DNA from: Ianthella basta
Lineage: Eukaryota; Porifera; Demospongiae; Verongiida; Ianthellidae
DNA: 64,000 bases
Direction: 5' to 3'
Assembly (NCBI GenBank): GCA_964019415.1
Contig: OZ025871.1
Location: 4,804,129-4,868,128 of the forward strand
Below are positions 1 to 64,000 of the stretch, in pieces. The notes beneath the pieces were generated by a model that saw only the letters and a list, made by a program, of their open reading frames with translations, had not been told where the DNA came from and did no database searches. How positions within the stretch are numbered: the first letter of the stretch is position 1; every line of letters begins with the position of its first letter. The position numbers were made by a program, and so were the translations under genes.

Positions 1-178
1 GTCTAATGAAAGTTACGACTCGAAAGAAATGTACGAAACAAAGGGAAGATTGGCACCAGCTAGCATCGAACCCGGGAAAACTTATGCCCTATTGCGGGGT
101 TTCAGCAGCCCAAGCTAACCAACCAGTTCAGAACAATCCAATTTTCCCTTCCCTGCCCACATTTCTTTCGAATTAGAC
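1..178. repeat. Small inverted-repeat element with tRNA-like B box
   Basis: The right end (159-178) read in reverse complement matches the left end (1-32), except that the left copy carries a 12-base insertion after its first seven bases. This gives terminal inverted repeats of about 20 bp. On the minus strand the interior has GGTTCGATGC, which fits the RNA polymerase III B-box consensus, and a poorer A-box-like stretch. It could be a tRNA-related SINE or a short foldback transposon. No coding potential was seen and the left border is cut by the window edge. Confidence 0.4.
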
Positions 179-329
179 TTGACATGGTTACAAACAACTC
201 GTCTATCTTACATACACATACATAATTATTATATAGTCAAATGTTACCATGTCAAGTAATGCCTTGTTGATCAACCTATAATGTATACTTGGATACTAAC
301 ACTGCTGCCATTGTACAGAGTAATGGTCT

Positions 330-660
330 ATGAATTTTGCTCACAGTAATTATGCAATTCTTTTATGTCCCTTCTCTCCGCACTCTAATGAGTGCATTTC
401 ATTGGACACAAGGAAATGCTGAGGGTTTGCGTAATTTGTGCAGATATGAGTTGAAACATAGAGCCAGTGTTTGCCCCTCTATGTGCAGTGCTGCTTTAGG
501 ATTTCAGTCATTATCATCTTTGATCAACTTTGGCAAATTGGTAGTTCTTATTATGAATCAGCAAAGTTATGCAATTTCAGTGGTGGACCTGAAATCAGAA
601 GTACTGGGACATGATAGCTCCAGAGGTTATCACTCAATTGTCAGCATCCTCTAGTCATGT
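330..660 (+). repeat. Diverged copy of a segment found in the tandem units
   Basis: This stretch shares blocks with 17620-17830, 24790-25020 and 30690-30960. Shared parts include the start around TTATGCAATTCT, a glycine/serine-coding block around GATAGCTCCAGAGGTTATCAC, and flanking text. An open frame runs through it, but no domain is recognisable and the frame is not preserved in all copies. I read it as an old, separated piece of the same duplicated unit. The rest of 179-1448 shows nothing else I can name. Confidence 0.5.
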
Positions 661-1448
661 CTAGCTCATCTTATAACTTCTGCAGAATGCTATTAGTTTG
701 TCTCTGTCCATAGGATTATATATCTGTGGTCTGTCCTCAATAAGTGACTGTAGTATGTTCTTGACAAGCCACCTTTTGTCAATTTATCAGTAGTGGGAAA
801 CCAAAAACATGCTCACGCTGGACTGTATACCAAATAGTAGGAAATATTAGCTTTCCCAAAATTTGGTGGATTTAACATGAAAAGCTATTGTCTGGTTTTA
901 AATTTGGCAGATTCTATGTCCAAAATTCTGATGAAGTCATGGAATTTGACAACGATGGAGGACTATTGATTTTTTGCTTCATGTTGTTACTGTAGCACAC
1001 CTTCTGATCCTTTTGTCAGGGGTCACTCTCACGCTGTGCTTCTTTCCAGCCTACATTCACATCCTCATCATGTACAGGAGTTTGCCCTCACAGTGTGCAC
1101 ATTCGTTCACCTGTTAATTCTCTCCCTATGAGAGAGCACCTTGCTTGAGCTCTGCTAATTTCCTCTGTAGCTAGACACTCATGTCCATATCGAATGCGAA
1201 TGTACTCATTGACTGCACTTTAATGGAATAGCCTACACAACATACTTTGTACACGGACAGAAATATTGGTGAGAAGTTAAATGTGATGGATTTTTCATGA
1301 TCCGCCAAACCATCAAATTAAAACCCCACCAATACTTCCCACTAAATGGTACTTCCTAAAGTCTCAGTCTTAACCATTGGAAACTTCTTTGACACTAATG
1401 AAGTGCCTAATTATTGCTACATGCAACTTTATCTTTCCTTCAATGTAG

Positions 1449-1695
1449 ACACTAAGCCCTGAGCTTCTGAGCAAGATGGCTACAGCATTGGCTCAGAACA
1501 AGACATTGAAAGTGCTGGATCTGTCTAGTGTTCAGCAGCGTAGTTTTCTGTTGGGACCACAGGCTAAAGGAGACCTGACTCAGTATATTGCTTTGAAGCA
1601 GTTTATTGAACATCTCATGCTGGGTGTCTCTCCCAACACCACCCTGGAGAGAGTGGAGCTGGACTTTCCCCCCTGGTTGTCAGGTCAAATCAAGT
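1449..1695 (+). CDS. LRR exon j1 (diverged founder-like cassette)
   Basis: An internal exon of an LRR protein. The acceptor is TGTAG before 1449 and the donor is GTGAGT at 1696. The frame enters in phase 0 and leaves in phase 1. It encodes 82 residues including LLSKMATALAQNKTLKVLDL and a second strand around TTLERVELDF, the ribonuclease-inhibitor-type LRR pattern common in NLR receptors. It is homologous to the exons at 20734, 27957 and 33442 but longer by about 12 residues between the two strands. Its splice phase fits the k exon at 14967, which would imply an intron of about 13 kb filled with transposons. The family assignment is good. Whether it belongs to the same transcript as the tandem units is inferred. 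Confidence 0.72.
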
Positions 1696-2918
1696 GTGAG
1701 TTCTTTGTTACAGTTTTGGTCCCTCTTTTTCTATGCTGATTCAGCAATTAACTTTTGTCAATAGTTTTCAGTTATTTGACTGCTGTGCTGTTGTCCTACT
1801 GATGGCCATGTGCTATTTGCTGCACAGAATGATATTTATATAGTATTCTGCACCTAAGACACATTGAAAGTTGCGAAAATGTGTTAATGCCTAGCTGTGC
1901 ATAGGGTAATGGAACAGCAGCCTTTCCTGACAGGATTGATGTGCCTTTTGCTTGGTATACAACACAGACACGCATGGCATGCAACTAAAGGATTTGTACA
2001 TGTTAGTCTCTTACTTTAGCTGTGCCTCCACCATGTATTGTGATTAATTATTATAAGATGTGGTGACAATCGTGTCCATGTTGTGTGAGTTCAAGTTCCC
2101 TGTATAATTACAACGTATCTACGTATTCCTCATTACGATTAGTGTATAACATAATACAGTTAGTTAATATGCTGTAAAAATGACATTAGTAAGACTGTGA
2201 AGAAATGATGATCACCTTATGTGTGACGGTTATTGAAATTATTAGTACAGTCATGTGTAGCTACGTATATAGAGATTTCCAGTTTGATGTGTAGACTGTC
2301 AGTGAAATGTTCTAGGAATAAGTTCGCAACCATCCGTGATGCTGATTGCATTTCTGATGTGCCTTCTCACTGGTTAGACTGTTAATTGTTTTGATTCCTT
2401 CACTTGAGTGGATATATGATGTAAGCTGTGTTCCAGGCATGCCAGGTAATAGAACTGTTGTATTTGTTCTCTGTTTGGCCATGTTGTTTTATGTTTTTTT
2501 TAGATTGTGTTTGTCGTTAAGTACTATTTATTTGAGCAGTTGCAAGACTAAACATAAACATTGCTAAAACCAGTTATGGATCAACAAGTGAACTGTGTTT
2601 GTCATTGATAGAGTAATAGTCGGCTGGTATTATTCATATGCGCCAGTGCCAGTGCAAAGTGCAGTGATTTTTGCTGTAGTGTTTCACATAGTGGAGACTG
2701 AGGATGCAATAAAGCTAAATTATACTTTGTTTAAATAATGAATTCTAGGATGCAAGTCTTTGAGCTTACCTAATACATTGGCCTACAGCAACATGATTGG
2801 AGAGAAATGTATACACCATGAGAATTACCGAACAGACAGTTGTTTTCTATGATACTTGAATTACATGCTTGATGGCTGAAGTAAGTAAAGTAATGGAAGG
2901 ATGAGTCTAGATGGCCGG
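1696..2918 (+). other. Intronic sequence, nothing recognised
   Basis: AT-rich sequence following the splice donor of exon j1. I see no conserved exon, RNA gene or repeat shared with the rest of the window. Short open frames here lack codon structure or recognisable motifs. Confidence 0.5.
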
Positions 2919-3528
2919 GGCAATGCATAGTCTTGTCCCCAGACCCTTCCGAAGCGCGCACGAGGGCAGGAAGGGTCTGGTGAAAATAGACAGGTTCTCG
3001 TGACCGCTGCCAGAATGTGGGCAGCGCCAATCAGATAACATGGAAAGATAATTATACAATACATAGGCACACATGCGCACTGCCTGGAATAATGTAATAC
3101 AAATAAATGGTGTGACTAACCTATTAGTAACGTGAATGGAGTTGTAATGGAACGCAAAACAGTTGTTAGTTAGTTAGCTGATCACGCATGGCTGGGGACT
3201 CGACCCTCCCCAGCTGCAAGTTCGATGTCGGATTCCATTGTTGGCCTGCTTGGTCGGTGCCTGGCGGAACGCGCACCGCGAAAACATTGGATCGCTGAAC
3301 GAATCAGTGAGAAGTTCAGCCTGCATAGCAGCCATCCCAAGGTCCTGGAGTAGGGCTGCCCCCTCTTTTCTGCCAGGAGGGATGCCATTCTCTTGTAGGT
3401 GATGGTTGCGGCTGGGCCCATGCCACCTGTAGCAGAGAGGACCAGTGGGGTGAAGGACCCATGCTCCACTTCCATGATCCTTTGCTCGTTGCCCGTCTCT
3501 TCTCTCTCTCATTACACCTGTACGTGGC

Positions 3529-3999
3529 GTGGCGGTCAGGGAGGACTTGCAGGAGCTTTGTGCGTGTGGGTTGAACACCCTTACGTCAAAAAATGCACGC
3601 TGCTGCTTGTCCCCCCAGAAGTATTGGGCACTGATGTCTGCACGAGCATCGTCTTCGGTGGTTCTCTATCAGATTGCTAGTAGCGGAATATTGCGCAATT
3701 TACCGCCTCGCAAACGAGTTATATTCGCGAGTACGTATGTAAGCAGATTCGCAGTTGAAGAAGTGAGCACAGCCATCTCCAGAGAAGCTAAAGAGCTTGG
3801 ATTTAGACAGTTGAAGGACAAGCAGTACCAAACAGTGTCAGAGTTCGCTTGCGGCAAAGACGTCTTCTTAACTCTGCCAACAGGCGGTGGAAAATCGCTC
3901 TGCTATGCTCTCCTGCCCGCCGTTTACGATGTTCTACGCCAGCGCGCCAGCCCTACCTCGATTGTCAACGTTGTGAGTCCTCTGCTTCGCACAGAATAG
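3529..3999 (+). pseudogene. RecQ-like superfamily 2 DNA helicase fragment
   Basis: A 156-codon open frame. From about residue 80 it matches the start of a RecQ helicase: GFRQLKDKQ (motif 0), DVFLTLPTGGGKSLCYALLP (motif I, Walker A with GGGKS) and VVSPLL (motif Ia). A TAG stop follows, then QLAIESVREAV in the same frame, where helicases normally continue. The coding sequence then runs into the nested element at 4031 and does not recover the DEAD/DEAH-like motif II. A full RecQ core is about 350-400 residues, so this is a broken N-terminal piece. Codons are CpG-rich compared with the surroundings, as expected for an imported element. A shorter relative lies at 32642-32815 on the minus strand. 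Confidence 0.75.
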
Positions 4000-4030
4000 C
4001 AACTCGCGATCGAAAGCGTCAGAGAAGCCG

Positions 4031-4789
4031 TAGTCTGGCTTGCTAGACCGTCCCGTAAGCGCCCGGTAGGCGCGGAAGGGAAGGGGACGGTCTAGCGGCA
4101 GTATCGATTAAATAACACCTTTTCGACCAATCAGATCCGTTTCCCCGGATTCCCGGATAATGGTATTCATTGACGATTGAAGAAGAGCGAGCAAGCATGT
4201 GTGATATGAGTTCAGAGGCGGATTGTTGCTGCTGTCTTTGTGTTGGCTCCGTAGAACAACTGTACTACTTGATTAAGCGAGGCATGCTAACAGCAACTGG
4301 TGAGGGCTCTCTCGCAGCTCGTAGCATTTAACTGCAGCACCGAAGTCAGAGACAATGGAGCTCTGTGCCTCTGCAAGGCTTGTTACAATGTGGTAATGCG
4401 GCTAAAGAGTACACTACCAACACGGAAGGCAGTGACGAACATTCCTCCATAGTAGTCGCAACAATGCTGCAAGCACTAAAATATGATGGACTTGATGTCC
4501 AGTGACTCGGCAGTAGGCTTATGAACGTATTCTTATGGCTGATGACGCTCTTCAAGGCTTCCTTCTGACGTTTTGTTAGGACCAACATTGACTTGCGCAG
4601 TGCACTCAGAGCAAATGATACATACAGCCCCTTTGAACGACTCCTCCATGATAAGCCGGTACTAGACAGGTGCGAGGTAATAATTGGCACGATAATGCAA
4701 AGGTGTTATTCAATCTATACTGCCTCTAGACCGCCCCTTCCCTTCCACACCTACCGGGCGCTTACGGGACGGTCTAGTGGGCCAGACTA
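4031..4789. mobile_element. Nested non-autonomous foldback element with 9-bp target duplication
   Basis: Termini are TAGTCTGGC at 4031 and GCCAGACTA ending at 4789. They are flanked by GAGAAGCCG at 4022-4030 and again at 4790-4798, a perfect 9-bp duplication. Just inside lie 52-53 bp near-perfect inverted repeats (4043-4095 and 4726-4777). Each of these itself starts CTAGACCG and ends CGGTCTAG, so each arm is palindromic at its own ends. The interior has no convincing gene. It interrupted the RecQ-like fragment, so it is younger than that insertion. It shares the first six bases TAGTCT with its host transposon, suggesting related transposition machinery. Confidence 0.8.
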
Positions 4790-4917
4790 GAGAAGCCGTA
4801 ACTAATCACACGCAGCATTATGTCATCATCCATAATTACATTCCATTGTGCCCAAACTTCCTGCCCACTTTCACCAGACCCTTCCTCCCCCATGGGAAGG
4901 GTCTGGGAACGAGACTA

Positions 4918-6429
4918 GACAATGCAGTGGTAAGTAGTCTAGCTGTTTAACTGTGTGAAAGTAGTTGTACATGGTGTTTCCAGTTGACTCTGTGAGATGG
5001 AGTATTCAAGCTTGTCTGCACAGTGCAAAGTGCCAGAGATGTGATCCTCCCAGTGACAGCTATGTCCGACGGCACAAGCAGACCATCAATATAAATGTGA
5101 AGAGAAATGGACTAAAATTATGTTATGGAATGCTATTGTCCACATGTCAAAAGCATCATTCAAGCAAACATGCATTTTATATCCTTTCTGTAGATAGCAG
5201 TTGGTGAGAGCTTTCATTGCCCCTGAATACAGACTAGTGCAACAGCATGGCTTGAAGCCAACTACAAGTTTTGGGTCACAAAGAGTGAGCAAAAATTATG
5301 CAGAAAGAAAAGACCACCCTGAAACCTTTGCGAAGATGAAATGCTTTAGCGATTTCATCACAATTGGCTGAAACTGATGGATCTTTAAAGTCTTTCAGCT
5401 GAGTAGTAGCATCAGTAAAAGCAATAGGCATGAAACCATTCCTCGGAAGTGAAGTAAATAAACATGAAGGAAATGTATGTACTATGCTATGAGTGTTTGA
5501 TTATTGTCTGAACCTAGTGAGTCAACGCGAAGTTGCTACAGAAAAGATCAGGAGCTCTTGGTTTGTTTCAGGGGAACCGAAACTTGATCAGTTTCCATTG
5601 AGGTGGGAACAGAATCACGATTACCTAGTGACCGTACAGTGTAGTGCTGGCAGCTGTTTTGTACAGTAACTGTTGCTTTAAACTTAGACCAACACAGGTA
5701 TAATCAGGTCTGACTCTCCCTGTTTCTCTAACAAGATTACACCCATATACAGGACAATCTGCTTTCCCTCAGACAAAAGACAGCGCCTGTCTTAACTTCC
5801 AATGATGTAACTGGTAGTGAAGACTCCGTTTTGTCATCAAAAAAGCGGCTTTCAGTATATCATCATGCACCTGTATGTGTCACGGGATACACTAGACTCT
5901 TCATTCAATTGGTAACTATACAGCCTTTCCTCATCAACATTTTGCTCGATGCACTTGGTAGCATGTATGTATGTGGGAAGATGAATAGCTGGCATGTCCA
6001 TGCAATAGTATAATTATAGTCTCGCATGGCATCCTGTTGTGAAGCAGGTGGCTCAATAGGGGGTGATAGCAAGACTAGTGCCAAATAAGGAGGCGCGGCA
6101 AAATGTTGCTGGATGTAGGGATGGTGAAAACGTATTCGAAGTCAGCAAATGTGTTGACATGTTCTGGAGTTTTTTCTGCCAGTTGATTTTGCCATGCCAT
6201 GCAGATTTGTCCTACACCATCCCTACATCTGTCCTTGTTTTTGTGGAAGGCATTTTTACATCCCTTAGACTATGTACAGGAAGCACTTTGCATATTCCTT
6301 TAATGTTAGTATAGAATGACATGCAGGAGTAAAATTGGATGACAGATTAAATTTAATAATTGCTATATACTTATTTGGCTATTGGCAAAGGTAGCCATAG
6401 GTATATAACTAGTAAAGAAGGTAGCTCAG
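4918..6429. other. Intergenic or intronic sequence, nothing recognised
   Basis: No exon, RNA gene or repeat that I can support. Open frames up to about 80 codons lack motifs or any paralogue in this window. Confidence 0.45.
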
Positions 6430-7166
6430 TCGAGTTGAAACTGCATGTATTATATATTTTTGATGCATGTATTAGGATTCAGCAGCAACAGTTGGGTTGG
6501 CAACTTCTATTATAGTCCATTAGATAACAGAATCTTCAAGAAGGTAGCTGAAGTAGTTTGTGGAAGAAAGAAAGTCAGAAAGGAGAAGCGGACCACATGG
6601 TTGAGCAAGGAGGTTAAAGTGGCAGAAAAAAATAAGAAATAGGCATAAGAGGTGGCTACATAAAAGTTAAGACTGTGGAAGCTAAGGAAAGTTACCTGAA
6701 GGCCAAAAGGGCGGCATGTCATGCAGTGAGGAATGCAAAGGTGAGGAATGGAAGAAAATTGGTGAGGCGCTGCAGGGAGATTTCCAACACAATCAGAGGA
6801 GGTTTTGGGTAAAGATAGGAGCTAGGACAAAGGGTAGCAGTGAAATGTGAAAAGTGTGTGACGAAAGTGGACAGGTGCTGTGTGAGGAGGTAGAGGTTAA
6901 TAAAAGGTGGAAAGAGTACTTTGCATCACTGCTGCAGAGTGAAGGAGTCCAACAAAATGAGCACAGAGATGCAAGTGGAGAAGAGTAACAAGTAGAGGGG
7001 AGTAGACGAGAGGATAAGTTTGGAAGAAGTGTACACAAGCATCTGGAAATGAATAATAGGAAAGCACCAGGTGTATGTGGGGTCACTGGAGAAATGCTGA
7101 AGGTAGGTGGAGGGGTAGTAGTAGAGTGGCTGCACAAGATCATGGACCTGGCATGGAGGGGCGGAA

Positions 7167-7853
7167 GTGTTCCAGTGGACTAGCAGAAGGGCTCTGATTG
7201 TCCCAATCCACAAGAAAGGAAGCAGAACTCAATGTGAAATTTACCATGGTATCAGTTTGCTGAGCATACCTGGCAAGGTGTATGCCAGTGTGTTGGAGAG
7301 GAGGATGAGGACAATCACTAAAGGAAAAGTGTTGGAAGAGCAGGGAGCTTTCCGGAGGGGAAGGAGCTGTGTAGACCAGTTGTTTACTCAGCAGTTAGGA
7401 GAAAAGATCAAGATCATTGAAAAGAACAAGAGAATGCTGATGGTTTGCGTGGACTTAGCAAAAGCATACGACAGGGTAGAGAGAGAGTTATTGTGGAGAG
7501 TGCTGAGAGCATATGGAGTGAATGGTGAGCTGATAAGAGCAGTGAGGTCACTATATGATGATGGTAAGGCGTGTGTCAGGGTTCGGGGTCAGAAATTGGA
7601 CTGGTTTAGAGTGGGGCAAGGAGTGAGGCAGGGATGCACTATGTCACCATGGCTATTTAACATCTTTATGGACAAGATAGTGAGAGAGGCAAAGCAGAAG
7701 TTTGAAGGAGGGTTTGAAATGGAAACAGGCAAGATACAGCTCCTTTTGTTTGCCGATGACCTAATGTTAATGGCAGAAAGAGATGAGGGTGCAGAAAGAA
7801 ATCTGAAAGAACTGGATGAAGTGATGAGGAAATGGAGAATAACAAGCAATTAA
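7167..7853 (+). pseudogene. LINE reverse transcriptase domain
   Basis: This 228-codon frame encodes a recognisable RT core. It contains VPIHKKGSRTQC, YHGISLLSIPGKVYASVL, EQGAFRRGRSCVDQLF and MVCVDLAKAYDRVERELLW (first catalytic Asp region), then GVRQGCTMSPWLFNIFMDKI and LLLFADDLMLMAE (FADD catalytic box). These occur in the order of RT motifs 1-5. The upstream part is in another frame and contains stops, and the downstream part continues in a shifted frame from 7832. The product would copy LINE RNA into DNA at the nick site, but this copy is not intact. Confidence 0.9.
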
Positions 7854-8407
7854 TGGTACTGGTGGTGAAGAGAGGAGGAGGCACATGCAACATTACAGTG
7901 AATGGGATGGAGATAGAAAATATGAAGACAATGAAGTACCTGCCAGCCATCCTGAATAAGGAGGGATCATGTGAAGCAGAGGTAGACCAAAGAATAGGTG
8001 CAGCATCCAAAGTAATTGGAGCCATGAGAAAAGAGGTAATTGATCGAAGAGAACTGAGCAAAGCACTTAGAGTGATGCCAACTCTGTTGTATGCATGTGA
8101 GATCTGGACCCTGCTAGAGAGACACAAGAGCAGAATGCAAGCCCTTGAAATGAGATGTCCGAGGAGAGTGGAAGGAGTTACTATCTTGGACAAAGTGAGG
8201 AATGTGGACATTAGATCAAGATTGGGACAGGTGGCATTGGTATTGAGAGTAGAGAAGAAGAAGACAGAGTGGTTAAGTAACATGGAAGAGATGGCAGAAG
8301 ATAGGATGGTAAAGAAGGTGTTTTTTGGAGAATGTGCCAGGAAAGCGACCGAGGGGAAGACCAGGGATAAGATGGGCTGATGATCTGAAAGTAAAATGGA
8401 ACAGTTA
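7832..8407 (+). pseudogene. LINE RT C-terminal region (frameshifted)
   Basis: This region follows the RT core in another frame. It carries MKYLPAILNKEGSCEAEVDQ, corresponding to the YLG-type motif after the RT palm, and LLYACEIWTLLERHKSRMQA, typical of the region after the thumb. A second shift near 8350 moves the tail to a frame reading RGRPGIRWADDLKVKW, a common LINE terminus, which stops at 8407. Two frameshifts and the missing 5' half make this a pseudogene. Confidence 0.85.
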
Positions 8408-8540
8408 ATTATTAAACTGTCTAGTACAGAATGATGTGAACTAGCTATGTTGTGCTTAGAACTGGTAGGCAATACTTCCAGCAACCTCCAGCATTGGAGA
8501 TAAAGCTGTGTACAATAAATTGATCGATTGATTGATTGAA

Positions 8541-9399
8541 ATATTCAAGAATATTGAAGAATTTGTGATATTTTCATATGCTATGCTATGACAGCAGTTG
8601 TGAGCAGTATTCTGTATTTTTATATGTGTAAGAAATAGGATGAAAGGGATTCTAAGGAGTGTGAATAGTTTTAATGTAGACGCTCAACAGTTATAGAGCT
8701 GAATAATGTATGATTTTGTGAGGCCCCAACTCCTGCAAACACTTTGAACATACAATGGAAAGACAAGCCTTGCTAGCTGCATCCTTTGAGTGAGTCACAT
8801 GCTGTTTGTCACCTATATATAGTAGTGCATCCAATGTCTTCTGCCAGTCCTCACTCTCTATACACACAGGTGCTTTTCGTGGTTTCTCTATGTTGCATAT
8901 TAGATGACATGGTGGTATATAATTCAGTGTCTACTACTTTCAGCACATCTTCAAAAAGCTGTGATTGGTTGAAACATTGTCAGCATCGTCAGCATATTGC
9001 ATTGCCACTGTGATTCATACTAGTGAATCATCTGCTGATGGTGTTGTTGGAAACTCGATCTGCCTGCATTTAGTTATTGAAGAACCATATTTATAGTTGT
9101 AGTGAAGGCCACTAGGCTGAAACTAGCCCCTTATGTGACACCCACCATTTACTTGAAAGGCCTGCCCATTAAGTCTTTGACACCTACACTGAAACTGGTG
9201 TTTGACAGCAGTGTGGTAGTAATTTGCATAATGTTTTCACTGTTGTTGCCCGCAGTTTGATTCGAATTCAGATTTAGATTTGTAGTTGGTGTGCCAAAGC
9301 CCTTGCTGAAGTTGGGACAGAGGAAGTGTACGTCTACATCATGCATAATATTGCTGTGGAGCAATGCAGACGCTTTGCAAATATGATGTCTGCACAGCT
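8541..9399. other. No recognisable gene
   Basis: Sequence downstream of the LINE tail. No conserved exon or repeat was seen. Confidence 0.4.
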
Positions 9400-9590
9400 A
9401 CAGCCTTTGAGCCTGACTAGCAGGGCTGTAAGTTTAATTCTGCTTGTGTCTGAATCTTTCCAGTAAGATCATTGACATAATCTTACAAGCTCCATTTTCA
9501 TTATTATGATGGGACGGAGATTTGTCACAGGTCCTTGAGTCTTGTTAGGTTTTTGTAGTGTGACTGGTGTGCCTGCACCGAGGTCACAAG
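9400..9590 (-). pseudogene. Short degraded LINE RT relic
   Basis: On the minus strand, TLQKPNKTQGPVTNLRPIII is followed after a frameshift by KIMSMILLERFRHKQN and ASQAQR. This is the order of RT block 1-2 in many LINEs (proline/asparagine-rich strand, LRPI, then RKILS-like and LERF helix, then SQ). Only about 60 residues survive and the catalytic boxes are absent. Orientation is opposite to the LINE at 6430. Confidence 0.6.
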
Positions 9591-10739
9591 CTGGATGTAT
9601 CACTACAGCAACTCTGAGAATATCTGCTATCCACTGAGCAGTCATGTCATGTATGTCATGTTGGTAGAGATGAAGTTGGATCATTCCAGGAATGTCTTTC
9701 CACTATCATTGTATCTGCACTTGGACTATACACCAGACAATAGTAGGTGTCTGTGCTACAGTGGTTCCCTATCTTAGCATTCATATATATCCCCATTGGC
9801 ACAGTCACATCTCTCTTATGTATTACATTCACGGCTGCCTGCAACTGCTGATAACGTCTTCCTTCAGGTGTGAATCAGACGTATAGTGGGGAGATGTAGG
9901 CCCTTATGGAATAACAACACAGCACTGCCAGTCCCTCCGCTTTGCAACCCATATCTGCACCAGTCTGGCATTTAAGGCAGAACTGGAACAGCCGGTCCCA
10001 GATTTTAAATTGTACAATGTAGATTGGATGGCTTTACAGGAAACAAGGAGGAACGTAGAATCTCACCCTATTAGTACCGCTCTCCGATGCTATGTTGTGC
10101 ACTCTTAACAAACGAATGGGCTTTGTAGATGGGAAGAAGGGAACATCCTTACCTTCGAACATCAGTCGCCACTAGATCATGTCACTGTAACTTCCTTCCA
10201 CTTCAGCAAGTTGGAACTACCTGTCTCACAGTGAGACTGAGATATGATTCATCACCTTCACTTGATAGTTGAAGCGTGCGCAGAATGGCTTGGTAGGGTG
10301 TGAACCTGCCATATTAAGGAGCTATTTTTTCAGTGAATAGGATAGATTGGGTAATAATCTAGGCGTGCGCTGTACATTCCTTAACAGCCATCCTCCTGTA
10401 CTCCACTGTTGATGTCTTTAGTTGTAACCTCAGTGATGCGTATTGAACTGCACTACAACTGCACTTACTGAGGACCTTGTGTGATAACATAGTTCCATTC
10501 ATTTGCCGTTGCTTTCTGCTGGAGATGTTTCAGGAGATGACATATGGTTGTACCGTGATAGGAACAATAGTGTTTAATATCATTCTGAAGTCCATTCTTG
10601 ACTGTGCAATTGTCTACATTGCTCATTAGTCCTTGAAGGACAGGTTAGTGTGGTATTGTTTTAGCTTTCATTTTGGATAGCTGATGGACACAAATGGGTT
10701 GAAATGTGCTAACTGTTACTGGTGCACTGAGAATACTGT
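9591..10739. other. No recognisable gene
   Basis: A stretch without a conserved exon, RNA gene or repeat that I can identify. Confidence 0.4.
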
Positions 10740-10945
10740 TCTGTTGTCCACTCAGAATTACTTGTATTAAAGAGCTACATTGAACTGAACTGTACAGTAA
10801 TGCATTTGTTGCCAGTCATGCATGTGGTTGTATGCTGTTTCTTAATTAAAGTGTCATATCTATTTCTTCTGTAGGTGGTAATGCACAGGAATGCATGACT
10901 AACACATTGCAATCTACCAGCGGCCATGCCTTTATATAGGTTAAA
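10740..10945 (+). pseudogene. Truncated copy of the k1 acceptor region
   Basis: The 130 bases before 10875 match those before exon k1 (14840-14966), including a polypyrimidine tract and TTCTTCTGTAG acceptor. The putative exon starts GGNAQE like k1 (GDNAQE) but then diverges and stops within about 20 codons. I read this as a partial duplication of the k1 exon that lost its body, not a functional exon. Confidence 0.55.
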
Positions 10946-11304
10946 TTTGATCTGACCCATTGGTGGCTGTCGTAGGTTTCATTGTACACAGGCCATACTC
11001 AGTTGCACTGTACACATATCTCACCTGTCACTATGTATAAAATGCATGGGGTGCCCAGCTTACTTGTTCCATTGCCAAATTGGGTAGAGCAACTAATCGA
11101 CTACCAATCCAGGCAGAGAATTAGCCTGCTTTTGATGACCCTGCACATAGAATTGGTTTTTGTGAAATTGTCTGCCAGTGAGTAGCTGACTTGCTGACCT
11201 GTAGAAAACTGCTGATGGGGTAGCAAGCCGTACTGATGCCCTTTTTGACAACGTAACCACACACTGTCCCAAAACCTGCAGCTAATAATGTTTGATTAGA
11301 CATT

Positions 11305-12443
11305 CACGGCTGTTTAATATGAATAAAATGTGGCAACTTAGTTTTGGTTTGGAAACCGACCTCGCGGCAGTGAGATTCCCCTCGCATAGAGGTTACTACG
11401 TATACAGCCCATTTCTCAGTGGTTGTAGTCCAAATCACCAGTGACACGTCACAGAACGGTGTGCTTGATAGTAAGTAAGGTGATTTGGGCTTTAGAATCG
11501 TTTCAATGGCTTTCGTTCGTAAGATCTGGGACACAAACTGTTTTACTTTCAACTGCTTGTAGTGCGTCTCTCGAAGTTTTCCTGGAATAATGACTAACAT
11601 GTGAAAATAGCCCAGCCATCGTACAACATCGTACTGGTGCGACTGTTCTGCTGCCTTTTTCCTACCACCCGCTTTAGGAGCAAATAAGCTATTCTGCGCA
11701 TGCGCCCTGGACTGCGTAGTACAACTTCCCGGTGAGCTCTAATAATGCCACAGCAGTTCAGAATGCCTATGGAGTCGTCCCAAAGGAGCAGCAGTTTGCA
11801 TTATGAAGTGCTACCACATTATCTGAGCTCACGGCCCTTGTACAACGATACGTACATGAATTATACAGCGATTTCCCGCTATACGCTAAACGGGTTCTTC
11901 AGTGCAACGTTACAGTGATTCACTGCAGCGTTACCCTTGTATTGCAGGATAGTGCTCATTTGGGATGATTCCATTGGCATTCTGAACTGCTGTGGCAATA
12001 TTTGAGCTCAATGGTAAGTAGTACCACGCAGACCACGGTGTATGCGGCATACAATACATTGACATAGAATATTTGCTCCTAAAGTGGGTGGTAGGAAAAA
12101 GGCAGCAGAACAGTTGCACAAGTATGATGTTGTACGATGGATGGCCTATCTTCTCATGTTAGTCATTATGCCAGGAAAACTTTGAGAGACGCACTACAAG
12201 CAGTTAACAGAAACAAGTGTATGCCAAAGTTGTACGCAATGTAAGGCATAATCAAAGCTTTTAACCTAAAAGGCACATTGCCCACTACCAATTCCACTGT
12301 TCTATTAAGACCTTGTGGCGATTTTGTCTGCAATCAAGAGGGAAAAGGCTAAAAACGCCTTAGTCCCTTCCATCCATCGGCCAGTCCGGTTCCGGTTCCC
12401 AGTTTCCATGTAAAGACTAAGTTGCCAACTCGAAACAGCCGTG
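11305..12443. mobile_element. Foldback-type transposon with long subterminal inverted repeats
   Basis: The ends are inverted: CACGGCTGTTT at 11305 and AAACAGCCGTG ending at 12443. A subterminal block TGGCAACTTAG near the left end is matched inverted near 12416. Long inner arms (about 11550-11700 and 12060-12205) are inverted copies of each other, for example GCCTTTTTCCTACCACCC on the left and its complement on the right. ACATT precedes and follows the element (11300-11304, 12444-12448), a likely 5-bp target duplication. No transposase is visible in the interior, so it is non-autonomous. Confidence 0.75.
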
Positions 12444-12448
12444 ACATT

Positions 12449-13880
12449 GTGTCACACTGCTTCCAAGAATGATTGGACATGGTCTAACGCTAATATTTCC
12501 AGCTTGATTATCAATTAATCATACAGAAACACATGTTATTGGTTTTAGGCAAATTTCTTAATGTCAGATTAATGATTGCAGCTATGTAATTGAACATCTG
12601 GCTTCAAACAAAAATACAAACAAGTTCTGTTAATCTGTTTCAAATTCAGACTTGTAGTTATAGTTATATATAATTGTGTATGATGCTTTAAATTGGTATT
12701 CCCTGCAGGTTGAATACCACAGGAGAACCATTAGATACTGGTCCTGTTTGCCCTTGTCACACCTCGGCCATGTCAAATGACTAGTATTCTTAACAGTAGT
12801 TCTGCTGCTAGTTTCTCAAATATGGAAATGGTGGATTGATAATTGGCCTTCTATTCAATCAGGTGCTGTATTGCTAAAGCTCATGACAGCATCTGACACT
12901 GTATTACACTGGTGTATCTACCAATGTAATTATAAGGTGATTAGTATATCTCATCGCAATCTGCGGTTCTGCTACTTGTATGCGACCACAGTAGATCTCC
13001 TGTCATGCAACACACTTCTCTTCACTTACACGTGGTGGAAACTGTATTATTTAAAACAGTTACATCATTTAATGTCATAACATGGATGCTCACGTGCAAG
13101 ACACAGTAACACAGCACTGTAGTGTTACACTAGAACTCGTGCCAGCTAATGTCAATGATTGCTCTGACTGTGTTGGAGAATGCTTCAATCGGCCATTTTG
13201 TCAGACAATCTTACATATGGCCAGTCACATGATATGTACACTATGTCCAGATTTACCTGATGACAGAACATTACAGTTATTGGCCTCTTCTGTTTTGTGA
13301 TGAGCAGGTAAAGTGTGATTCACTATACAATGTACATTAGTTTAACATCTATGGCACTGAAAAGCTGTCTAATCGGTATCTGTGACACATACCACCTAGT
13401 ACCCTGGCTCTAAATCCATATCCAGCTGCATAATTATACCTCTTGAATGTCACTTAACTATTAGTTACAGCAAGGCATGCAAGATATTCAGCCATTGGAT
13501 TTATTATGCCATTATTACTTATCTTGTTCACTGCTATATTTATTTGTGTCTGAGAGGTCACACTGCAGAAAATTCCCCAGGTTAAATGCAGAATGAACCC
13601 AAGTCTGGTGTTCAGACCACAAAGTGAGATATGGGTGTGGCCACAGAGTAGGATGCATCTGAAGATTATGTCATGTCAGTACTTACGTACTGTATAAACT
13701 AATGCTGTGAGACTGTGCACATTCATCAGCGAAGGGCCAGTCATTGCACAGCACAAACCTCGGATCATTTTCTTGGTGTTAGTCATGCCCACCAGCTCAA
13801 GGGATTCAAGCAGACCATCAACAGAGAAAGCTCACGGGGCAAACCAGGTATTTGAGAATTTGAAGTAGTTCAGCAGTCTG
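12449..13880. other. No recognisable gene
   Basis: Probably intronic if exons j1 and k1 belong together. Two short open frames at 12871 and 13082 have no recognisable features. Confidence 0.4.
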
Positions 13881-13884
13881 AGAT

Positions 13885-14110
13885 GGTATGAGATTGGGGG
13901 ATGAGATTGCTGATGTCTTGCTATTGCGGATGACATGGTGTTAGTCACAAACAGTGAAGAGTACCTCCAAACAATTGAATTTGAAGACATTGGACAATGC
14001 ATTGACAAAGTGGGAAGTGCATGAATATGAATTGGGAGAATACGGGAGTAATGAAGGTGGGGAAGGAGAGAGGGCACTGCTGTGTAGACGTTTAGGCAGG
14101 AAGTTGGAAT
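13885..14110 (+). pseudogene. Degraded LINE RT fragment with ADD box
   Basis: Near 13920 the sequence reads ADDMVLVTNSEEYLQT with the tyrosine codon before ADD damaged. After a frame change it reads LKTLDNALTKWEVH and then a lysine-rich block. This is the catalytic RT palm box and the helix after it in LINEs, comparable to FADDLMLMAE and LKELDEVMRKW in the element at 7741-7845. Only about 70 residues survive. Confidence 0.65.
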
Positions 14111-14323
14111 AGTGTAGTTGCTTGAAAATTCAGCCAGTGCTTGAGTGTGGTGCAATGGAATCCTTTTTTTACTGTAGATTTCCTGATGTTTCGCTTAGCC
14201 ATTATAGTACATATCGTGTGAGAACACTGTGTTAATTCTGTCATGTGTCCTGTCTGTTTTCAAGAATTTGCCCTGTGGCTCCTGCTATGTGTTATGACAA
14301 GCACTAGTTGTAAGAGAATATGA

Positions 14324-14500
14324 GTGGTGTTAACTATAGACAACAAGGGGAAGATGTGCCAGCTTGTTAAAGGTAGAAGGGCCTTGCAGAGTATCATGGG
14401 CGAGTATGATGTTGGAAAATCCACTGTTCACGATATCATGAAGAGTGAAGAGAATGTGCTAGCCATTCAGAAGGCTAGCAAGCATTCACAGATTGAAGAG
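14324..14500 (+). pseudogene. pogo/Tigger-like transposase DNA-binding domain relic
   Basis: The frame starts MVLTIDNKGKMCQLVKGR and continues IMGEYDVGKSTVHDIMKSEE. This matches the CENP-B N-terminal (psq-type) helix-turn-helix found at the start of pogo/Tigger transposases: a threonine/valine-rich start, a basic helix, then YxVGKSTxxDI. The following residues lose similarity, and no second DNA-binding domain or DDE catalytic domain follows. It is a remnant of a Tc1/mariner-superfamily transposon. Confidence 0.7.
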
Positions 14501-14966
14501 GAGTGGTCACTCCTCCAACTGTCTCACTTGCAAAAACTGCCTGCCAATCACTGCAGACAGTGCTCACATACGTATGTATATACCTCAAGCAACAACCCAG
14601 TGTACCCATGGGAACTATGGGTATACCCAATGGCTTTTATTAGAGACTTCCCAAAAGGGAGCAAAGAATCAAAGACAGGCCACATTAATGATTACTTCAA
14701 CTGTTACATGTATGCACACAATTCAGTTACAGCTACATGGAAATTAATTTTTATATGCAAATTGTAATGTATTGTCAGTGAGTGTTGATAACTTCAATTA
14801 TCGAAACATTTTGATTATCCAAACACCCTCCAGTCCCAACATGTTCAGATAAGTGACTTCCTACTGTATTATGAACTGCATTCAGCTGAGCTGTGCAGTC
14901 TGTTGCCATTCATGCATATGGTTGTATGCTGTTTCCAGTTTTGTGTCATATCCATTTCTTCTGTAG

Positions 14967-15097
14967 GTGATAATGCACAAGAATTCAAGGAGAGCATCTC
15001 TTTGAAGCATGTCCCACTTGATGTTCTGTGCAATGTAGTGGGGATCTTTGAACATGTAAAAGAGCTTCAGTGTGTGGACATCACCGATCCATTGGAG
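14967..15097 (+). CDS. Cassette exon k1 (LRR-associated)
   Basis: Acceptor CTGTAG at 14961-14966, donor GTATGT at 15098, length 131 bp exactly as in the three later copies, phase 1 in and phase 0 out. It encodes ISLKHVPLDVLCNVVGIFEH then VKELQCVDITDPLE. Against the tandem copies it keeps HVPLDV, FEHV and the DP dipeptide before the donor. Leu spacing (ISLKHVPLDVL and LQCVDI) looks like irregular LRR strands. It splices in phase onto j-type exons. Its nearest upstream partner is the exon at 1449. Confidence 0.75.
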
Positions 15098-16156
15098 GTA
15101 TGTCAACTGTATGCATCTCTATGTGCACTCTCTCTTCTGCATCCTTGTCACACCAGCACCTAGCTGGACTATATTGAAATAAGCAAGGACCATTTATTCC
15201 TTTTCTTTAATTCTGGATTCAAATACCAAACTTGTCAAAGTCGTGCTTCCATTGAATGTAACCAATTGTGTAAGAGAATATCTTGCCACAGGAAGTATGG
15301 CTTCTGTTGTCGTGTCTCCATGTTGATGGTCTGTGATGTAGCTATCAAAGTACTGTCTATTCATATGATATGATACACACATAATATAAAAGCATAATAT
15401 AAAGTAGCCAAACACATTGTATATTGGCCAAGTGGCGAAAGCACTGCTGCTTAGGCATTTAGCATGCTGCAATGTTCTTGCTCTTTCACTATTACTGCAT
15501 GTAGTTGTTCAAAGCCAGGCACTAGTAGTCAGGTGGGTGTGGTCCACTCTTTGTACATGTTGGTTGCCACTGTGAGCACATCCATTGTCAGTGTGGTGTT
15601 CGCTCCAACCATGCAGTGCAAGAGACTGCATGATTGTACGCACATGCCATTTATTGGGCATGGTTTGTAAGAGACTAAGCATTTTACAGTACATTCTACT
15701 GCATATTTGGTACTCTACTTTGAGGATTTGCGTTCACATACATAGTACACAGCATATATAACCTGGTGGGATTGTTTTTGGGTGACACATTCTACTTCAC
15801 AGTGCATTAAACTTGGTTGCTTTGAGGAGGTCCTCCCACTGTACACAACATGCTGCTAGGATATCCTGTGTCCAGGGTAGCTGTGGACTTTGCTTTTATC
15901 CTTGTGTGGATGAAGTACTTCTCTTAACTGATCGGAAATGGTGTGAATACTGATGTCAGTGTGGCACACTAAACAAATAGGTGTGAGCACTGATTGGTGT
16001 GGAGGGTATTCTGTGTTTTATCAGTGTGTTGCAATCAGCTCTAGTTATATGTATACTTCCGACTTAAATGAATGCAGTGTCTGTTAATGATGGGGTAGTT
16101 GTGTACAGAAAGTTTAGATGTAGATGTGTGATATTGTGAATGATAAGAACTGTTTG
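15098..16156. other. Intronic sequence, nothing recognised
   Basis: Between exon k1 and the first tandem unit. No conserved exon or repeat was identified. Confidence 0.4.
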
Positions 16157-16417
16157 TTATGGTGGTGCCGCTATATCTGCCCAGTCATGAAGCTTGCTGC
16201 GACGGTAGGAGATCACTTCACGGGCAAGAGCCAGGTCGTGCATCAGCTCTGGCCACCAAAATAGAGGCATGTACCAAGTCTTCTTTAAAAAGAACAGCTG
16301 AATAAGTTGCAGAAGGGACCTGAAAGCGCTTTCTCCAATCGAGGTGTCGGAACAGAGGTTAGGCTGTACTATAAAAAAGACGGTACGTGGGAACGCTGTG
16401 TTATCCGCCATGTACAC
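16157..16417 (-). CDS. Uncharacterised 86-codon open frame, possibly a captured or transposon exon
   Basis: The frame starts ATGGCGGATAACACAGC at residue 4 (MADNTAFPRTVFF) and contains KKTWYMPLFWWPELMHDLAL and EVISYRRSKLHDWADI. The region has more CpG than its surroundings and reads like protein (aromatic and charged mix, no low complexity). I do not recognise the family. It is flanked by sequence without obvious terminal repeats, and an internal methionine is the more natural start. It may be a transposon-derived fragment or a small minus-strand exon. Confidence 0.3.
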   Translation of the reverse strand: MYMADNTAFPRTVFFIVQPNLCSDTSIGESAFRSLLQLIQLFFLKKTWYMPLFWWPELMHDLALAREVISYRRSKLHDWADIAAPP

Positions 16418-16668
16418 GCACAGGTAAATTGTATACGTGTAGAAGCTGGTCTACAGGTTGAAAACGTGTAGTGCGTACCGGAGACTTGCAGTTTGCGGTC
16501 GCGCACGTGACTTTCCCACACGATACGGGTTACGCATAGGTCAAATTACACAAATCTAAATGTCTCTAATGTCACAATTTGCACTGCTTGTTATCATTGC
16601 ATATGAAGGTAATGAAGAAAGCATGACTTGTGCATGGCCAATTAGCTGGCTTCTGATAGAGTGGATCC

Positions 16669-16890
16669 ATGTGTGCACCTTTTGCTAAACATTCACAGTA
16701 CACACTTGACCACTTGTGCATAGATTACCTTGCTGTGTTCAGTCCAGCACTCTATTTAGAATGTAAACAACATACTTCACTCAAACTGGCACACAGCGGA
16801 CATACTGAAGCCATGTGTGCACTTGTGGCCTACAGACTGATTTACCCATGGTGGCAGCTGGTGTGTAATTATATAATGGGCCTGCACTAA
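16669..16890 (+). other. 73-codon frame conserved in units 1 and 3
   Basis: An open frame MCAPFAKHSQYTLDHLCIDY... that is also intact at 29579-29800 with only a few amino-acid differences. Unit 2 (about 23710-23930) has extra bases and a broken frame. No domain is recognised. The conservation is no higher than in neighbouring intron sequence, so it is probably not coding. Confidence 0.25.
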
Positions 16891-17970
16891 TCTTCACAGC
16901 AACCAATATTTGCTGTGTCTAGTACAACTCTCAAGACTCTCATTTGGAATGTGCTCCCTGGGAACAGCATGGACCTCTACTGCCAGTCAATGCAATTTTG
17001 CCTGCCTTGTTGCAGAAGAAGGCTTCTGTTGTGAGCTAGTGCACATTCACATGACTTTCTGAGTCCTTTGAAAGTTAGGAGCAGCAATGTATTGGTCTAG
17101 TGGTAGTAACAGTCCGGAACGCTATTAAAATGGATGGATAAGACTAAAAGTGTTTGCTTGCATATACATAGATAATTTATGTAGCTTTATATGATTACTT
17201 AAGTCTGCTACTAAGCCGGGATGATAGTCTAAGTTGGCTGCTAAGATGGTAAAGAACAGTCTCTGTGAGGTGTATACTTAACAGTTGCAAAGTTTGTAAT
17301 ACAGTAGTTTAAAAGTTGGCCAAATAGGCTAGAACTGTACCAACTTTAGGATGTAAGCTAACTGCTTCCCTCTAAACCTGCTTAGCCTGCTGCTGCATCT
17401 CCATTCTGCACTTAAATCATCCGCTAGCACTTGGCTTGTGACGATGTAAGGCTGTAGTATGTAGCAGTGGACACAACAGAGAAACAGTGCATGGAATGGC
17501 TTCCTACTGCAACCAGTTTGGTACACCAGCCAAGTTCATCACCATGATCTGGCCTAGGTCTTTTGTAATCAGAAGAGCAGGAGTAAAAGCAGCACTTTGG
17601 AAAATCTGTACTGACTCAGGCTCCTCAGAATGAGTGCATTTTCATATGTCTGATTATCTGTAGTTGTCTCCTCTATATAAGATCTTGCTGAAGATAACAG
17701 TTAATTTTTCTGCATTTAGAAATTGTTGTTGAAGTTGAGACTTCAGTAGTGCCTCTGAAACCAGAGGTTTAGGACATGATAGCTCCAGAGGTTATCACTC
17801 AGTCACCTTGTCCACATCCTTCAATCTAGTCATATCACACACATGCATCTTGTAACTTTCCCTTCGATGTATGCAGCATGCTATGGTGTTTTGTGTCTGC
17901 TACGTGAATGTAGCGTGTTTTTGACATGCCATTTTATGGCCTTGTGACGAGGTATGTTAGCCGCTGTTTA

Positions 17971-17978
17971 TGACGTCA
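17971..17978. promoter_or_regulatory. CRE-like palindrome TGACGTCA, unit 1
   Basis: A perfect 8-bp CREB/ATF-type site followed seven bases later by an ATGGC context and a locally CpG-rich stretch. The same arrangement recurs in units 2 and 3. It may be the internal promoter of the LINE relic downstream or a promoter for the cassette. Confidence 0.4.
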
Positions 17979-18719
17979 TTAAAATGGCAGGAGGCCACGC
18001 GCGGTCGCAAGGGACAAGAGAAATAGTGCCACTCAGAGCTCGTACGTTGTCTGTCATTGAAATATACCACAATGTAGAGGTATCGACAGTGTTTTGGTTT
18101 CTTGTCATCAGTCAGTGCCACTTCTCACGGTGACTTACGGAAGTTCGCAGCGAATGAAGTTGGATCGCCCTCTGTTGCAGCGTGTCGTTTCCTCCTGCTG
18201 CCAGCAACCATCCTACATCATATTTCCTGGGCCTGTGAGGATTGTAAACAGGACTTGCCACACCTCTGGCCCAGGGAAGGCCTGCTTGAGGCTAACCACC
18301 TCAATCTTTTGTTGGACTGCGTCGCACTGACACCTTTCATTTGGTTGATTTAGTACCCTACACCCTATAATTGTGCAAGGACTAGGGAAGAAGAACACAA
18401 CAGCTAACCTCACTGCATGCATAATCAGCATTCAGAGAACCAGAGATACAGGGCATTAAAGGCAGTGTGTGGTAAGTTTTAATTCCCACTCCATCGCTAC
18501 GAATCTTGTCCTCCCTCTGGACCTCCTTCCTTCTGTTTGCCCTCTCATCACTCCATGGCATTTCTCACAATTGTTCTTTCTCTCAAGCCCCTTCCTCATC
18601 ACTCCTACTGCCAGTGCCTACTTCCATCTCTTACCTGTTTTCATTCTTCACACAGTCCAAGCTAGTCACTTTCAAGCACTAACAGCATTCAACTCTGTAG
18701 GCCTTCAATAATGAATAAC

Positions 18720-19140
18720 TGCTTTGTAGTTTTGAAATGATTCCTCACCACACCCACTGCTGTCAGTGCCTGGTTGATTCCCATCTCAGTATGGCCCAAC
18801 TGCTCTACCCATTCCAATTGGGATTCTGGCCCCTCCGCTCCACTGCCATTTCACTGCTTCACAATGCCGACAACTGGTACCTAACCTTTGACTGAGGTTT
18901 ACTTGTTGGTGTACTATATTATTTAGATGTGACTAACACTTCTGACACTGCTGACCACTGTCTAATCATTAAAAAGCTAAGCACCATGCATGTCAATCCA
19001 CAAGCTGTGAATTGGATCCAATCTTGCATTCCTGCGCCAAAGCTGTCTCTGTGGGTGATACTGTATCTGCCCATTAGAATTGTATTGTGGTGTGTTCTGC
19101 AGGGATCTCCATCTATCATGTCAGTAATGTGTTAACAGTA
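18720..19140 (+). pseudogene. CR1/L2-like LINE RT relic, unit 1
   Basis: Interrupted reading frames give LLYPFQLGFWPLRST, then after a stop LDVTNTSDTADHCLIIKKL and VNPQAVNWIQSC. This is the RT order: (Q)FGFRPxRST, DxxKAFDTVDHxLLxxKL, and the helix ending in NWxxSxL. A GVPQGS-type box follows in damaged form (VLQGSPS near 19095). Stops and missing residues show it is dead. It was present before the tandem duplication, since units 2 and 3 carry it at the same place. Confidence 0.75.
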
Positions 19141-19638
19141 AGTGTTCTTTGGAACACTAGCTGGGGCACTCCTACCAACCTTGGCAGCTGATGACTGTTG
19201 ACTTGATGCAATGCTAATAGTGTCAATATTTCACTGTATACGGTTGTGGTGTATGCAATGCTCATCTTGAGTCATGCCTTGCCTTCAGGTACATAGACTG
19301 GTTTTGAATGTACAATACCAGAAATCATTCTTCCCTGTCATTGTTGAAATGTAGTTTGATATTTCTGCCAAAGTTCTTGTTCAGATTTGCTATCACTGAT
19401 TTGGTTAAAACTGCATCTTAAGCTTATTCAGTCAAGCAGCTCTTATAACTGGCTAGATCTCCAAAGAAGAAGAGATGTACTAGTAATATGTACTAAGTGA
19501 CACGTACAACTGCCATAACATTTGATGATAAAGTGTTGGAATTGTTCTGTACTTTAGCATTGTAGAACTGATACATAATTCCATTTACTGCTGTACTGCA
19601 CCACCAACTCTCTGTCCATACTGTGTGTACATACTGTG

Positions 19639-19735
19639 TGTGTGTGTGTGTGTGTGTGTGCGTGCGTGCGTGCGTGTGTGTGCATGTGTGTGTGTGTGTG
19701 CGTGTGCGTGTGCGTGTGTGTGTGTGTGTATGTCT
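19639..19735. repeat. (TG)n microsatellite with CG interruptions, unit 1
   Basis: Alternating TG dinucleotides interrupted by CGTG and CATG steps. The paralogous position in unit 2 is a nearly pure array of about 170 bp. Confidence 0.9.
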
Positions 19736-20033
19736 GTACATTCCTTCGCAGTTGCTTTGCTATAATGACCTTCTTTCTGCTATGACTATCTGTTGAACTA
19801 AACCTGCTAATGTTAAGCTATTGCACAACTGATGTGCATTATTTGACTCTTCTTTGCTGACCCTGAGCTTTAGCCTTTGTGTGTTGCTCATTGTATAAGA
19901 CAGGCTATCGGTGGTTGTGTGTATGCCTTTTGGTGTAACTAGAACAAGTTGAGAGAGGCATTGCAGCTACATAATTCCCTTTACTGCTAAGTGGTACTGC
20001 ACCACCATCTCTCTGTCCATACTCTTCTATCAG

Positions 20034-20036
<3 letters not shown>

Positions 20037-20074
<38 letters not shown>
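20037..20074. repeat. (TG)n microsatellite
   Basis: About 19 TG repeats. The flanks repeat the sequence found around the preceding TG array, indicating a local duplication in unit 1. Confidence 0.85.
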
Positions 20075-20075
<1 letters not shown>

Positions 20076-20733
20076 ATGTTGGCCTGTATCACTCCCTCAG
20101 CATGGAAGGAAGGTGTGTGTCATGCTGTGCATTCCTTCATTGTTGCTTTGCTATAATGACCTTCTTTCTGTTGTGACTATACCTGCTGTGACTATACCTG
20201 CTGTTGCACAACTGATGTGCATTGCCCATTGTTTGACTCTCCATTGCCGATCCCGACCTTTGCCTTTAAATGTGTTGCTCATTGTTTCAGACAGCTGTCT
20301 GTGGTGGTGTGTATGCCTTTTGGTGTAACTAGAACAAGCTGAGAGAGGGCACATCTTTAAATCTGCTGATCTGCTCATGTTCTGTGCGGAACTGTCCATA
20401 TTTTCCTCGATCCTTGTGTCATGGTGTGTTGCTCAAGCTGCATCCTTCTAGACTTGTACTCTTCTAATTGCATTTGGACACCACTACGTATGTATACACT
20501 CAGTCTACATATCTCTCCTGCTTATACCCCATTTGTTCCCGAATCTCAAGTCTTCACCGGGTCCAGTTCACTTCCCTGCAATGGGGTGACCTATTAGCAT
20601 AGCTGCTTAGCCTTCACTCCTTCCTCTGTCTCATTGTAAGCCATCCCTCCTTTCACCACCTCCTGCTCTCACAGACTACATATTCTAGATAATTGAAATG
20701 CTCATGTGTACTTCACCTCCTTGCTCACTGCAG

Positions 20734-20944
20734 AGCCTGAGCCGTGACCTTCTGGACAAGATGGCTACATCACTAGCTCAGAACAAGACAATGACAAAGC
20801 TGGTATTGTGGGGTGGTGGCTTAACATCTAATGAAGATGTCAAGCTATTCACCCACCACCTCCTGTTGGGCCTCAGCAACAACACTGCATTGACAGATTT
20901 GTCACTGGGTCTACCACCACAGTGCTGGGACTGGCCTTGTGATG
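20734..20944 (+). CDS. LRR exon j2 (unit 1)
   Basis: Acceptor CTGCAG before 20734, donor GTGAGT at 20945, 211 bp, phase 0 in and phase 1 out. It encodes 70 residues: SLSRDLLDKMATSLAQNKTM, strand TKLVLWGGGLT, helix VKLFTHHLLLGLSNN, strand TDLSLGLPPQ, ending CWDWPCDG. This is the alternating helix and LxL strand pattern of ribonuclease-inhibitor-type LRRs. The residues within the first strand (V, W, G, G) differ from both other units while flanking residues are conserved. It joins exon k2 in frame across the phase-1 junction (G plus GC gives glycine). Confidence 0.82.
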
Positions 20945-21481
20945 GTGAGTTGAATGACAGTGTTTGATGTGTCACACTGACCTTGTAATCTGTGATCATT
21001 GTCTGTAAACTGTAATGTGTACAGCTTGTCATACATTGCCTTTAGTGGTCCAGGCTCTCTGCAACTAGCGCTGGTAATGATAATGACCAGTGCAGATACT
21101 GACTTGAAGGGTCTCAAAGCTGTTCTCCTTACAACCTGCACTGTGTGCTACCTGGGTCCTAGTGTTTTATATTGTTGCAGCTTTCTAGTTGTTAGTGACG
21201 GCTTGATATTGTCCACTTGTAGTTTGATGTACTAATCACTCACACACCTGTCATTTCACTAGGATACTTACATACATGGGATTAATGCAAGTAGAGATTC
21301 ACTCACTTGTTGTTGATGTAATAGTAATGGAAGTAGGTAATTGTACTTGACTGCCAACCATGGCACAACCCATGCAGTTCTAACTGTGTTGTGGAAGGCT
21401 TAATTGTCAATGGTGTGTAAACCTTATAATGGACCACACTCACACTTGTAGCAGATCATTTACCAACCATTCTCTCTACAG

Positions 21482-21612
21482 GCAATGTGGTGCTGAGGAG
21501 TGTGAAAAGGGTCACCTTATCACATGTCCCACTTGATGTGGTGTGTGGTGTTGTGGATTACTTTGAACATGTGGAAGAACTGAAGTGTGTGAACATCAAG
21601 GACCCACAGCAG
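21482..21612 (+). CDS. Cassette exon k2 (unit 1)
   Basis: Acceptor CTACAG, donor GTACGT at 21613, 131 bp, phase 1 to 0. It encodes VVLRSVKRVTLSHVPLDVVC then DYFEHVEELKCVNIKDPQQ. The VTLSHVPLDVV and ELKCVNI segments look like LRR strands. The phase-0 end allows direct splicing to the next unit's j exon or to 36774. It is intact and close to the copies at 28705 and 34187. Confidence 0.82.
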
Positions 21613-22089
21613 GTACGTTTGTATAATTATATTTTACACCCTTGTTGTGCATTATGTATACAGAGTCTGCTAACTCATAAGAGGAATACAGATAACAAAA
21701 CCTGCTGCCTTTGATTAGCAAACATTAATGTAAAATATATACCAGCATGGCCTTTGGCTGTACGTGCTCTGCCTCATGGCACTGGCTGGACAGTGCAAGC
21801 TATCTTGTGTCGTTTGACTGGTTCCAATTGGCCAACATTGGTGGTATGCATGGTGCCAACTGCACTTTGGTGACACTGGCTGAACAGCGTAGATGTTGTT
21901 TGCACTGGCCTAGGCCCAGCCATCCACTTTCGTGCATGCACATATACTCACAAGTGTGTGTGCAACAGCAATGTGCAGTAGCTGTAGGTGGCAAGGGCCC
22001 TAGCTGAGTATCAAAATGTGACTGTTTGTGCACAAGTGGTTTAGCTGGCACGCGAAGAACTCGCAAGTATGCCCTTTGACCCACACACA

Positions 22090-23500
22090 CCAGGGCTGTG
22101 ATTTGTGAGAAGGTTGAGGGGGCCTGTCCCACTTTTAAGAAACCTGGAAGGGGACACTGACGTGGACACTTGGACTTGGACACTGACACTGCTACTCTAC
22201 ACTTCACTGAGTAAGGGTGTTATATAATTACTTTGGTTAAAATTGCATTGCTAGGTATCTTATCCTCCCTCTGAAACTCTTTCCTTCCGTTTGCCCTCTC
22301 ATCACTCCATGGCATTTCTCACGCAATCACCTACTACCATCTCTTGCCTGTTTTCATTCCTCACACAGTCCAAGCCAGTCACTTTCAAGCACTAACAGTT
22401 TTCAACTCTGTAGGCCTTCAATTATGAATAACTACTTTCTAGTTGAAATGATTCCTCACCACACCCACTGCTGTCAGTGCCTGGTTGATTCCCATCTCAG
22501 TATGGCACAACTACTCTACCCATTGCAATCGGGCACCACTCCACTGACATTTCACTGCTTCACAATGCCGACAACTGGTACCTAACCTTTGACTGAAGTT
22601 TACTTGTTGGTGTCAGATTTCGGACTCTCACTGTCTCTTCTGGTCGTTCTCGCGCTGCGCAATCAAGCGCCGAACGTTTTGCGAAGTTACGCACCATTAT
22701 GGTGTGTGACCAGAAAGCTACCACATAGCACGTAGCAACAAGAACGAATGCAGATGGCTGTTGAACATATAGTCCAGCAGCTAGAGCGGCTCCTAGGTTC
22801 TTTTCTGGGTCACAGAAGTGCCAGCAAGTAAAATACAAGCGTTCGCTTACCGTTCTCGTCTTCTTCGGCAGCACACGCTTGCGAAGAATCTAGAGCTGGG
22901 CCACGAACACCCCATAGCCTTCCTAAGGAACAGCACCATGGGATGCAACACCCAATGTCAACATTTTGTGCGAGGAAAGCCAGGAAAGCCACGGAAAAAC
23001 AAAAGTACGGGGCTTGTACGTAGCCACCATTTTTAAGTTGGGCTCACAGTACACGAGCGCGAAGTTTGAAATTGGGTCCTAATGGGTTAAATGGCTAAGC
23101 ACAATGCATGTCAATCCACAAGCTGTGAATTGGATCATATCTTGCATTCCTGCACCAAAGCTGTCTCTGTGTCTTTGCCAACATTGGTGGTATGGATAGT
23201 AACAACTGCAGATAGGTGACACTGGCTGGCTGCAGGTGTTGTCTACACTGGCCTAGGCCCAACCATGCACATTCGTGCATGCAAATATACTCAAAAGTGT
23301 GTGTGCAACAGCAATGTGCAGTAGCTGTAGGTGGCAACGGCCCTGAGTGTCAAAATGTGACTGTTTGATACATTTAGCTGGCACGGGAGGAACTCACTAC
23401 ACACAGTGTGGTCCTCGTTAGCGCTTGACCATAAGCAAACAGTGGGAAGTGAGGTGAGCCCCACTGGCCACAGTAAGCAAGTAGAGTATGATAATTGGTG
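22090..23500 (+). repeat. Collapsed partial unit between units 1 and 2
   Basis: Pieces of the unit are present in order but with large deletions. The GAGGGGGCCTGTCCC block (22115) jumps to the CTC-rich block (22260-22400), then the start of the RT relic (22440-22618). After a foreign insert come the RT relic continuation (23087-23170) and the tail block (23165-23345). Both the j and k exons are missing. It shows that the array also loses cassettes. Confidence 0.75.
22619..23086 (-). other. CpG-rich foreign insert, possible minus-strand first exon
   Basis: This segment replaces about 60 bases of the LINE relic in the collapsed unit and has no counterpart in units 1-3. It is richer in GC and CpG than its surroundings. 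On the minus strand an open frame MAFLAFLAQNVDIGCCIPWC... runs to a good donor GTAAGC at about 22850, and an acceptor-like CAG lies near 22804 before a second open frame. An ATGG in a purine-rich context precedes it near 23030. It could be a processed or captured promoter/first-exon fragment. I do not recognise the protein. Confidence 0.35.
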
Positions 23501-25178
23501 TGAATATTGAAGGATTTCAGGTAATCAACACATCTAGCATGCTTAGAAGATGAAGAATTTATGTCACAATTTGCTAGTTATCTGTGTATTTGGTATGTCT
23601 GGTATCCCACTCTAACATGTTCAGTAGACATGGCACATGGAGGCAACGAACAGAGCATTACTTGTGCTCGACCACTTTGCTGGCTTCTGATCGAGTGGAT
23701 CCATGTGGTCCATCCCACCTTTTGCTAAACATTCACAGTACACATTTGACCACTTGTGCATAGACTACCTTGCTGTGTTTAGTCCAGCACTCTACTTTTA
23801 GAATGTGAACAGCATACTTCACTCAAACCAACACACAGCGGACATACTGAAGCCATGTGTGCACTTGTGGCCTACAGACTGATTTACCCATGGTGGCAGC
23901 TGGTGTGTAATTATATAATGGGCCTGCACTAATCTTCACAGCAAGCAATATTTGCAGTGTCTAGTACAACTCTCAAGACTCTCATTTGGAATGTGCTCCC
24001 TGGGAACATCATGGACCTCTACTGCCTCCTTTATTGCAGAAGATGGCTTCCATTTTGAGTGCACATTACTTTTTGGTTCATTGAAAGTTATTAGAAGCAA
24101 CAATGTATTGGTCTAATGGTAGTAAAGTCAAATGTTAGCAAAGGCATTGGAACACTTTTATAATAGTTTGGTAACTTAAAGTCTAAAAGTGTTGTGCTCG
24201 CTTATACATAGATATGTAGCTTTATGGGATTACTTAAGTCTGCTGCTAATCGGAATGGTAAAGAACAGTATCTGTGAGGTGTATAATTAACAGTTGAAAA
24301 GTTTGTAATACAGTATTTTAAAAGTTGGCCAAATAGGCTAGAACTGTGCCAACTTTAGGCTGTAAGCTGACTGCTTCCTCTAAACCTGCTTAGCCTGCTG
24401 CTGCATCTCCATTCTGCACTTAAACCATCCACTAGCACTTGGCTTGTGACGATGTAAGGCTGTAGTATGTAACAGTGGACACAACAAAGAGGTAGTGCAT
24501 GGAATGGCTTCCTACTGTCACCAGTTTGGTACAACAGCCATGTTCATCACCATAATCTTTTGTAATCGAAAGAACAGGAGTAACAGCAGCACTTGGAAGA
24601 TCTGTACCGATTAGGGCTCCTCCAATCACTGCAGTCCTTGGGCACCAGGATTGTGAGGTGTGAGAAGACTGAGGGGACCTATCCCCCTTCTAAGAAACTG
24701 AAGGGGGGAGGGGGGCACTGACTTGGACACTAATACTGCTTCCCTAGCACTTCACTGAGTAAGGTGTATTAAAATTACTGTGGTTAAAAGCAATTATGCA
24801 ATTCTGTTATGTCCTTTCTCTCCACCTTCTAATGAGGGCATTTTCAAACCCGTAGTTGCCTCCTCTATGTATAGTGCTGCTGAAGGTAAAAGCTATTTTT
24901 TCTGCATTTGGAAGTTGTTGTTGAAGCTGAGACTTCAGTAGTGACTCTGAAGTCAGAGGTACCAGGACATGATAGCTCCAGAGGCTATCACTCTGTCACC
25001 TTGTCTACATCTTCCAATCTAGTCATGTCTAGCTCATGCATCTTGTAACTATCTCTTCAATGTGTGCAGCATGCTATGGTGTTTTGTGTCTGCTTAATAA
25101 GTGAATGTAGTGTGTTTTTGATATGCCATCTTATGGCCCTATGTGCCCTGTGTGACGCTGTATGTTAGCCGCTATTTG

Positions 25179-25186
25179 TGACGTCA
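25179..25186. promoter_or_regulatory. CRE-like palindrome TGACGTCA, unit 2
   Basis: Same position relative to the downstream LINE relic as in unit 1, followed by AAAATGGCGGG. Confidence 0.4.
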
Positions 25187-25839
25187 TTAAAATGGCGGGT
25201 GGTCACACGCGCGGTCGCAAGGAACAAGAGAAGTGGTACTTCACACACAGCTCGCACGTTGTCTGTGATTGAAACTTACAACAAGCCACCCAGTGTAGAG
25301 GTATCAACAGCGCTTCGGTTTCTTATCTGTCAGCACTACTTCTCACGGTGACTTACGAAATTCGCAGCGAAAAAAGTTGGATCACCCTCGATCTGTTGCA
25401 GCGTGTCGTTTCCTCCTGCTGCCAGCAACCATCCTACACCATATTTCCAGTACTGCCCTATAATTGTGAAGGACAACTGAAGAGCAACACAACAGCTAAC
25501 CTCACTGCATGCATCATCAGGATTCAGAGAACCAGAGATACAGGGCATTAGAGGCAGTGTGTGGTAAGTATTAATTACCACTCCATTACTAAGTCTCTTG
25601 TCCTCCCTCTGGACCTCCTACCTTCTGTTTGTCCTCTCATCACTTCATGGCGTATCTCACACACTTCACAATTGTTCTTTCTCTCAAGCCCTCTTCCTCA
25701 TCACTCCTACTGCCAGTGCCTACTTCTATCTCTTGCCTGTTTTCATTCCTCACACAGTCCAAGCCAGTCACTTTCAAGCACTAACAGCTTTCAACTCTGT
25801 AGGCCTTCAATAATGAAGAACTGCTTTGTAGCTTTGAAA

Positions 25840-26240
25840 TGATTCCTCACCACACCCACTGCTGTCAGTGTCTGGTCGATTCCCATCTCAGTATGGCCCA
25901 ACTACTCTACCCATTCCAATTGGGATTCTGGCCTCACCACTCCTCTGACATTTCACTGCTTCACAATGCCGGCAACTGGTACGTAACCTTTGACTGAGGT
26001 TTACTTGTTGGCATACTATATTATTTAGATGTGGCTAACACTTCTGACACTGCTGACTACTGTCTAATCATTAAATGCTAAGCACCATGCATGTCAATCC
26101 ACAAGCTGTGAATTGGATCCAATCTTGCTTTCCTGCACCAAAGCTGTCTCTGTGAGTGATGCTGTATCTGCCCATTAGAATTGTATTGTGGGGTGTTCTG
26201 CAGGGATCTCCATCTATCATGTCAGTAATGTGTTAACAGT
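25840..26240 (+). pseudogene. CR1/L2-like LINE RT relic, unit 2
   Basis: Paralogue of 18720-19140 with the same interrupted RT signature. The KK of the unit 1 KKL motif is lost to a small deletion near 26078, breaking the frame further. Confidence 0.7.
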
Positions 26241-26736
26241 AAGTGTTCTTTGGGACACCAGCTGGGGCACTCCTACCAACCTTGGCAGCTGATGACTGTT
26301 GACTTGATGCAATGCTGATAGTGTCAATATTTCACTGTATACAGTTGTGGTGTATGCAATGCTCATCTTGAGTCATGCCTTGCCTTCAGGTACATAGACT
26401 GGTTTTGAATGTACAATACCAGAAATCATTCTTCCCTGTCATTGTTGAAATGTAGTTTGATATTTCTGCCAAAGTTCTTGTTCAGATTTGCTATCACTGA
26501 TTTGGTTAAAACTGCATCTTAAGCTTATTCATTCAATCAGCTCTCATAAATGGCTAGATCTCCAAAGATAAAGAGATGTACTAGTAATATGTACTAAGTG
26601 ACACGTACAACTGCCATAACATTTGATGATAAAGTGTTGGAATTGTTCTGTACTTTAGCATTGTAGAACTGATACATAATTCCATTTACTGCTAAGTGGT
26701 ACTGCACCACCATCTTTCTGTCCATACTGTGTGTAC

Positions 26737-26910
<174 letters not shown>

Positions 26911-27043
26911 TGTACATTCCTTCGCAGTTGCTTTGCTGTAATGATCCTCCACTGTTGCAATAGTGACCTTCTTTCTGCTATGACTATCTGTTGAACTAAA
27001 CCAGCCAATGTTAAACTATTGTGCAACTGATGTGGATTGCCCA

Positions 27044-27052
27044 TTGTTGTGT

Positions 27053-27092
<40 letters not shown>

Positions 27093-27440
27093 GTGCATGC
27101 ATGCATGTGTGTGTGTGTGTGTGTGTGTCCAGATCACAAAAGGGTAGGTGGGGACGGCCAGGAGCCTAGAACAGATACTCTGATGTTGTCACTCAAGGCC
27201 GTACCCCCCATCTCATGGGTCTTGCAAGCCCATAGACGAGTACCTCTACTGCATCGAGGAAGCCATGTGACTGAGATGATAAGGCTAGTGTGCAGCCAAT
27301 GGTGCCACTGGTCTTGTTGCAACCTGCTGGCTTACCATGGGGTTCACGTAGTCACGTCACATCATGGGGTCTAAGTAGCTACATCTTGGCTGTGGTATTA
27401 CAAGAACAAATACAAGTATTCTACCTGCTACTGTTAAACT
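27044..27440. other. Unit-2-specific insert containing a (TG)n tract
   Basis: Sequence absent from units 1 and 3. It is flanked by two imperfect copies of a block reading TTAAACTATTGTGCAACTGA / TTAAACTATTGTACAACTGA and the following CCCATTGTT. It starts with (TG)n at about 27044-27128, and the rest (27129-27400) is more GC-rich. No domain was recognised. The flanking repeat fits a local duplication rather than a simple transposon insertion. Confidence 0.45.
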
Positions 27441-27956
27441 ATTGTACAACTGATGTACATTGCCCATTGTTTGACTCTTCTTTGTCAGCCCTGAGCTTTA
27501 GCCTTTAAATGAGTTGCTCATTGTATCGGACAGCTGTCTGTGGTCGTATGTATGTTTTTTAACTAGAACAAGCTGAAAGAGGACACAGCTTTAGGGCTTC
27601 TGATGTACTCGTGTTCTGTGCGGAACTGTCCATATTTTCCTGTTTGTGTGACAGCTGATGTGTTGCTCAAGCTGTACCTTCCAGACCTGTACTGTTCTAA
27701 TTGCATTTGCACACCCTGCTACCTACACTCAGTCTATGTATTTCTCCTCCTTATACCCTGTTTGTTCCCCATTCTCAAGTCTTCACCAGTTCACATCCCT
27801 GCAATGGGGTGACCTATTAGCATAACTGCTTAGCCTTCACTCCTTCCTCTGTCTCATTGTAAGCCATCCCTCCTTTCACCACCTCCTGCTCTCACAGACT
27901 ACATATTCTAGATAATTCATATGCTCATGTATACTTCACCTCCTTGCTCACTGCAG

Positions 27957-28167
27957 AGCCTGAGCCGTGACCTTCTGGACAAGATGGCTACGTCACTAGC
28001 TCAGAACAAGACAATAACAAAGCTGAAATTGTTGAGTGGTGACTTAACACCTAACGAAGATGTCAAGCTATTCACCCACCACCTCCTGTTGGGCCTCAGC
28101 AACAACACTACATTGACAGATTTGACACTGAGTCTACCATCACAGTGCTGGGACTGGCCTTGTGATG
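27957..28167 (+). CDS. LRR exon j3 (unit 2)
   Basis: 211 bp, acceptor CTGCAG, donor GTGAGT at 28168, phase 0 to 1. Same architecture as j2. The first strand reads TKLKLLSGDLTPNED where unit 1 has TKLVLWGGGLTSNED and unit 3 has TKLELWNFGLTPNED. The second strand reads TDLTLSLPSQ. Outside these strands the exon is almost identical to its paralogues. Intact. Confidence 0.82.
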
Positions 28168-28704
28168 GTGAGTTGAATGACAGTGTTTGATGTGTCACAC
28201 TGACCTTGTAAGCTGTGATCATTGTCTGTAAACTGTAATGTGTACAGCTTGTCATACATTGCCTTTAGTGGTCCAGGCTCTCTGCAACTAGTGCTGGTAA
28301 TGATAATGACCAATGCAGATACTGACTTGAAGGATCTTAAAGCTGCTCTCTTTACAACCTGCACTGTGTGCTACCTGGGTCCTAGTGTTTCATATTGTTG
28401 TAGCTTTCTAGTTATTAGTGACAGCTTGATATTGTTCACTTGTGGTTTGATGTACTAATCACTCACACACCTGTCATTTCACTAGGATACTTACATACAT
28501 GGGATTAATGCAAGTAGAGATTCACTCGCTTGTTGTTGATGTAATAGTAATGGTAGTAGGTAATTGTACTTGACTGCCTACCATGGCACAACCCATGCAG
28601 TTCTAACTGTTTTGTGAAAGGCTTAATTGTCAATTGTGTATAGACCTTATAATGGACCACACTCACACTTGTAGCAGCTCATTTACAAACCTTTCTCTCT
28701 ATAG

Positions 28705-28835
28705 GCAATGTGGTGCAGAGGAGTGTGGAAAGGGTCACCTTATCACGTGTCCCACTTGATGTGGTGTGTGGTGTTGTGGATTACTTTGAACATGTGGAAG
28801 AACTGAAGTGTGTGAACATCAAGGACCCACAGCAG
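28705..28835 (+). CDS. Cassette exon k3 (unit 2)
   Basis: 131 bp, acceptor TATAG, donor GTACGT at 28836, phase 1 to 0. It encodes VVQRSVERVTLSRVPLDVVC... ending NIKDPQQ. It differs from k2 mainly at the start and at the SH to SR position after VTL. Intact. Confidence 0.82.
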
Positions 28836-31087
28836 GTACGTTTGTATATATTTTACATCCTTGTTGTGCATTATGTATGCAGAATCTGCTAACTCATAAG
28901 AGGAATACAGATAACAAACACCTGCTCCCTTTGATATGCTAACATTAATGTAATACAAGCTAGCATGGCCTTTGGCTGTTCTTGCTCTGCCTCTCGTCAC
29001 CGGCTGGATGGTGCAGGCTATCTTGTGCAGTTTGACTGGTTCCAATTGGCCAACATTGGTGGTATGGATAGTGCCAACTGCACTTGGGTGACACTGGCTG
29101 GAAAGCGTTGATGTTGATTGCACTGGCCTAGGCCCTGCCACACACATTCGTGCATGCACATACGTATACTCACAAGTGTGTGTGCAACAGCAATGTGCAG
29201 TAGCTGTAGGTGGCAAGGGCCCTGAGTATCAAAATGTGATTGTTTGTGCACAAGTGGTTTAGCTGGAATGTGAGGAACTCACTACACACAGTGTTAGTGC
29301 ATGACCATAAACAGACAGTGGGAAGTGAGGTGAGCCCCGCTGGCCACAGTAAGCAAACAGAATATGATAATGTGTATGAATGTGGAAGGATTTCAGGTAA
29401 TCAACACATCTAGCATGCTTGGAAGGTGAAGAAGAATTAATGTCACAATTCGCTTGTTATCTGTGTTGGTGTGTCTGATATCCCACTCTAACATGTTCAG
29501 AAGACATGGCACATGAAGGCAACGAAGAAAGCATAACTTGTGCATTGCCAGTTTGCTGGCTTCTGATCGAGTGGATCCATGTGTGCACCTTTTGCTAAAC
29601 ATTCACAGTACACATTTGACCACTTGTGCATAGACTACCTTGCTGTGTTCAGTCCAGCACTCTATTTAGAATGTGAACAGCATACTTCACTCAAACCAGC
29701 ACACAGCGGACATACTGAAGCCATGTGTGCACTTGTGGCCTACAGACTGATTTACCCATGGTGGCAGCTGGTGTGTAATTATATAATGGGCCTGCACTAA
29801 TCTTCACAGCAAGCAATATTTGCAGTGTCTAGTACAACTCTCAAGACTCTCATTTGTAATGTGCTCCCTGGGAACAGCGTGGACCTCTACTGCCAGTCAT
29901 TGCAATTTTGCCTGCCTTGTTGCAGAAGATGGTTTCTGTTGTGAGTGCACAGTCATTACTTTCTCAGTTCATCGAAAGTTATTAGGAGCAGTATTGTATT
30001 GGTCTAGTGGTAGTACAGTCAAACGTTAGCATAGGCGTTGGAGCACTTTTAAAATGGATGGGTAACATTAAAAGTGCTTCGCTCACTTATACATAGATAT
30101 CTAGCTTTACGTATGCGATTACTTAAGTCTGCTACTAAGTTGGGACGATAAAGAACAGTCTCTGTGAGGTGTATAATTAACAGTTGACAAGTTTGTAGTA
30201 CAGTAGTTCAAAGGTGGCCAAATACTCTAGAACTGTGCAGGTCTTTAGGCTGTGAGCTGACTTATTCCTCTAAACCTGCTTAGCCTGCTGCTGCATCTCC
30301 ATTCTGCACTTAAATCATCCACTAGCACTTGGCTTGTGACGATGTAAGGCTGGAGTATGTGACAGTGGACACAACAGAGAAGCAATGCATGGAATGGCTT
30401 CCTACTGTCGCCAGTTTGGTACACCAGCCAAGTTCATTACCATGATCTGGCCTAGGTCTATTGGAATCGAAAGAACAAGAGTAAAAACAGCACTTTGGAA
30501 GATCTGTACCGACTAGGGCTCCCCAGATCAGTGTAGTCCTTGGGCACCAGGATTGTGAGGTTAGAAGGTTGAGGGGGCCTGTCACTTCTAAGAAAACTGG
30601 AGGGGGCACTGACTTGGACACTTGGACTTGGACACTAACACTGCTACTCTACACTTCACTGAGTACGGGTCTATTAAAATGCATTGGTTGAAAGTAATTA
30701 TGCAATTCTGTTATGTCCTTTCACTCTGCCCTCTAATGAGTGCATTGTTGTACGTAAGATTATCTGTAGTTGTCTCCTCTATGTACAGTGCTGCTGAATG
30801 TAAGGCTAATTTTTCTGCATTTGGAAGTTGTTGTTGAAGTTGATACTTCAGCATACGTAGTGCCTCTAAAATCAGAGGTACCGGGACATGATAGCTCCAG
30901 AGGTTATCACTCGGTCACCTTGTCCACATCCTCTAATCTAGTCATGTTTGGCAAATGCATCTTGTAACTTTCCCTTCGATGTGTGCAGCATGCTATGGTG
31001 TTTTGTGTCTGCTTAATAAGTGGGTGTAGTGTGTTTTTGACATGCCATCTTGTGGCCCTGTGTGGCGCTGTATGTATCCGCTGTTTG

Positions 31088-31095
31088 TGACGTCA
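31088..31095. promoter_or_regulatory. CRE-like palindrome TGACGTCA, unit 3
   Basis: Third conserved copy, again followed by TTAAAATGGCG and a CpG-containing stretch. Confidence 0.4.
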
Positions 31096-31308
31096 TTAAA
31101 ATGGCGAGAGGTCACACGGGCGGTCGCAAGGGACAAGAGAAGTCGAACTTCACACAGAGCTCGCACGTTGTCTGTGATTGAAACTTACAAGAAGCAACCT
31201 GGTGTAGAGGTATCGAATGCGTTTCGGTTTCTTATCCATCAGCGCTGCTTCTCACAGTGACTTACGGAAATTCGCAGCGAAAAAAGTTGGATAGCCCTCT
31301 GTTGCAGC

Positions 31309-31593
31309 GTGTCATTTCCTCCTGCTGCCAGCAACCATCCTACACCATATGTCTGTGAAGATTGTGAACAGGACTTGCCACACCTCTGGCCCAGGGAAGG
31401 CCTGCTTGAGGCTAACCACTTCAATCTTTTGTTGGACTGCGTCGCACTGGCACCTTTCAATAGTGCCCTACGCCCTATAATTGTGCAAGGACTACCGAAG
31501 AAGAACACAACAGCTAACCTCACTGCCTGCATTATCAGCATTTGTAGAGCCAGAGAACCAAAGATAGAGGGCATTAGAGGCAGTGTGTGGTAA
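31309..31593 (+). other. Open block upstream of the RT relic, conserved between units
   Basis: An open frame contains CEDCEQDLPHLWPREGLLEA and NLLLDCVALAPF and ends EGIRGSVW immediately before a good donor (GTAAGT). Unit 1 carries CEDCKQDLPHLWPREGLLEA at 18235-18295 but then loses the frame; unit 2 has a deletion here. It could be the upstream part of the LINE relic or a former exon. The function is unknown. Confidence 0.35.
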
Positions 31594-31829
31594 GTTTAAT
31601 TCCCACTCCATGGCTACGTATCTTGTCCACCTTCCAACCTCCTTCCTTCCATTTACACTCTCAACACACCATGGCATTTCTCATACACCTCACAATTGTT
31701 CTTTCTCTCAAGCCCTCTTCCTCATCACTCCTACTGCCAGTGCCTACTTCCATCTCTTGCCTGTTTTCATTCCTCACACAGTCCAAGCTAGTCACTTTCA
31801 AGCACTAACAGCTTTCAACTCTGTAGGCC

Positions 31830-32240
31830 TTCAATAAGGAATAAGTGCTTTCTAGTTTTGAAATGATTCCTCACCACACCCACTGCTGTCAGTGCGTGGT
31901 TGATTCCCATCTCGACCCTTTCCAATTGGGATTCTGGCCCCACCACTCCACTGACATTTCACTGCTTCACAATGCCGACAACTGGTACCTAATCTTTGAC
32001 TGATGTTTACTTGTTGGTGTACTATATTATTTAGATGTAGCTAACACTTCTGACACTGCTGACCACTGTCTAATCGTTAAACAGCTAAGCACCATGCATG
32101 TCAATCCACAAGCTGTGAATTGGATCCAATCTTGCATTCCTGCACCAAAGCTGTCTCTGTGGGTGATACTGTATCTGCCCATTAGAATTGTATTGTGGGG
32201 TGCTCTGCAGGGATCTCCATCTATCATGTCAGTAATGTGT
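31830..32240 (+). pseudogene. CR1/L2-like LINE RT relic, unit 3
   Basis: Paralogue of the unit 1 and 2 relics. The segment for DHCLIVKQL and the NWIQSC helix remains readable at about 32050-32130. A short deletion precedes it near 31910. Confidence 0.7.
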
Positions 32241-32641
32241 TAACAGTAAGTGTTCTTTGGGACACTAGCTGGGGCACTCCTACCAACCTTGTCAGCTGAT
32301 GACTGTTGACTTCATGCAATGCTAATAGTGTCAATATTTCACTGTATACAGTTGTGGTGTATGCAATGCTCATCTTGAGTCATGCCTTGCCTTCAGGTAC
32401 ATAGACTGCTTTTGAATGTACAATACCAAAAATCATTCTTCCCTGTCATTGTTGAAATGTAGCTTGATATTTCTGCCAAAGCTTTTTTTCAAATATTGCT
32501 ATCACCTCGATTTGGTTGAAACTGCAACTTAAGTTCTTTCAAGCGGTTCTCATGCAGATGGCTCGATCTCCAAAGAAGGAGAGATGTACTAGTAATAGTT
32601 TATAAATTACACGTAAGAAAGTCATACTACTTGTTACTATT

Positions 32642-32815
32642 CTGTACGGAGCAGGGGACTCACAATGATGACAATCGAGGTAGGTCTGGCGCACTGGCGT
32701 AGAATATTGTAAACAGTGGGCAGCGGAGCATGGCAGAGCAATTTGTGCCGCCTGTTGACAGACTTACGAAGACGTCTTTGCCGCGTGCACTTCGGAAGGG
32801 TCTGGGAACGAGACT
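32642..32815 (-). pseudogene. Second RecQ-like transposon fragment
   Basis: On the minus strand the sequence starts at a transposon end AGTCTCGTTCCCAGACCCTT (read from 32815). After about 15 bases it joins RGKDVFVSLSTGG, the Walker A region, with GGGKS damaged, then an FTIFYASAPDLPRLSS block. It matches 3845-3980 of the RecQ-carrying transposon. The terminal repeat abuts the helicase directly, so about 900 bp present in the other copy are deleted here. It interrupts unit 3 only, so it arrived after the units split or was lost from the others. Confidence 0.7.
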
Positions 32816-33441
32816 GTTTGTCATGCTGTGCATTCCTTCACTGTTCCTTTCTATAACAGACTTCATTCTGCTATGCTTGCTATACTGACCTTCTTTCTGC
32901 AATGTCTATCTGTTGAACTATACCTGCTAATGTTAAGCTATTGCACAACTGATGTGCATTGCCCATTGTTTGACTCTTCTTTGCTGACCCTGAGCCTTAG
33001 CCTTTTAATGTGTTGCTCATTGTTCCAGACAGCTGTCTGTGGTTGTGTGCATGCCTTTTGGTGTATATAACAAGCTGAGAGAGGGCACATCTTTAAGTCT
33101 GCTGAACTGTCCATATTTTCCTCCTTGCATGTGTGACCACTGGTGTGTTGCTCAAGCTGTACCTTCCAGACTTGTACTGTTCTATTTGCATTTGCACACC
33201 CTGCTACCTACACTCAATCTACATATTTCTCCTGCTTATACCCCATTTGTTCCCCTATCTCAAGTCTTCACCAGTCCACATCCCTGCAATGGGGTGACCT
33301 ATTAGCATAGCTGCTTAGCCTTCACTCCTTCCTCTGTCTCATTGTAAGCCATCCCTCCTTTCACCACCTCCTGCTCTCACAGACTACATATTCTAGATAA
33401 TTCATATGCTCATGTGTACTTCACCTCCTTGCTCACTGCAG

Positions 33442-33652
33442 AGCCTGAGCCGTGACCTTCTGGACAAGATGGCTGCATCACTAGCTCAAAACAAGACAAT
33501 GACAAAGCTGGAATTGTGGAATTTTGGCCTAACACCCAATGAAGATGTCAAGCTATTCACCCACCACCTCCTGTTGGGCCTCAGCAACAACACTACATTG
33601 ACAGATTTGTCACTGAGTCTACCACCACAGTGCAGGGACTGGCCTTGTGATG
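33442..33652 (+). CDS. LRR exon j4 (unit 3)
   Basis: 211 bp, acceptor CTGCAG, donor GTGAGT at 33653, phase 0 to 1. The first strand reads TKLELWNFGLTPNED and the second TDLSLSLPPQCRDW. The changes from unit 1 are concentrated in the strand codons. Intact. Confidence 0.82.
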
Positions 33653-34186
33653 GTGAGTTGAATGACAGTGTTTGATGTGTCACACTGACCTTGTAAGCTG
33701 TGATCATTGTCTGTAAACTGTAATGTGTACAGCTTGTCATACATTGCCTTTAGTGGTCCAGGCTCTCTGCAACTAGTGCTGGTAATGATAATGACCAGTG
33801 CAGATACTGACTTGAAGGGTCTCAAAGCTGCTCTCCTTACAGCCTGCACTGTGTGCTACCTGGGTCCTAGTGTTTCATATTGTTGTAGCTTTCTAGTTGT
33901 TAGTGACAACTTGATATTGTCCACTTGTGGTTTGATGTACTAATCACTCGCACACCTGTCATTTCACTAGGATACTTACATACATGGGATTAATGCAAGT
34001 AGAGATTCACTCACTTGTTGTTGATGTAATAGTAATGGTAGTAGGTAATTGTACTTGACTGCCAACCATGGCACAACCCATGCAGTTCTAACTGTGTTGT
34101 GGAAGGCTTAATTGTCAATGGTGTGTAAATCTTATAATGGACACTCACACTTGTAGCAGCTCATTTATAAACCTTTCTCTCTACAG

Positions 34187-34317
34187 GCAATGTGGTGCAG
34201 AGGAGTGTGGAAAGGGTCACCTTATGGGATGTCCCACTTGATGTGGTGTGTGGTGGTGTGGATTACTTTGAACATGTGGAAGAGCTGAAGTGTGAGAACA
34301 TCAGGGCCCCACAGCAG
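34187..34317 (+). CDS. Cassette exon k4 (unit 3)
   Basis: 131 bp, acceptor CTACAG, donor GTATGT at 34318, phase 1 to 0. It encodes VERVTLWDVPLDVVCGGVDY then ELKCENIRAPQQ. The two codons after VTL are WD where unit 1 has SH and unit 2 has SR, changing four of six bases. Phase 0 at the end matches the exon at 36774. Confidence 0.82.
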
Positions 34318-34419
34318 GTATGTGTTTATTTCCTGTGTGTGCATTATATATGCAGATTAGGCAGCTTAGCCGCTAACTCAGAAGAGGAATACAGATAACA
34401 AACACCAGAAAACATTGAA

Positions 34420-36773
34420 GTGCTATACAGTAAGATTGGGTTAGTCTCTATGTGGTCATCCAGTTGAACTCAAATAGCTTGTTCTTTGTTCTTGGTTCCC
34501 ACTTGAATGGCCCCATAGTAACTGGATAGTGACAATGTAATTATTCATTCCCGTCAGCTGTGTGTCTGTGCACCAAAAGCCTCCAAATTAGTCTCTCTTC
34601 CTCTCCTGACCTCCCTTCCTTGGGTGAGAAAGACGTGCCCTCAACTCCCTCTCAACCCATGCACACTGCTCTCCTGTACTTGCCAGATGATATGTCACAT
34701 GGGCTCTTCATTAACCTGGCAACATCACTTGATTGCTTCCCTGCCTCCATCTGTAAGACCTCCTTCATCCCACTTGACGTCTCATGGTGACCTTTATCTT
34801 GTGACCATTTTTAAATTGATGCATTGTTCTATTCTTTCCTCCTTGCATCTTCCCCTCATGTTCACACCTCACACAGTGAAGTGTAGTTATATTTTTCTCA
34901 AGCCTTTGCTATCTGTAGCTTGTTTACCTTTCTGATCTGTGGATCATTCAACTAGAATGCCGTTCTGACACTAAGTGGCAGACATGGCTGCAGTCCAGTC
35001 ACTCTGTCACAATCCAGTCCTGAGCTAGGCATGTTCCCTGCTACATGGGCAAGCAAGAAAGCTCATTGTTGGGTTGTGGTGTACAGAACAAACTGAGCAG
35101 TTGCCTTGCTTCTAGTGCACTAAATGTTGCTAGGTTACCACCAAGGAGATGTGCAAGTTGTCCACGGAGGGTAGAGATAATGGAGGTCAGGCAGAAGGTA
35201 CTGAGTTGTACCATAAGTCAGTGCCCTAGGCTCACAATCCCCCATTTGATGCACTTGATGGATGGTGTTTGTGGTAGGAGCTCACATAGACTTGTTCACT
35301 AATGTAGCTACAATAGCAGGTACGTAACAATATTGGTGAGACTCCGACTGTTGGCTACGTACATAGAGCTTTATTCATTTTGATTCCCTAGGACTGTAGG
35401 ATGGTAATGTACTTTTCTATAGTCTAAGTCACTTTATCGCCCTCTAGTTGTCATTATAGTGCTGTGTTAACTTCACACCGTCCTCACTCCCCCACCTAGG
35501 CCTCCTATCCTGTGTTATGTATGTGTTGTCTAGTGCCTTGTGGGGTCAGTTTGCTGAGCTGTAATGACTCACTGTTTGACCTGTGTACCCCACTTCAGTG
35601 GTCCCATGACTGGAGAGTAGCAATGTATGCGTCCACATCAGCTGTGTCTGTGTACAGCAATCAGTTGTGGTTACTCCAAAGTAGTCTCTCTGTATGCCTC
35701 TGCAGACTTTCCTTTAACTGTTGTCAAACAACTGTGTATGAACAACTAGCACTCTATTGCTTCTTGTCTTCCCTGGCAACCCTACCATACACTTGATGTC
35801 ACATCACACTCTACGTGGACTTCAACTCTGCCACTTTTCACCATGTCAATCTCTTCATTTGCACTGCTACTGCCATACTCCTTGCTTCCACCACTTTACA
35901 ATGGTTTTATTTACATGATGGCTCATCTATGTACTGCCCTTTTCAAACCTTTCATCTCCACCTCTAACAATCTCTCTGTATGATGTTCTGCAAATTCCCA
36001 ACTCCCACAGCCATACTTTATAGGGTGACACTACCATTGCATTATTTCCATCATCTCTTTTGTATGGACACTCTTCGTCTCCCAACAGTTCTTCACTGCA
36101 TCAACTGTTGTCATTGAATGACTGTTTCTGTCTCTCCATTAATTCAACCTCACTTAAACTCCTGCAGGTAGACAATCTTCCTCACTTGTTCTTTACATTT
36201 CCCATTTCCACAGTACACTTGGTAGGCTCTCTGCCAATCACCACAGATTTATCTTCACTCACTTCATACCAGTTAACCTGTGCTTCATCACTAATTCATA
36301 ACCTTGCAACATTAACTCCAGCTCAAGTGTTCTTCTGCCTGTGTGATCAACACTGAGTGTGCCATTACCACCTGCACCAGACAGCTATCTAGTCTAACTC
36401 CTCCCTCATAGCATGCCCTAAATCTTCTCCCACTATCATGTCAGGAATGATGCCAAAGAGCCTGTATATTGAAGGTTGCATGAGCCACTCCTACCTCAGA
36501 CCCACAGTTGACAACAGATGACTTCATGTAATGCTAAGTGTTTTGTTGTTCAGTGTGGTCATGTTTATACAATGTTCATCATTCCTCGGTCATTTGGTGT
36601 TTGCCAGAATGATCCTTCTATTTGTAGCATATTGTGTCCTTCATTGGCTTGCTGACTGTGATTCAGTTGGATAGTGGATAGGTTTCTACCTGTCCTGTTA
36701 CCTTACATACACTGTGTAGACTGCAGAGAGTGTGTGTGGGATGCTTACTAGATCTAATCATGCCATTCTTTAG
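34420..36773 (+). repeat. Older diverged remnant of a fourth unit, otherwise intronic
   Basis: Fragments resemble parts of the tandem unit: the CTC-rich block with TTTCTCAAGCC at about 34890, and the post-RT block near 36490 (CTCCTACCT...TGATGACTT) matching 19165-19260. No intact j or k exon is present. The remainder has no feature I can name. Confidence 0.4.
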
Positions 36774-36866
36774 AGTGGAGTAGCAGAGGATGGCCTTAAG
36801 CTGGAGGAGCTTGAAGGAAAACTGGCTGGACATGGGAGGCTGAAGAAGTTGAGATTTCAATTTTTT
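36774..36866 (+). CDS. LRR-like exon, gene A
   Basis: 93 bp, acceptor CTTTAG, donor GTAAGT at 36867, phase 0 to 0. It encodes SGVAEDGLKLEELEGKLAGH then GRLKKLRFQFF, a helix plus LRR strand pattern. It fits directly after any k exon. It is present once in the window; the second copy of the downstream region (from 44970) lacks it. Confidence 0.65.
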
Positions 36867-37371
36867 GTAAGTTCCATCTCTTCAGCAGTTGTACTCTGCA
36901 TATTGACTCCAAATCACTCTGGTCCCACAAGGGTACCGTAGCTAACATTGTACCAGTATTGGATTAGTGGGCCTCAGTTGCTTGTGTCAAGAGGTGCACT
37001 TTGTTGTAGCTGCTTCCCTGAAATGTCTGTCTTGTATGCACTGTCTTGTGCACAGGTAGTGTTATGTGTTCTATTGAGCAGAGCATAAGACATAACACTG
37101 GCAGTGTTATGTCTGCACTGCTCTTCCCCTCTTGCCCATGTAGTTGTATGGCTTGTTACTTATGCCACCAGTTATTGGTTAGCTGGTTGTATGAGGCACA
37201 CAGATACTAGTCTTGAGCCGATCTTTTGACTTGACTAATTTTGATATTGTGAGGTGAATGCCACGTGATGGATTCACAGTATAGTCATGTCACTACATCA
37301 CTAAATGGACAGTAACAACTACAATAATGGCATGTTTACCACTCTTTGCTTCGTGACTGAAAATCATTGTG

Positions 37372-37546
37372 AAGTGAAACCTGTCTAAGACAGCCAACTG
37401 TGGGCCAATTCTAACTGACCTGTATAGACGGGTGGCTATCTATAGAGGTAGATTACAATGCTTTAGTGCTATTTGTGGCCAGGGATGGTGGCTGTTTTTG
37501 AGAGGTGGCTGCCTAACTCAGTGATGATCTTAGACAGGTTCCACTG
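37372..37546. mobile_element. Mariner-like MITE, copy 1
   Basis: About 175 bp. The inverted ends are AGTGAAACCTGTCTAAGA and, at the right, TCTTAGACAGGTTCCACTG. TA follows the right end. It is closely related to 53262-53437. Non-coding. Confidence 0.75.
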
Positions 37547-37618
37547 TATTTACTCAGTATGCATCAAAGCAATGTCACATGACTTCTGTACAATCTGATT
37601 GGTCCTTTGTATTTGCAG

Positions 37619-37719
37619 TATTATAGCCTAGTCTCCACCCCTGTGTTAGCCATTGTAGAGGAAGTGGAGCTAGGAATGAGGCTACACAGACACATGCACA
37701 TGCAGTTCTTATGGTTCAG
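37619..37719 (+). CDS. Putative exon, gene A
   Basis: Acceptor TTTGCAG, candidate donor GTATAC at 37720, 101 bp, phase 0 to 2. It encodes YYSLVSTPVLAIVEEVELGM and RLHRHMHMQFLWF. An alternative donor at 37749 (GTAGTG) gives phase 1. Neither fits the phase-0 exon at 38431, so a small exon is missing from my model or this call is partly wrong. Confidence 0.5.
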
Positions 37720-38430
37720 GTATACTGGCTCCAACAGACTATTGTCAGGTAGTGACTGTGTACATCATGCACCAGTTAACCATCACATTCTACATTCAAT
37801 CCACGCTGCATTGATGGAGGTGGTCAAATGTATTATTTGTGATGACCTAAAGCACTCTGTGTACACTATAGTGATGTGACTCTGACAGGACTTGATGAGC
37901 TGTGTATCAGTGTAGTCCTCTGGCTGTGTCTGACCACATTACATTTCATTCCAACATGTTCAGCTCTAGACATGGTGCGGACTTGGCATGTGTGCTCATC
38001 TGCTTGCATGGTATTGTCTCACAGGTGGCTCTCACTTTAGTTGCGTTTAATGTGCAGTAGTTGACGTAGCTCCAAATGGAAGCCATCACTGAGTAGACCA
38101 TGCACAATAATGTGCGCACACTCATTGCTGTCAGACAGAAGATGGAACAGTCTTGTTTCACACTCCATTCATGCAATGTGACTTCATTGCAGTATGACAT
38201 TGTGTTGTTGTTACTACTAATGTGCCATGTGTGGTGGGAAGTAATATACTTGATATTCTGTCACTCTGTGGCTGTCACACTAAGTTGTTGCTACAACATG
38301 GCTCATTTGTCTGTGCAGTGACAGTGACATCTAACACACATTCTGAACTTTTCACTTTGTGTACACATTTGATATACGTATAGCTTAATAAGTTGTTGTG
38401 TTCTGTACTGTTTACTGTTCACTCCTGCAG

Positions 38431-38647
38431 CCATCAGTACCACAAACGCTTGTACACAAGTTTGGAGTGGCAGCTGTGAGAGGAGTTGTCAGGAACAAGA
38501 ACATTACAGAGTTCCAACTGGAGCCTTGTACCCACAACCAACAGGTAGTGGATGGTATACTAGCACAACTCACAGCAGATGAGAGGAGGAAGTTGGAAGT
38601 TGGACGAGATCTGTTTGGGTGTCCCTCCATTGAGCTCTGTCCAGTTG
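38431..38647 (+). CDS. LRR-type exon, gene A copy
   Basis: 217 bp, acceptor CTGCAG, donor GTGAGT at 38648, phase 0 to 1. It encodes LVHKFGVAAVRGVVRNKNIT, strand EFQLEPCTHNQQVV, then LTADERRKLEVGRDLFGCPS and ELCPVG. RNKNITEFQLE parallels QNKTMTKLVL of the j exons, so it is another LRR-type module. Residues CTHN, LE and LFGC are replaced in the copy at 45483 although neighbouring sequence is nearly unchanged. Confidence 0.8.
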
Positions 38648-39282
38648 GTGAGTGGTGCATAGTCAGTCTCCTCATGCAGTGTCTGTGCTGTGTCTGTCAA
38701 GTCCTCAGTCAGTTGTATCAGAGAAGCAGCACCTCATTCCCCAGCTGGCTGTGCTGGGTTGGGTGGGGCTAGCTCTCTCTTGTGTGTGAACCCTGTATCA
38801 CCTGTAGGTGGTGAAGTGAGCTTCTTGCTTGACTGCCTTGAACTGCAGTGCTGTCATTACTACATGAGTGGGCATGTGTAGCTCCCAATGTACATGTATC
38901 AGGACCTACATTGCTGCCTGAATGCTGTAGTGCAGTCAGTTGAGGTGTAGTAGAGTGCAGATATGCTACTAGATATCTACTAGATATGGTGGTATTGTCC
39001 TAACACTTGAGCACTAATTTATGGATCCAATAAGAGATTTATCCCTCGTGTGTGTAAGGTATGTAAGTACATTACTGTGTGTGGTTAGACTTTGGAATAC
39101 ATTCCCATTGTGTGCAAGGAGATATCCTTATTCATCCCAGTCACTCAAGCACACCACCTTCCCCTCTTGCCCTGTGTGTCTGTCTGTTCACATGCTGTGG
39201 TGTTTGGTCACCTCCTGTAGAGTGAGCCTCATGTAGTGAGATGTCCACTTTCTCTGTCCTTGTCTGTTTCACTCACACACAG

Positions 39283-39368
39283 GTGACACCTCATCAGGTG
39301 ATGCTCCTCACTCAACAGGTTCCCAGCCAGCTGATGAGGACACAGCGATGGAGCTGGACAGGACTGAG
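39283..39368 (+). CDS. Linker exon, gene A copy
   Basis: 86 bp, acceptor ACACAG, donor GTCAGT at 39369, phase 1 to 0. It encodes GDTSSGDAPHSTGSQPADED then TAMELDRTE, a hydrophilic, probably disordered linker. The copy at 46339 is almost identical. Confidence 0.72.
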
Positions 39369-40490
39369 GTCAGTGACATTTCAGAGAGCAGTCTACATTG
39401 TACCATTTCCAACACAATGCCACAGTTGTCCAGTAGAGCCTGCCCTGTCCTTTGCCCTCCTTGTCCTGTCCTGCATGGTGTCTGCAATGTGACTGTTTAC
39501 CTGTACATTGTCTAACTTGTCCTGTGAGTCCTTATACTGGACAGACTGGGACATACTCAGGACATCACTCATACATACATACACTTTAATCAGTTGCTAA
39601 CTAGTTGAGCTGCAATTCTCAGTTCTCAGTTATTATTCATCAGCTACTGTACCTTTGTTTATGGTTCATACTTTAGCACCAGTTGTCACTGGTTATGTAA
39701 TGCCAGCCCTCACATGATCCTTCACATGGCAAGTAGACTAACAAGATGGACAAAGAGATTGGTACTCTCTCAAACTCTTTTGTTAGTGATTTTACGTGTG
39801 TACTATGTTTTGTTTCATGAGATACTGCACATGTATAGTGATCACTGATCTTCCCAATGATTGGACCCATTCCCATTCCAACTGTTCACTGACCAGTTGT
39901 CAGGTTTACTGCCAGTTATTACAGTACCAGTTACCAGTTATGGTCCACTGAGTTCACAGCTCTACATACTGTTTGTCTTCATTGGATGTGGACATCCTCT
40001 GTGTGTCCCCTCGCAAGCACGTCCACCCTAGTTCTAGCTGTCTCTGTCTGTCTAGACATTACTAAGACACGTGGTACTCTATGCATGGACTCTACTGGAT
40101 CCCTTGGATTGGTCAGGTGCTCTTTGACAAGTGCAGGCAGTCATTTGGAACACCATTGCCGCTGTCTCAGTGTCTCAGTGCCTCCACATTGTGCAATAAT
40201 GCCTATTTTGTCTCTGCCGTGCTACTCCTAACATAATCCCTTTCACTGCTAAACCACCTGCCTGCTGGTGCAGTCTGCACAGGTCACTAGTCAAGGCAAA
40301 TAGGAGTGTTGTGTGGTTCTTGTCAATGTGTGCCACTCCATTGTATTAGCAGTGGTGTTGAGTGATAAGGTGCTGCAGTGACATCTGCAGACAACATGTT
40401 TGTGTTGATGTTGTGTGCTGAAGGGTGGATACACCTATAGCCTCAGTGAGCATGCAGTGTTGCCTCCCTCCCCACCTCACATCACTACAG

Positions 40491-40602
40491 GACTCCTCTG
40501 TGAGACAGACCCCCTGCCAGTCAGTGAGGAGCCAAGTGGGAGCCTTCCCCACTGGAGCTGCAGTGGGAGGTGATGGGGGAGCAGTGGACACACCCACACA
40601 AG
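40491..40602 (+). CDS. Linker exon, gene A copy
   Basis: 112 bp, acceptor CTACAG, donor GTACAG at 40603, phase 0 to 1. It encodes DSSVRQTPCQSVRSQVGAFP then a glycine-rich end GGDGGAVDTPTQ. Paralogue at 50500. Phase 0 in matches the phase-0 end of 39283. Confidence 0.72.
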
Positions 40603-41817
40603 GTACAGTAGAGAGTGGGTGGACATGTGTGTTGAGACTTGGGTGCAGCGAGTGATTGATCGTTTTCATTAGCAGTATTCCAACTATTTGGCTTTGTTTT
40701 CACTGCTGATCCGCTTCCCTCATAATATGTATATAATCTGAGTTCACTGCCTACTAGTGAGTGATATGCTTTGTTTGATAATTTAACCCGACTGGAAGCC
40801 TACTGTCACATAGTCTGTGTGGAGGGAGTAGTTCATCCTATTCCATAGCTATGGTAAATAGCTCCTCTAAAAGATGCTAACTGAACCTTTTAACTAATTG
40901 TTCCGGTATGGTCAGGATTGCCTGTGCAATGATGGCAGCAAACCACTATTGTACTGGCAGTTTTGCTAGGAGTGATGCCATGCAAGGTAGTTATACTATG
41001 ATGTATTGGACATCACTTTATACGTATATGGATGGCCACCTACTCCATAAATATTAGATAATGTCAGTCTTAAGCTCTGTACCCTTGGCCAGTACAACCA
41101 GCAACCTACTGGAGAGACAACTACTTGTCTTCACTGTAGTTATCAATGTAGCTAATGAGATACAACCTCTGTTGACAGTAGTGCCCAGAAAAGGGTGCAC
41201 AGTGGCTTCACTTTGCCTGGAGACAGGTGCCCCAGCGGTCCTGTATCTGGTTTCTAGTGGGTTTCCCATTCTTCATTTCCTATGTTACAAGCTGTTTTCA
41301 GGATGGCAGACATCAGTGAAAGTGTTCACAGTGCCACTGCCAACCTAGCTCACTTAGGCACTGTGTTTGTGCACAGACAGACATTGTTAGCTATGCACAT
41401 ATTTTAATGTCATCTCAAATGGTTATTCTACAAATTTACTAAGCAGCGTCACTATAGTACATATGTACAAATTTACTAAGCAGCAAGTGTCACTATAGTG
41501 CCTCGATCCCTTCAGTGGTACAATCCACACTCAGGCACTCAGGCTAACAGTTGGATCTAGAGCCAAGAACTGCTAGACATGTTTATGTTGAGCTACACCT
41601 TGCTCACTGGTGTGTATTATATTTTCAGTCTATCCATTGCTACACTAGTACATACATAGATGTCTGCACTGCACTGTACATACCTAGTATATGTTGTATA
41701 CGTAAATACAGTATGTTTTTGTTTGGTTCGTCATTACACAAGTTCTTATAGTATATGACTGCATTATAATTATGCTAATTGATTGATATACTATTTTACT
41801 CGATGCATTGTTTACAG

Positions 41818-41870
41818 GTTACCCATTCAGAGTGGATGACTGGGACAACATGGAAGACGAAATTGGCAAG
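41818..41870 (+). CDS. Short acidic exon, gene A
   Basis: 53 bp, acceptor TTACAG, donor GTCACT at 41871, phase 1 to 0. It encodes YPFRVDDWDNMEDEIGK. I chose this donor because it joins in frame to the terminal exon at 42222; reading on in this frame would stop within 30 codons. Another frame is open to 42006 (ending ICDIVEIAIDYH), so an alternative terminal exon is possible. Confidence 0.5.
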
Positions 41871-42221
41871 GTCACTTTTGAAACAAATGAGAGACACCTT
41901 ACTCAGTGTGGAATATATTCTATCACTCTGTGGAGAGGGAGAGGTCTCCAGCAGTTTTGATGATGTCATATGTGACATAGTTGAAATAGCCATTGATTAT
42001 CACTAGGGACAGCTGTCTGTGTTTGAACTACATGGAGGGCTGACCACACAGAACATTACTGTAGTGATGTGTGATTACATAATCCCCTTCATTAATACAA
42101 TTGCAAGACCTAGCTAGACTGAAGTCTACTAGTGCAGTATTCCAGATTTGATCACGCTTTTGCATGATGACTTGTCATGATTACTGCAATATTCTTCTGT
42201 CCTCCTATCTCTTATATACAG

Positions 42222-42512
42222 TACAACCCTTCCTTGCTCAGTCAAGGATTATTTTCTCCTGAGGAGCTTTTCAGCATGGGCATGCCTCTGCTTGCAGGAG
42301 ACGAATCTCTTTCTGCACTTCCTCCAGATTGTTTCATCCCCAGTCAATCCCTTCCTTCTCCTAGTGAAGTAGGCTCCGCTCTGTCTGATGATGTCCCTGG
42401 TCCCTCAGGACTGTCTATCATACCCCAACTCAACACCAACACTGGAAAGAGCGGGAAAAGACCTGCTGATCACAAGGCTGCCAACAGCAGTCCAGCCAAG
42501 CGACAACAATGA
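42222..42512 (+). CDS. C-terminal exon, gene A
   Basis: Acceptor TATACAG, phase 0, TGA at 42510-42512. It encodes 96 residues. The start is acidic/hydrophobic (GLFSPEELFSMGMPLLAGDE), then serine/proline-rich, then DDVPGPSGLS. It ends with basic clusters SGKRPADHK and SPAKRQQ that resemble a bipartite nuclear localisation signal. The DVPGPSGL motif and the KR tail recur in the terminal exon of the second cassette (53985). Immediately after the stop, a strong donor (GTGAGT at 42523) lies in phase 1. Confidence 0.65.
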   Translation, partial: YNPSLLSQGLFSPEELFSMGMPLLAGDESLSALPPDCFIPSQSLPSPSEVGSALSDDVPGPSGLSIIPQLNTNTGKSGKRPADHKAANSSPAKRQQ

Positions 42513-42840
42513 GACACCACAGGTGAGTCTGTTTGGGAGGGAGCATTCAGAGCCAGACTGCCTTGTAGGCAAACAGTTCTAGCAGCTGTTCTCTTCCCAT
42601 GTACATAGGCCAACCCTTGCCTGCATCACTGTGGTCACTATTGGAATGGCAGGGTAGAGTAGTGCACACATTGTTAGCCAGACATGAACAATGAGCTGTG
42701 CACTGTGCTGTGGACTCCTGTACATGTGTTGGCCTAGACTGTGGGTATTGCTTGCTTTGGCCATGGTTGCACAATTGGCTGTAGGATTTCTATGATGGCC
42801 GCAGTATGCACGCACTATGATTGTACATTATGTACTGCGC

Positions 42841-43032
42841 ACACATGACACTGTCACCATTGACCCAACACATGACAATGTCACCATTGGCCCAACACAT
42901 GACACTGTCACCATTGACCCAACACATGGCACTGTCACCATTGACCCAACACATGACAATGTCACCATTGACCCAACACATGGCACTGTCACCATTGACC
43001 CAACACATGGCACTGTCACCATTGACCCAACA
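42841..43032. repeat. 27-bp minisatellite (about 7 units)
   Basis: Units of the form CATGACACTGTCACCATTGA plus CCCAACA, alternating GACA and GGCA variants. The unit is divisible by three and open in several frames on both strands, giving 9-residue repeats such as HDTVTIDPT. Located in a likely 3' intron of gene A. Not supported as coding. Confidence 0.9.
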
Positions 43033-43102
43033 CACACTCTCTGTTTGGCTGTGTTTACGTTGTATCTTACTGTACATCCCTCACATTACCTTCTCCTGTT
43101 AG

Positions 43103-43229
43103 GTGGTCCTGTGACTGGTGGTATCCAACAGGTCAGTGTGTGTGGTGTTACCCTAGACGTACTCTATGACATGCTACTTGTATTCTTGTGGAGCAGTTGG
43201 TGTGTCTGGATGTCAAGTATCCACAAGAA
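43103..43229 (+). pseudogene. k-like exon with 4-bp deletion
   Basis: Acceptor TGTTAG, donor GTAAGT at 43230. It is 127 bp against 131 bp in functional k exons. The first part reads GPVTGGIQQVSVCGVTLDVL like VTLSHVPLDVV. The second part, in a shifted frame, reads VEQLVCLDVKYPQE like VEELKCVNIKDPQQ. The length difference equals the frameshift, so it is a broken k exon, located downstream of the gene A stop codon. Confidence 0.7.
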
Positions 43230-43417
43230 GTAAGTTAGGCCACTGTCAGCTACAGCTGCTGTCACCGAGTATCACCGACATGTATACCCATAGCCTCACT
43301 GTGTGTCTCATGAAGCCATTAATTATTCTTTCATTTGTTCTTGCGTCTAGAAACTGTATGTTGTCAAGTTTGTGCACTAGTTTGCATGGCTCTTTGAAGT
43401 GTGGTACTGTGGGTACC

Positions 43418-43636
<219 letters not shown>

Positions 43637-43712
43637 ATGTGTTCAAGTGTACGCATTTTGTTTAAGTTGGTGTCTTTCATTCATTTGCTGACCTCTCACC
43701 TTCTTTGTACAG

Positions 43713-43781
43713 TCCACTGGTAATGCAGCTCAAACCATCATGGATCACAAGACCTGGGCTGCCTCAGTGCAGGAGAGCTAA
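43713..43781 (+). CDS. Possible alternative 3' exon, gene A
   Basis: Acceptor GTACAG, phase 0, encoding STGNAAQTIMDHKTWAASVQ and ES then TAA. The phase fits a k-type exon. The same sequence context after a TG array exists at 58115, where the frame is not conserved, so this may be only 3' UTR. Confidence 0.35.
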   Translation, partial: STGNAAQTIMDHKTWAASVQES

Positions 43782-44160
43782 TGACATGATTGCCAAGGAT
43801 AATTTCTTACCTGTTACTAGACTTAGCTGCACCAAAGTTTGCAATACTCCATGTTGAGATTTTATTGTATCATTTTTTGCAGTTGTTTGCATGACTTTTA
43901 GGGAAATGTGTGATTTCTGTGACAAAGTGACACTAGTACTAGTAATGTTTCCTTGTATTAGCTATAATGTGGTAATTGTACACTACATCTTGCAGTGTGT
44001 AGAATGGCTAGTGTGTAGGTGTAAGTGAGTGAGCATTGCATTGCATGTGCCACTTTCCTGCAAGCCAATAGCTGTAGGGACATCATACACCACATCTGTG
44101 CTGTGTGGCACTGTTTTTTGTAGGTTGTGAATGGTGAATTTTGGAACAGTAAATAAGTAT
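43782..44160 (+). other. Probable 3' UTR or downstream sequence, paralogous to 58140-58640
   Basis: Aligned by eye with 58140-58640 over most of its length. It contains the empty site (about 44060-44070) for the MITE inserted at 58436. No clear AATAAA. Confidence 0.5.
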
Positions 44161-44163
44161 TAG

Positions 44164-44262
44164 TTATAATACCTCCTTGAGGGATGTCGCTGATTTATAA
44201 GCACGAGGCCCGAGGGGGAAGTGCTTATAAATCAGCGACATCCCGAAAAAGAGGTGTTATAA
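44164..44262. repeat. Long perfect hairpin
   Basis: Arms of 24 bp, GGGATGTCGCTGATTTATAA plus GCAC at 44181-44204 and its exact complement at 44221-44244, separated by 16 bases. Outer arms TTATAATACCTCC and GAGGTGTTATAA extend it. It is followed by two imperfect copies of a GGGAGCG(T/C)GGGCGAAT block (44283, 44335). It interrupts the A copy relative to the B copy, so it is probably a MITE or foldback remnant. Confidence 0.7.
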
Positions 44263-44369
44263 GTGATTTATTTGCCGAACAAAGGGAGCGTGGGCGAATG
44301 TTAATTGGTTTCTTGCCAAATAAGGAAAGCATTAGGGAGCGCGGGCGAATCCAATGCATTTTCATTCTT

Positions 44370-44690
44370 TAGAACTAGCTAGCGAGGAGCCAAGCGAGTC
44401 AGGCAGAAACGTCGGTACGCTACACCTCCAGAAACCTCTTCCTCTACGGAGGAGACTTCTTGCCCCGCTCCTGCAATGCGATCGAAGGCGCCAACATGAC
44501 TGGTGAATCGTGGTCGGCGGAAGGTGCGCCCGACAGTATTGGAGGCGGAGGGAGCCAAGCTGGCTCAGAGGAATCTGACGGCGGGACAGCACGATGGATC
44601 GGTGATCAGCTGCGTCGGAACTGACCGTGATCTGAGACTCTGTGTTCGTTCGGTAGCTAGCTAGCTAGCTACGTACTTGAGATGTCTTTC
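44370..44690. other. CpG-rich unidentified segment
   Basis: High GC and CpG relative to surroundings. Plus-strand reading gives AKRVRQKRRYATPPETSSST then, after a stop and shift, VNRGRRKVRPTVLEAEGAKL. This looks like damaged coding sequence of unknown type, perhaps from the same insertion as the hairpin upstream. Confidence 0.3.
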
Positions 44691-45482
44691 CGACCGGGTC
44701 CTCTCGTGCGGAAGAATCGGCCACCATCGACGCACAAATTTCGTCGAATCGACAGCTATAGTACGGTAGAACGGCATCAGTTTGCTCAGTGCTTCCAATA
44801 GGATGAAGCTTAAGCTTTTTGCACCCTTTTCCATGACTGAAACTACAGTGGCACCATAGATACTCAAAACCCAACCATATTGTATGCTTCATTGAACTGT
44901 TCTTGTGTTTTGATCTGAATGCAAGCACAAGTCAAATGTATTATTTGAGATTACCTATAGCACTCTGTGTACACTATAGTGTGTGACTCTGACAGGACTT
45001 GATGAGCTGTGTATCAGTGTAGTCCTCTGGCTGTGTCTGACCACATTACATTTCATTCCAACATGTTCAGCTCTAGACATGGTGTGGACTTGGCATGTGT
45101 GCTCATCTGCTTGCATGGTATTGTCTCACAGGTGGCTCTCACTTTAGTTGCATTTAATGTAGTTGACGAAGCTCCAAGTTGAAGCAAAACGTCACACTCG
45201 TTAAGTGCTGTCTGAAACAGCCTTGTTAACTAGCCCATTCATGCAATGTGACTTCATTGCAGTATGACACTGTGGTATTGTATTGTTACTACTGATATTA
45301 ATATATGCACTTGATATTCTGCCACTCTGTGGGTCTCCCACTAAGTTGTTGCGGCAACGTTTGTTTGTGCAGTGACAGTGACATTTAGCACACATTCCAA
45401 CCATTTGTCACCATTTGTGTATAAATTCACTGTACACAATTATGTTTCTGTATTATGTACTGTTTACTGTTCACTCCTGCAG

Positions 45483-45702
45483 TCATCATCAAAACCACAA
45501 ACACTTGTACACAGGTTTGGAGTGGCAGCTGTGAGAGGAGTTGTCAGGAACAAGAACATTACAGAGTTCCAACTGGAGCCTTTTATCAAAGACCAACAGG
45601 TAGTGGATGGTATACTAGCACAACTCACAGCAGATGAGAGGAGGAAGTTCAAAGTTGGACGAGATGAATATAGATGGCCCTCCATTGAGCTCTGTCCAGT
45701 TG
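45483..45702 (+). CDS. LRR-type exon, gene B copy
   Basis: 220 bp, acceptor CTGCAG, donor GTGAGT at 45703, phase 0 to 1. Paralogue of 38431 with one extra codon at the start (SSSKPQ against PSVPQ). The strand reads EFQLEPFIKDQQVV and the later segment RRKFKVGRDEYRWPS. Every difference inside the two variable patches changes the amino acid. Frame and splice sites are intact. Confidence 0.8.
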
Positions 45703-46338
45703 GTGAGTGGTGCATAGTCAGTCTCCTCATGCAGTGTCTGTGCTGTGTCTGTCAAGTCCTCAGTCAGTTGTATCAGAGAAGCAGCACCTCATTCCCCAGC
45801 TGGCTGTGCTGGGTTGGGTGGGGCTAGCTCTCTCTTGTGTGTGAACCGTGTATCACCTGTAGGTGGTGAAGTGAGCTTCTTGCCTGACTGCCTTGAACTG
45901 CAGTGCTGTCATTACTACATGAGTGGGCATGTGTAGCACCCAATGTACATGTATCAGGACCTACATTGCTGCCTGAATGCTGTAGTGCAGTCAGTTGAGG
46001 TGTAGTAGAGTGCAGATATGCTACTAGATATCTACTAGATATGGTGGTATTGTCCTAACACTTGAGCACTAGTTTATGGATCCAAATAAGAGATTTATCC
46101 CTCGTGTGTGTAAGGCATGTAAGTACATTACTGTGTGTGGTTAGACTTTGGAATACATTCCCATTGTGTGCAAGGAGATCTCCTTATTCATCTCAGTCAC
46201 TCAAGCACACCACCTTCCCCTCTTGCCCTGTGTGTCTGTCTGTTCACATGCTGTGGTGTTTGGTCACCTCCTGTAGAGTGAGCCTCATGTAGTGAGATGT
46301 CCACTTTCTCTGTCCTTGTCTGTTTCACTCACACACAG

Positions 46339-46424
46339 GTGACACCTCATCAGGTGATGCTCCTCACTCAACAGGTTCCCAGCCAACTAATGAGGACACA
46401 GTGATGGAGCTGGACAGGACTGAG
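46339..46424 (+). CDS. Linker exon, gene B copy
   Basis: 86 bp, acceptor ACACAG, donor GTCAGT at 46425, phase 1 to 0. Same sequence as 39283 apart from PAD to PTN and A to V changes. Serine/threonine-rich, acidic at the end. Confidence 0.72.
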
Positions 46425-47084
46425 GTCAGTGACATTTCAGAGAGCAGTCTACATTGTACCATTTCCAACACAATGCCACAGTTGTCCAGTAGAGCCTGCC
46501 CTGTCCTTTGCCCTCCTTGTCCTGTCCTGCATGGTGTCTGCAATGTGACTGTTTACCTGTACATTGTCTAACTTGTCCTGTGAGTCCCTATACTGGACAG
46601 ACTGGGACATACTCAGGACATCACTCATACATACATACACTTTAATCAGTTGCTAACTAGTTGAGCTGCAACTCTCAGTTCTCAGTTATTATTCATCAGC
46701 TACTGTACCTTTGTTTATGGTTCATACTTTAGCACCAGTTGTCACTGGTTATGTAATGCCAGCCCTCACATGATCCTTCACATGGCAAGTAGGCTAACAA
46801 GATGGACAAAGAGATTGGTACTCTCTCAAACTCTTTTGTTAGTGATTTTACGTGTGTACTATGTTTTGTTTCATGAGATACTGCACATGTATAGTGATCA
46901 CTGATCTTCCCAGTGATTGGACCCATTCCCATTCCAACTGTTCACTGACCAGTTGTCAGGTTTACTGCCAGTTATTACAGTACCAGTTACCAGTTATGGT
47001 CCACTGAGTTCACAGCTCTACATACTGTTTGTCTCCATTGGATGTGGACATCCTCTGTGTGTCCCCTCGCAAGAACGTCCAGCC

Positions 47085-48336
47085 ATAGTTCATGTTAACA
47101 TTTACTTAAGTTCAAAGTTGTAACTAAACCTCCCCTCCCCAACACAGTCTACTCCTGATTAACCACTTGTAACCAGGCTGTCGTTAATTTGTTGGCTCAG
47201 CCTTCTGAATATTAGGACAGCCTGTGTGCTCTTGCTATTTTCCTGATAGAGTCTGAGGAAGTCTGAAAACAAACAGTAGTTAACATGGAGGAAGTTCAGC
47301 TGTTCACACTTAACAATTGGATCACAGTAGCCCGGCACCTTATAGCAATTGTTACTGACAGCAATCACTCAATGTCAAGCTGACCTTCCTCCCTTATATG
47401 GGTTGCATTAGCTAATAGTGTCCCACACTGTCCTTTGGTAGACTGAGGCATCAAAATGACAGTGGGCCTACATTAGACTGTTGTCTGTTTCTGTTATAGG
47501 AAGAACAACAAAGCTTTCCACTCGTGTACTTTCATAATGTATGAACTAATCATTATGCACCCTGACGTGGAGTGACATTGTGTTGTATATGTCCTACTGT
47601 TAGTGTACCAAACCACTCTCTTCACAAACCTAGACCCACCAAGAATCCTATCTGGACTAGCAAATACCATACTGTTTGCCTGTACACCATCTAATGTGTT
47701 CTGTGTGTTCTGCAAGACGTCTCTAGCTCACACACCCTGTCTGTTAGTGTCTGTGCCCTTTTCGGTCATTTGTGAGTGCTAAATTTTGAACAGTACAATG
47801 CCTGCCAATGTGGTCTAATTGTTATAATGTTGATTGCATGTCCAATGACATTCAGAGGCACCCTGTTTGAACGTGTTGTTAGTTACATAATTATTTGCTC
47901 AGTTCAGTGGAAGAGATGTAGCACTCCTTCAATTTGTAGTCCCACGGAGCACAACACTACGGACAGCCACCAGACTTCTTCTGTGAACTTTCCAAGACTT
48001 TCCTAACCTTCGGAGCAAGCATTCTACCAACTGTGCCATGTCTCCAGCCGACATCCTCCAATTATGGGAGTAGCAACAAGTGCACGCTCAGCCAGCAGTT
48101 TTGCCATTGTAGGCACAACGAAAGGTGATGCCATTCTCTCCATGCGCCCATCTCCATATGGTGGACTTCTGTTTGGCGCGGATGTGAAAAAGCTGGTGGT
48201 CAGCTTTTGCTCTTTGATACAGATGTGGAAAAGCTGACGCTGACTGGCTCACTATTTAAATGAGCGTAATTCAGTCATAACTGAGTCACACTAATGGTTT
48301 TTGACTCACAAGCTGTGTACAATTAGGCCTGTGACT
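47085..48336. other. Copy-B-specific sequence with a tRNA-like A box
   Basis: No homologous sequence in copy A. On the minus strand, TGGCACAGTTGG (48027-48038) is an exact match to the tRNA A-box consensus and is followed by GTAGAATGC, as in a D arm. No good B box follows, so this is at most the head of a tRNA-derived SINE. Nothing else was recognised. Confidence 0.35.
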
Positions 48337-48730
48337 GTTTACTTGCATTAAATAGGTTGGGAAGGCCATGGACTATAGCTGAGGCCACCATTTTAATGAT
48401 CTTTGCAGATATCATGTCTGGACCAGTAGCTTTCCTCTCATTAAGGGTAGACTATTGCTTAAGTACTGTTTCCTCATTAACCTCAGATAGCCTGAAAGTG
48501 ATGGGAACTGTGGTTAGTGACTGTTGCATGTCTGCAGCAGGTGGAAATGGGAGTTTGCTGAAGTGTTCTAGGAAACAGTCCACAATTTCTTGTGGCCTAG
48601 TTAGTGTCATTCCTTCATGTGTCAGGGACGGAGTGAGCTTTGGTTTGCCTCTGCCAAGAGCAGAGTTTAGCTGTCTCCAGACTTTCTCTGGATGATATGA
48701 CATACCTTTGCACACTGCTGCATAATGCAC
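48337..48730 (-). pseudogene. LINE linker and first RT motif
   Basis: KVWRQLNSALGRGKPKLTPS and EIVDCFLEHFSKLPFPPA are the usual linker between endonuclease and RT. After a TAG the frame resumes STLNERKATGPDMISAKIIK. No further RT motif follows. Confidence 0.75.
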
Positions 48731-48781
48731 AGCCTTTGCTTTTCACATTCAACGATTTACTTCTCTCTTTAGGTGATTAAA

Positions 48782-49357
48782 TTAATCCCAGTCCTCTTTT
48801 GCATTGCTGCTCCAGTGTTTCCTCCTAAAGTAGTTCCTAGATCTCATCAGTTGTCTGATTTGGGCATCAATCCAATCATCATTCCTACCCTTTCTTCTCC
48901 TAACCTTAACCAAAGGAGTATGCTTATTCACAATGTCAAGAAAGAGGGATGTCCAATAGTTCCACTCGTCATCCATATGGTCATAGATGTCAAGCACATG
49001 CCAGGGGACTGCCCACAAATCAGTCATAAGCTCATCAGGGGTGCATCTTTTGTAGCATCTCACCACACTTGTACTCTCAGGTGCTGACCATTCTCCAAAG
49101 ATCATTTGGTAATCGCTATTGGTTATAGCAGGTGTACCTGTGGTAGTGAACATCTCTGGATGTGTAGTGAATAGTAAGTCAATAAGTGTACTAGAGAGAT
49201 CTGCTACTTGAGTGGGTTCGGTAATTAGCTGGAAAAGATTATAATTCTCAGTGACTGACAACAGTTCGTTTAGCTGGTGTGATGGTGCCAGCATATTACA
49301 GTTCAGGTCCCCCATCAGTACAATTTCCTTCTTTTCGGCTGTATATAGCCCTGTCAA
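48782..49357 (-). pseudogene. LINE endonuclease C-terminal part
   Basis: This frame includes IVLMGDLNCNML, the GDxN catalytic motif of APE-type endonucleases. It continues with LIDLLFTTHPEM and ITNSDYQMIFGEW, the region of the SDH motif with histidine replaced by tyrosine. A linker with RRKGRNDDWIDAQIRQLMRS follows, typical of CR1/Jockey-group elements. The altered SDH motif and the upstream frameshifts argue against activity. Confidence 0.85.
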
Positions 49358-49611
49358 GATTGCAGCCTAGATTGTTTGTGGCATTCACATCGGCATGAGG
49401 TGTGACTGTTACCCAGGAGAACTGTTCTTCTGTTCATGTGCAATTCAAGCCAGATCATCTCTAATCCAGCCTCTATGAGGTCAAGTCTTCTTCTGCTTCA
49501 GCATCTATCAGGAACACAGATAAGTACACCACCTTCTCTCCTGTCACAATCTTTTCTATGCATATGATAGGTAGGGATGCTGATCTCATGGTCTGGGACA
49601 GTACAATTCAG

Positions 49612-50067
49612 TCATGTTTCACTTAGCCCAAGTATGACAGGTCTTTTGGCATTCTCCGTCAGCATCTTTACTTCGTCTATCTTTGGCAGGAGGCTCTGAA
49701 TGTTTAGATAGCACAAAAGGGGTGTGGCTGTGGACTCCTCCAGGGAAGACTTGCCCGAGTCTAGAAGGGTGTCAGTTAGTTCCAAACAGGAGATGTTCAG
49801 GTCACTCTCATTCCTCAGTAAGGGAAGCTCTGCCATGAGGTAGCCTGGACACAACCACTGATCATCCACACAGTCACTCAAGATCGGATACTCGGAGTGA
49901 GATACTCCACAGCATTTTGCAAGTGTCCACTTGGAGCACTTGGAGCACAAAATGGCGCGTTGGTTCTTTCTAACAGAATTGCTGCACACAGTACGCGGGT
50001 ACGCCACTGGGCCAGGATTCACTTCAACGTCTCTTGACATGGCCAAGATCATTATTATTATCATCAA
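49612..50067 (-). pseudogene. LINE ORF with 2A-like StopGo motif, PHD-like finger and endonuclease start
   Basis: A 151-codon frame starting with a hydrophobic run then SRDVEVNPGP at residues 11-20 (about 50038-50008). This fits the D(V/I)ExNPGP consensus of 2A ribosome-skipping peptides. Next comes a cysteine-rich block with AILCSKCSKWTLAKCCGVS and WLCPGY, a PHD-type finger of CR1-like LINEs with the last cysteine replaced by tyrosine. The frame ends with CYLNIQSLLPKIDEV and LGLSET, the first strands of the APE-type endonuclease. A TGA then interrupts the frame where WL would follow. 2A peptides are known in APE-type LINEs of several invertebrates. Activity of this copy is not established. 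Confidence 0.82.
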
Positions 50068-50499
50068 GTCACCTTTTCAGGGCTTGGAGCTACTTCTTAG
50101 ACGAGTTTTCCAGTCAGTCCTCCGAACAGATCGAGGTGGCAGAATCTGTCTTTGGCTAACAGTAAGCACGTTCAGCATTACGAATGTACTAGGCTTAAAT
50201 TCTGTCGCAAACAGAATATCAGTTTCTCCATACTTACTTTGTCTGTCTGGGTGATCATCACAGCACAGTTAATTTGTGGTAAAATAACGAAAAGAATCAC
50301 CGCAAGCCATGCGATCCACCACATAGCTGCCATTTCATTGATATATACGTACCAATGTCCAATACCAATACCAATAAGGTGCTGCAGTGACATCTGCAGA
50401 CAACATGTTTGTGTTGATGTTGTGTGCTGAAGGGTGGATACACCTATAGCCTCAGTGAGCATGCAGTGTTGCCTCCCTCCCCACCTCACATCACTACAG

Positions 50500-50611
50500 G
50501 ACTCCTCTGTGAGACAGACCCCCTGCCAGTCAGTGAGGAGCCAAGTGGGAACCTTCTCCACTGGAGCTGCAGTGGGAGGTGATGGGGGAGCAGTGGACCC
50601 TCCCACACAAG
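50500..50611 (+). CDS. Linker exon, gene B copy
   Basis: 112 bp, acceptor CTACAG, donor GTACTG at 50612, phase 0 to 1. Same as 40491 except GAFPT to GTFST and a T to P change near the end. The flanking homology with copy A begins at about 50374, directly after the LINE junction and an ATACCA repeat. Confidence 0.72.
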
Positions 50612-50873
50612 GTACTGAACAATGTTGAGATTTGAAACTAAATTTCAACTGCAAAAAATGTAATTATACTATCCACATCCATTCCTGTAGAGTGACAGAC
50701 CTCATGCACACTACATGTTCACACTACAACAGACACCTCCCTTTGAGTGTGACACTTGCTACACTGTGTTCCTGTTATTAGTGTGCCATTAGTTACTTGA
50801 TATGGTTTGCACCATACTCTATGGGTTAGCTGCTCCTGTATGTACATGCATCCTGTGTGTCTGCCCTGTGCAG

Positions 50874-51032
50874 CAGAGGCACACCCATGGCAATTGCCAC
50901 AACTGACACTCCCGAATGGACCACACCCACTCACAGTACAGGAGTGCAATTTCCCTCCACCTGCTGCTACCCCACAAGTCAGGGGGCTTTCCCCATCTGT
51001 GAAGGGACATCCCCCAGGAGGCATGCAATATG
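50874..51032 (+). CDS. Proline-rich exon 1, gene B
   Basis: 159 bp, acceptor TGTGCAG, donor GTACAC at 51033, phase 1 to 1. It encodes AEAHPWQLPQLTLPNGPHPL then FPPPAATPQVRGL and HPPGGMQY. Low-complexity, probably disordered. There is no equivalent in gene A. Confidence 0.6.
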
Positions 51033-51123
51033 GTACACTGTACAGTGTGTGTGCATGTGGTCCATGTGTGTAGGGTGTAGTCTGCTAGGTTACTGACTGT
51101 CCTCTCCTTCACTACTCACTCAG

Positions 51124-51240
51124 GTCCTCCTCCACAAAGAAGGGGTCCATTCCCTCACCCCCAGGCCTTTGCTCAAAGACCGATGTTCACTGACCCTTCT
51201 GTTATAGGGTATCCACCACACATTGCCAGACAGTATCAAG
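51124..51240 (+). CDS. Proline-rich repeat exon 2, gene B
   Basis: 117 bp, acceptor CACTCAG, donor GTGTGT at 51241, phase 1 to 1. It encodes GPPPQRRGPFPHPQAFAQRP then MFTDPSVIGYPPHIARQYQ. One of four homologous repeats of about 39 residues in this gene. Confidence 0.68.
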
Positions 51241-51520
51241 GTGTGTATGCGTGAACATGCAGGTGGTTTGGTGTGTGGTTTGAGAGAGTAATTTATATGT
51301 GTCTTTGTGTGCATTCACTGTCCATAGCAGTAGTGTTCGAGTTATTCATGGCATGTGTATACTGTAGTAATGTGAGAGTGCACTGCATTCTACACTTGGT
51401 ACAGACACTGTAGTGTTTGTTGTGTGCTGTGCATTGTGAGTTGGCATGGTGAGTGCCAACTGCAAGTTCTTTCCAACTAGTGTGTTCACTGAATTGCATG
51501 TCACTGTCTTCCCATCTCAG

Positions 51521-51616
51521 TCCCCCCTCCAATGAGCTGTAGACAGACTCCCTTCCCTCGACCACATGATTCAATACAGACATTCCCTAACTCATCTGGT
51601 GTGGGACAACTCCAAG
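51521..51616 (+). CDS. Proline-rich repeat exon 3 (short), gene B
   Basis: 96 bp, acceptor TCTCAG, donor GTACTG at 51617, phase 1 to 1. It encodes VPPPMSCRQTPFPRPHDSIQ then TFPNSSGVGQLQ, a shortened version of the repeat in exons 51124, 52057 and 53021. Confidence 0.62.
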
Positions 51617-51780
51617 GTACTGTAGTGGTGGATGTGTAGTATTATAGTGGTTAGTGTAGTGTAGTGGGTGTGGTTGGTGTGGTTGTGTATGGGTGCAGGT
51701 GTAAAAGTGTGCGATTGCTTGGTTGTTTCAATATGATGTCCAACTATCTTTTCAATTCTACATCTTAGCATTTTTCCCAG

Positions 51781-51822
51781 TCCAATTGTACCTCACAGTT
51801 GGACCTGTTCATACTCCTTATG
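51781..51822 (+). CDS. Possible micro-exon, gene B
   Basis: 42 bp, acceptor CCCAG, donor GTAGTA at 51823, phase 1 to 1, encoding QLYLTVGPVHTPY. The phase matches both neighbours, but the short length and weak donor make it uncertain. Confidence 0.35.
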
Positions 51823-52056
51823 GTAGTAGTAATTACATTCACAGTCCTCAAGGCTGGCCACCGTCAAACCGAGGTGAGGTGTGCTGTCAGTGGGAACCTT
51901 GAAGTGAAATTTGTGCTAAGTCTGTTTCCACATACACTGTATGAACTGAGTTCAGTAGTTGTTGTGTGTTGTCTGAGTAGATTATTGATTTTGTGCATGT
52001 CTTCCTGACTGCATGGAGTGCTCACTGATGTCCTCCTCTCTTTCTTCCTCACTCAG

Positions 52057-52173
52057 TTCCCCCTCTTCCGAGATGGTCTCCGCTCCCTCACCCACAGCCA
52101 TTTGCTCCAAGACAGATGGTCACTGACCCGTTTGCTACAGGGTACCATCAACACAGTGTGGGCCAGCGACAAG
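52057..52173 (+). CDS. Proline-rich repeat exon 4, gene B
   Basis: 117 bp, acceptor CACTCAG, donor GTGAGC at 52174, phase 1 to 1. It encodes VPPLPRWSPLPHPQPFAPRQ then MVTDPFATGYHQHSVGQRQ. Very similar to 53021, including the intron sequence before the acceptor, so it is a recent exon duplication. Confidence 0.7.
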
Positions 52174-52196
52174 GTGAGCATGTAATGTGCAGTGTG

Positions 52197-52197
<1 letters not shown>

Positions 52198-52287
<90 letters not shown>

Positions 52288-52297
52288 TGTGTGTGTT
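52198..52297. repeat. (TG)n microsatellite
   Basis: About 100 bp of TG repeat with two TATG interruptions, within the intron after exon 52057. Confidence 0.92.
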
Positions 52298-52731
52298 CTC
52301 TCCATTGACTGTAGGCTAGGTGTGTGTTTCCACTGAAGCATGTTATGCTACAGCATGTGGCCTATCCGCTGCCAACTCTACTATACTATCACTCGGCATG
52401 CACTAACCAGTACTTACGTACAATACCTGTTTTCAAGTGTACTCTTCAAAGGTATGTACGCTACTATTGCTAAAGCACATCAAAATGGGGAGAGTGTTTC
52501 TGGTTGTTCTAAAACCAAATACATGGTTCAATCATTGTCAGCTGACATAAAGTACAAGGCAGCATTCTGGGTACTCCAGCTCCTTTAAGAGACTCCACTG
52601 GTCCCCAGTGAACATGCCTTATATACACACTGTGACATAAGGCTGAGAATTGGTGTGAATAGTTAGTTTCTCAGCAGTGTAGTTCACATAATTCATTGCA
52701 GGTTGCCTCTTCTTTTCCATTTGCTGTCTAG

Positions 52732-52896
52732 GGGCCAGGAATCTCACCTCTTATGGCTTCCCAGATCTCTCAAGGAGTGCCATTGCCCCTCCCCCTCCTG
52801 CCCCGCCCATTGCTGTTGAGGCAGCCCTCACTCCACCTCATCATCCTTATGGACCAGACCAAATTTCATGGAGGAGACCTGCTGGACCACTGACCG
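52732..52896 (+). CDS. Proline-rich exon 5, gene B
   Basis: 165 bp, acceptor GTCTAG, donor GTGAGC at 52897, phase 1 to 1. It encodes GARNLTSYGFPDLSRSAIAP then PPPAPPIAVEAALTPPHHPY and SWRRPAGPLT. Proline-rich stretches could bind SH3 or WW domains; that is inference. Confidence 0.62.
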
Positions 52897-53020
52897 GTGA
52901 GCACTGCATGCAGTATTTGGTATTTGGTATGTGTTGTCAAAGCAGGGTTATGATTTGTCCATTTCTTCCTGACTGCATGGATCGCTTACTGATGTTCATT
53001 TCTCGTTTCTCCTCACTCAG

Positions 53021-53137
53021 TTCCCCCTCCACTGAGATGTGCTCCCCTCCCTCAACCACAGCCCTGTGCTCCAAGACAGATGTACACTGACCCGTCTGCT
53101 ACAGGGTACCACCCACACAGTGTGGGACAACACCAAG
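53021..53137 (+). CDS. Proline-rich repeat exon 6, gene B
   Basis: 117 bp, acceptor CACTCAG, donor GTAAGT at 53138, phase 1 to 1. It encodes VPPPLRCAPLPQPQPCAPRQ then MYTDPSATGYHPHSVGQHQ. Closest to exon 52057. Confidence 0.7.
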
Positions 53138-53170
53138 GTAAGTTTGTGATATGTGATGTGCAGTGTGTGG

Positions 53171-53205
53171 GTACATGTGTGTCTGTGTGTGTGTGTGTGT
53201 GTGTG
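53171..53205. repeat. Short (TG)n tract
   Basis: TG repeats with a TCTG interruption, directly after the donor of exon 53021. Confidence 0.8.
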
Positions 53206-53261
53206 TAGAGGGGTCATATAAGTTGCATATGTTGTATGGGACATGGTAAAGTACTATCATA

Positions 53262-53437
53262 CAGTGAAACCTGGCTAAGACAGCCACCTGTGGGCCAGTT
53301 CTGACTGACCTGTATAGAGAGGTGCCTGCTCTACAGAGGTAGATAACAATGTTTTAGTGCTATTTGTGACCAGGGAGGCTGGCCGCTTTAGAGAGGTGAC
53401 TGCCTAACTCAGTCACCATCTTAGACAGGTTCCACTG
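53262..53437. mobile_element. Mariner-like MITE, copy 2
   Basis: 176 bp with inverted ends CAGTGAAACCTGGCTAAGA and TCTTAGACAGGTTCCACTG, flanked by TA on both sides. Closely related to 37372-37546. TA duplication and a CAGT terminus fit Tc1/mariner-derived MITEs. Confidence 0.82.
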
Positions 53438-53984
53438 TATTACTGCTCTGAGAAAGCTTGAATTTGTGCATCATGCATTATACATCAATGCAGTTTCCAT
53501 TCTGAATTGCACACCATGTGCTGTCTTGGTGACTGTCAGTCTGTAGCATAGAGATTGAGATGTATGTACGTATAAAGTAGACACACATTCGGTTGAGGTG
53601 TCTTCCATCGTGGTGTTAGTTTGATAAGCACATAGAATGCACTTTATTTATCATGGTATGTACTTACCTACCACTACAGTGAACTGGTGTTAAGCTATGT
53701 GTGTAGGTGGGAGCCCTGTTCAGTTGGCTGTGTTGTACTGTGTGAGACAGCCTACATGTCCAAAACACTGTATAGTGTGTGCTTTGTGGATGACTCTTCA
53801 TACGAGTGCACCACGAGACTGTAGCCCTCTGATATATGCTTTATAGTATCAATGGTGGCTAAAGATCTGAATACTGCACTGCATGGCTTCTGTTCCTGTA
53901 CATGAGCAAGTGACAAGATTGTCTTGTTAGCATTGTCTGTCAATCTCCCCATGCATATTCCATCTCATGTTACTATCTCTGCAG

Positions 53985-54166
53985 TGACTGTCCCTTCAAC
54001 TGCTGATGTACCAGGACCCTCAGGCTTGACATATGCTTCCAGCATGGTCTCTGGTGACTACAGAACACTTGGGAAGAGACAAGACAACCCAAATGTTGCA
54101 GAAAGCACTGCAGTAAAGCGACATGAAGGTGTCAGTCCTGACAGAGGGCATCCACACCGACATTGA
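53985..54166 (+). CDS. C-terminal exon, gene B
   Basis: Acceptor CTGCAG, phase 1, stop TGA at 54164-54166. It encodes VTVPSTADVPGPSGLTYASS then LGKRQDNPNVAESTAVKRHE and a histidine-rich end. ADVPGPSGL and the spaced KR pairs match the end of the gene A C-terminal exon (42222). An internal donor (GTGTCA after GAAG at 54128) and another directly after the stop (GTGAGC at 54169) are alternatives. Confidence 0.65.
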
Positions 54167-54467
54167 AAGTGAGCTCATTCACTCTCTGTCATCTGTCTGT
54201 GGGTAGCAGCTACTCTTGTGCCTAGTAAAAATATTTGTGACACACTGTTGTAGTATGGTGGTACTGTACATGTGTATACACCATGCTCACAGTGCAGCCA
54301 AGTACAACGATGTTGGGTAACAGATTCATGTACATTGTACTTCACAGTTCACATTACCCTTCACATTCGAAAACACATACCCATAGATACCCGCCCACAC
54401 ACTCACCTATACAAACATGCACCGTATTGTAGATTTACACCCACACTTAAATACGCAGTCATAAATA

Positions 54468-54493
54468 CACACACACACACACATGCACGCACG

Positions 54494-54562
<69 letters not shown>

Positions 54563-54565
54563 GCA

Positions 54566-54637
<72 letters not shown>
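54468..54637. repeat. (CA)n microsatellite with GCACGC interruptions
   Basis: About 170 bp of CA repeat. His-Thr and Cys-Val frames across it are artefacts. Confidence 0.95.
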
Positions 54638-54638
<1 letters not shown>

Positions 54639-54794
54639 CACAAGCATTGCTCTAGATCTGTATGTTAAAGTTAGCCCTAGGGTGTCACTGCAAAGTTTTG
54701 CTCTGAATGTTGTTGCCAACACCAGCCTAATGTGCTACTGAAGGGAATAATATTGGAGTGGACACTTCAGTGATGTACAGTTATTGGGTATATA

Positions 54795-55168
54795 CAGTAT
54801 GTGACAATATAACGTTAACGTTTCGTTTCTACGGAACGCTTAAAGTATGGACCGTCATTTACTGTTGTACGGACCGTAGAACAGAAAGAATACATTCAGC
54901 CAGAAAAAAAACGATCGAAAAACGAAAATGTCGATGCGCAATTGGGCTAATCGTTCCGTAGCCCGTGGAAACGTTTTGTTCATATAGGCGCACACATCTG
55001 TAGAACTGCACAAGCGTGCTTGTCTTTGACCATTCTATGGAGCATGCAACAGACGTGCTTGTCTCTGACCGTTCTACATAGCGTACAACGGACTGTAGAA
55101 TGGTCGAATTTTACAGTTTAAACGGAACGAAACGGAACGAAACGTTAACGTTATATTGTCACATACTG
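54795..55168. mobile_element. Mariner-type MITE with 33-bp perfect inverted repeats
   Basis: The ends read CAGTATGTGACAATATAACG and continue TTAACGTTTCGTT identically, inverted, at the right. TA flanks both sides (54793-54794, 55169-55170). The 374-bp interior is CpG-rich, contains repeats of CTGACCGTTCTAC type, and has no transposase. Confidence 0.88.
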
Positions 55169-55170
55169 TA

Positions 55171-56050
55171 TCACTGATGAGCAGTGTCACCTAACCTGTT
55201 TATATGCATAAGAAAAACTAGTTAGCCACCTGTAGGGAAGAACAGTTTTTCAAGGTTCATTCTTGTGTATGTGGGTGTGGCCCTTTCTCAGTTTTACTAG
55301 TCTGTTGTTCTCCCTTACATGCATTTCAGCATATGCATGTCTGTGGATGGATATGTGCCTGCAGACCGGGAACAAAGGACTTCCTTTCATTTAACTAACG
55401 CACACATTCCCCCAGAAATCTTCCAGCCGCTGGCCACAGATGTAGTGGTGATTCCCAAAACTGTCAGATGTACTAAGGCTTGACTACACAAAGTAGTACT
55501 CATTATCACTCAAAGCTCAGGTACACCCATAGTACATGTGCAGTGTACAGATTACATGCAACCAGCAGTAGTGTAGTACCTAGGTAACATCCCAACAGCT
55601 CATGTCACAGTGTACAGTGTGTAAAGTATCATTTGCAACACACACACACACAAGGTGCACTCCAGAGTCATTCCCTCTAATTTGCATACGTAGGTGCTGT
55701 GCACAAAATGCCGTTGACAGTGTCAAGATATACTGTACCATAAATAATTTGGTGCCTTTTAATTCACTTTGTAACTCATTCATTCAAACTTGTGTGGATC
55801 TGAGCACTACTCATGTTTCCTACCATTTGTACTGATACCATGCGAAACTTCACTATAAATCTGCACATGTACAGAGTCTAATTAATGTATTTGGAACACT
55901 ATACCATTTTGTGTATGCTATGTATAAATATGTCTGTGTCTTCCACCTCCAACCACCTTGTGCATTGCAGATTCAGTGGAGTGACCTCTTTGAGTAAATT
56001 CTACTTATATAAGCCTTGTCTGAGCTATGTCTATACTTTGTGTGTGGGGG
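55171..56050. other. No recognisable gene
   Basis: Probably 3' intronic or intergenic sequence of gene B. Nothing supported. Confidence 0.4.
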
Positions 56051-57565
56051 GCTGTGTGGTGGTGTTAATATTGATGCTGTGTGGTGGTGTTAGTATTGAT
56101 GCTGTGTGGTGGTGTTAGTATTGATGCTGTGTGGTGGTGTTAGTATTGATGCTGTGTGGTGGTAGTAGTATTGATGCTATGTGGTGGTGTTAGTATTGAT
56201 GCTATGTGGTGGTGTTAGTATTGATGTTGTGTGGTGGTGTTAGTATTGATGCTGTGTGGTGGTGTTAGTATTGATGCTATGTGGTGGTGTTAGTATTGAT
56301 GCTATGTGGTGGTGTTAGTACTGATGCTATGTGGTGGTGTTAGTATTGATGCTATGTGGTGGTGTTAGTATTGATGTTGTGTGGTGGTGTAAGTATTGAT
56401 GCTATGTGGTGGTGTTAGTATTGATGCTGTGTGGTGGTGTAAGTATTGATGTTGTGTGGTGGTGTTAGTATTGATGCTGTGTGGTGGTGTTAGTATTGAT
56501 GCTATGTGGTGGTGTTAGTATTGATGCTATGTGGTGGTGTTAGTATTGATGTTGTGTGGTGGTGTAAGTATTGATGCTATGTGGTGGTGTTAGTATTGAT
56601 GCTATGTGGTGGTGTTAGTATTGATGTTGTGTGGTGGTGTAAGTATTGATGCTGTGTGGTGGTGTTAGTATTGATGTTGTGTGGTGGTGTAAGTATTGAT
56701 GCTATGTGGTGGTGTTAGTATTGATGTTGTGTGGTGGTGTTAGTATTGATGCTGTGTGTTGGTGTTAGTATTGATGCTATGTGGTGGTGTTAGTACTGAT
56801 GCTATGTGGTGGTGTTAGTATTGATGCTATGTGGTGGTGTTATTACTGATGCTATGTGGTGGTGTTAGTATTGATGCTATGTGGTGGTGTTAGTATTGAT
56901 GCTGTGTGGTGGTGTTAGTATTGATGTTGTGTGGTGGTGTTAGTATTGATGTTGTGTGGTGGTGTAAGTATTGATGCTATGTGGTGGTGTTAGTATTGAT
57001 GTTGTGTGGTGGTGTTAGTATTGATGCTGTGTGTTGGTGTTAGTATTGATGCTATGTGGTGGTGTTAGTATTGATGCTATGTGGTGGTGTTAGTATTGAT
57101 GCTATGTGGTGGTGTTAGTATTGATGCTGTGTGGTGGTGTTAGTATTGATGCTATGTGGTGGTGTTAGTATTGATGTTGTGTGGTGGTGTTAGTATTGAT
57201 GCTGTGTGGTGGTGTTAGTATTGATGCTATGTGGTGGTGTTAGTATTGATGCTATGTGGTGGTGTTAGTATTGATGCGGTGTGGTGTTAGTATTGATGCT
57301 GTGTGGTGGTGTTAGTATTGATGTTGTGTGGTGGTGTTAGTATTGATGTTGTGTGGTGGTGTTAGTATTGATGCTGTGTGGTGGTGTTAGTATTGATGCT
57401 GTGTGGTGGTGTTAGTATTGATGCTGTGTGGTGGTGTTAGTATTGATGCTATGTGGTGGTGTTAGTATTGATGCTATGTGGTGGTGTTAGTATTGATGCT
57501 ATGTGGTGGTGTTAGTATTGATGCTATGTGGTGGTGTTAGTATTGATGCTGTGTGGTGGTAGTAG
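56051..57565. repeat. 25-bp minisatellite, about 60 copies
   Basis: Tandem units reading GCTGTGTGGTGGTGTTAGTA plus TTGAT. Variants are GCTATG, GTTGTG, GTAAG and rare AGTAG or ATTACTGAT forms. One unit near 57277 is three bases short. The array is strand-asymmetric, with few cytosines on the plus strand. Absent from the paralogous region of gene A. Confidence 0.97.
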
Positions 57566-57701
57566 TACCATTTTAGCATTGTTGTGTTTGTAGTACAGTT
57601 TGGTCTTGCATATTTTGAAGTGATATTAAAATTGTGTGCGTGCACATGTAATCATGGCGTTAGTACATGTGCAATTGTATATTATGTGTGTCTGGTAGCA
57701 C

Positions 57702-57705
57702 TGTG

Positions 57706-57737
<32 letters not shown>

Positions 57738-57921
57738 CGTGCGTGTGTGTGTGTGTGCGTGTGAGTTGTGTGTGCGCACGCATGTGTGTAATATGTCTGT
57801 GTGTGTGTGTGTGCATGTGCGTGTGCGTGTGCATGTGTGTGCGTGTGCGTGTGCGTGTGTGTGCGTGTGCGTGTGCGTGTGTGTATGTGTGTGTGTGTGC
57901 GCACACGTGTGTAATGTGTCT

Positions 57922-57957
<36 letters not shown>

Positions 57958-57979
57958 ACGCGCACGCATGCGTGTAATA

Positions 57980-58052
<73 letters not shown>
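57702..58052. repeat. Compound TG/CG-rich microsatellite
   Basis: TG repeats interrupted by CG, GCACGC and by three copies of a TAATATGTCTGTGTGTG or TAATGTGTCTGTGT block, giving a higher-order structure. Alternating purine-pyrimidine throughout. Long Cys-Val and Thr-His frames here are artefacts. Confidence 0.92.
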
Positions 58053-58054
<2 letters not shown>

Positions 58055-58114
58055 ACATTTTGTTTGGGTTTGTACCATTCATTCACCTGCTGACCTCTCA
58101 CGTTCTCTGTACAG

Positions 58115-58184
58115 TTCACTCAGTGCAGTAGAACTAATGACAGGATTGACCTGTGAAGGAGAAGAACTTGCAATTGGCTTTTAG
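58115..58184 (+). other. Paralogue of the gene A 3' exon, probably UTR
   Basis: Acceptor GTACAG, then sequence homologous to 43740-43800. One frame ends MTGLTCEGEELAIGF and a TAG, but this frame is not the one open in the A copy. It is probably non-coding 3' sequence of gene B. Confidence 0.35.
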
Positions 58185-58435
58185 TGTACACCGAACTTAG
58201 CTGGACCTAAGTTTGTAGTACTCCATATTATAATTATATTTTACTATTTTAGCAGTTGTTTGCATGCCTTGTAGGGAAGTGTGTGATTTCTGTGACAAAA
58301 TGACCCCAGTAATGTTTCCTTGTATTAGCTATAATGTGGTAATTGTACACTACATCTTGCAGTGTGTAGAGTGGCTAGTGTGTTGGTGTATGTGAGTGAG
58401 CATTGCATTGCATGTGCCACTTTCTTGCAAGCCAG

Positions 58436-58571
58436 TATATAATCTGACGTAGCCCAGACCCATTTCCAGCCATTATATGTATATTTTGCGCAATTAAAGG
58501 GCCCTTTGCACAATGTGAAATGGCTGGAATTATAATTAAGTGGCCAGGTCTGGGCTATGTCAGATTATATA
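58436..58571. mobile_element. 136-bp MITE with 8-9 bp target duplication
   Basis: Inverted ends TATATAATCTGACGTAGCCC and the complement of TATATAATCTGACATAGCCC. Flanks are GCAAGCCAG and GCAAGCCAA. The paralogous site in the A copy (about 44060-44070) has a single GCAAGCCAA and no insertion. An 8-bp duplication suggests hAT; 9 bp would suggest Mutator-like. Confidence 0.88.
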
Positions 58572-58639
58572 GCAAGCCAATATCTGTAGCTGTAGGGACA
58601 TCATACACCACATCTGTGCTGTGTGGCATTTGTAGGTGT

Positions 58640-60850
58640 GTGCGGTGAACATATTGCATGGCTGCTGGTTATCTGCTTGAGTTGGCATATAGACAATTCC
58701 AACTGGCTACACTGATCCCTTGTCATGCGATCATCATGCAGTCTATGTTAATGCACGCAGTCTGGCTTCATTGTGTATATAATGCATTATTGATTTGAAT
58801 GCACATGGACTTCAGACCACATGTAACCCTAGCATCCTCCCTAGGCCTTGTGCACGTGTGCAAGTATGCTTGCCAAATTGTGTTCTTTTGCATAGTACTA
58901 TTCATGCCAATTGCCAGTCTATAACCCACTCAAGGTTAATATCTTTGCCATGTCCTTTAGCTCAGCTGGTTTCCAAACATGCGCAGCTGCTCATGATCTT
59001 TCAATTGCCCAAAAGGAAGGTGTCATTGACGTTAAGCTTGTCTTTAATTGCCACCATTTTTATAGACTACTTAGAATAATTGTATGCAAATGAGATCATG
59101 AATATAATACATGCAGCAAACATTTTATCATTGTAAAGTTGAAACTGAATAAGACCATGCCATTACATTTTGGCCCACTAATGTGTATCATGCATCAATA
59201 CTGATCAGAGAATATAAGAACTGAAAACTCTGATTACAGGCACTCAGGACGTGTATAGCATATCTCTATTTGCAATGGAAAAGGCCATATTGTGTGCACA
59301 CATACACTGAGCACTGTTCATGCATGTGCTCCACCTTTCATAATTCCTAATCTTCCCCTTGTACAGTACTGCTAGCATCTCAGAGCAACATGCACCATGG
59401 GACCACACCACATTATATACATCCCTTCCATTGCATCAGCTAGCTCTTCCCACCACAATGGACATGGCCCCCACCACCTCTGGTGTGGCTCCTTGTTTTA
59501 CTGCAACAAAGTAGTGTGTTGCCATATGCAACTGGTAGTCCATGTAGCTCACAGCAACAAATATACTATAGTTGTCTCAACCTACCGCATGCCTGTGCAT
59601 GCAAGTCATGTTCTGTCGAATCTGATGTGTTTCCAAGTGGATTACCAAGAGGGTTCTCAAACCCATCCGGATCCAGTCCCAGCCCCAATTTGATGCATGT
59701 ACCTGAAGGTCAATGTGGATGTGGAGTGGGGACTGGTATGCTGTGACCTTATTAGGAAAGACCTCATTTTGCTCTGCCAAGATAAAGCTCAGATAATAAT
59801 AGCAGTAAACCCAGTAGTAGACCCTATACAGTTATTATGTCAGCAGCACTATACAAAGTGGTTGAAACCCAGTTCTTTAATTGTTATTGATACACGTGCA
59901 CGTTAATTATTTACTAATATGCCACATTATAGTTTCTCATGCAACCATGCAATCTCATGGTCGTTCAATCAGGCTCGTTTCAGTAATTTCCATAAGACAT
60001 AGTTATGAAAATATGAGTGCCCTCCCCCTCCCCCCAATAAGAAATGACCAGTAATTCTGAGGATGTAACACACAGTGTACAGGAGTTTGTTTTGGCTATG
60101 ATGTCAAGTCTTTCGCTGTGTTCTTACTAATTAGCAGGCAACGGCAGAGAGAAATGCAGATCAAGGGACAGTGCTCCTTCTACAGCAAGGAAGGGGAGGG
60201 GCAACTGCTAACAAGTGATGATAGTGTGGTGTTCTTCGAGTGAGTCTTCAGTTGATTGAATATAATTATGCACAAGATACGTGCCTCCTAAGAGATGGGT
60301 TCACCCTAGGAATTGAGTTCCTCCTGTTGGGTTTGATGGTTAGGACCGTGGTTCAACATGCTAGGATACCAGTTCCCCCATATTGGTCACTGCTAGGGGA
60401 GTCATTGTGTTATTCCGTTGAAGACTTTGGAATTCAAGTGCCCTGCGTAGTACTAGTAGGCTCTCAAGTATGACTATGGTTTCATATCCTACAGGAATTT
60501 GCTTTGATCCCCCCTTCTAATATGAGCGCTTCACGTGCAAACAGGCTTCCCAGATATTCATGAGATTGTGATTCTGCTCATTACAAGAAAATACAGGTAA
60601 GTAATAGATGGTAATACATGCTGTATGTAAGTTTGCTAAAATGTTTGTTTGTTAAATTTAAAGTTAGTAAGTTGGATAAAATGTTGCTAATAGCTAGCTA
60701 GCTAACTGCTGGAAAGTACCAGTTGCATTAGTGGAAATTTAATTACTGTTCAAACTACAGCCTACGGGATAGCTGTGCGATGTGAAATCACTCTTTGCTG
60801 TTTTTGCATGTTCTGCATTTCTATGTCTTTGCTTCGTTGTTACTGAAAGA
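58640..60850. other. No recognisable gene
   Basis: Short open frames (for example 59397-59693 and 60240-60473) lack known motifs, splice context or paralogues. Nothing else supported. Confidence 0.4.
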
Positions 60851-60852
60851 CT

Positions 60853-61500
60853 TCAGGAAACCTCACACTGCTCATGGTACAACTCTTGACAGGCAGAGCA
60901 TTGTAACACGGTACACTCAGGCTGAGTGTAACAATGGCACACAACTTCTACAATCTGGCAAGATTGATCAGTGTGTGTCCAAAAGGGATGTGTGCCTGGT
61001 GTGAATTCTCCCGATAGTAAGCAGCATCTCAGATGGTCTCTCATCTTCCTTCCTGTGTACTGTGTTGTCACTGGTTTGACCCCATATGGCAGAGGCTAGT
61101 TGCATATATATAAAATAGCTTCTCTTCCGAACATAAGGTAGAATGGGGTACACCACGTGGAAGGATGTACAGAGGTCTGATAGGAGAATAGAAATTCCTC
61201 CAGGTGTTCATCCCAGTCAGTCTCCTGTTCATTTATGTACTTTACCAGTTGCTTTGTTATGGTTTGGTTCATTCTTTCATCAAGGCCATTTGTCTGTGGA
61301 CGATGGACACTTGCTTATTCTGTGTTGAATACCTAACAGCATGAACAGCCTTCTGTTTAAGGCATTCACAAATTCTTTGCCCTGATTGGTTATGCAGGTG
61401 ACAAAGCAGTCCTGACACAAGTGAACTTCTTTAGTGATTGAAGTGATCACATACTAGATGTACTTCATTGTAAATGCAATTAAGTCATTATATCCAGCAT
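60853..61500 (-). pseudogene. Integrase-core relic followed by a partial PHD finger
   Basis: On the minus strand: GYNDLIAFTMKYI (first strands), then FVTCITNQGKEFVNAL, where DQG is changed to NQG at the second catalytic position. After a frameshift it reads VHRPQTNGLDERMNQTITKQ, with the third catalytic glutamate, then FSYQTSVHPSTWCTPFYLMF and GREA. This is the retroviral-type integrase of Ty3/Gypsy elements and Ginger transposons. About 40 residues later VCHCYTQPECTVLQCSACQE and LYHEQC form the first half of a PHD finger. Stops and shifts show it is inactive. Ginger-type elements sometimes carry PHD fingers, so that is a candidate class. Confidence 0.75.
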
Positions 61501-62050
61501 GTAATTGGTGTTGCACATGTCCTCCAATGAGTGGCCATGCATGCTGTGTATGTGGAGCCATTTCCACATTATGCACAATGTGGTGTTCAGTACTTTGTGC
61601 AAGTGTGATTATATAGACTGTGTGAATGGGGTGAATTAGCATTGTAACAATGGTAATATCCTACACCACACTGTGAATGGGGTGAATTGGCAGCTTTGGC
61701 TACTGCTTATCCTACTCTATGCAGGTGTGCTTGGTATTCTGAAGGTATATACCCAGACAGCCTCATAAAATAGCTGCAAGCATGTGTGATTGTGTATGTA
61801 ATTTGGTGCTCTCATATAATTAATCTTACTTATGAAGGTGCATGTGTTGATGCAGTAGCATGCAGGTATGTTTGTCATCCCTGTACGTGCCAATGAGGGC
61901 CACTTCGCCTGGAACAAGTGTTCTGCCCAGTGGTACGTACCAGACAGGAATTTCTGTCTTGGTAACATCATGTCAATATAGTGACAAGGAATATGCACAA
62001 TTCAACGTAGGCAATTCACAATAGCTGTTCACAATGTAACTTGCTGCTGC
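61500..62050. other. No recognisable gene
   Basis: Contains a short direct repeat, TGTGAATGGGGTGAATT, at 61620 and 61673. It may contain the degraded upstream part of the integrase element. Nothing else seen. Confidence 0.35.
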
Positions 62051-62420
62051 AGTCTACTTTAACAATATTCTTGAAAAGCTGATCGACCGCGATACGCTTC
62101 TACATTCGAGCTCGCTCTCCAGCTGCGTACAAACTCGCCGTAAGGCCAGAGAAGGCGGCAAATATTTGACGGTTACCATAACGTACTGCTTCGTGTTGTG
62201 CCACCGACACTTGGCCCCGGACCCACGCGCACGCCGTCGTTGAGGCGCACAACTGCAGTACCGCTACGTTCCCAGGACGAGCTGACTTCTTAAGCGGAAC
62301 TCCTGTACTAGGACAGGTGTTCCGCAAGCACGGTTGCGCAGGGGGAACTGGAATCCTAGAGGGGGACCTCTAGTCCTAGGATTCCATTCCCGGGGGGGAG
62401 GGGGGTGATAGCCTGTTACA
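62050..62420. other. CpG-rich segment with two palindromes
   Basis: Locally GC- and CpG-rich. GCGGAACTCCTGT at 62294 pairs with ACAGGTGTTCCGC ending 62325, with one mismatch. GGAATCCTAG at 62350-62359 pairs with CTAGGATTCC at 62376-62385. A minus-strand frame of 75 codons (62100-62327) has no recognised domain. It may be a transposon end or a CpG-island remnant. Confidence 0.45.
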
Positions 62421-62483
62421 CCGGCCGAAGTATGATGCCGCACCTTGGTCTAACGTATAGACTGAAAATTAATGTCCCCCGGA

Positions 62484-62504
62484 GGGGGGGGGGGGGGGGG
62501 GGGG
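62484..62504 (+). repeat. Homopolymer of 21 G
   Basis: A G-run preceded by CCCCCGGA and followed by AGAGG. Could form G-quadruplex. The length may be inaccurate in an assembly. Confidence 0.8.
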
Positions 62505-63065
62505 AGAGGCAAACTATAGAAGAGGACACCCACACTACGGCAACGTCATAAGCATCATTTGGGGAGCTTCACCACTTCCCGTCTAGCGTGCCAGTGTGAT
62601 CAGTATTGAACCCTTCTCGGCCACGATTTGTGTTACCACAGAGAACGCCAAGAAAGTGTCATTCCGTAGCTTCCGTATCTCTCATGGAAATTCCAATTTG
62701 CTCTGATCGGTGAGGTGAGTTTAAATCGTACATTCGTTTAACGTTAAGCGAACCACCCTCTACTGAAGTGCGGCGGCTCTAGTCTCACTCATTTACACTT
62801 TCTCTGTAATTACTCATTATTTTTCGTGTCCCTTCTAACTTCATGCACTATGTCGCTAGTGTGTTTCGTGCCCTCTTTACACGTGTATGCTGTGTGGTAG
62901 ACAGCAGGTCGACGGATGGGATCGACTTGCATTAACTTAGCTCTGAACAGACTTGGTATACACACACACACACACACTTTTGCAGGCTAACCATAACATG
63001 TACCCATGTACATAAACACACATCCATGCACTGTTCACTCCTTGTCCTGTCTCCAATTCTCCCAG
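62505..63065. other. No recognisable gene
   Basis: Includes a short (CA)n tract at about 62960-62978. Nothing else supported. Confidence 0.35.
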
Positions 63066-63212
63066 CACTACAAAGTCACAGGACCACTCCCCAATGTGCA
63101 CCTTCCCTCAGCAGCCTTTCCCACCACTGATGTAGCCCCACCCACATCCAATGTAGCCCCACCCACATCTATTGTAACTCCAGCCCTCAACAGAGTCAAC
63201 AGCAGAAGCTAA
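63066..63212 (+). CDS. Possible proline/threonine-rich terminal exon
   Basis: Acceptor TCCCAG before 63066. The frame runs HYKVTGPLPNVHLPSAAFPT, then a short tandem VAPPTSNVAPPTSIV, to a TAA at 63210. CAG then GTGTGT follows directly after the stop. The other two frames stop early. Composition resembles the linker and proline-rich exons of gene B, so it may belong to another member of the family. Confidence 0.4.
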   Translation, partial: HYKVTGPLPNVHLPSAAFPTTDVAPPTSNVAPPTSIVTPALNRVNSRS

Positions 63213-63674
63213 CAGGTGTGTGTGTTGTTATGGCAACTGGTTGTGTTTGCATCCATCATGCACTCTAGTGTTTGTTGTACAGGCCACTCCCTATTGTATC
63301 CCTACAACCACACTCTCCTGCTGTGTGTCTGGTTGAGTGACTGCCAGCATCATGTCTCCACTGTCCTGACCACAGTACCTACCCACTCCAGTCCTCACAC
63401 CAACTACATGTCTGAAGGACACTCATGAAATAGGAGGCCACACCTCAGTGGACCTACTAACACCAATGCCATTGTACCCTTCCAACATGCACATGTACAC
63501 ACACACACACACACACCTCATGTGAGTCTGTAGTCCACACTTTGTACCAAGTCTGATTAAGACCAGACCACCTTCTAGACAACCCTCTTGTCTCCTTGTA
63601 GCATCCACTCAACTCTTTCATTAATGCTAGTATTGGACACTCTCCCCCCTCTCTCTCCCTCTACCAATCACCAG
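63213..63674. other. Intron-like sequence
   Basis: Between the two candidate exons at the window end. Holds a short (CA)n tract near 63500. Confidence 0.35.
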
Positions 63675-63875
63675 GAGGTGCAAGCACACACACACACACC
63701 ATTGCCTGCAGTACTCCTCCCAGTACAATATGGATTCCCTTCTACCTCTGCCCCCACCTCCTCTTCCCCGGACCACTCCCCCCAACATCAGTCAGGTAGT
63801 CCACTGCAGAGTGTGCACACCTCACTCACTGCATGCTCCATTACTTGTGCTCCATCTAGCAGGCTATCCCGCTAG
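63675..63875 (+). CDS. Possible serine/proline-rich C-terminal exon
   Basis: An open frame with LPAVLLPVQYGFPSTSAPTS then SSPDHSPQHQSGSPL, ending in a TAG at 63873. A second frame across the same DNA is also proline-rich (MDSLLPLPPPPLPRTTPP) and ends at a possible donor (63800). I cannot decide which, if either, is used. Confidence 0.3.
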   Translation, partial: EVQAHTHTPLPAVLLPVQYGFPSTSAPTSSSPDHSPQHQSGSPLQSVHTSLTACSITCAPSSRLSR

Positions 63876-64000
63876 ACCAACCCAGGGTAGAATGGTGCTC
63901 ATTGACATGTTGTTACACAGTGCACAGATACAGTGCAACCTGCCCAGATGGAGTCTGTCACTCACTGCAATACTTAATGGGCCAAAGCAGTGAAGCCTGT

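Follow-up and report, generated by a model that had tools for sequence, protein, structure and literature searches.

Exon D, a leucine-rich repeat (LRR)-type exon that occurs twice in the window (the whole stretch of 64,000 nucleotides of Ianthella basta DNA analysed here), has 62 strong matches in the 209-Mb genome, and 61 of them lie on the plus strand of a single contig (C4), spanning 4.35 Mb. The framework of the exon is near-invariant over the 62 copies, and the same two short patches are hypervariable in the alignment of all copies. We consider it probable (roughly 0.78) that this is an NLR-type array whose hypervariable loops are kept diverse by the exchange of short blocks between paralogues together with selection for amino-acid diversity. 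Exon D would be one of the LRR exons in an NLR-type receptor gene, and about 60 such genes would form the one-strand array, so that the single duplicated pair considered in an earlier note on this DNA was too small a scope.

Two hypervariable patches in exon D

The two copies of exon D in the window, and the patches of the first, are as follows.

38431..38647, plus strand: exon D, first copy (W1), LRR-type, phase 0 in and phase 1 out, with patches CTHN and LFGC
38527..38538, plus strand: first hypervariable patch in W1 (CTHN), following the predicted strand EFQLEP
38611..38622, plus strand: second hypervariable patch in W1 (LFGC), which likewise follows a predicted strand
45483..45702, plus strand: exon D, second copy (W2), with patches FIKD and EYRW

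What the earlier note had observed in this pair was partly confirmed. Its exon coordinates were right, with consensus splice sites at both copies, and the peptide differences (CTHN against FIKD and LE..LFGC against FK..EYRW) were borne out. The replacements are indeed clustered: 12 of the 18 differences in 213 codon bases fall inside two 12-base blocks, which corresponds to a naive hypergeometric p of 3e-9 for 24 of 213 bases, the blocks having been picked post hoc, after inspection. The differences per block had been counted as 6/12 and 8/12; the actual numbers are 5/12 (CTHN/FIKD) and 7/12 (LFGC/EYRW). The introns, said to be almost identical, are so downstream, where 7 of 635 aligned bases differ (1.1%), but not upstream, where gaps are numerous and the copies disagree at 14% of the aligned bases (78 of 548), for the most part within the ~400 bp next to exon D. 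Nor does the LE/FK pair vary across the family, F being present in 60 and K in 59 of the 62 copies.

On 59 copies, that is, with W1, W2 and the copy identical to W2 excluded, the ten columns named at the outset have a higher entropy than the other columns (Mann-Whitney p 2e-4), even with the two LE/FK columns among them at a low 0.12 and 0.21 bits. Over all 62 copies, entropy is 2.7, 1.6 and 3.0 bits in codons 1-3 of patch 1 and 1.1 bits in codon 4, and it ranges from 1.5 to 3.3 bits in the columns of patch 2, where length varies in frame and gaps are counted as a state. The sliding divergence plot that had been proposed as a check, computed for W1 against W2 and the copies at 20 loci (21 in all), likewise singles out the patches: the two 30-bp bins that cover them have the highest divergence (0.20), the patch borders are sharp, and values in the downstream intron are mostly 0.00-0.05. 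In the AlphaFold model of exon D from W1, built on a two-sequence alignment (mean pLDDT 72), the order of elements is strand-loop-helix-strand-loop-strand; a Foldseek search with the single-exon model had no hit under E 0.001.

Architecture of the array units

Other exons attributed to the unit were located in the window.

1449..1676, plus strand: diverged LRR exon resembling A (A0), with a provisional 3' end
14960..15097, plus strand: diverged LRR exon resembling C (C0), with a provisional 5' end
20734..20944, plus strand: LRR exon A1, phase 0 in and 1 out, with hypervariable positions following TKL.L and LTDLSL
21482..21612, plus strand: LRR exon C1, phase 1 in and 0 out, with hypervariable positions following VTL and ELKC
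27957..28167, plus strand: LRR exon A2
28705..28835, plus strand: LRR exon C2
33442..33652, plus strand: LRR exon A3
34187..34317, plus strand: LRR exon C3
36774..36866, plus strand: putative LRR-like exon X of 31 codons, entered and left in phase 0, placed by frame and splice signals
39283..39368, plus strand: exon E1, acidic linker
40491..40602, plus strand: exon F1, linker
42222..42512, plus strand: terminal exon H1, with a motif that we take to be bipartite nuclear-localisation-like
46339..46424, plus strand: exon E2 of a second 3' cassette
50500..50611, plus strand: exon F2 of the second 3' cassette

Joined across exons, the putative gene would read (Death?)-STAND NTPase-(A-C)n-X-D-E-F-variable C-terminus. 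Entropy peaks follow predicted LRR strands in exons D, A and C, and the short hypervariable loops after these strands would probably face the solvent and contact the ligand. When W1 was aligned with 15 other loci, exon X also proved variable behind a predicted strand, in its last three codons, which abut the splice donor. The A exons number about 117, and exon H is present at 6 places in the genome. Exon E was considered as an additional hypervariable site and rejected, its peak at 39330-39360 coming mostly from W1, a family outlier; a candidate exon G after F was dropped because a stop interrupts its frame in each of the three further copies detected. Between W2 and the 3' exons of W1, neither an A nor a C exon was found.

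Leucine-rich repeats and a nucleotide-binding domain are typical of NLRs. Evidence for C-terminal leucine-rich repeats comes from the PDB profile search with exon A, in which all seven matches at E <=1 are LRR-containing proteins, some by name and others presumably so (best E 8e-6). Pfam called no LRR for single exons or for the joined model; LRR_6 appeared at E 0.26 in one of 28 A exons. The structure model of exon A is of low confidence (mean pLDDT 62), and the 580-aa joined model had no match at E <=0.01 among the 7995 candidates scored from a protein collection. As for the STAND NTPase domain, we found 31 frames with weak NB-ARC matches, each in a different interval between D copies and at a median of 23 kb upstream of the next D, and none of 10000 uniform random placements reproduced this one-per-interval arrangement. 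Most of the frames (27/31) measure 554-586 aa. Their profile scores are weak, five array frames having E <1e-3 and the other 26 falling at 0.002 to 0.52; the candidate frame for the gene in the window, at C4:4761350 (NB-ARC E 0.023), precedes the window by 42.8 kb. NACHT and Death matches were numerous in the genome. Of 469 NACHT candidates 102 were scored, none of them in the array, and scoring 150 of 437 Death candidates gave four matches with 160-aa frames in the array, tied to no particular gene. Judged by these profiles, the units of the exon D array look NLR-like, and the exon A matches to LRR proteins together with a weak STAND NTPase frame in each of 31 intervals support the suggestion that exon D belongs to recognition receptors.

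Origin of patch diversity

Patch divergence is out of proportion to that of the surrounding sequence. In the six D pairs with zero framework difference it averages 0.29, and in 18 near-identical pairs change in the patches is 29-fold above background. The clearest case is that of loci L026 and L032, which show no difference in frameworks 1-3 or in patch 1 and have two differences in the N-arm and two in 330 bp of intron, while their patch 2 differs by 9 bases and a 3-base insertion. Such divergence on an otherwise near-identical background supports the localised sequence replacement that had been proposed from W1 and W2. Patches are also reassorted: the 62 copies hold 30 patch-1 and 43 patch-2 peptides in 50 combinations, and exact patch alleles recur beside different partner patches (GQDKLGW in patch 2 pairs with four patch-1 types). 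Two findings count against this reading: in four of eight matched D pairs with at most one framework difference the patches are identical, and patches follow the descent of their background in part (rho 0.12 between patches 1 and 2, and 0.39 between patch 2 and the 3' intron). The divergence and reassortment of the patches are best explained if, amid frameworks and examined introns that are near-identical array-wide, loops are kept diverse by short-block exchange between paralogues, presumably ectopic gene conversion, and if single-base changes, indels that preserve the frame and selection in favour of varied amino acids contribute as well.

Could selection alone, acting on repeated point mutations at contact codons, have produced the same picture? 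The dN/dS check suggested in the earlier note was positive for the patches of exon A (pooled omega 2.88, p 3e-5) and exon C (3.39, p 3e-4), values of 2.9 and 3.4 that would favour this explanation; it was not significant for exon D (1.26, p 0.22), where pairwise pN/pS is about 1 (1.10 and 0.96). Single-site tests at p 0.05, uncorrected, were positive at 2/9 A and 2/6 C sites, and in D patches at 1/10 with 1/10 negative. Also in favour of selection alone are patch alleles differing by a single residue, such as GRGT[H/F/L/V]YGR, the D-patch codon network, in which 88 of 93 steps are single-base, and the small difference between exon A patches (0.03) in three pairs with zero framework difference. 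Nonetheless, raised omega as the sole account was rejected because silent change is raised as well, most of all in D, where the silent rate in patches is 5.8 times that of the framework. Against it, too, stand the exact patch alleles common to different partners and the matched D pairs with zero framework differences: one of the four has identical patches, and in the other three 5-7 of the 10 patch codons are changed, many of them by 2-3 bases. We regard selection without block exchange as unlikely. The earlier interpretation, diversifying selection or localised replacement in recognition receptors, is supported in both its parts, selection by the pooled omega in the A and C patches.

Slightly less likely still is a locally raised mutation rate, or a process dedicated to diversifying the patches in germline or somatic cells, selection playing a small part in either case. 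The excess of third-position transitions (mostly silent), which are 2.7 to 3.7 times commoner in patches than in frameworks, would agree with it, as would sharp patch borders and an omega near 1 in D; however, the non-synonymous excess in A and C and the open frames in every copy read count against it, and patch alleles held in common suggest copying rather than random mutation. It is tempting to speculate about a dedicated, targeted process by which NLR genes on the same strand replace one another's contact-loop blocks, of roughly 9-30 bases, in the germline or soma. We hold this to be improbable; if true, it would renew receptor specificity block by block in an animal without antibodies, and splicing the phase-0 A-C cassettes in different combinations could widen the repertoire further. 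Finally, an assembly or haplotype artefact or decaying duplicates are very improbable: although six pairs of D copies are identical in coding sequence (56 distinct sequences among 62) and the one D copy on the 58-kb contig C51, probably an alternative haplotype, has the codons of the copy at 4.67 Mb, changes are concentrated at post-strand codons in several exon types and all 43 A and all 37 recovered C exons are open, and assembly error as the source of the patches is unlikely because all 62 D copies are open with no stop, their length changes are in frame and the codons of W2 recur, identical, 2.6 Mb away (L010).

Relation to known receptor systems

Jawless-vertebrate variable lymphocyte receptors carry hypervariable residues in LRR cassettes, in which they resemble the array units; the array differs in having a fixed NTPase frame once per unit in 31 units. 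We conclude that the array is best viewed as an animal analogue, and an unusually sharp one, of highly variable plant NLRs, which are distinguished by LRR columns with an entropy of at least 1.5 bits (PMC8226289). Here, this level is reached among paralogues of one animal genome in 8 D, 7 A and 6 C columns, whereas the plant values refer to alleles of a species, and the flanking introns provide a near-invariant background. The zebrafish NLR-B30.2 family has nearly 400 members, the majority of which share a single chromosomal region, and both gene conversion and positive selection have shaped it; there, positive selection is reported in the B30.2 domain and not in the LRRs, whereas here the variable part is the LRR loops (PMC4852459). 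In the sponge Dysidea avara, NLRs with Death/CARD-NACHT-LRR architectures occur in large numbers, and the main text of that paper is without the terms tandem, positive selection, hypervariab- and gene conversion (PMC12909245). Among titles and the starts of abstracts, with subscription papers mostly outside the scope, we recognised no description of the exon D array.

Sharp differences at the few residues expected to contact a target suggest a recognition repertoire, presumably immune, that is inherited and kept diverse by selection and block swapping. How receptor diversity is maintained amid a homogenised background, in an animal presumably devoid of adaptive immunity, becomes a testable question, near-identical frameworks and introns serving as a built-in control. 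Candidate ligand-contact residues of an animal NLR-like repertoire can be read directly from one genome, and the patches indicate which loops to exchange in binding assays.

Clustered differences between two copies of exon D

Two + strand copies (W1 and W2) of exon D, an LRR-type exon, are present in the window. Their coordinates in the earlier note are correct, and the splice sites fit the consensus.

7125-8380 and 48452-50076: frames presumably resembling non-LTR retrotransposon proteins
38073-38430: intron directly 5' of exon D, with W1-W2 divergence far above that of the downstream intron
38431-38647, + strand: exon D, copy W1
42841-43034: tandem repeat with a 27-bp unit, in the first gene's 3' region
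45483-45702, + strand: exon D, copy W2
45483-54127: second 3' cassette (D2, linker exons E2 and F2, and a diverged terminal-exon-like stretch)
56051-57567: 25-bp tandem repeat, about 61 copies, 94% matches

No A or C exon was found between the end of the first gene and the second cassette. At the 27-bp repeat some paralogues match at numerous shifted registers, which suggests that they carry more units.

W1 and W2 differ at 18 of 213 codon bases, 12 of which fall inside two 12-base blocks, patch 1 (CTHN/FIKD) and patch 2 (LFGC/EYRW). The clustering reported earlier thus stands, although with five and seven differences per block instead of six and eight. The introns had also been described as almost identical; this holds downstream of the exon (7 of 635 aligned bases unlike) but not upstream (78 of 548, plus numerous gaps). 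The proposed sliding-divergence check compared W1 with W2 and 20 further loci, 21 copies in all, and agreed with the clustering: the two 30-bp patch bins diverged by about 0.20, and most of the downstream intron stayed at 0.00-0.05. Raised values, up to 0.21, also occurred locally in the upstream intron and in a few short segments elsewhere.

The exon D family and its neighbouring exons

Searching the whole genome with exon D yielded 72 protein matches (145 of 145 candidates scored). Sixty-two are strong (each E <= 9e-22), and the ten weaker ones (E 5e-4 to 1e-3) were excluded from every count. Contig C4 carries all strong copies but one, every one on its + strand, from 3.99 to 8.34 Mb; they form an array of 61 copies with a median distance of 67 kb between neighbours. 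The remaining copy is on C51, a 58-kb contig. The reading frame is open in all 62 copies, which comprise 56 distinct sequences, and six pairs are identical, one of them formed by W2 and a copy at a distance of 2.6 Mb. A close pair resembling the W1/W2 arrangement is also found at C4:7.48 Mb.

In the 62-copy alignment the framework (the exon outside the patches) is close to invariant, variability is highest at columns 32-34 and 64-73, and the variable columns show in-frame indels; codons 1 and 2 of the exon vary as well. The columns singled out in the earlier note are still more variable among 59 copies (W1, W2 and the W2-identical copy excluded), except that the LE/FK pair is nearly fixed. In a structure model (mean pLDDT 72, built on a two-sequence alignment) patch 1 falls in a predicted loop following a strand, and patch 2 is flanked by a strand on each side.

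The proposed gene has the order (A-C)n-X-D-E-F-C-terminus, A, C and X being other LRR or LRR-like exons. The array holds at least 117 strong exon A matches (150 of 295 candidates scored), 40 of which were hand-picked and combined with three window copies. Exon C was recovered from 37 of these 43 stretches, six having no match. Exons A (n=43) and C (n=37) share the design of D, a predicted strand followed at once by variable codons, and A-C cassettes are in phase 0 at both ends. In exon X (W1 and 15 other loci aligned) the final three codons, at the splice donor, are variable. The terminal exon H was found at six genomic places only and has a motif that we take to resemble a nuclear-localisation signal.

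Origin of patch diversity

The data are best explained by an account in which short blocks would be exchanged between paralogues, with selection favouring diverse putative contact loops. In 18 D pairs with a background of <= 1%, 62 of 8741 background bases are unlike versus 108 of 528 patch bases, a 29-fold difference. Mean patch divergence is 0.29 in the six pairs with zero framework difference (up to 156 nt) and 0.51 in the most distant pairs; patches are identical in one of these six, and likewise in 4 of the 21 pairs that have a single framework difference. Since a matched set of eight pairs with <= 1 framework difference splits into four differing at 5-7 patch codons and four with identical patches, D patches change in jumps rather than by steady accumulation. 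Loci L026 and L032 have identical frameworks and patch 1, with two differences in the N-arm and two over 330 bp of intronic sequence; their patch 2 differs by nine bases and a 3-base insertion. Likewise, between L045 and L054 patch 2 has 21 differing positions (counting gap columns) and the framework three. The same exact patch alleles reappear beside different partner patches.

D patches 1 and 2 correlate with each other at rho 0.12. Against the framework rho is 0.27 for patch 1 and 0.39 for patch 2, and against the 3' intron the values are 0.08 and 0.39, so the patches still track descent in part. Chromosomal distance has no significant positive relation with divergence of either D patch. 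Exon C behaves as D does (patch divergence 0.39 at zero framework difference, two pairs). For exon A, with 0.03 at zero framework difference (three pairs) and 0.30 at two to three, point change fits better. As to the direction of block exchange, the data fit either patches moving into frameworks or frameworks being homogenised around preserved patches.

Estimates of selection came from a site-wise codon model on trees built from the exons' own sequences; because recombination makes such trees unreliable, they are supporting and not decisive. Pooled patch omega reached 2.88 in exon A (p 3e-5) and 3.39 in exon C (p 3e-4) but was 1.26 in exon D (p 0.22); the corresponding framework values were 0.70, 0.81 and 1.07. 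Individually positive patch sites (p 0.05, uncorrected) numbered 2 of 9 in A, 2 of 6 in C and 1 of 10 in D. One D patch site was negative, and a few positive sites lay outside patches. Patches also had a silent rate above that of the framework, 5.8 times as high in exon D and 2.3-2.4 times in exons A and C. Third-position transitions, mostly silent, reached 2.7 to 3.7 times the framework level there. The two D patches had pairwise pN/pS of 1.10 and 0.96, against a framework value of 0.57.

Proposed relation to NLR genes

A profile of 28 A exons gave seven PDB matches at E <= 1 (best E 8e-6), all named or known as LRR-containing. No Pfam LRR domain was called for single exons or the joined model; LRR_6 reached E 0.26 in 1 of 28 A exons. 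With 144 of 232 NB-ARC candidates scored, the array contains at least 31 matching frames on the + strand. Most of them (27) measure 554-586 aa; the other four are shorter, at 128-506 aa, and one of these four is interrupted by a stop. The matches are weak, five at E < 1e-3 and 26 at 0.002 to 0.52. Each of these 31 NTPase frames occupies a separate D-D interval, at a median of 23 kb 5' of the next D, an arrangement matched by 0 of 10000 uniform random placements (matches beyond the array excluded). There are at least four Death matches within the array (150 of 437 candidates scored), and none of the 102 NACHT candidates scored, of 469, is located there. The candidate NTPase frame for the window gene lies 42.8 kb upstream of the window. 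Given the LRR-protein profile matches and the NTPase frames, each in its own D interval, we read the units as putative NLR genes.

The array belongs to a known kind: highly variable NLRs have been described in plants (PMC8226289) and clustered, gene-converted NLRs in zebrafish (PMC4852459). It is set apart as a distinct variant by how sharp its patches are, by their reappearing behind several LRR strands and by its same-strand arrangement. Related A-like exons and NTPase frames, mainly on the - strand, are also found at C2 1.1-3.9 Mb and C4 8.4-12.3 Mb, and these groups look like sister NLR clusters.
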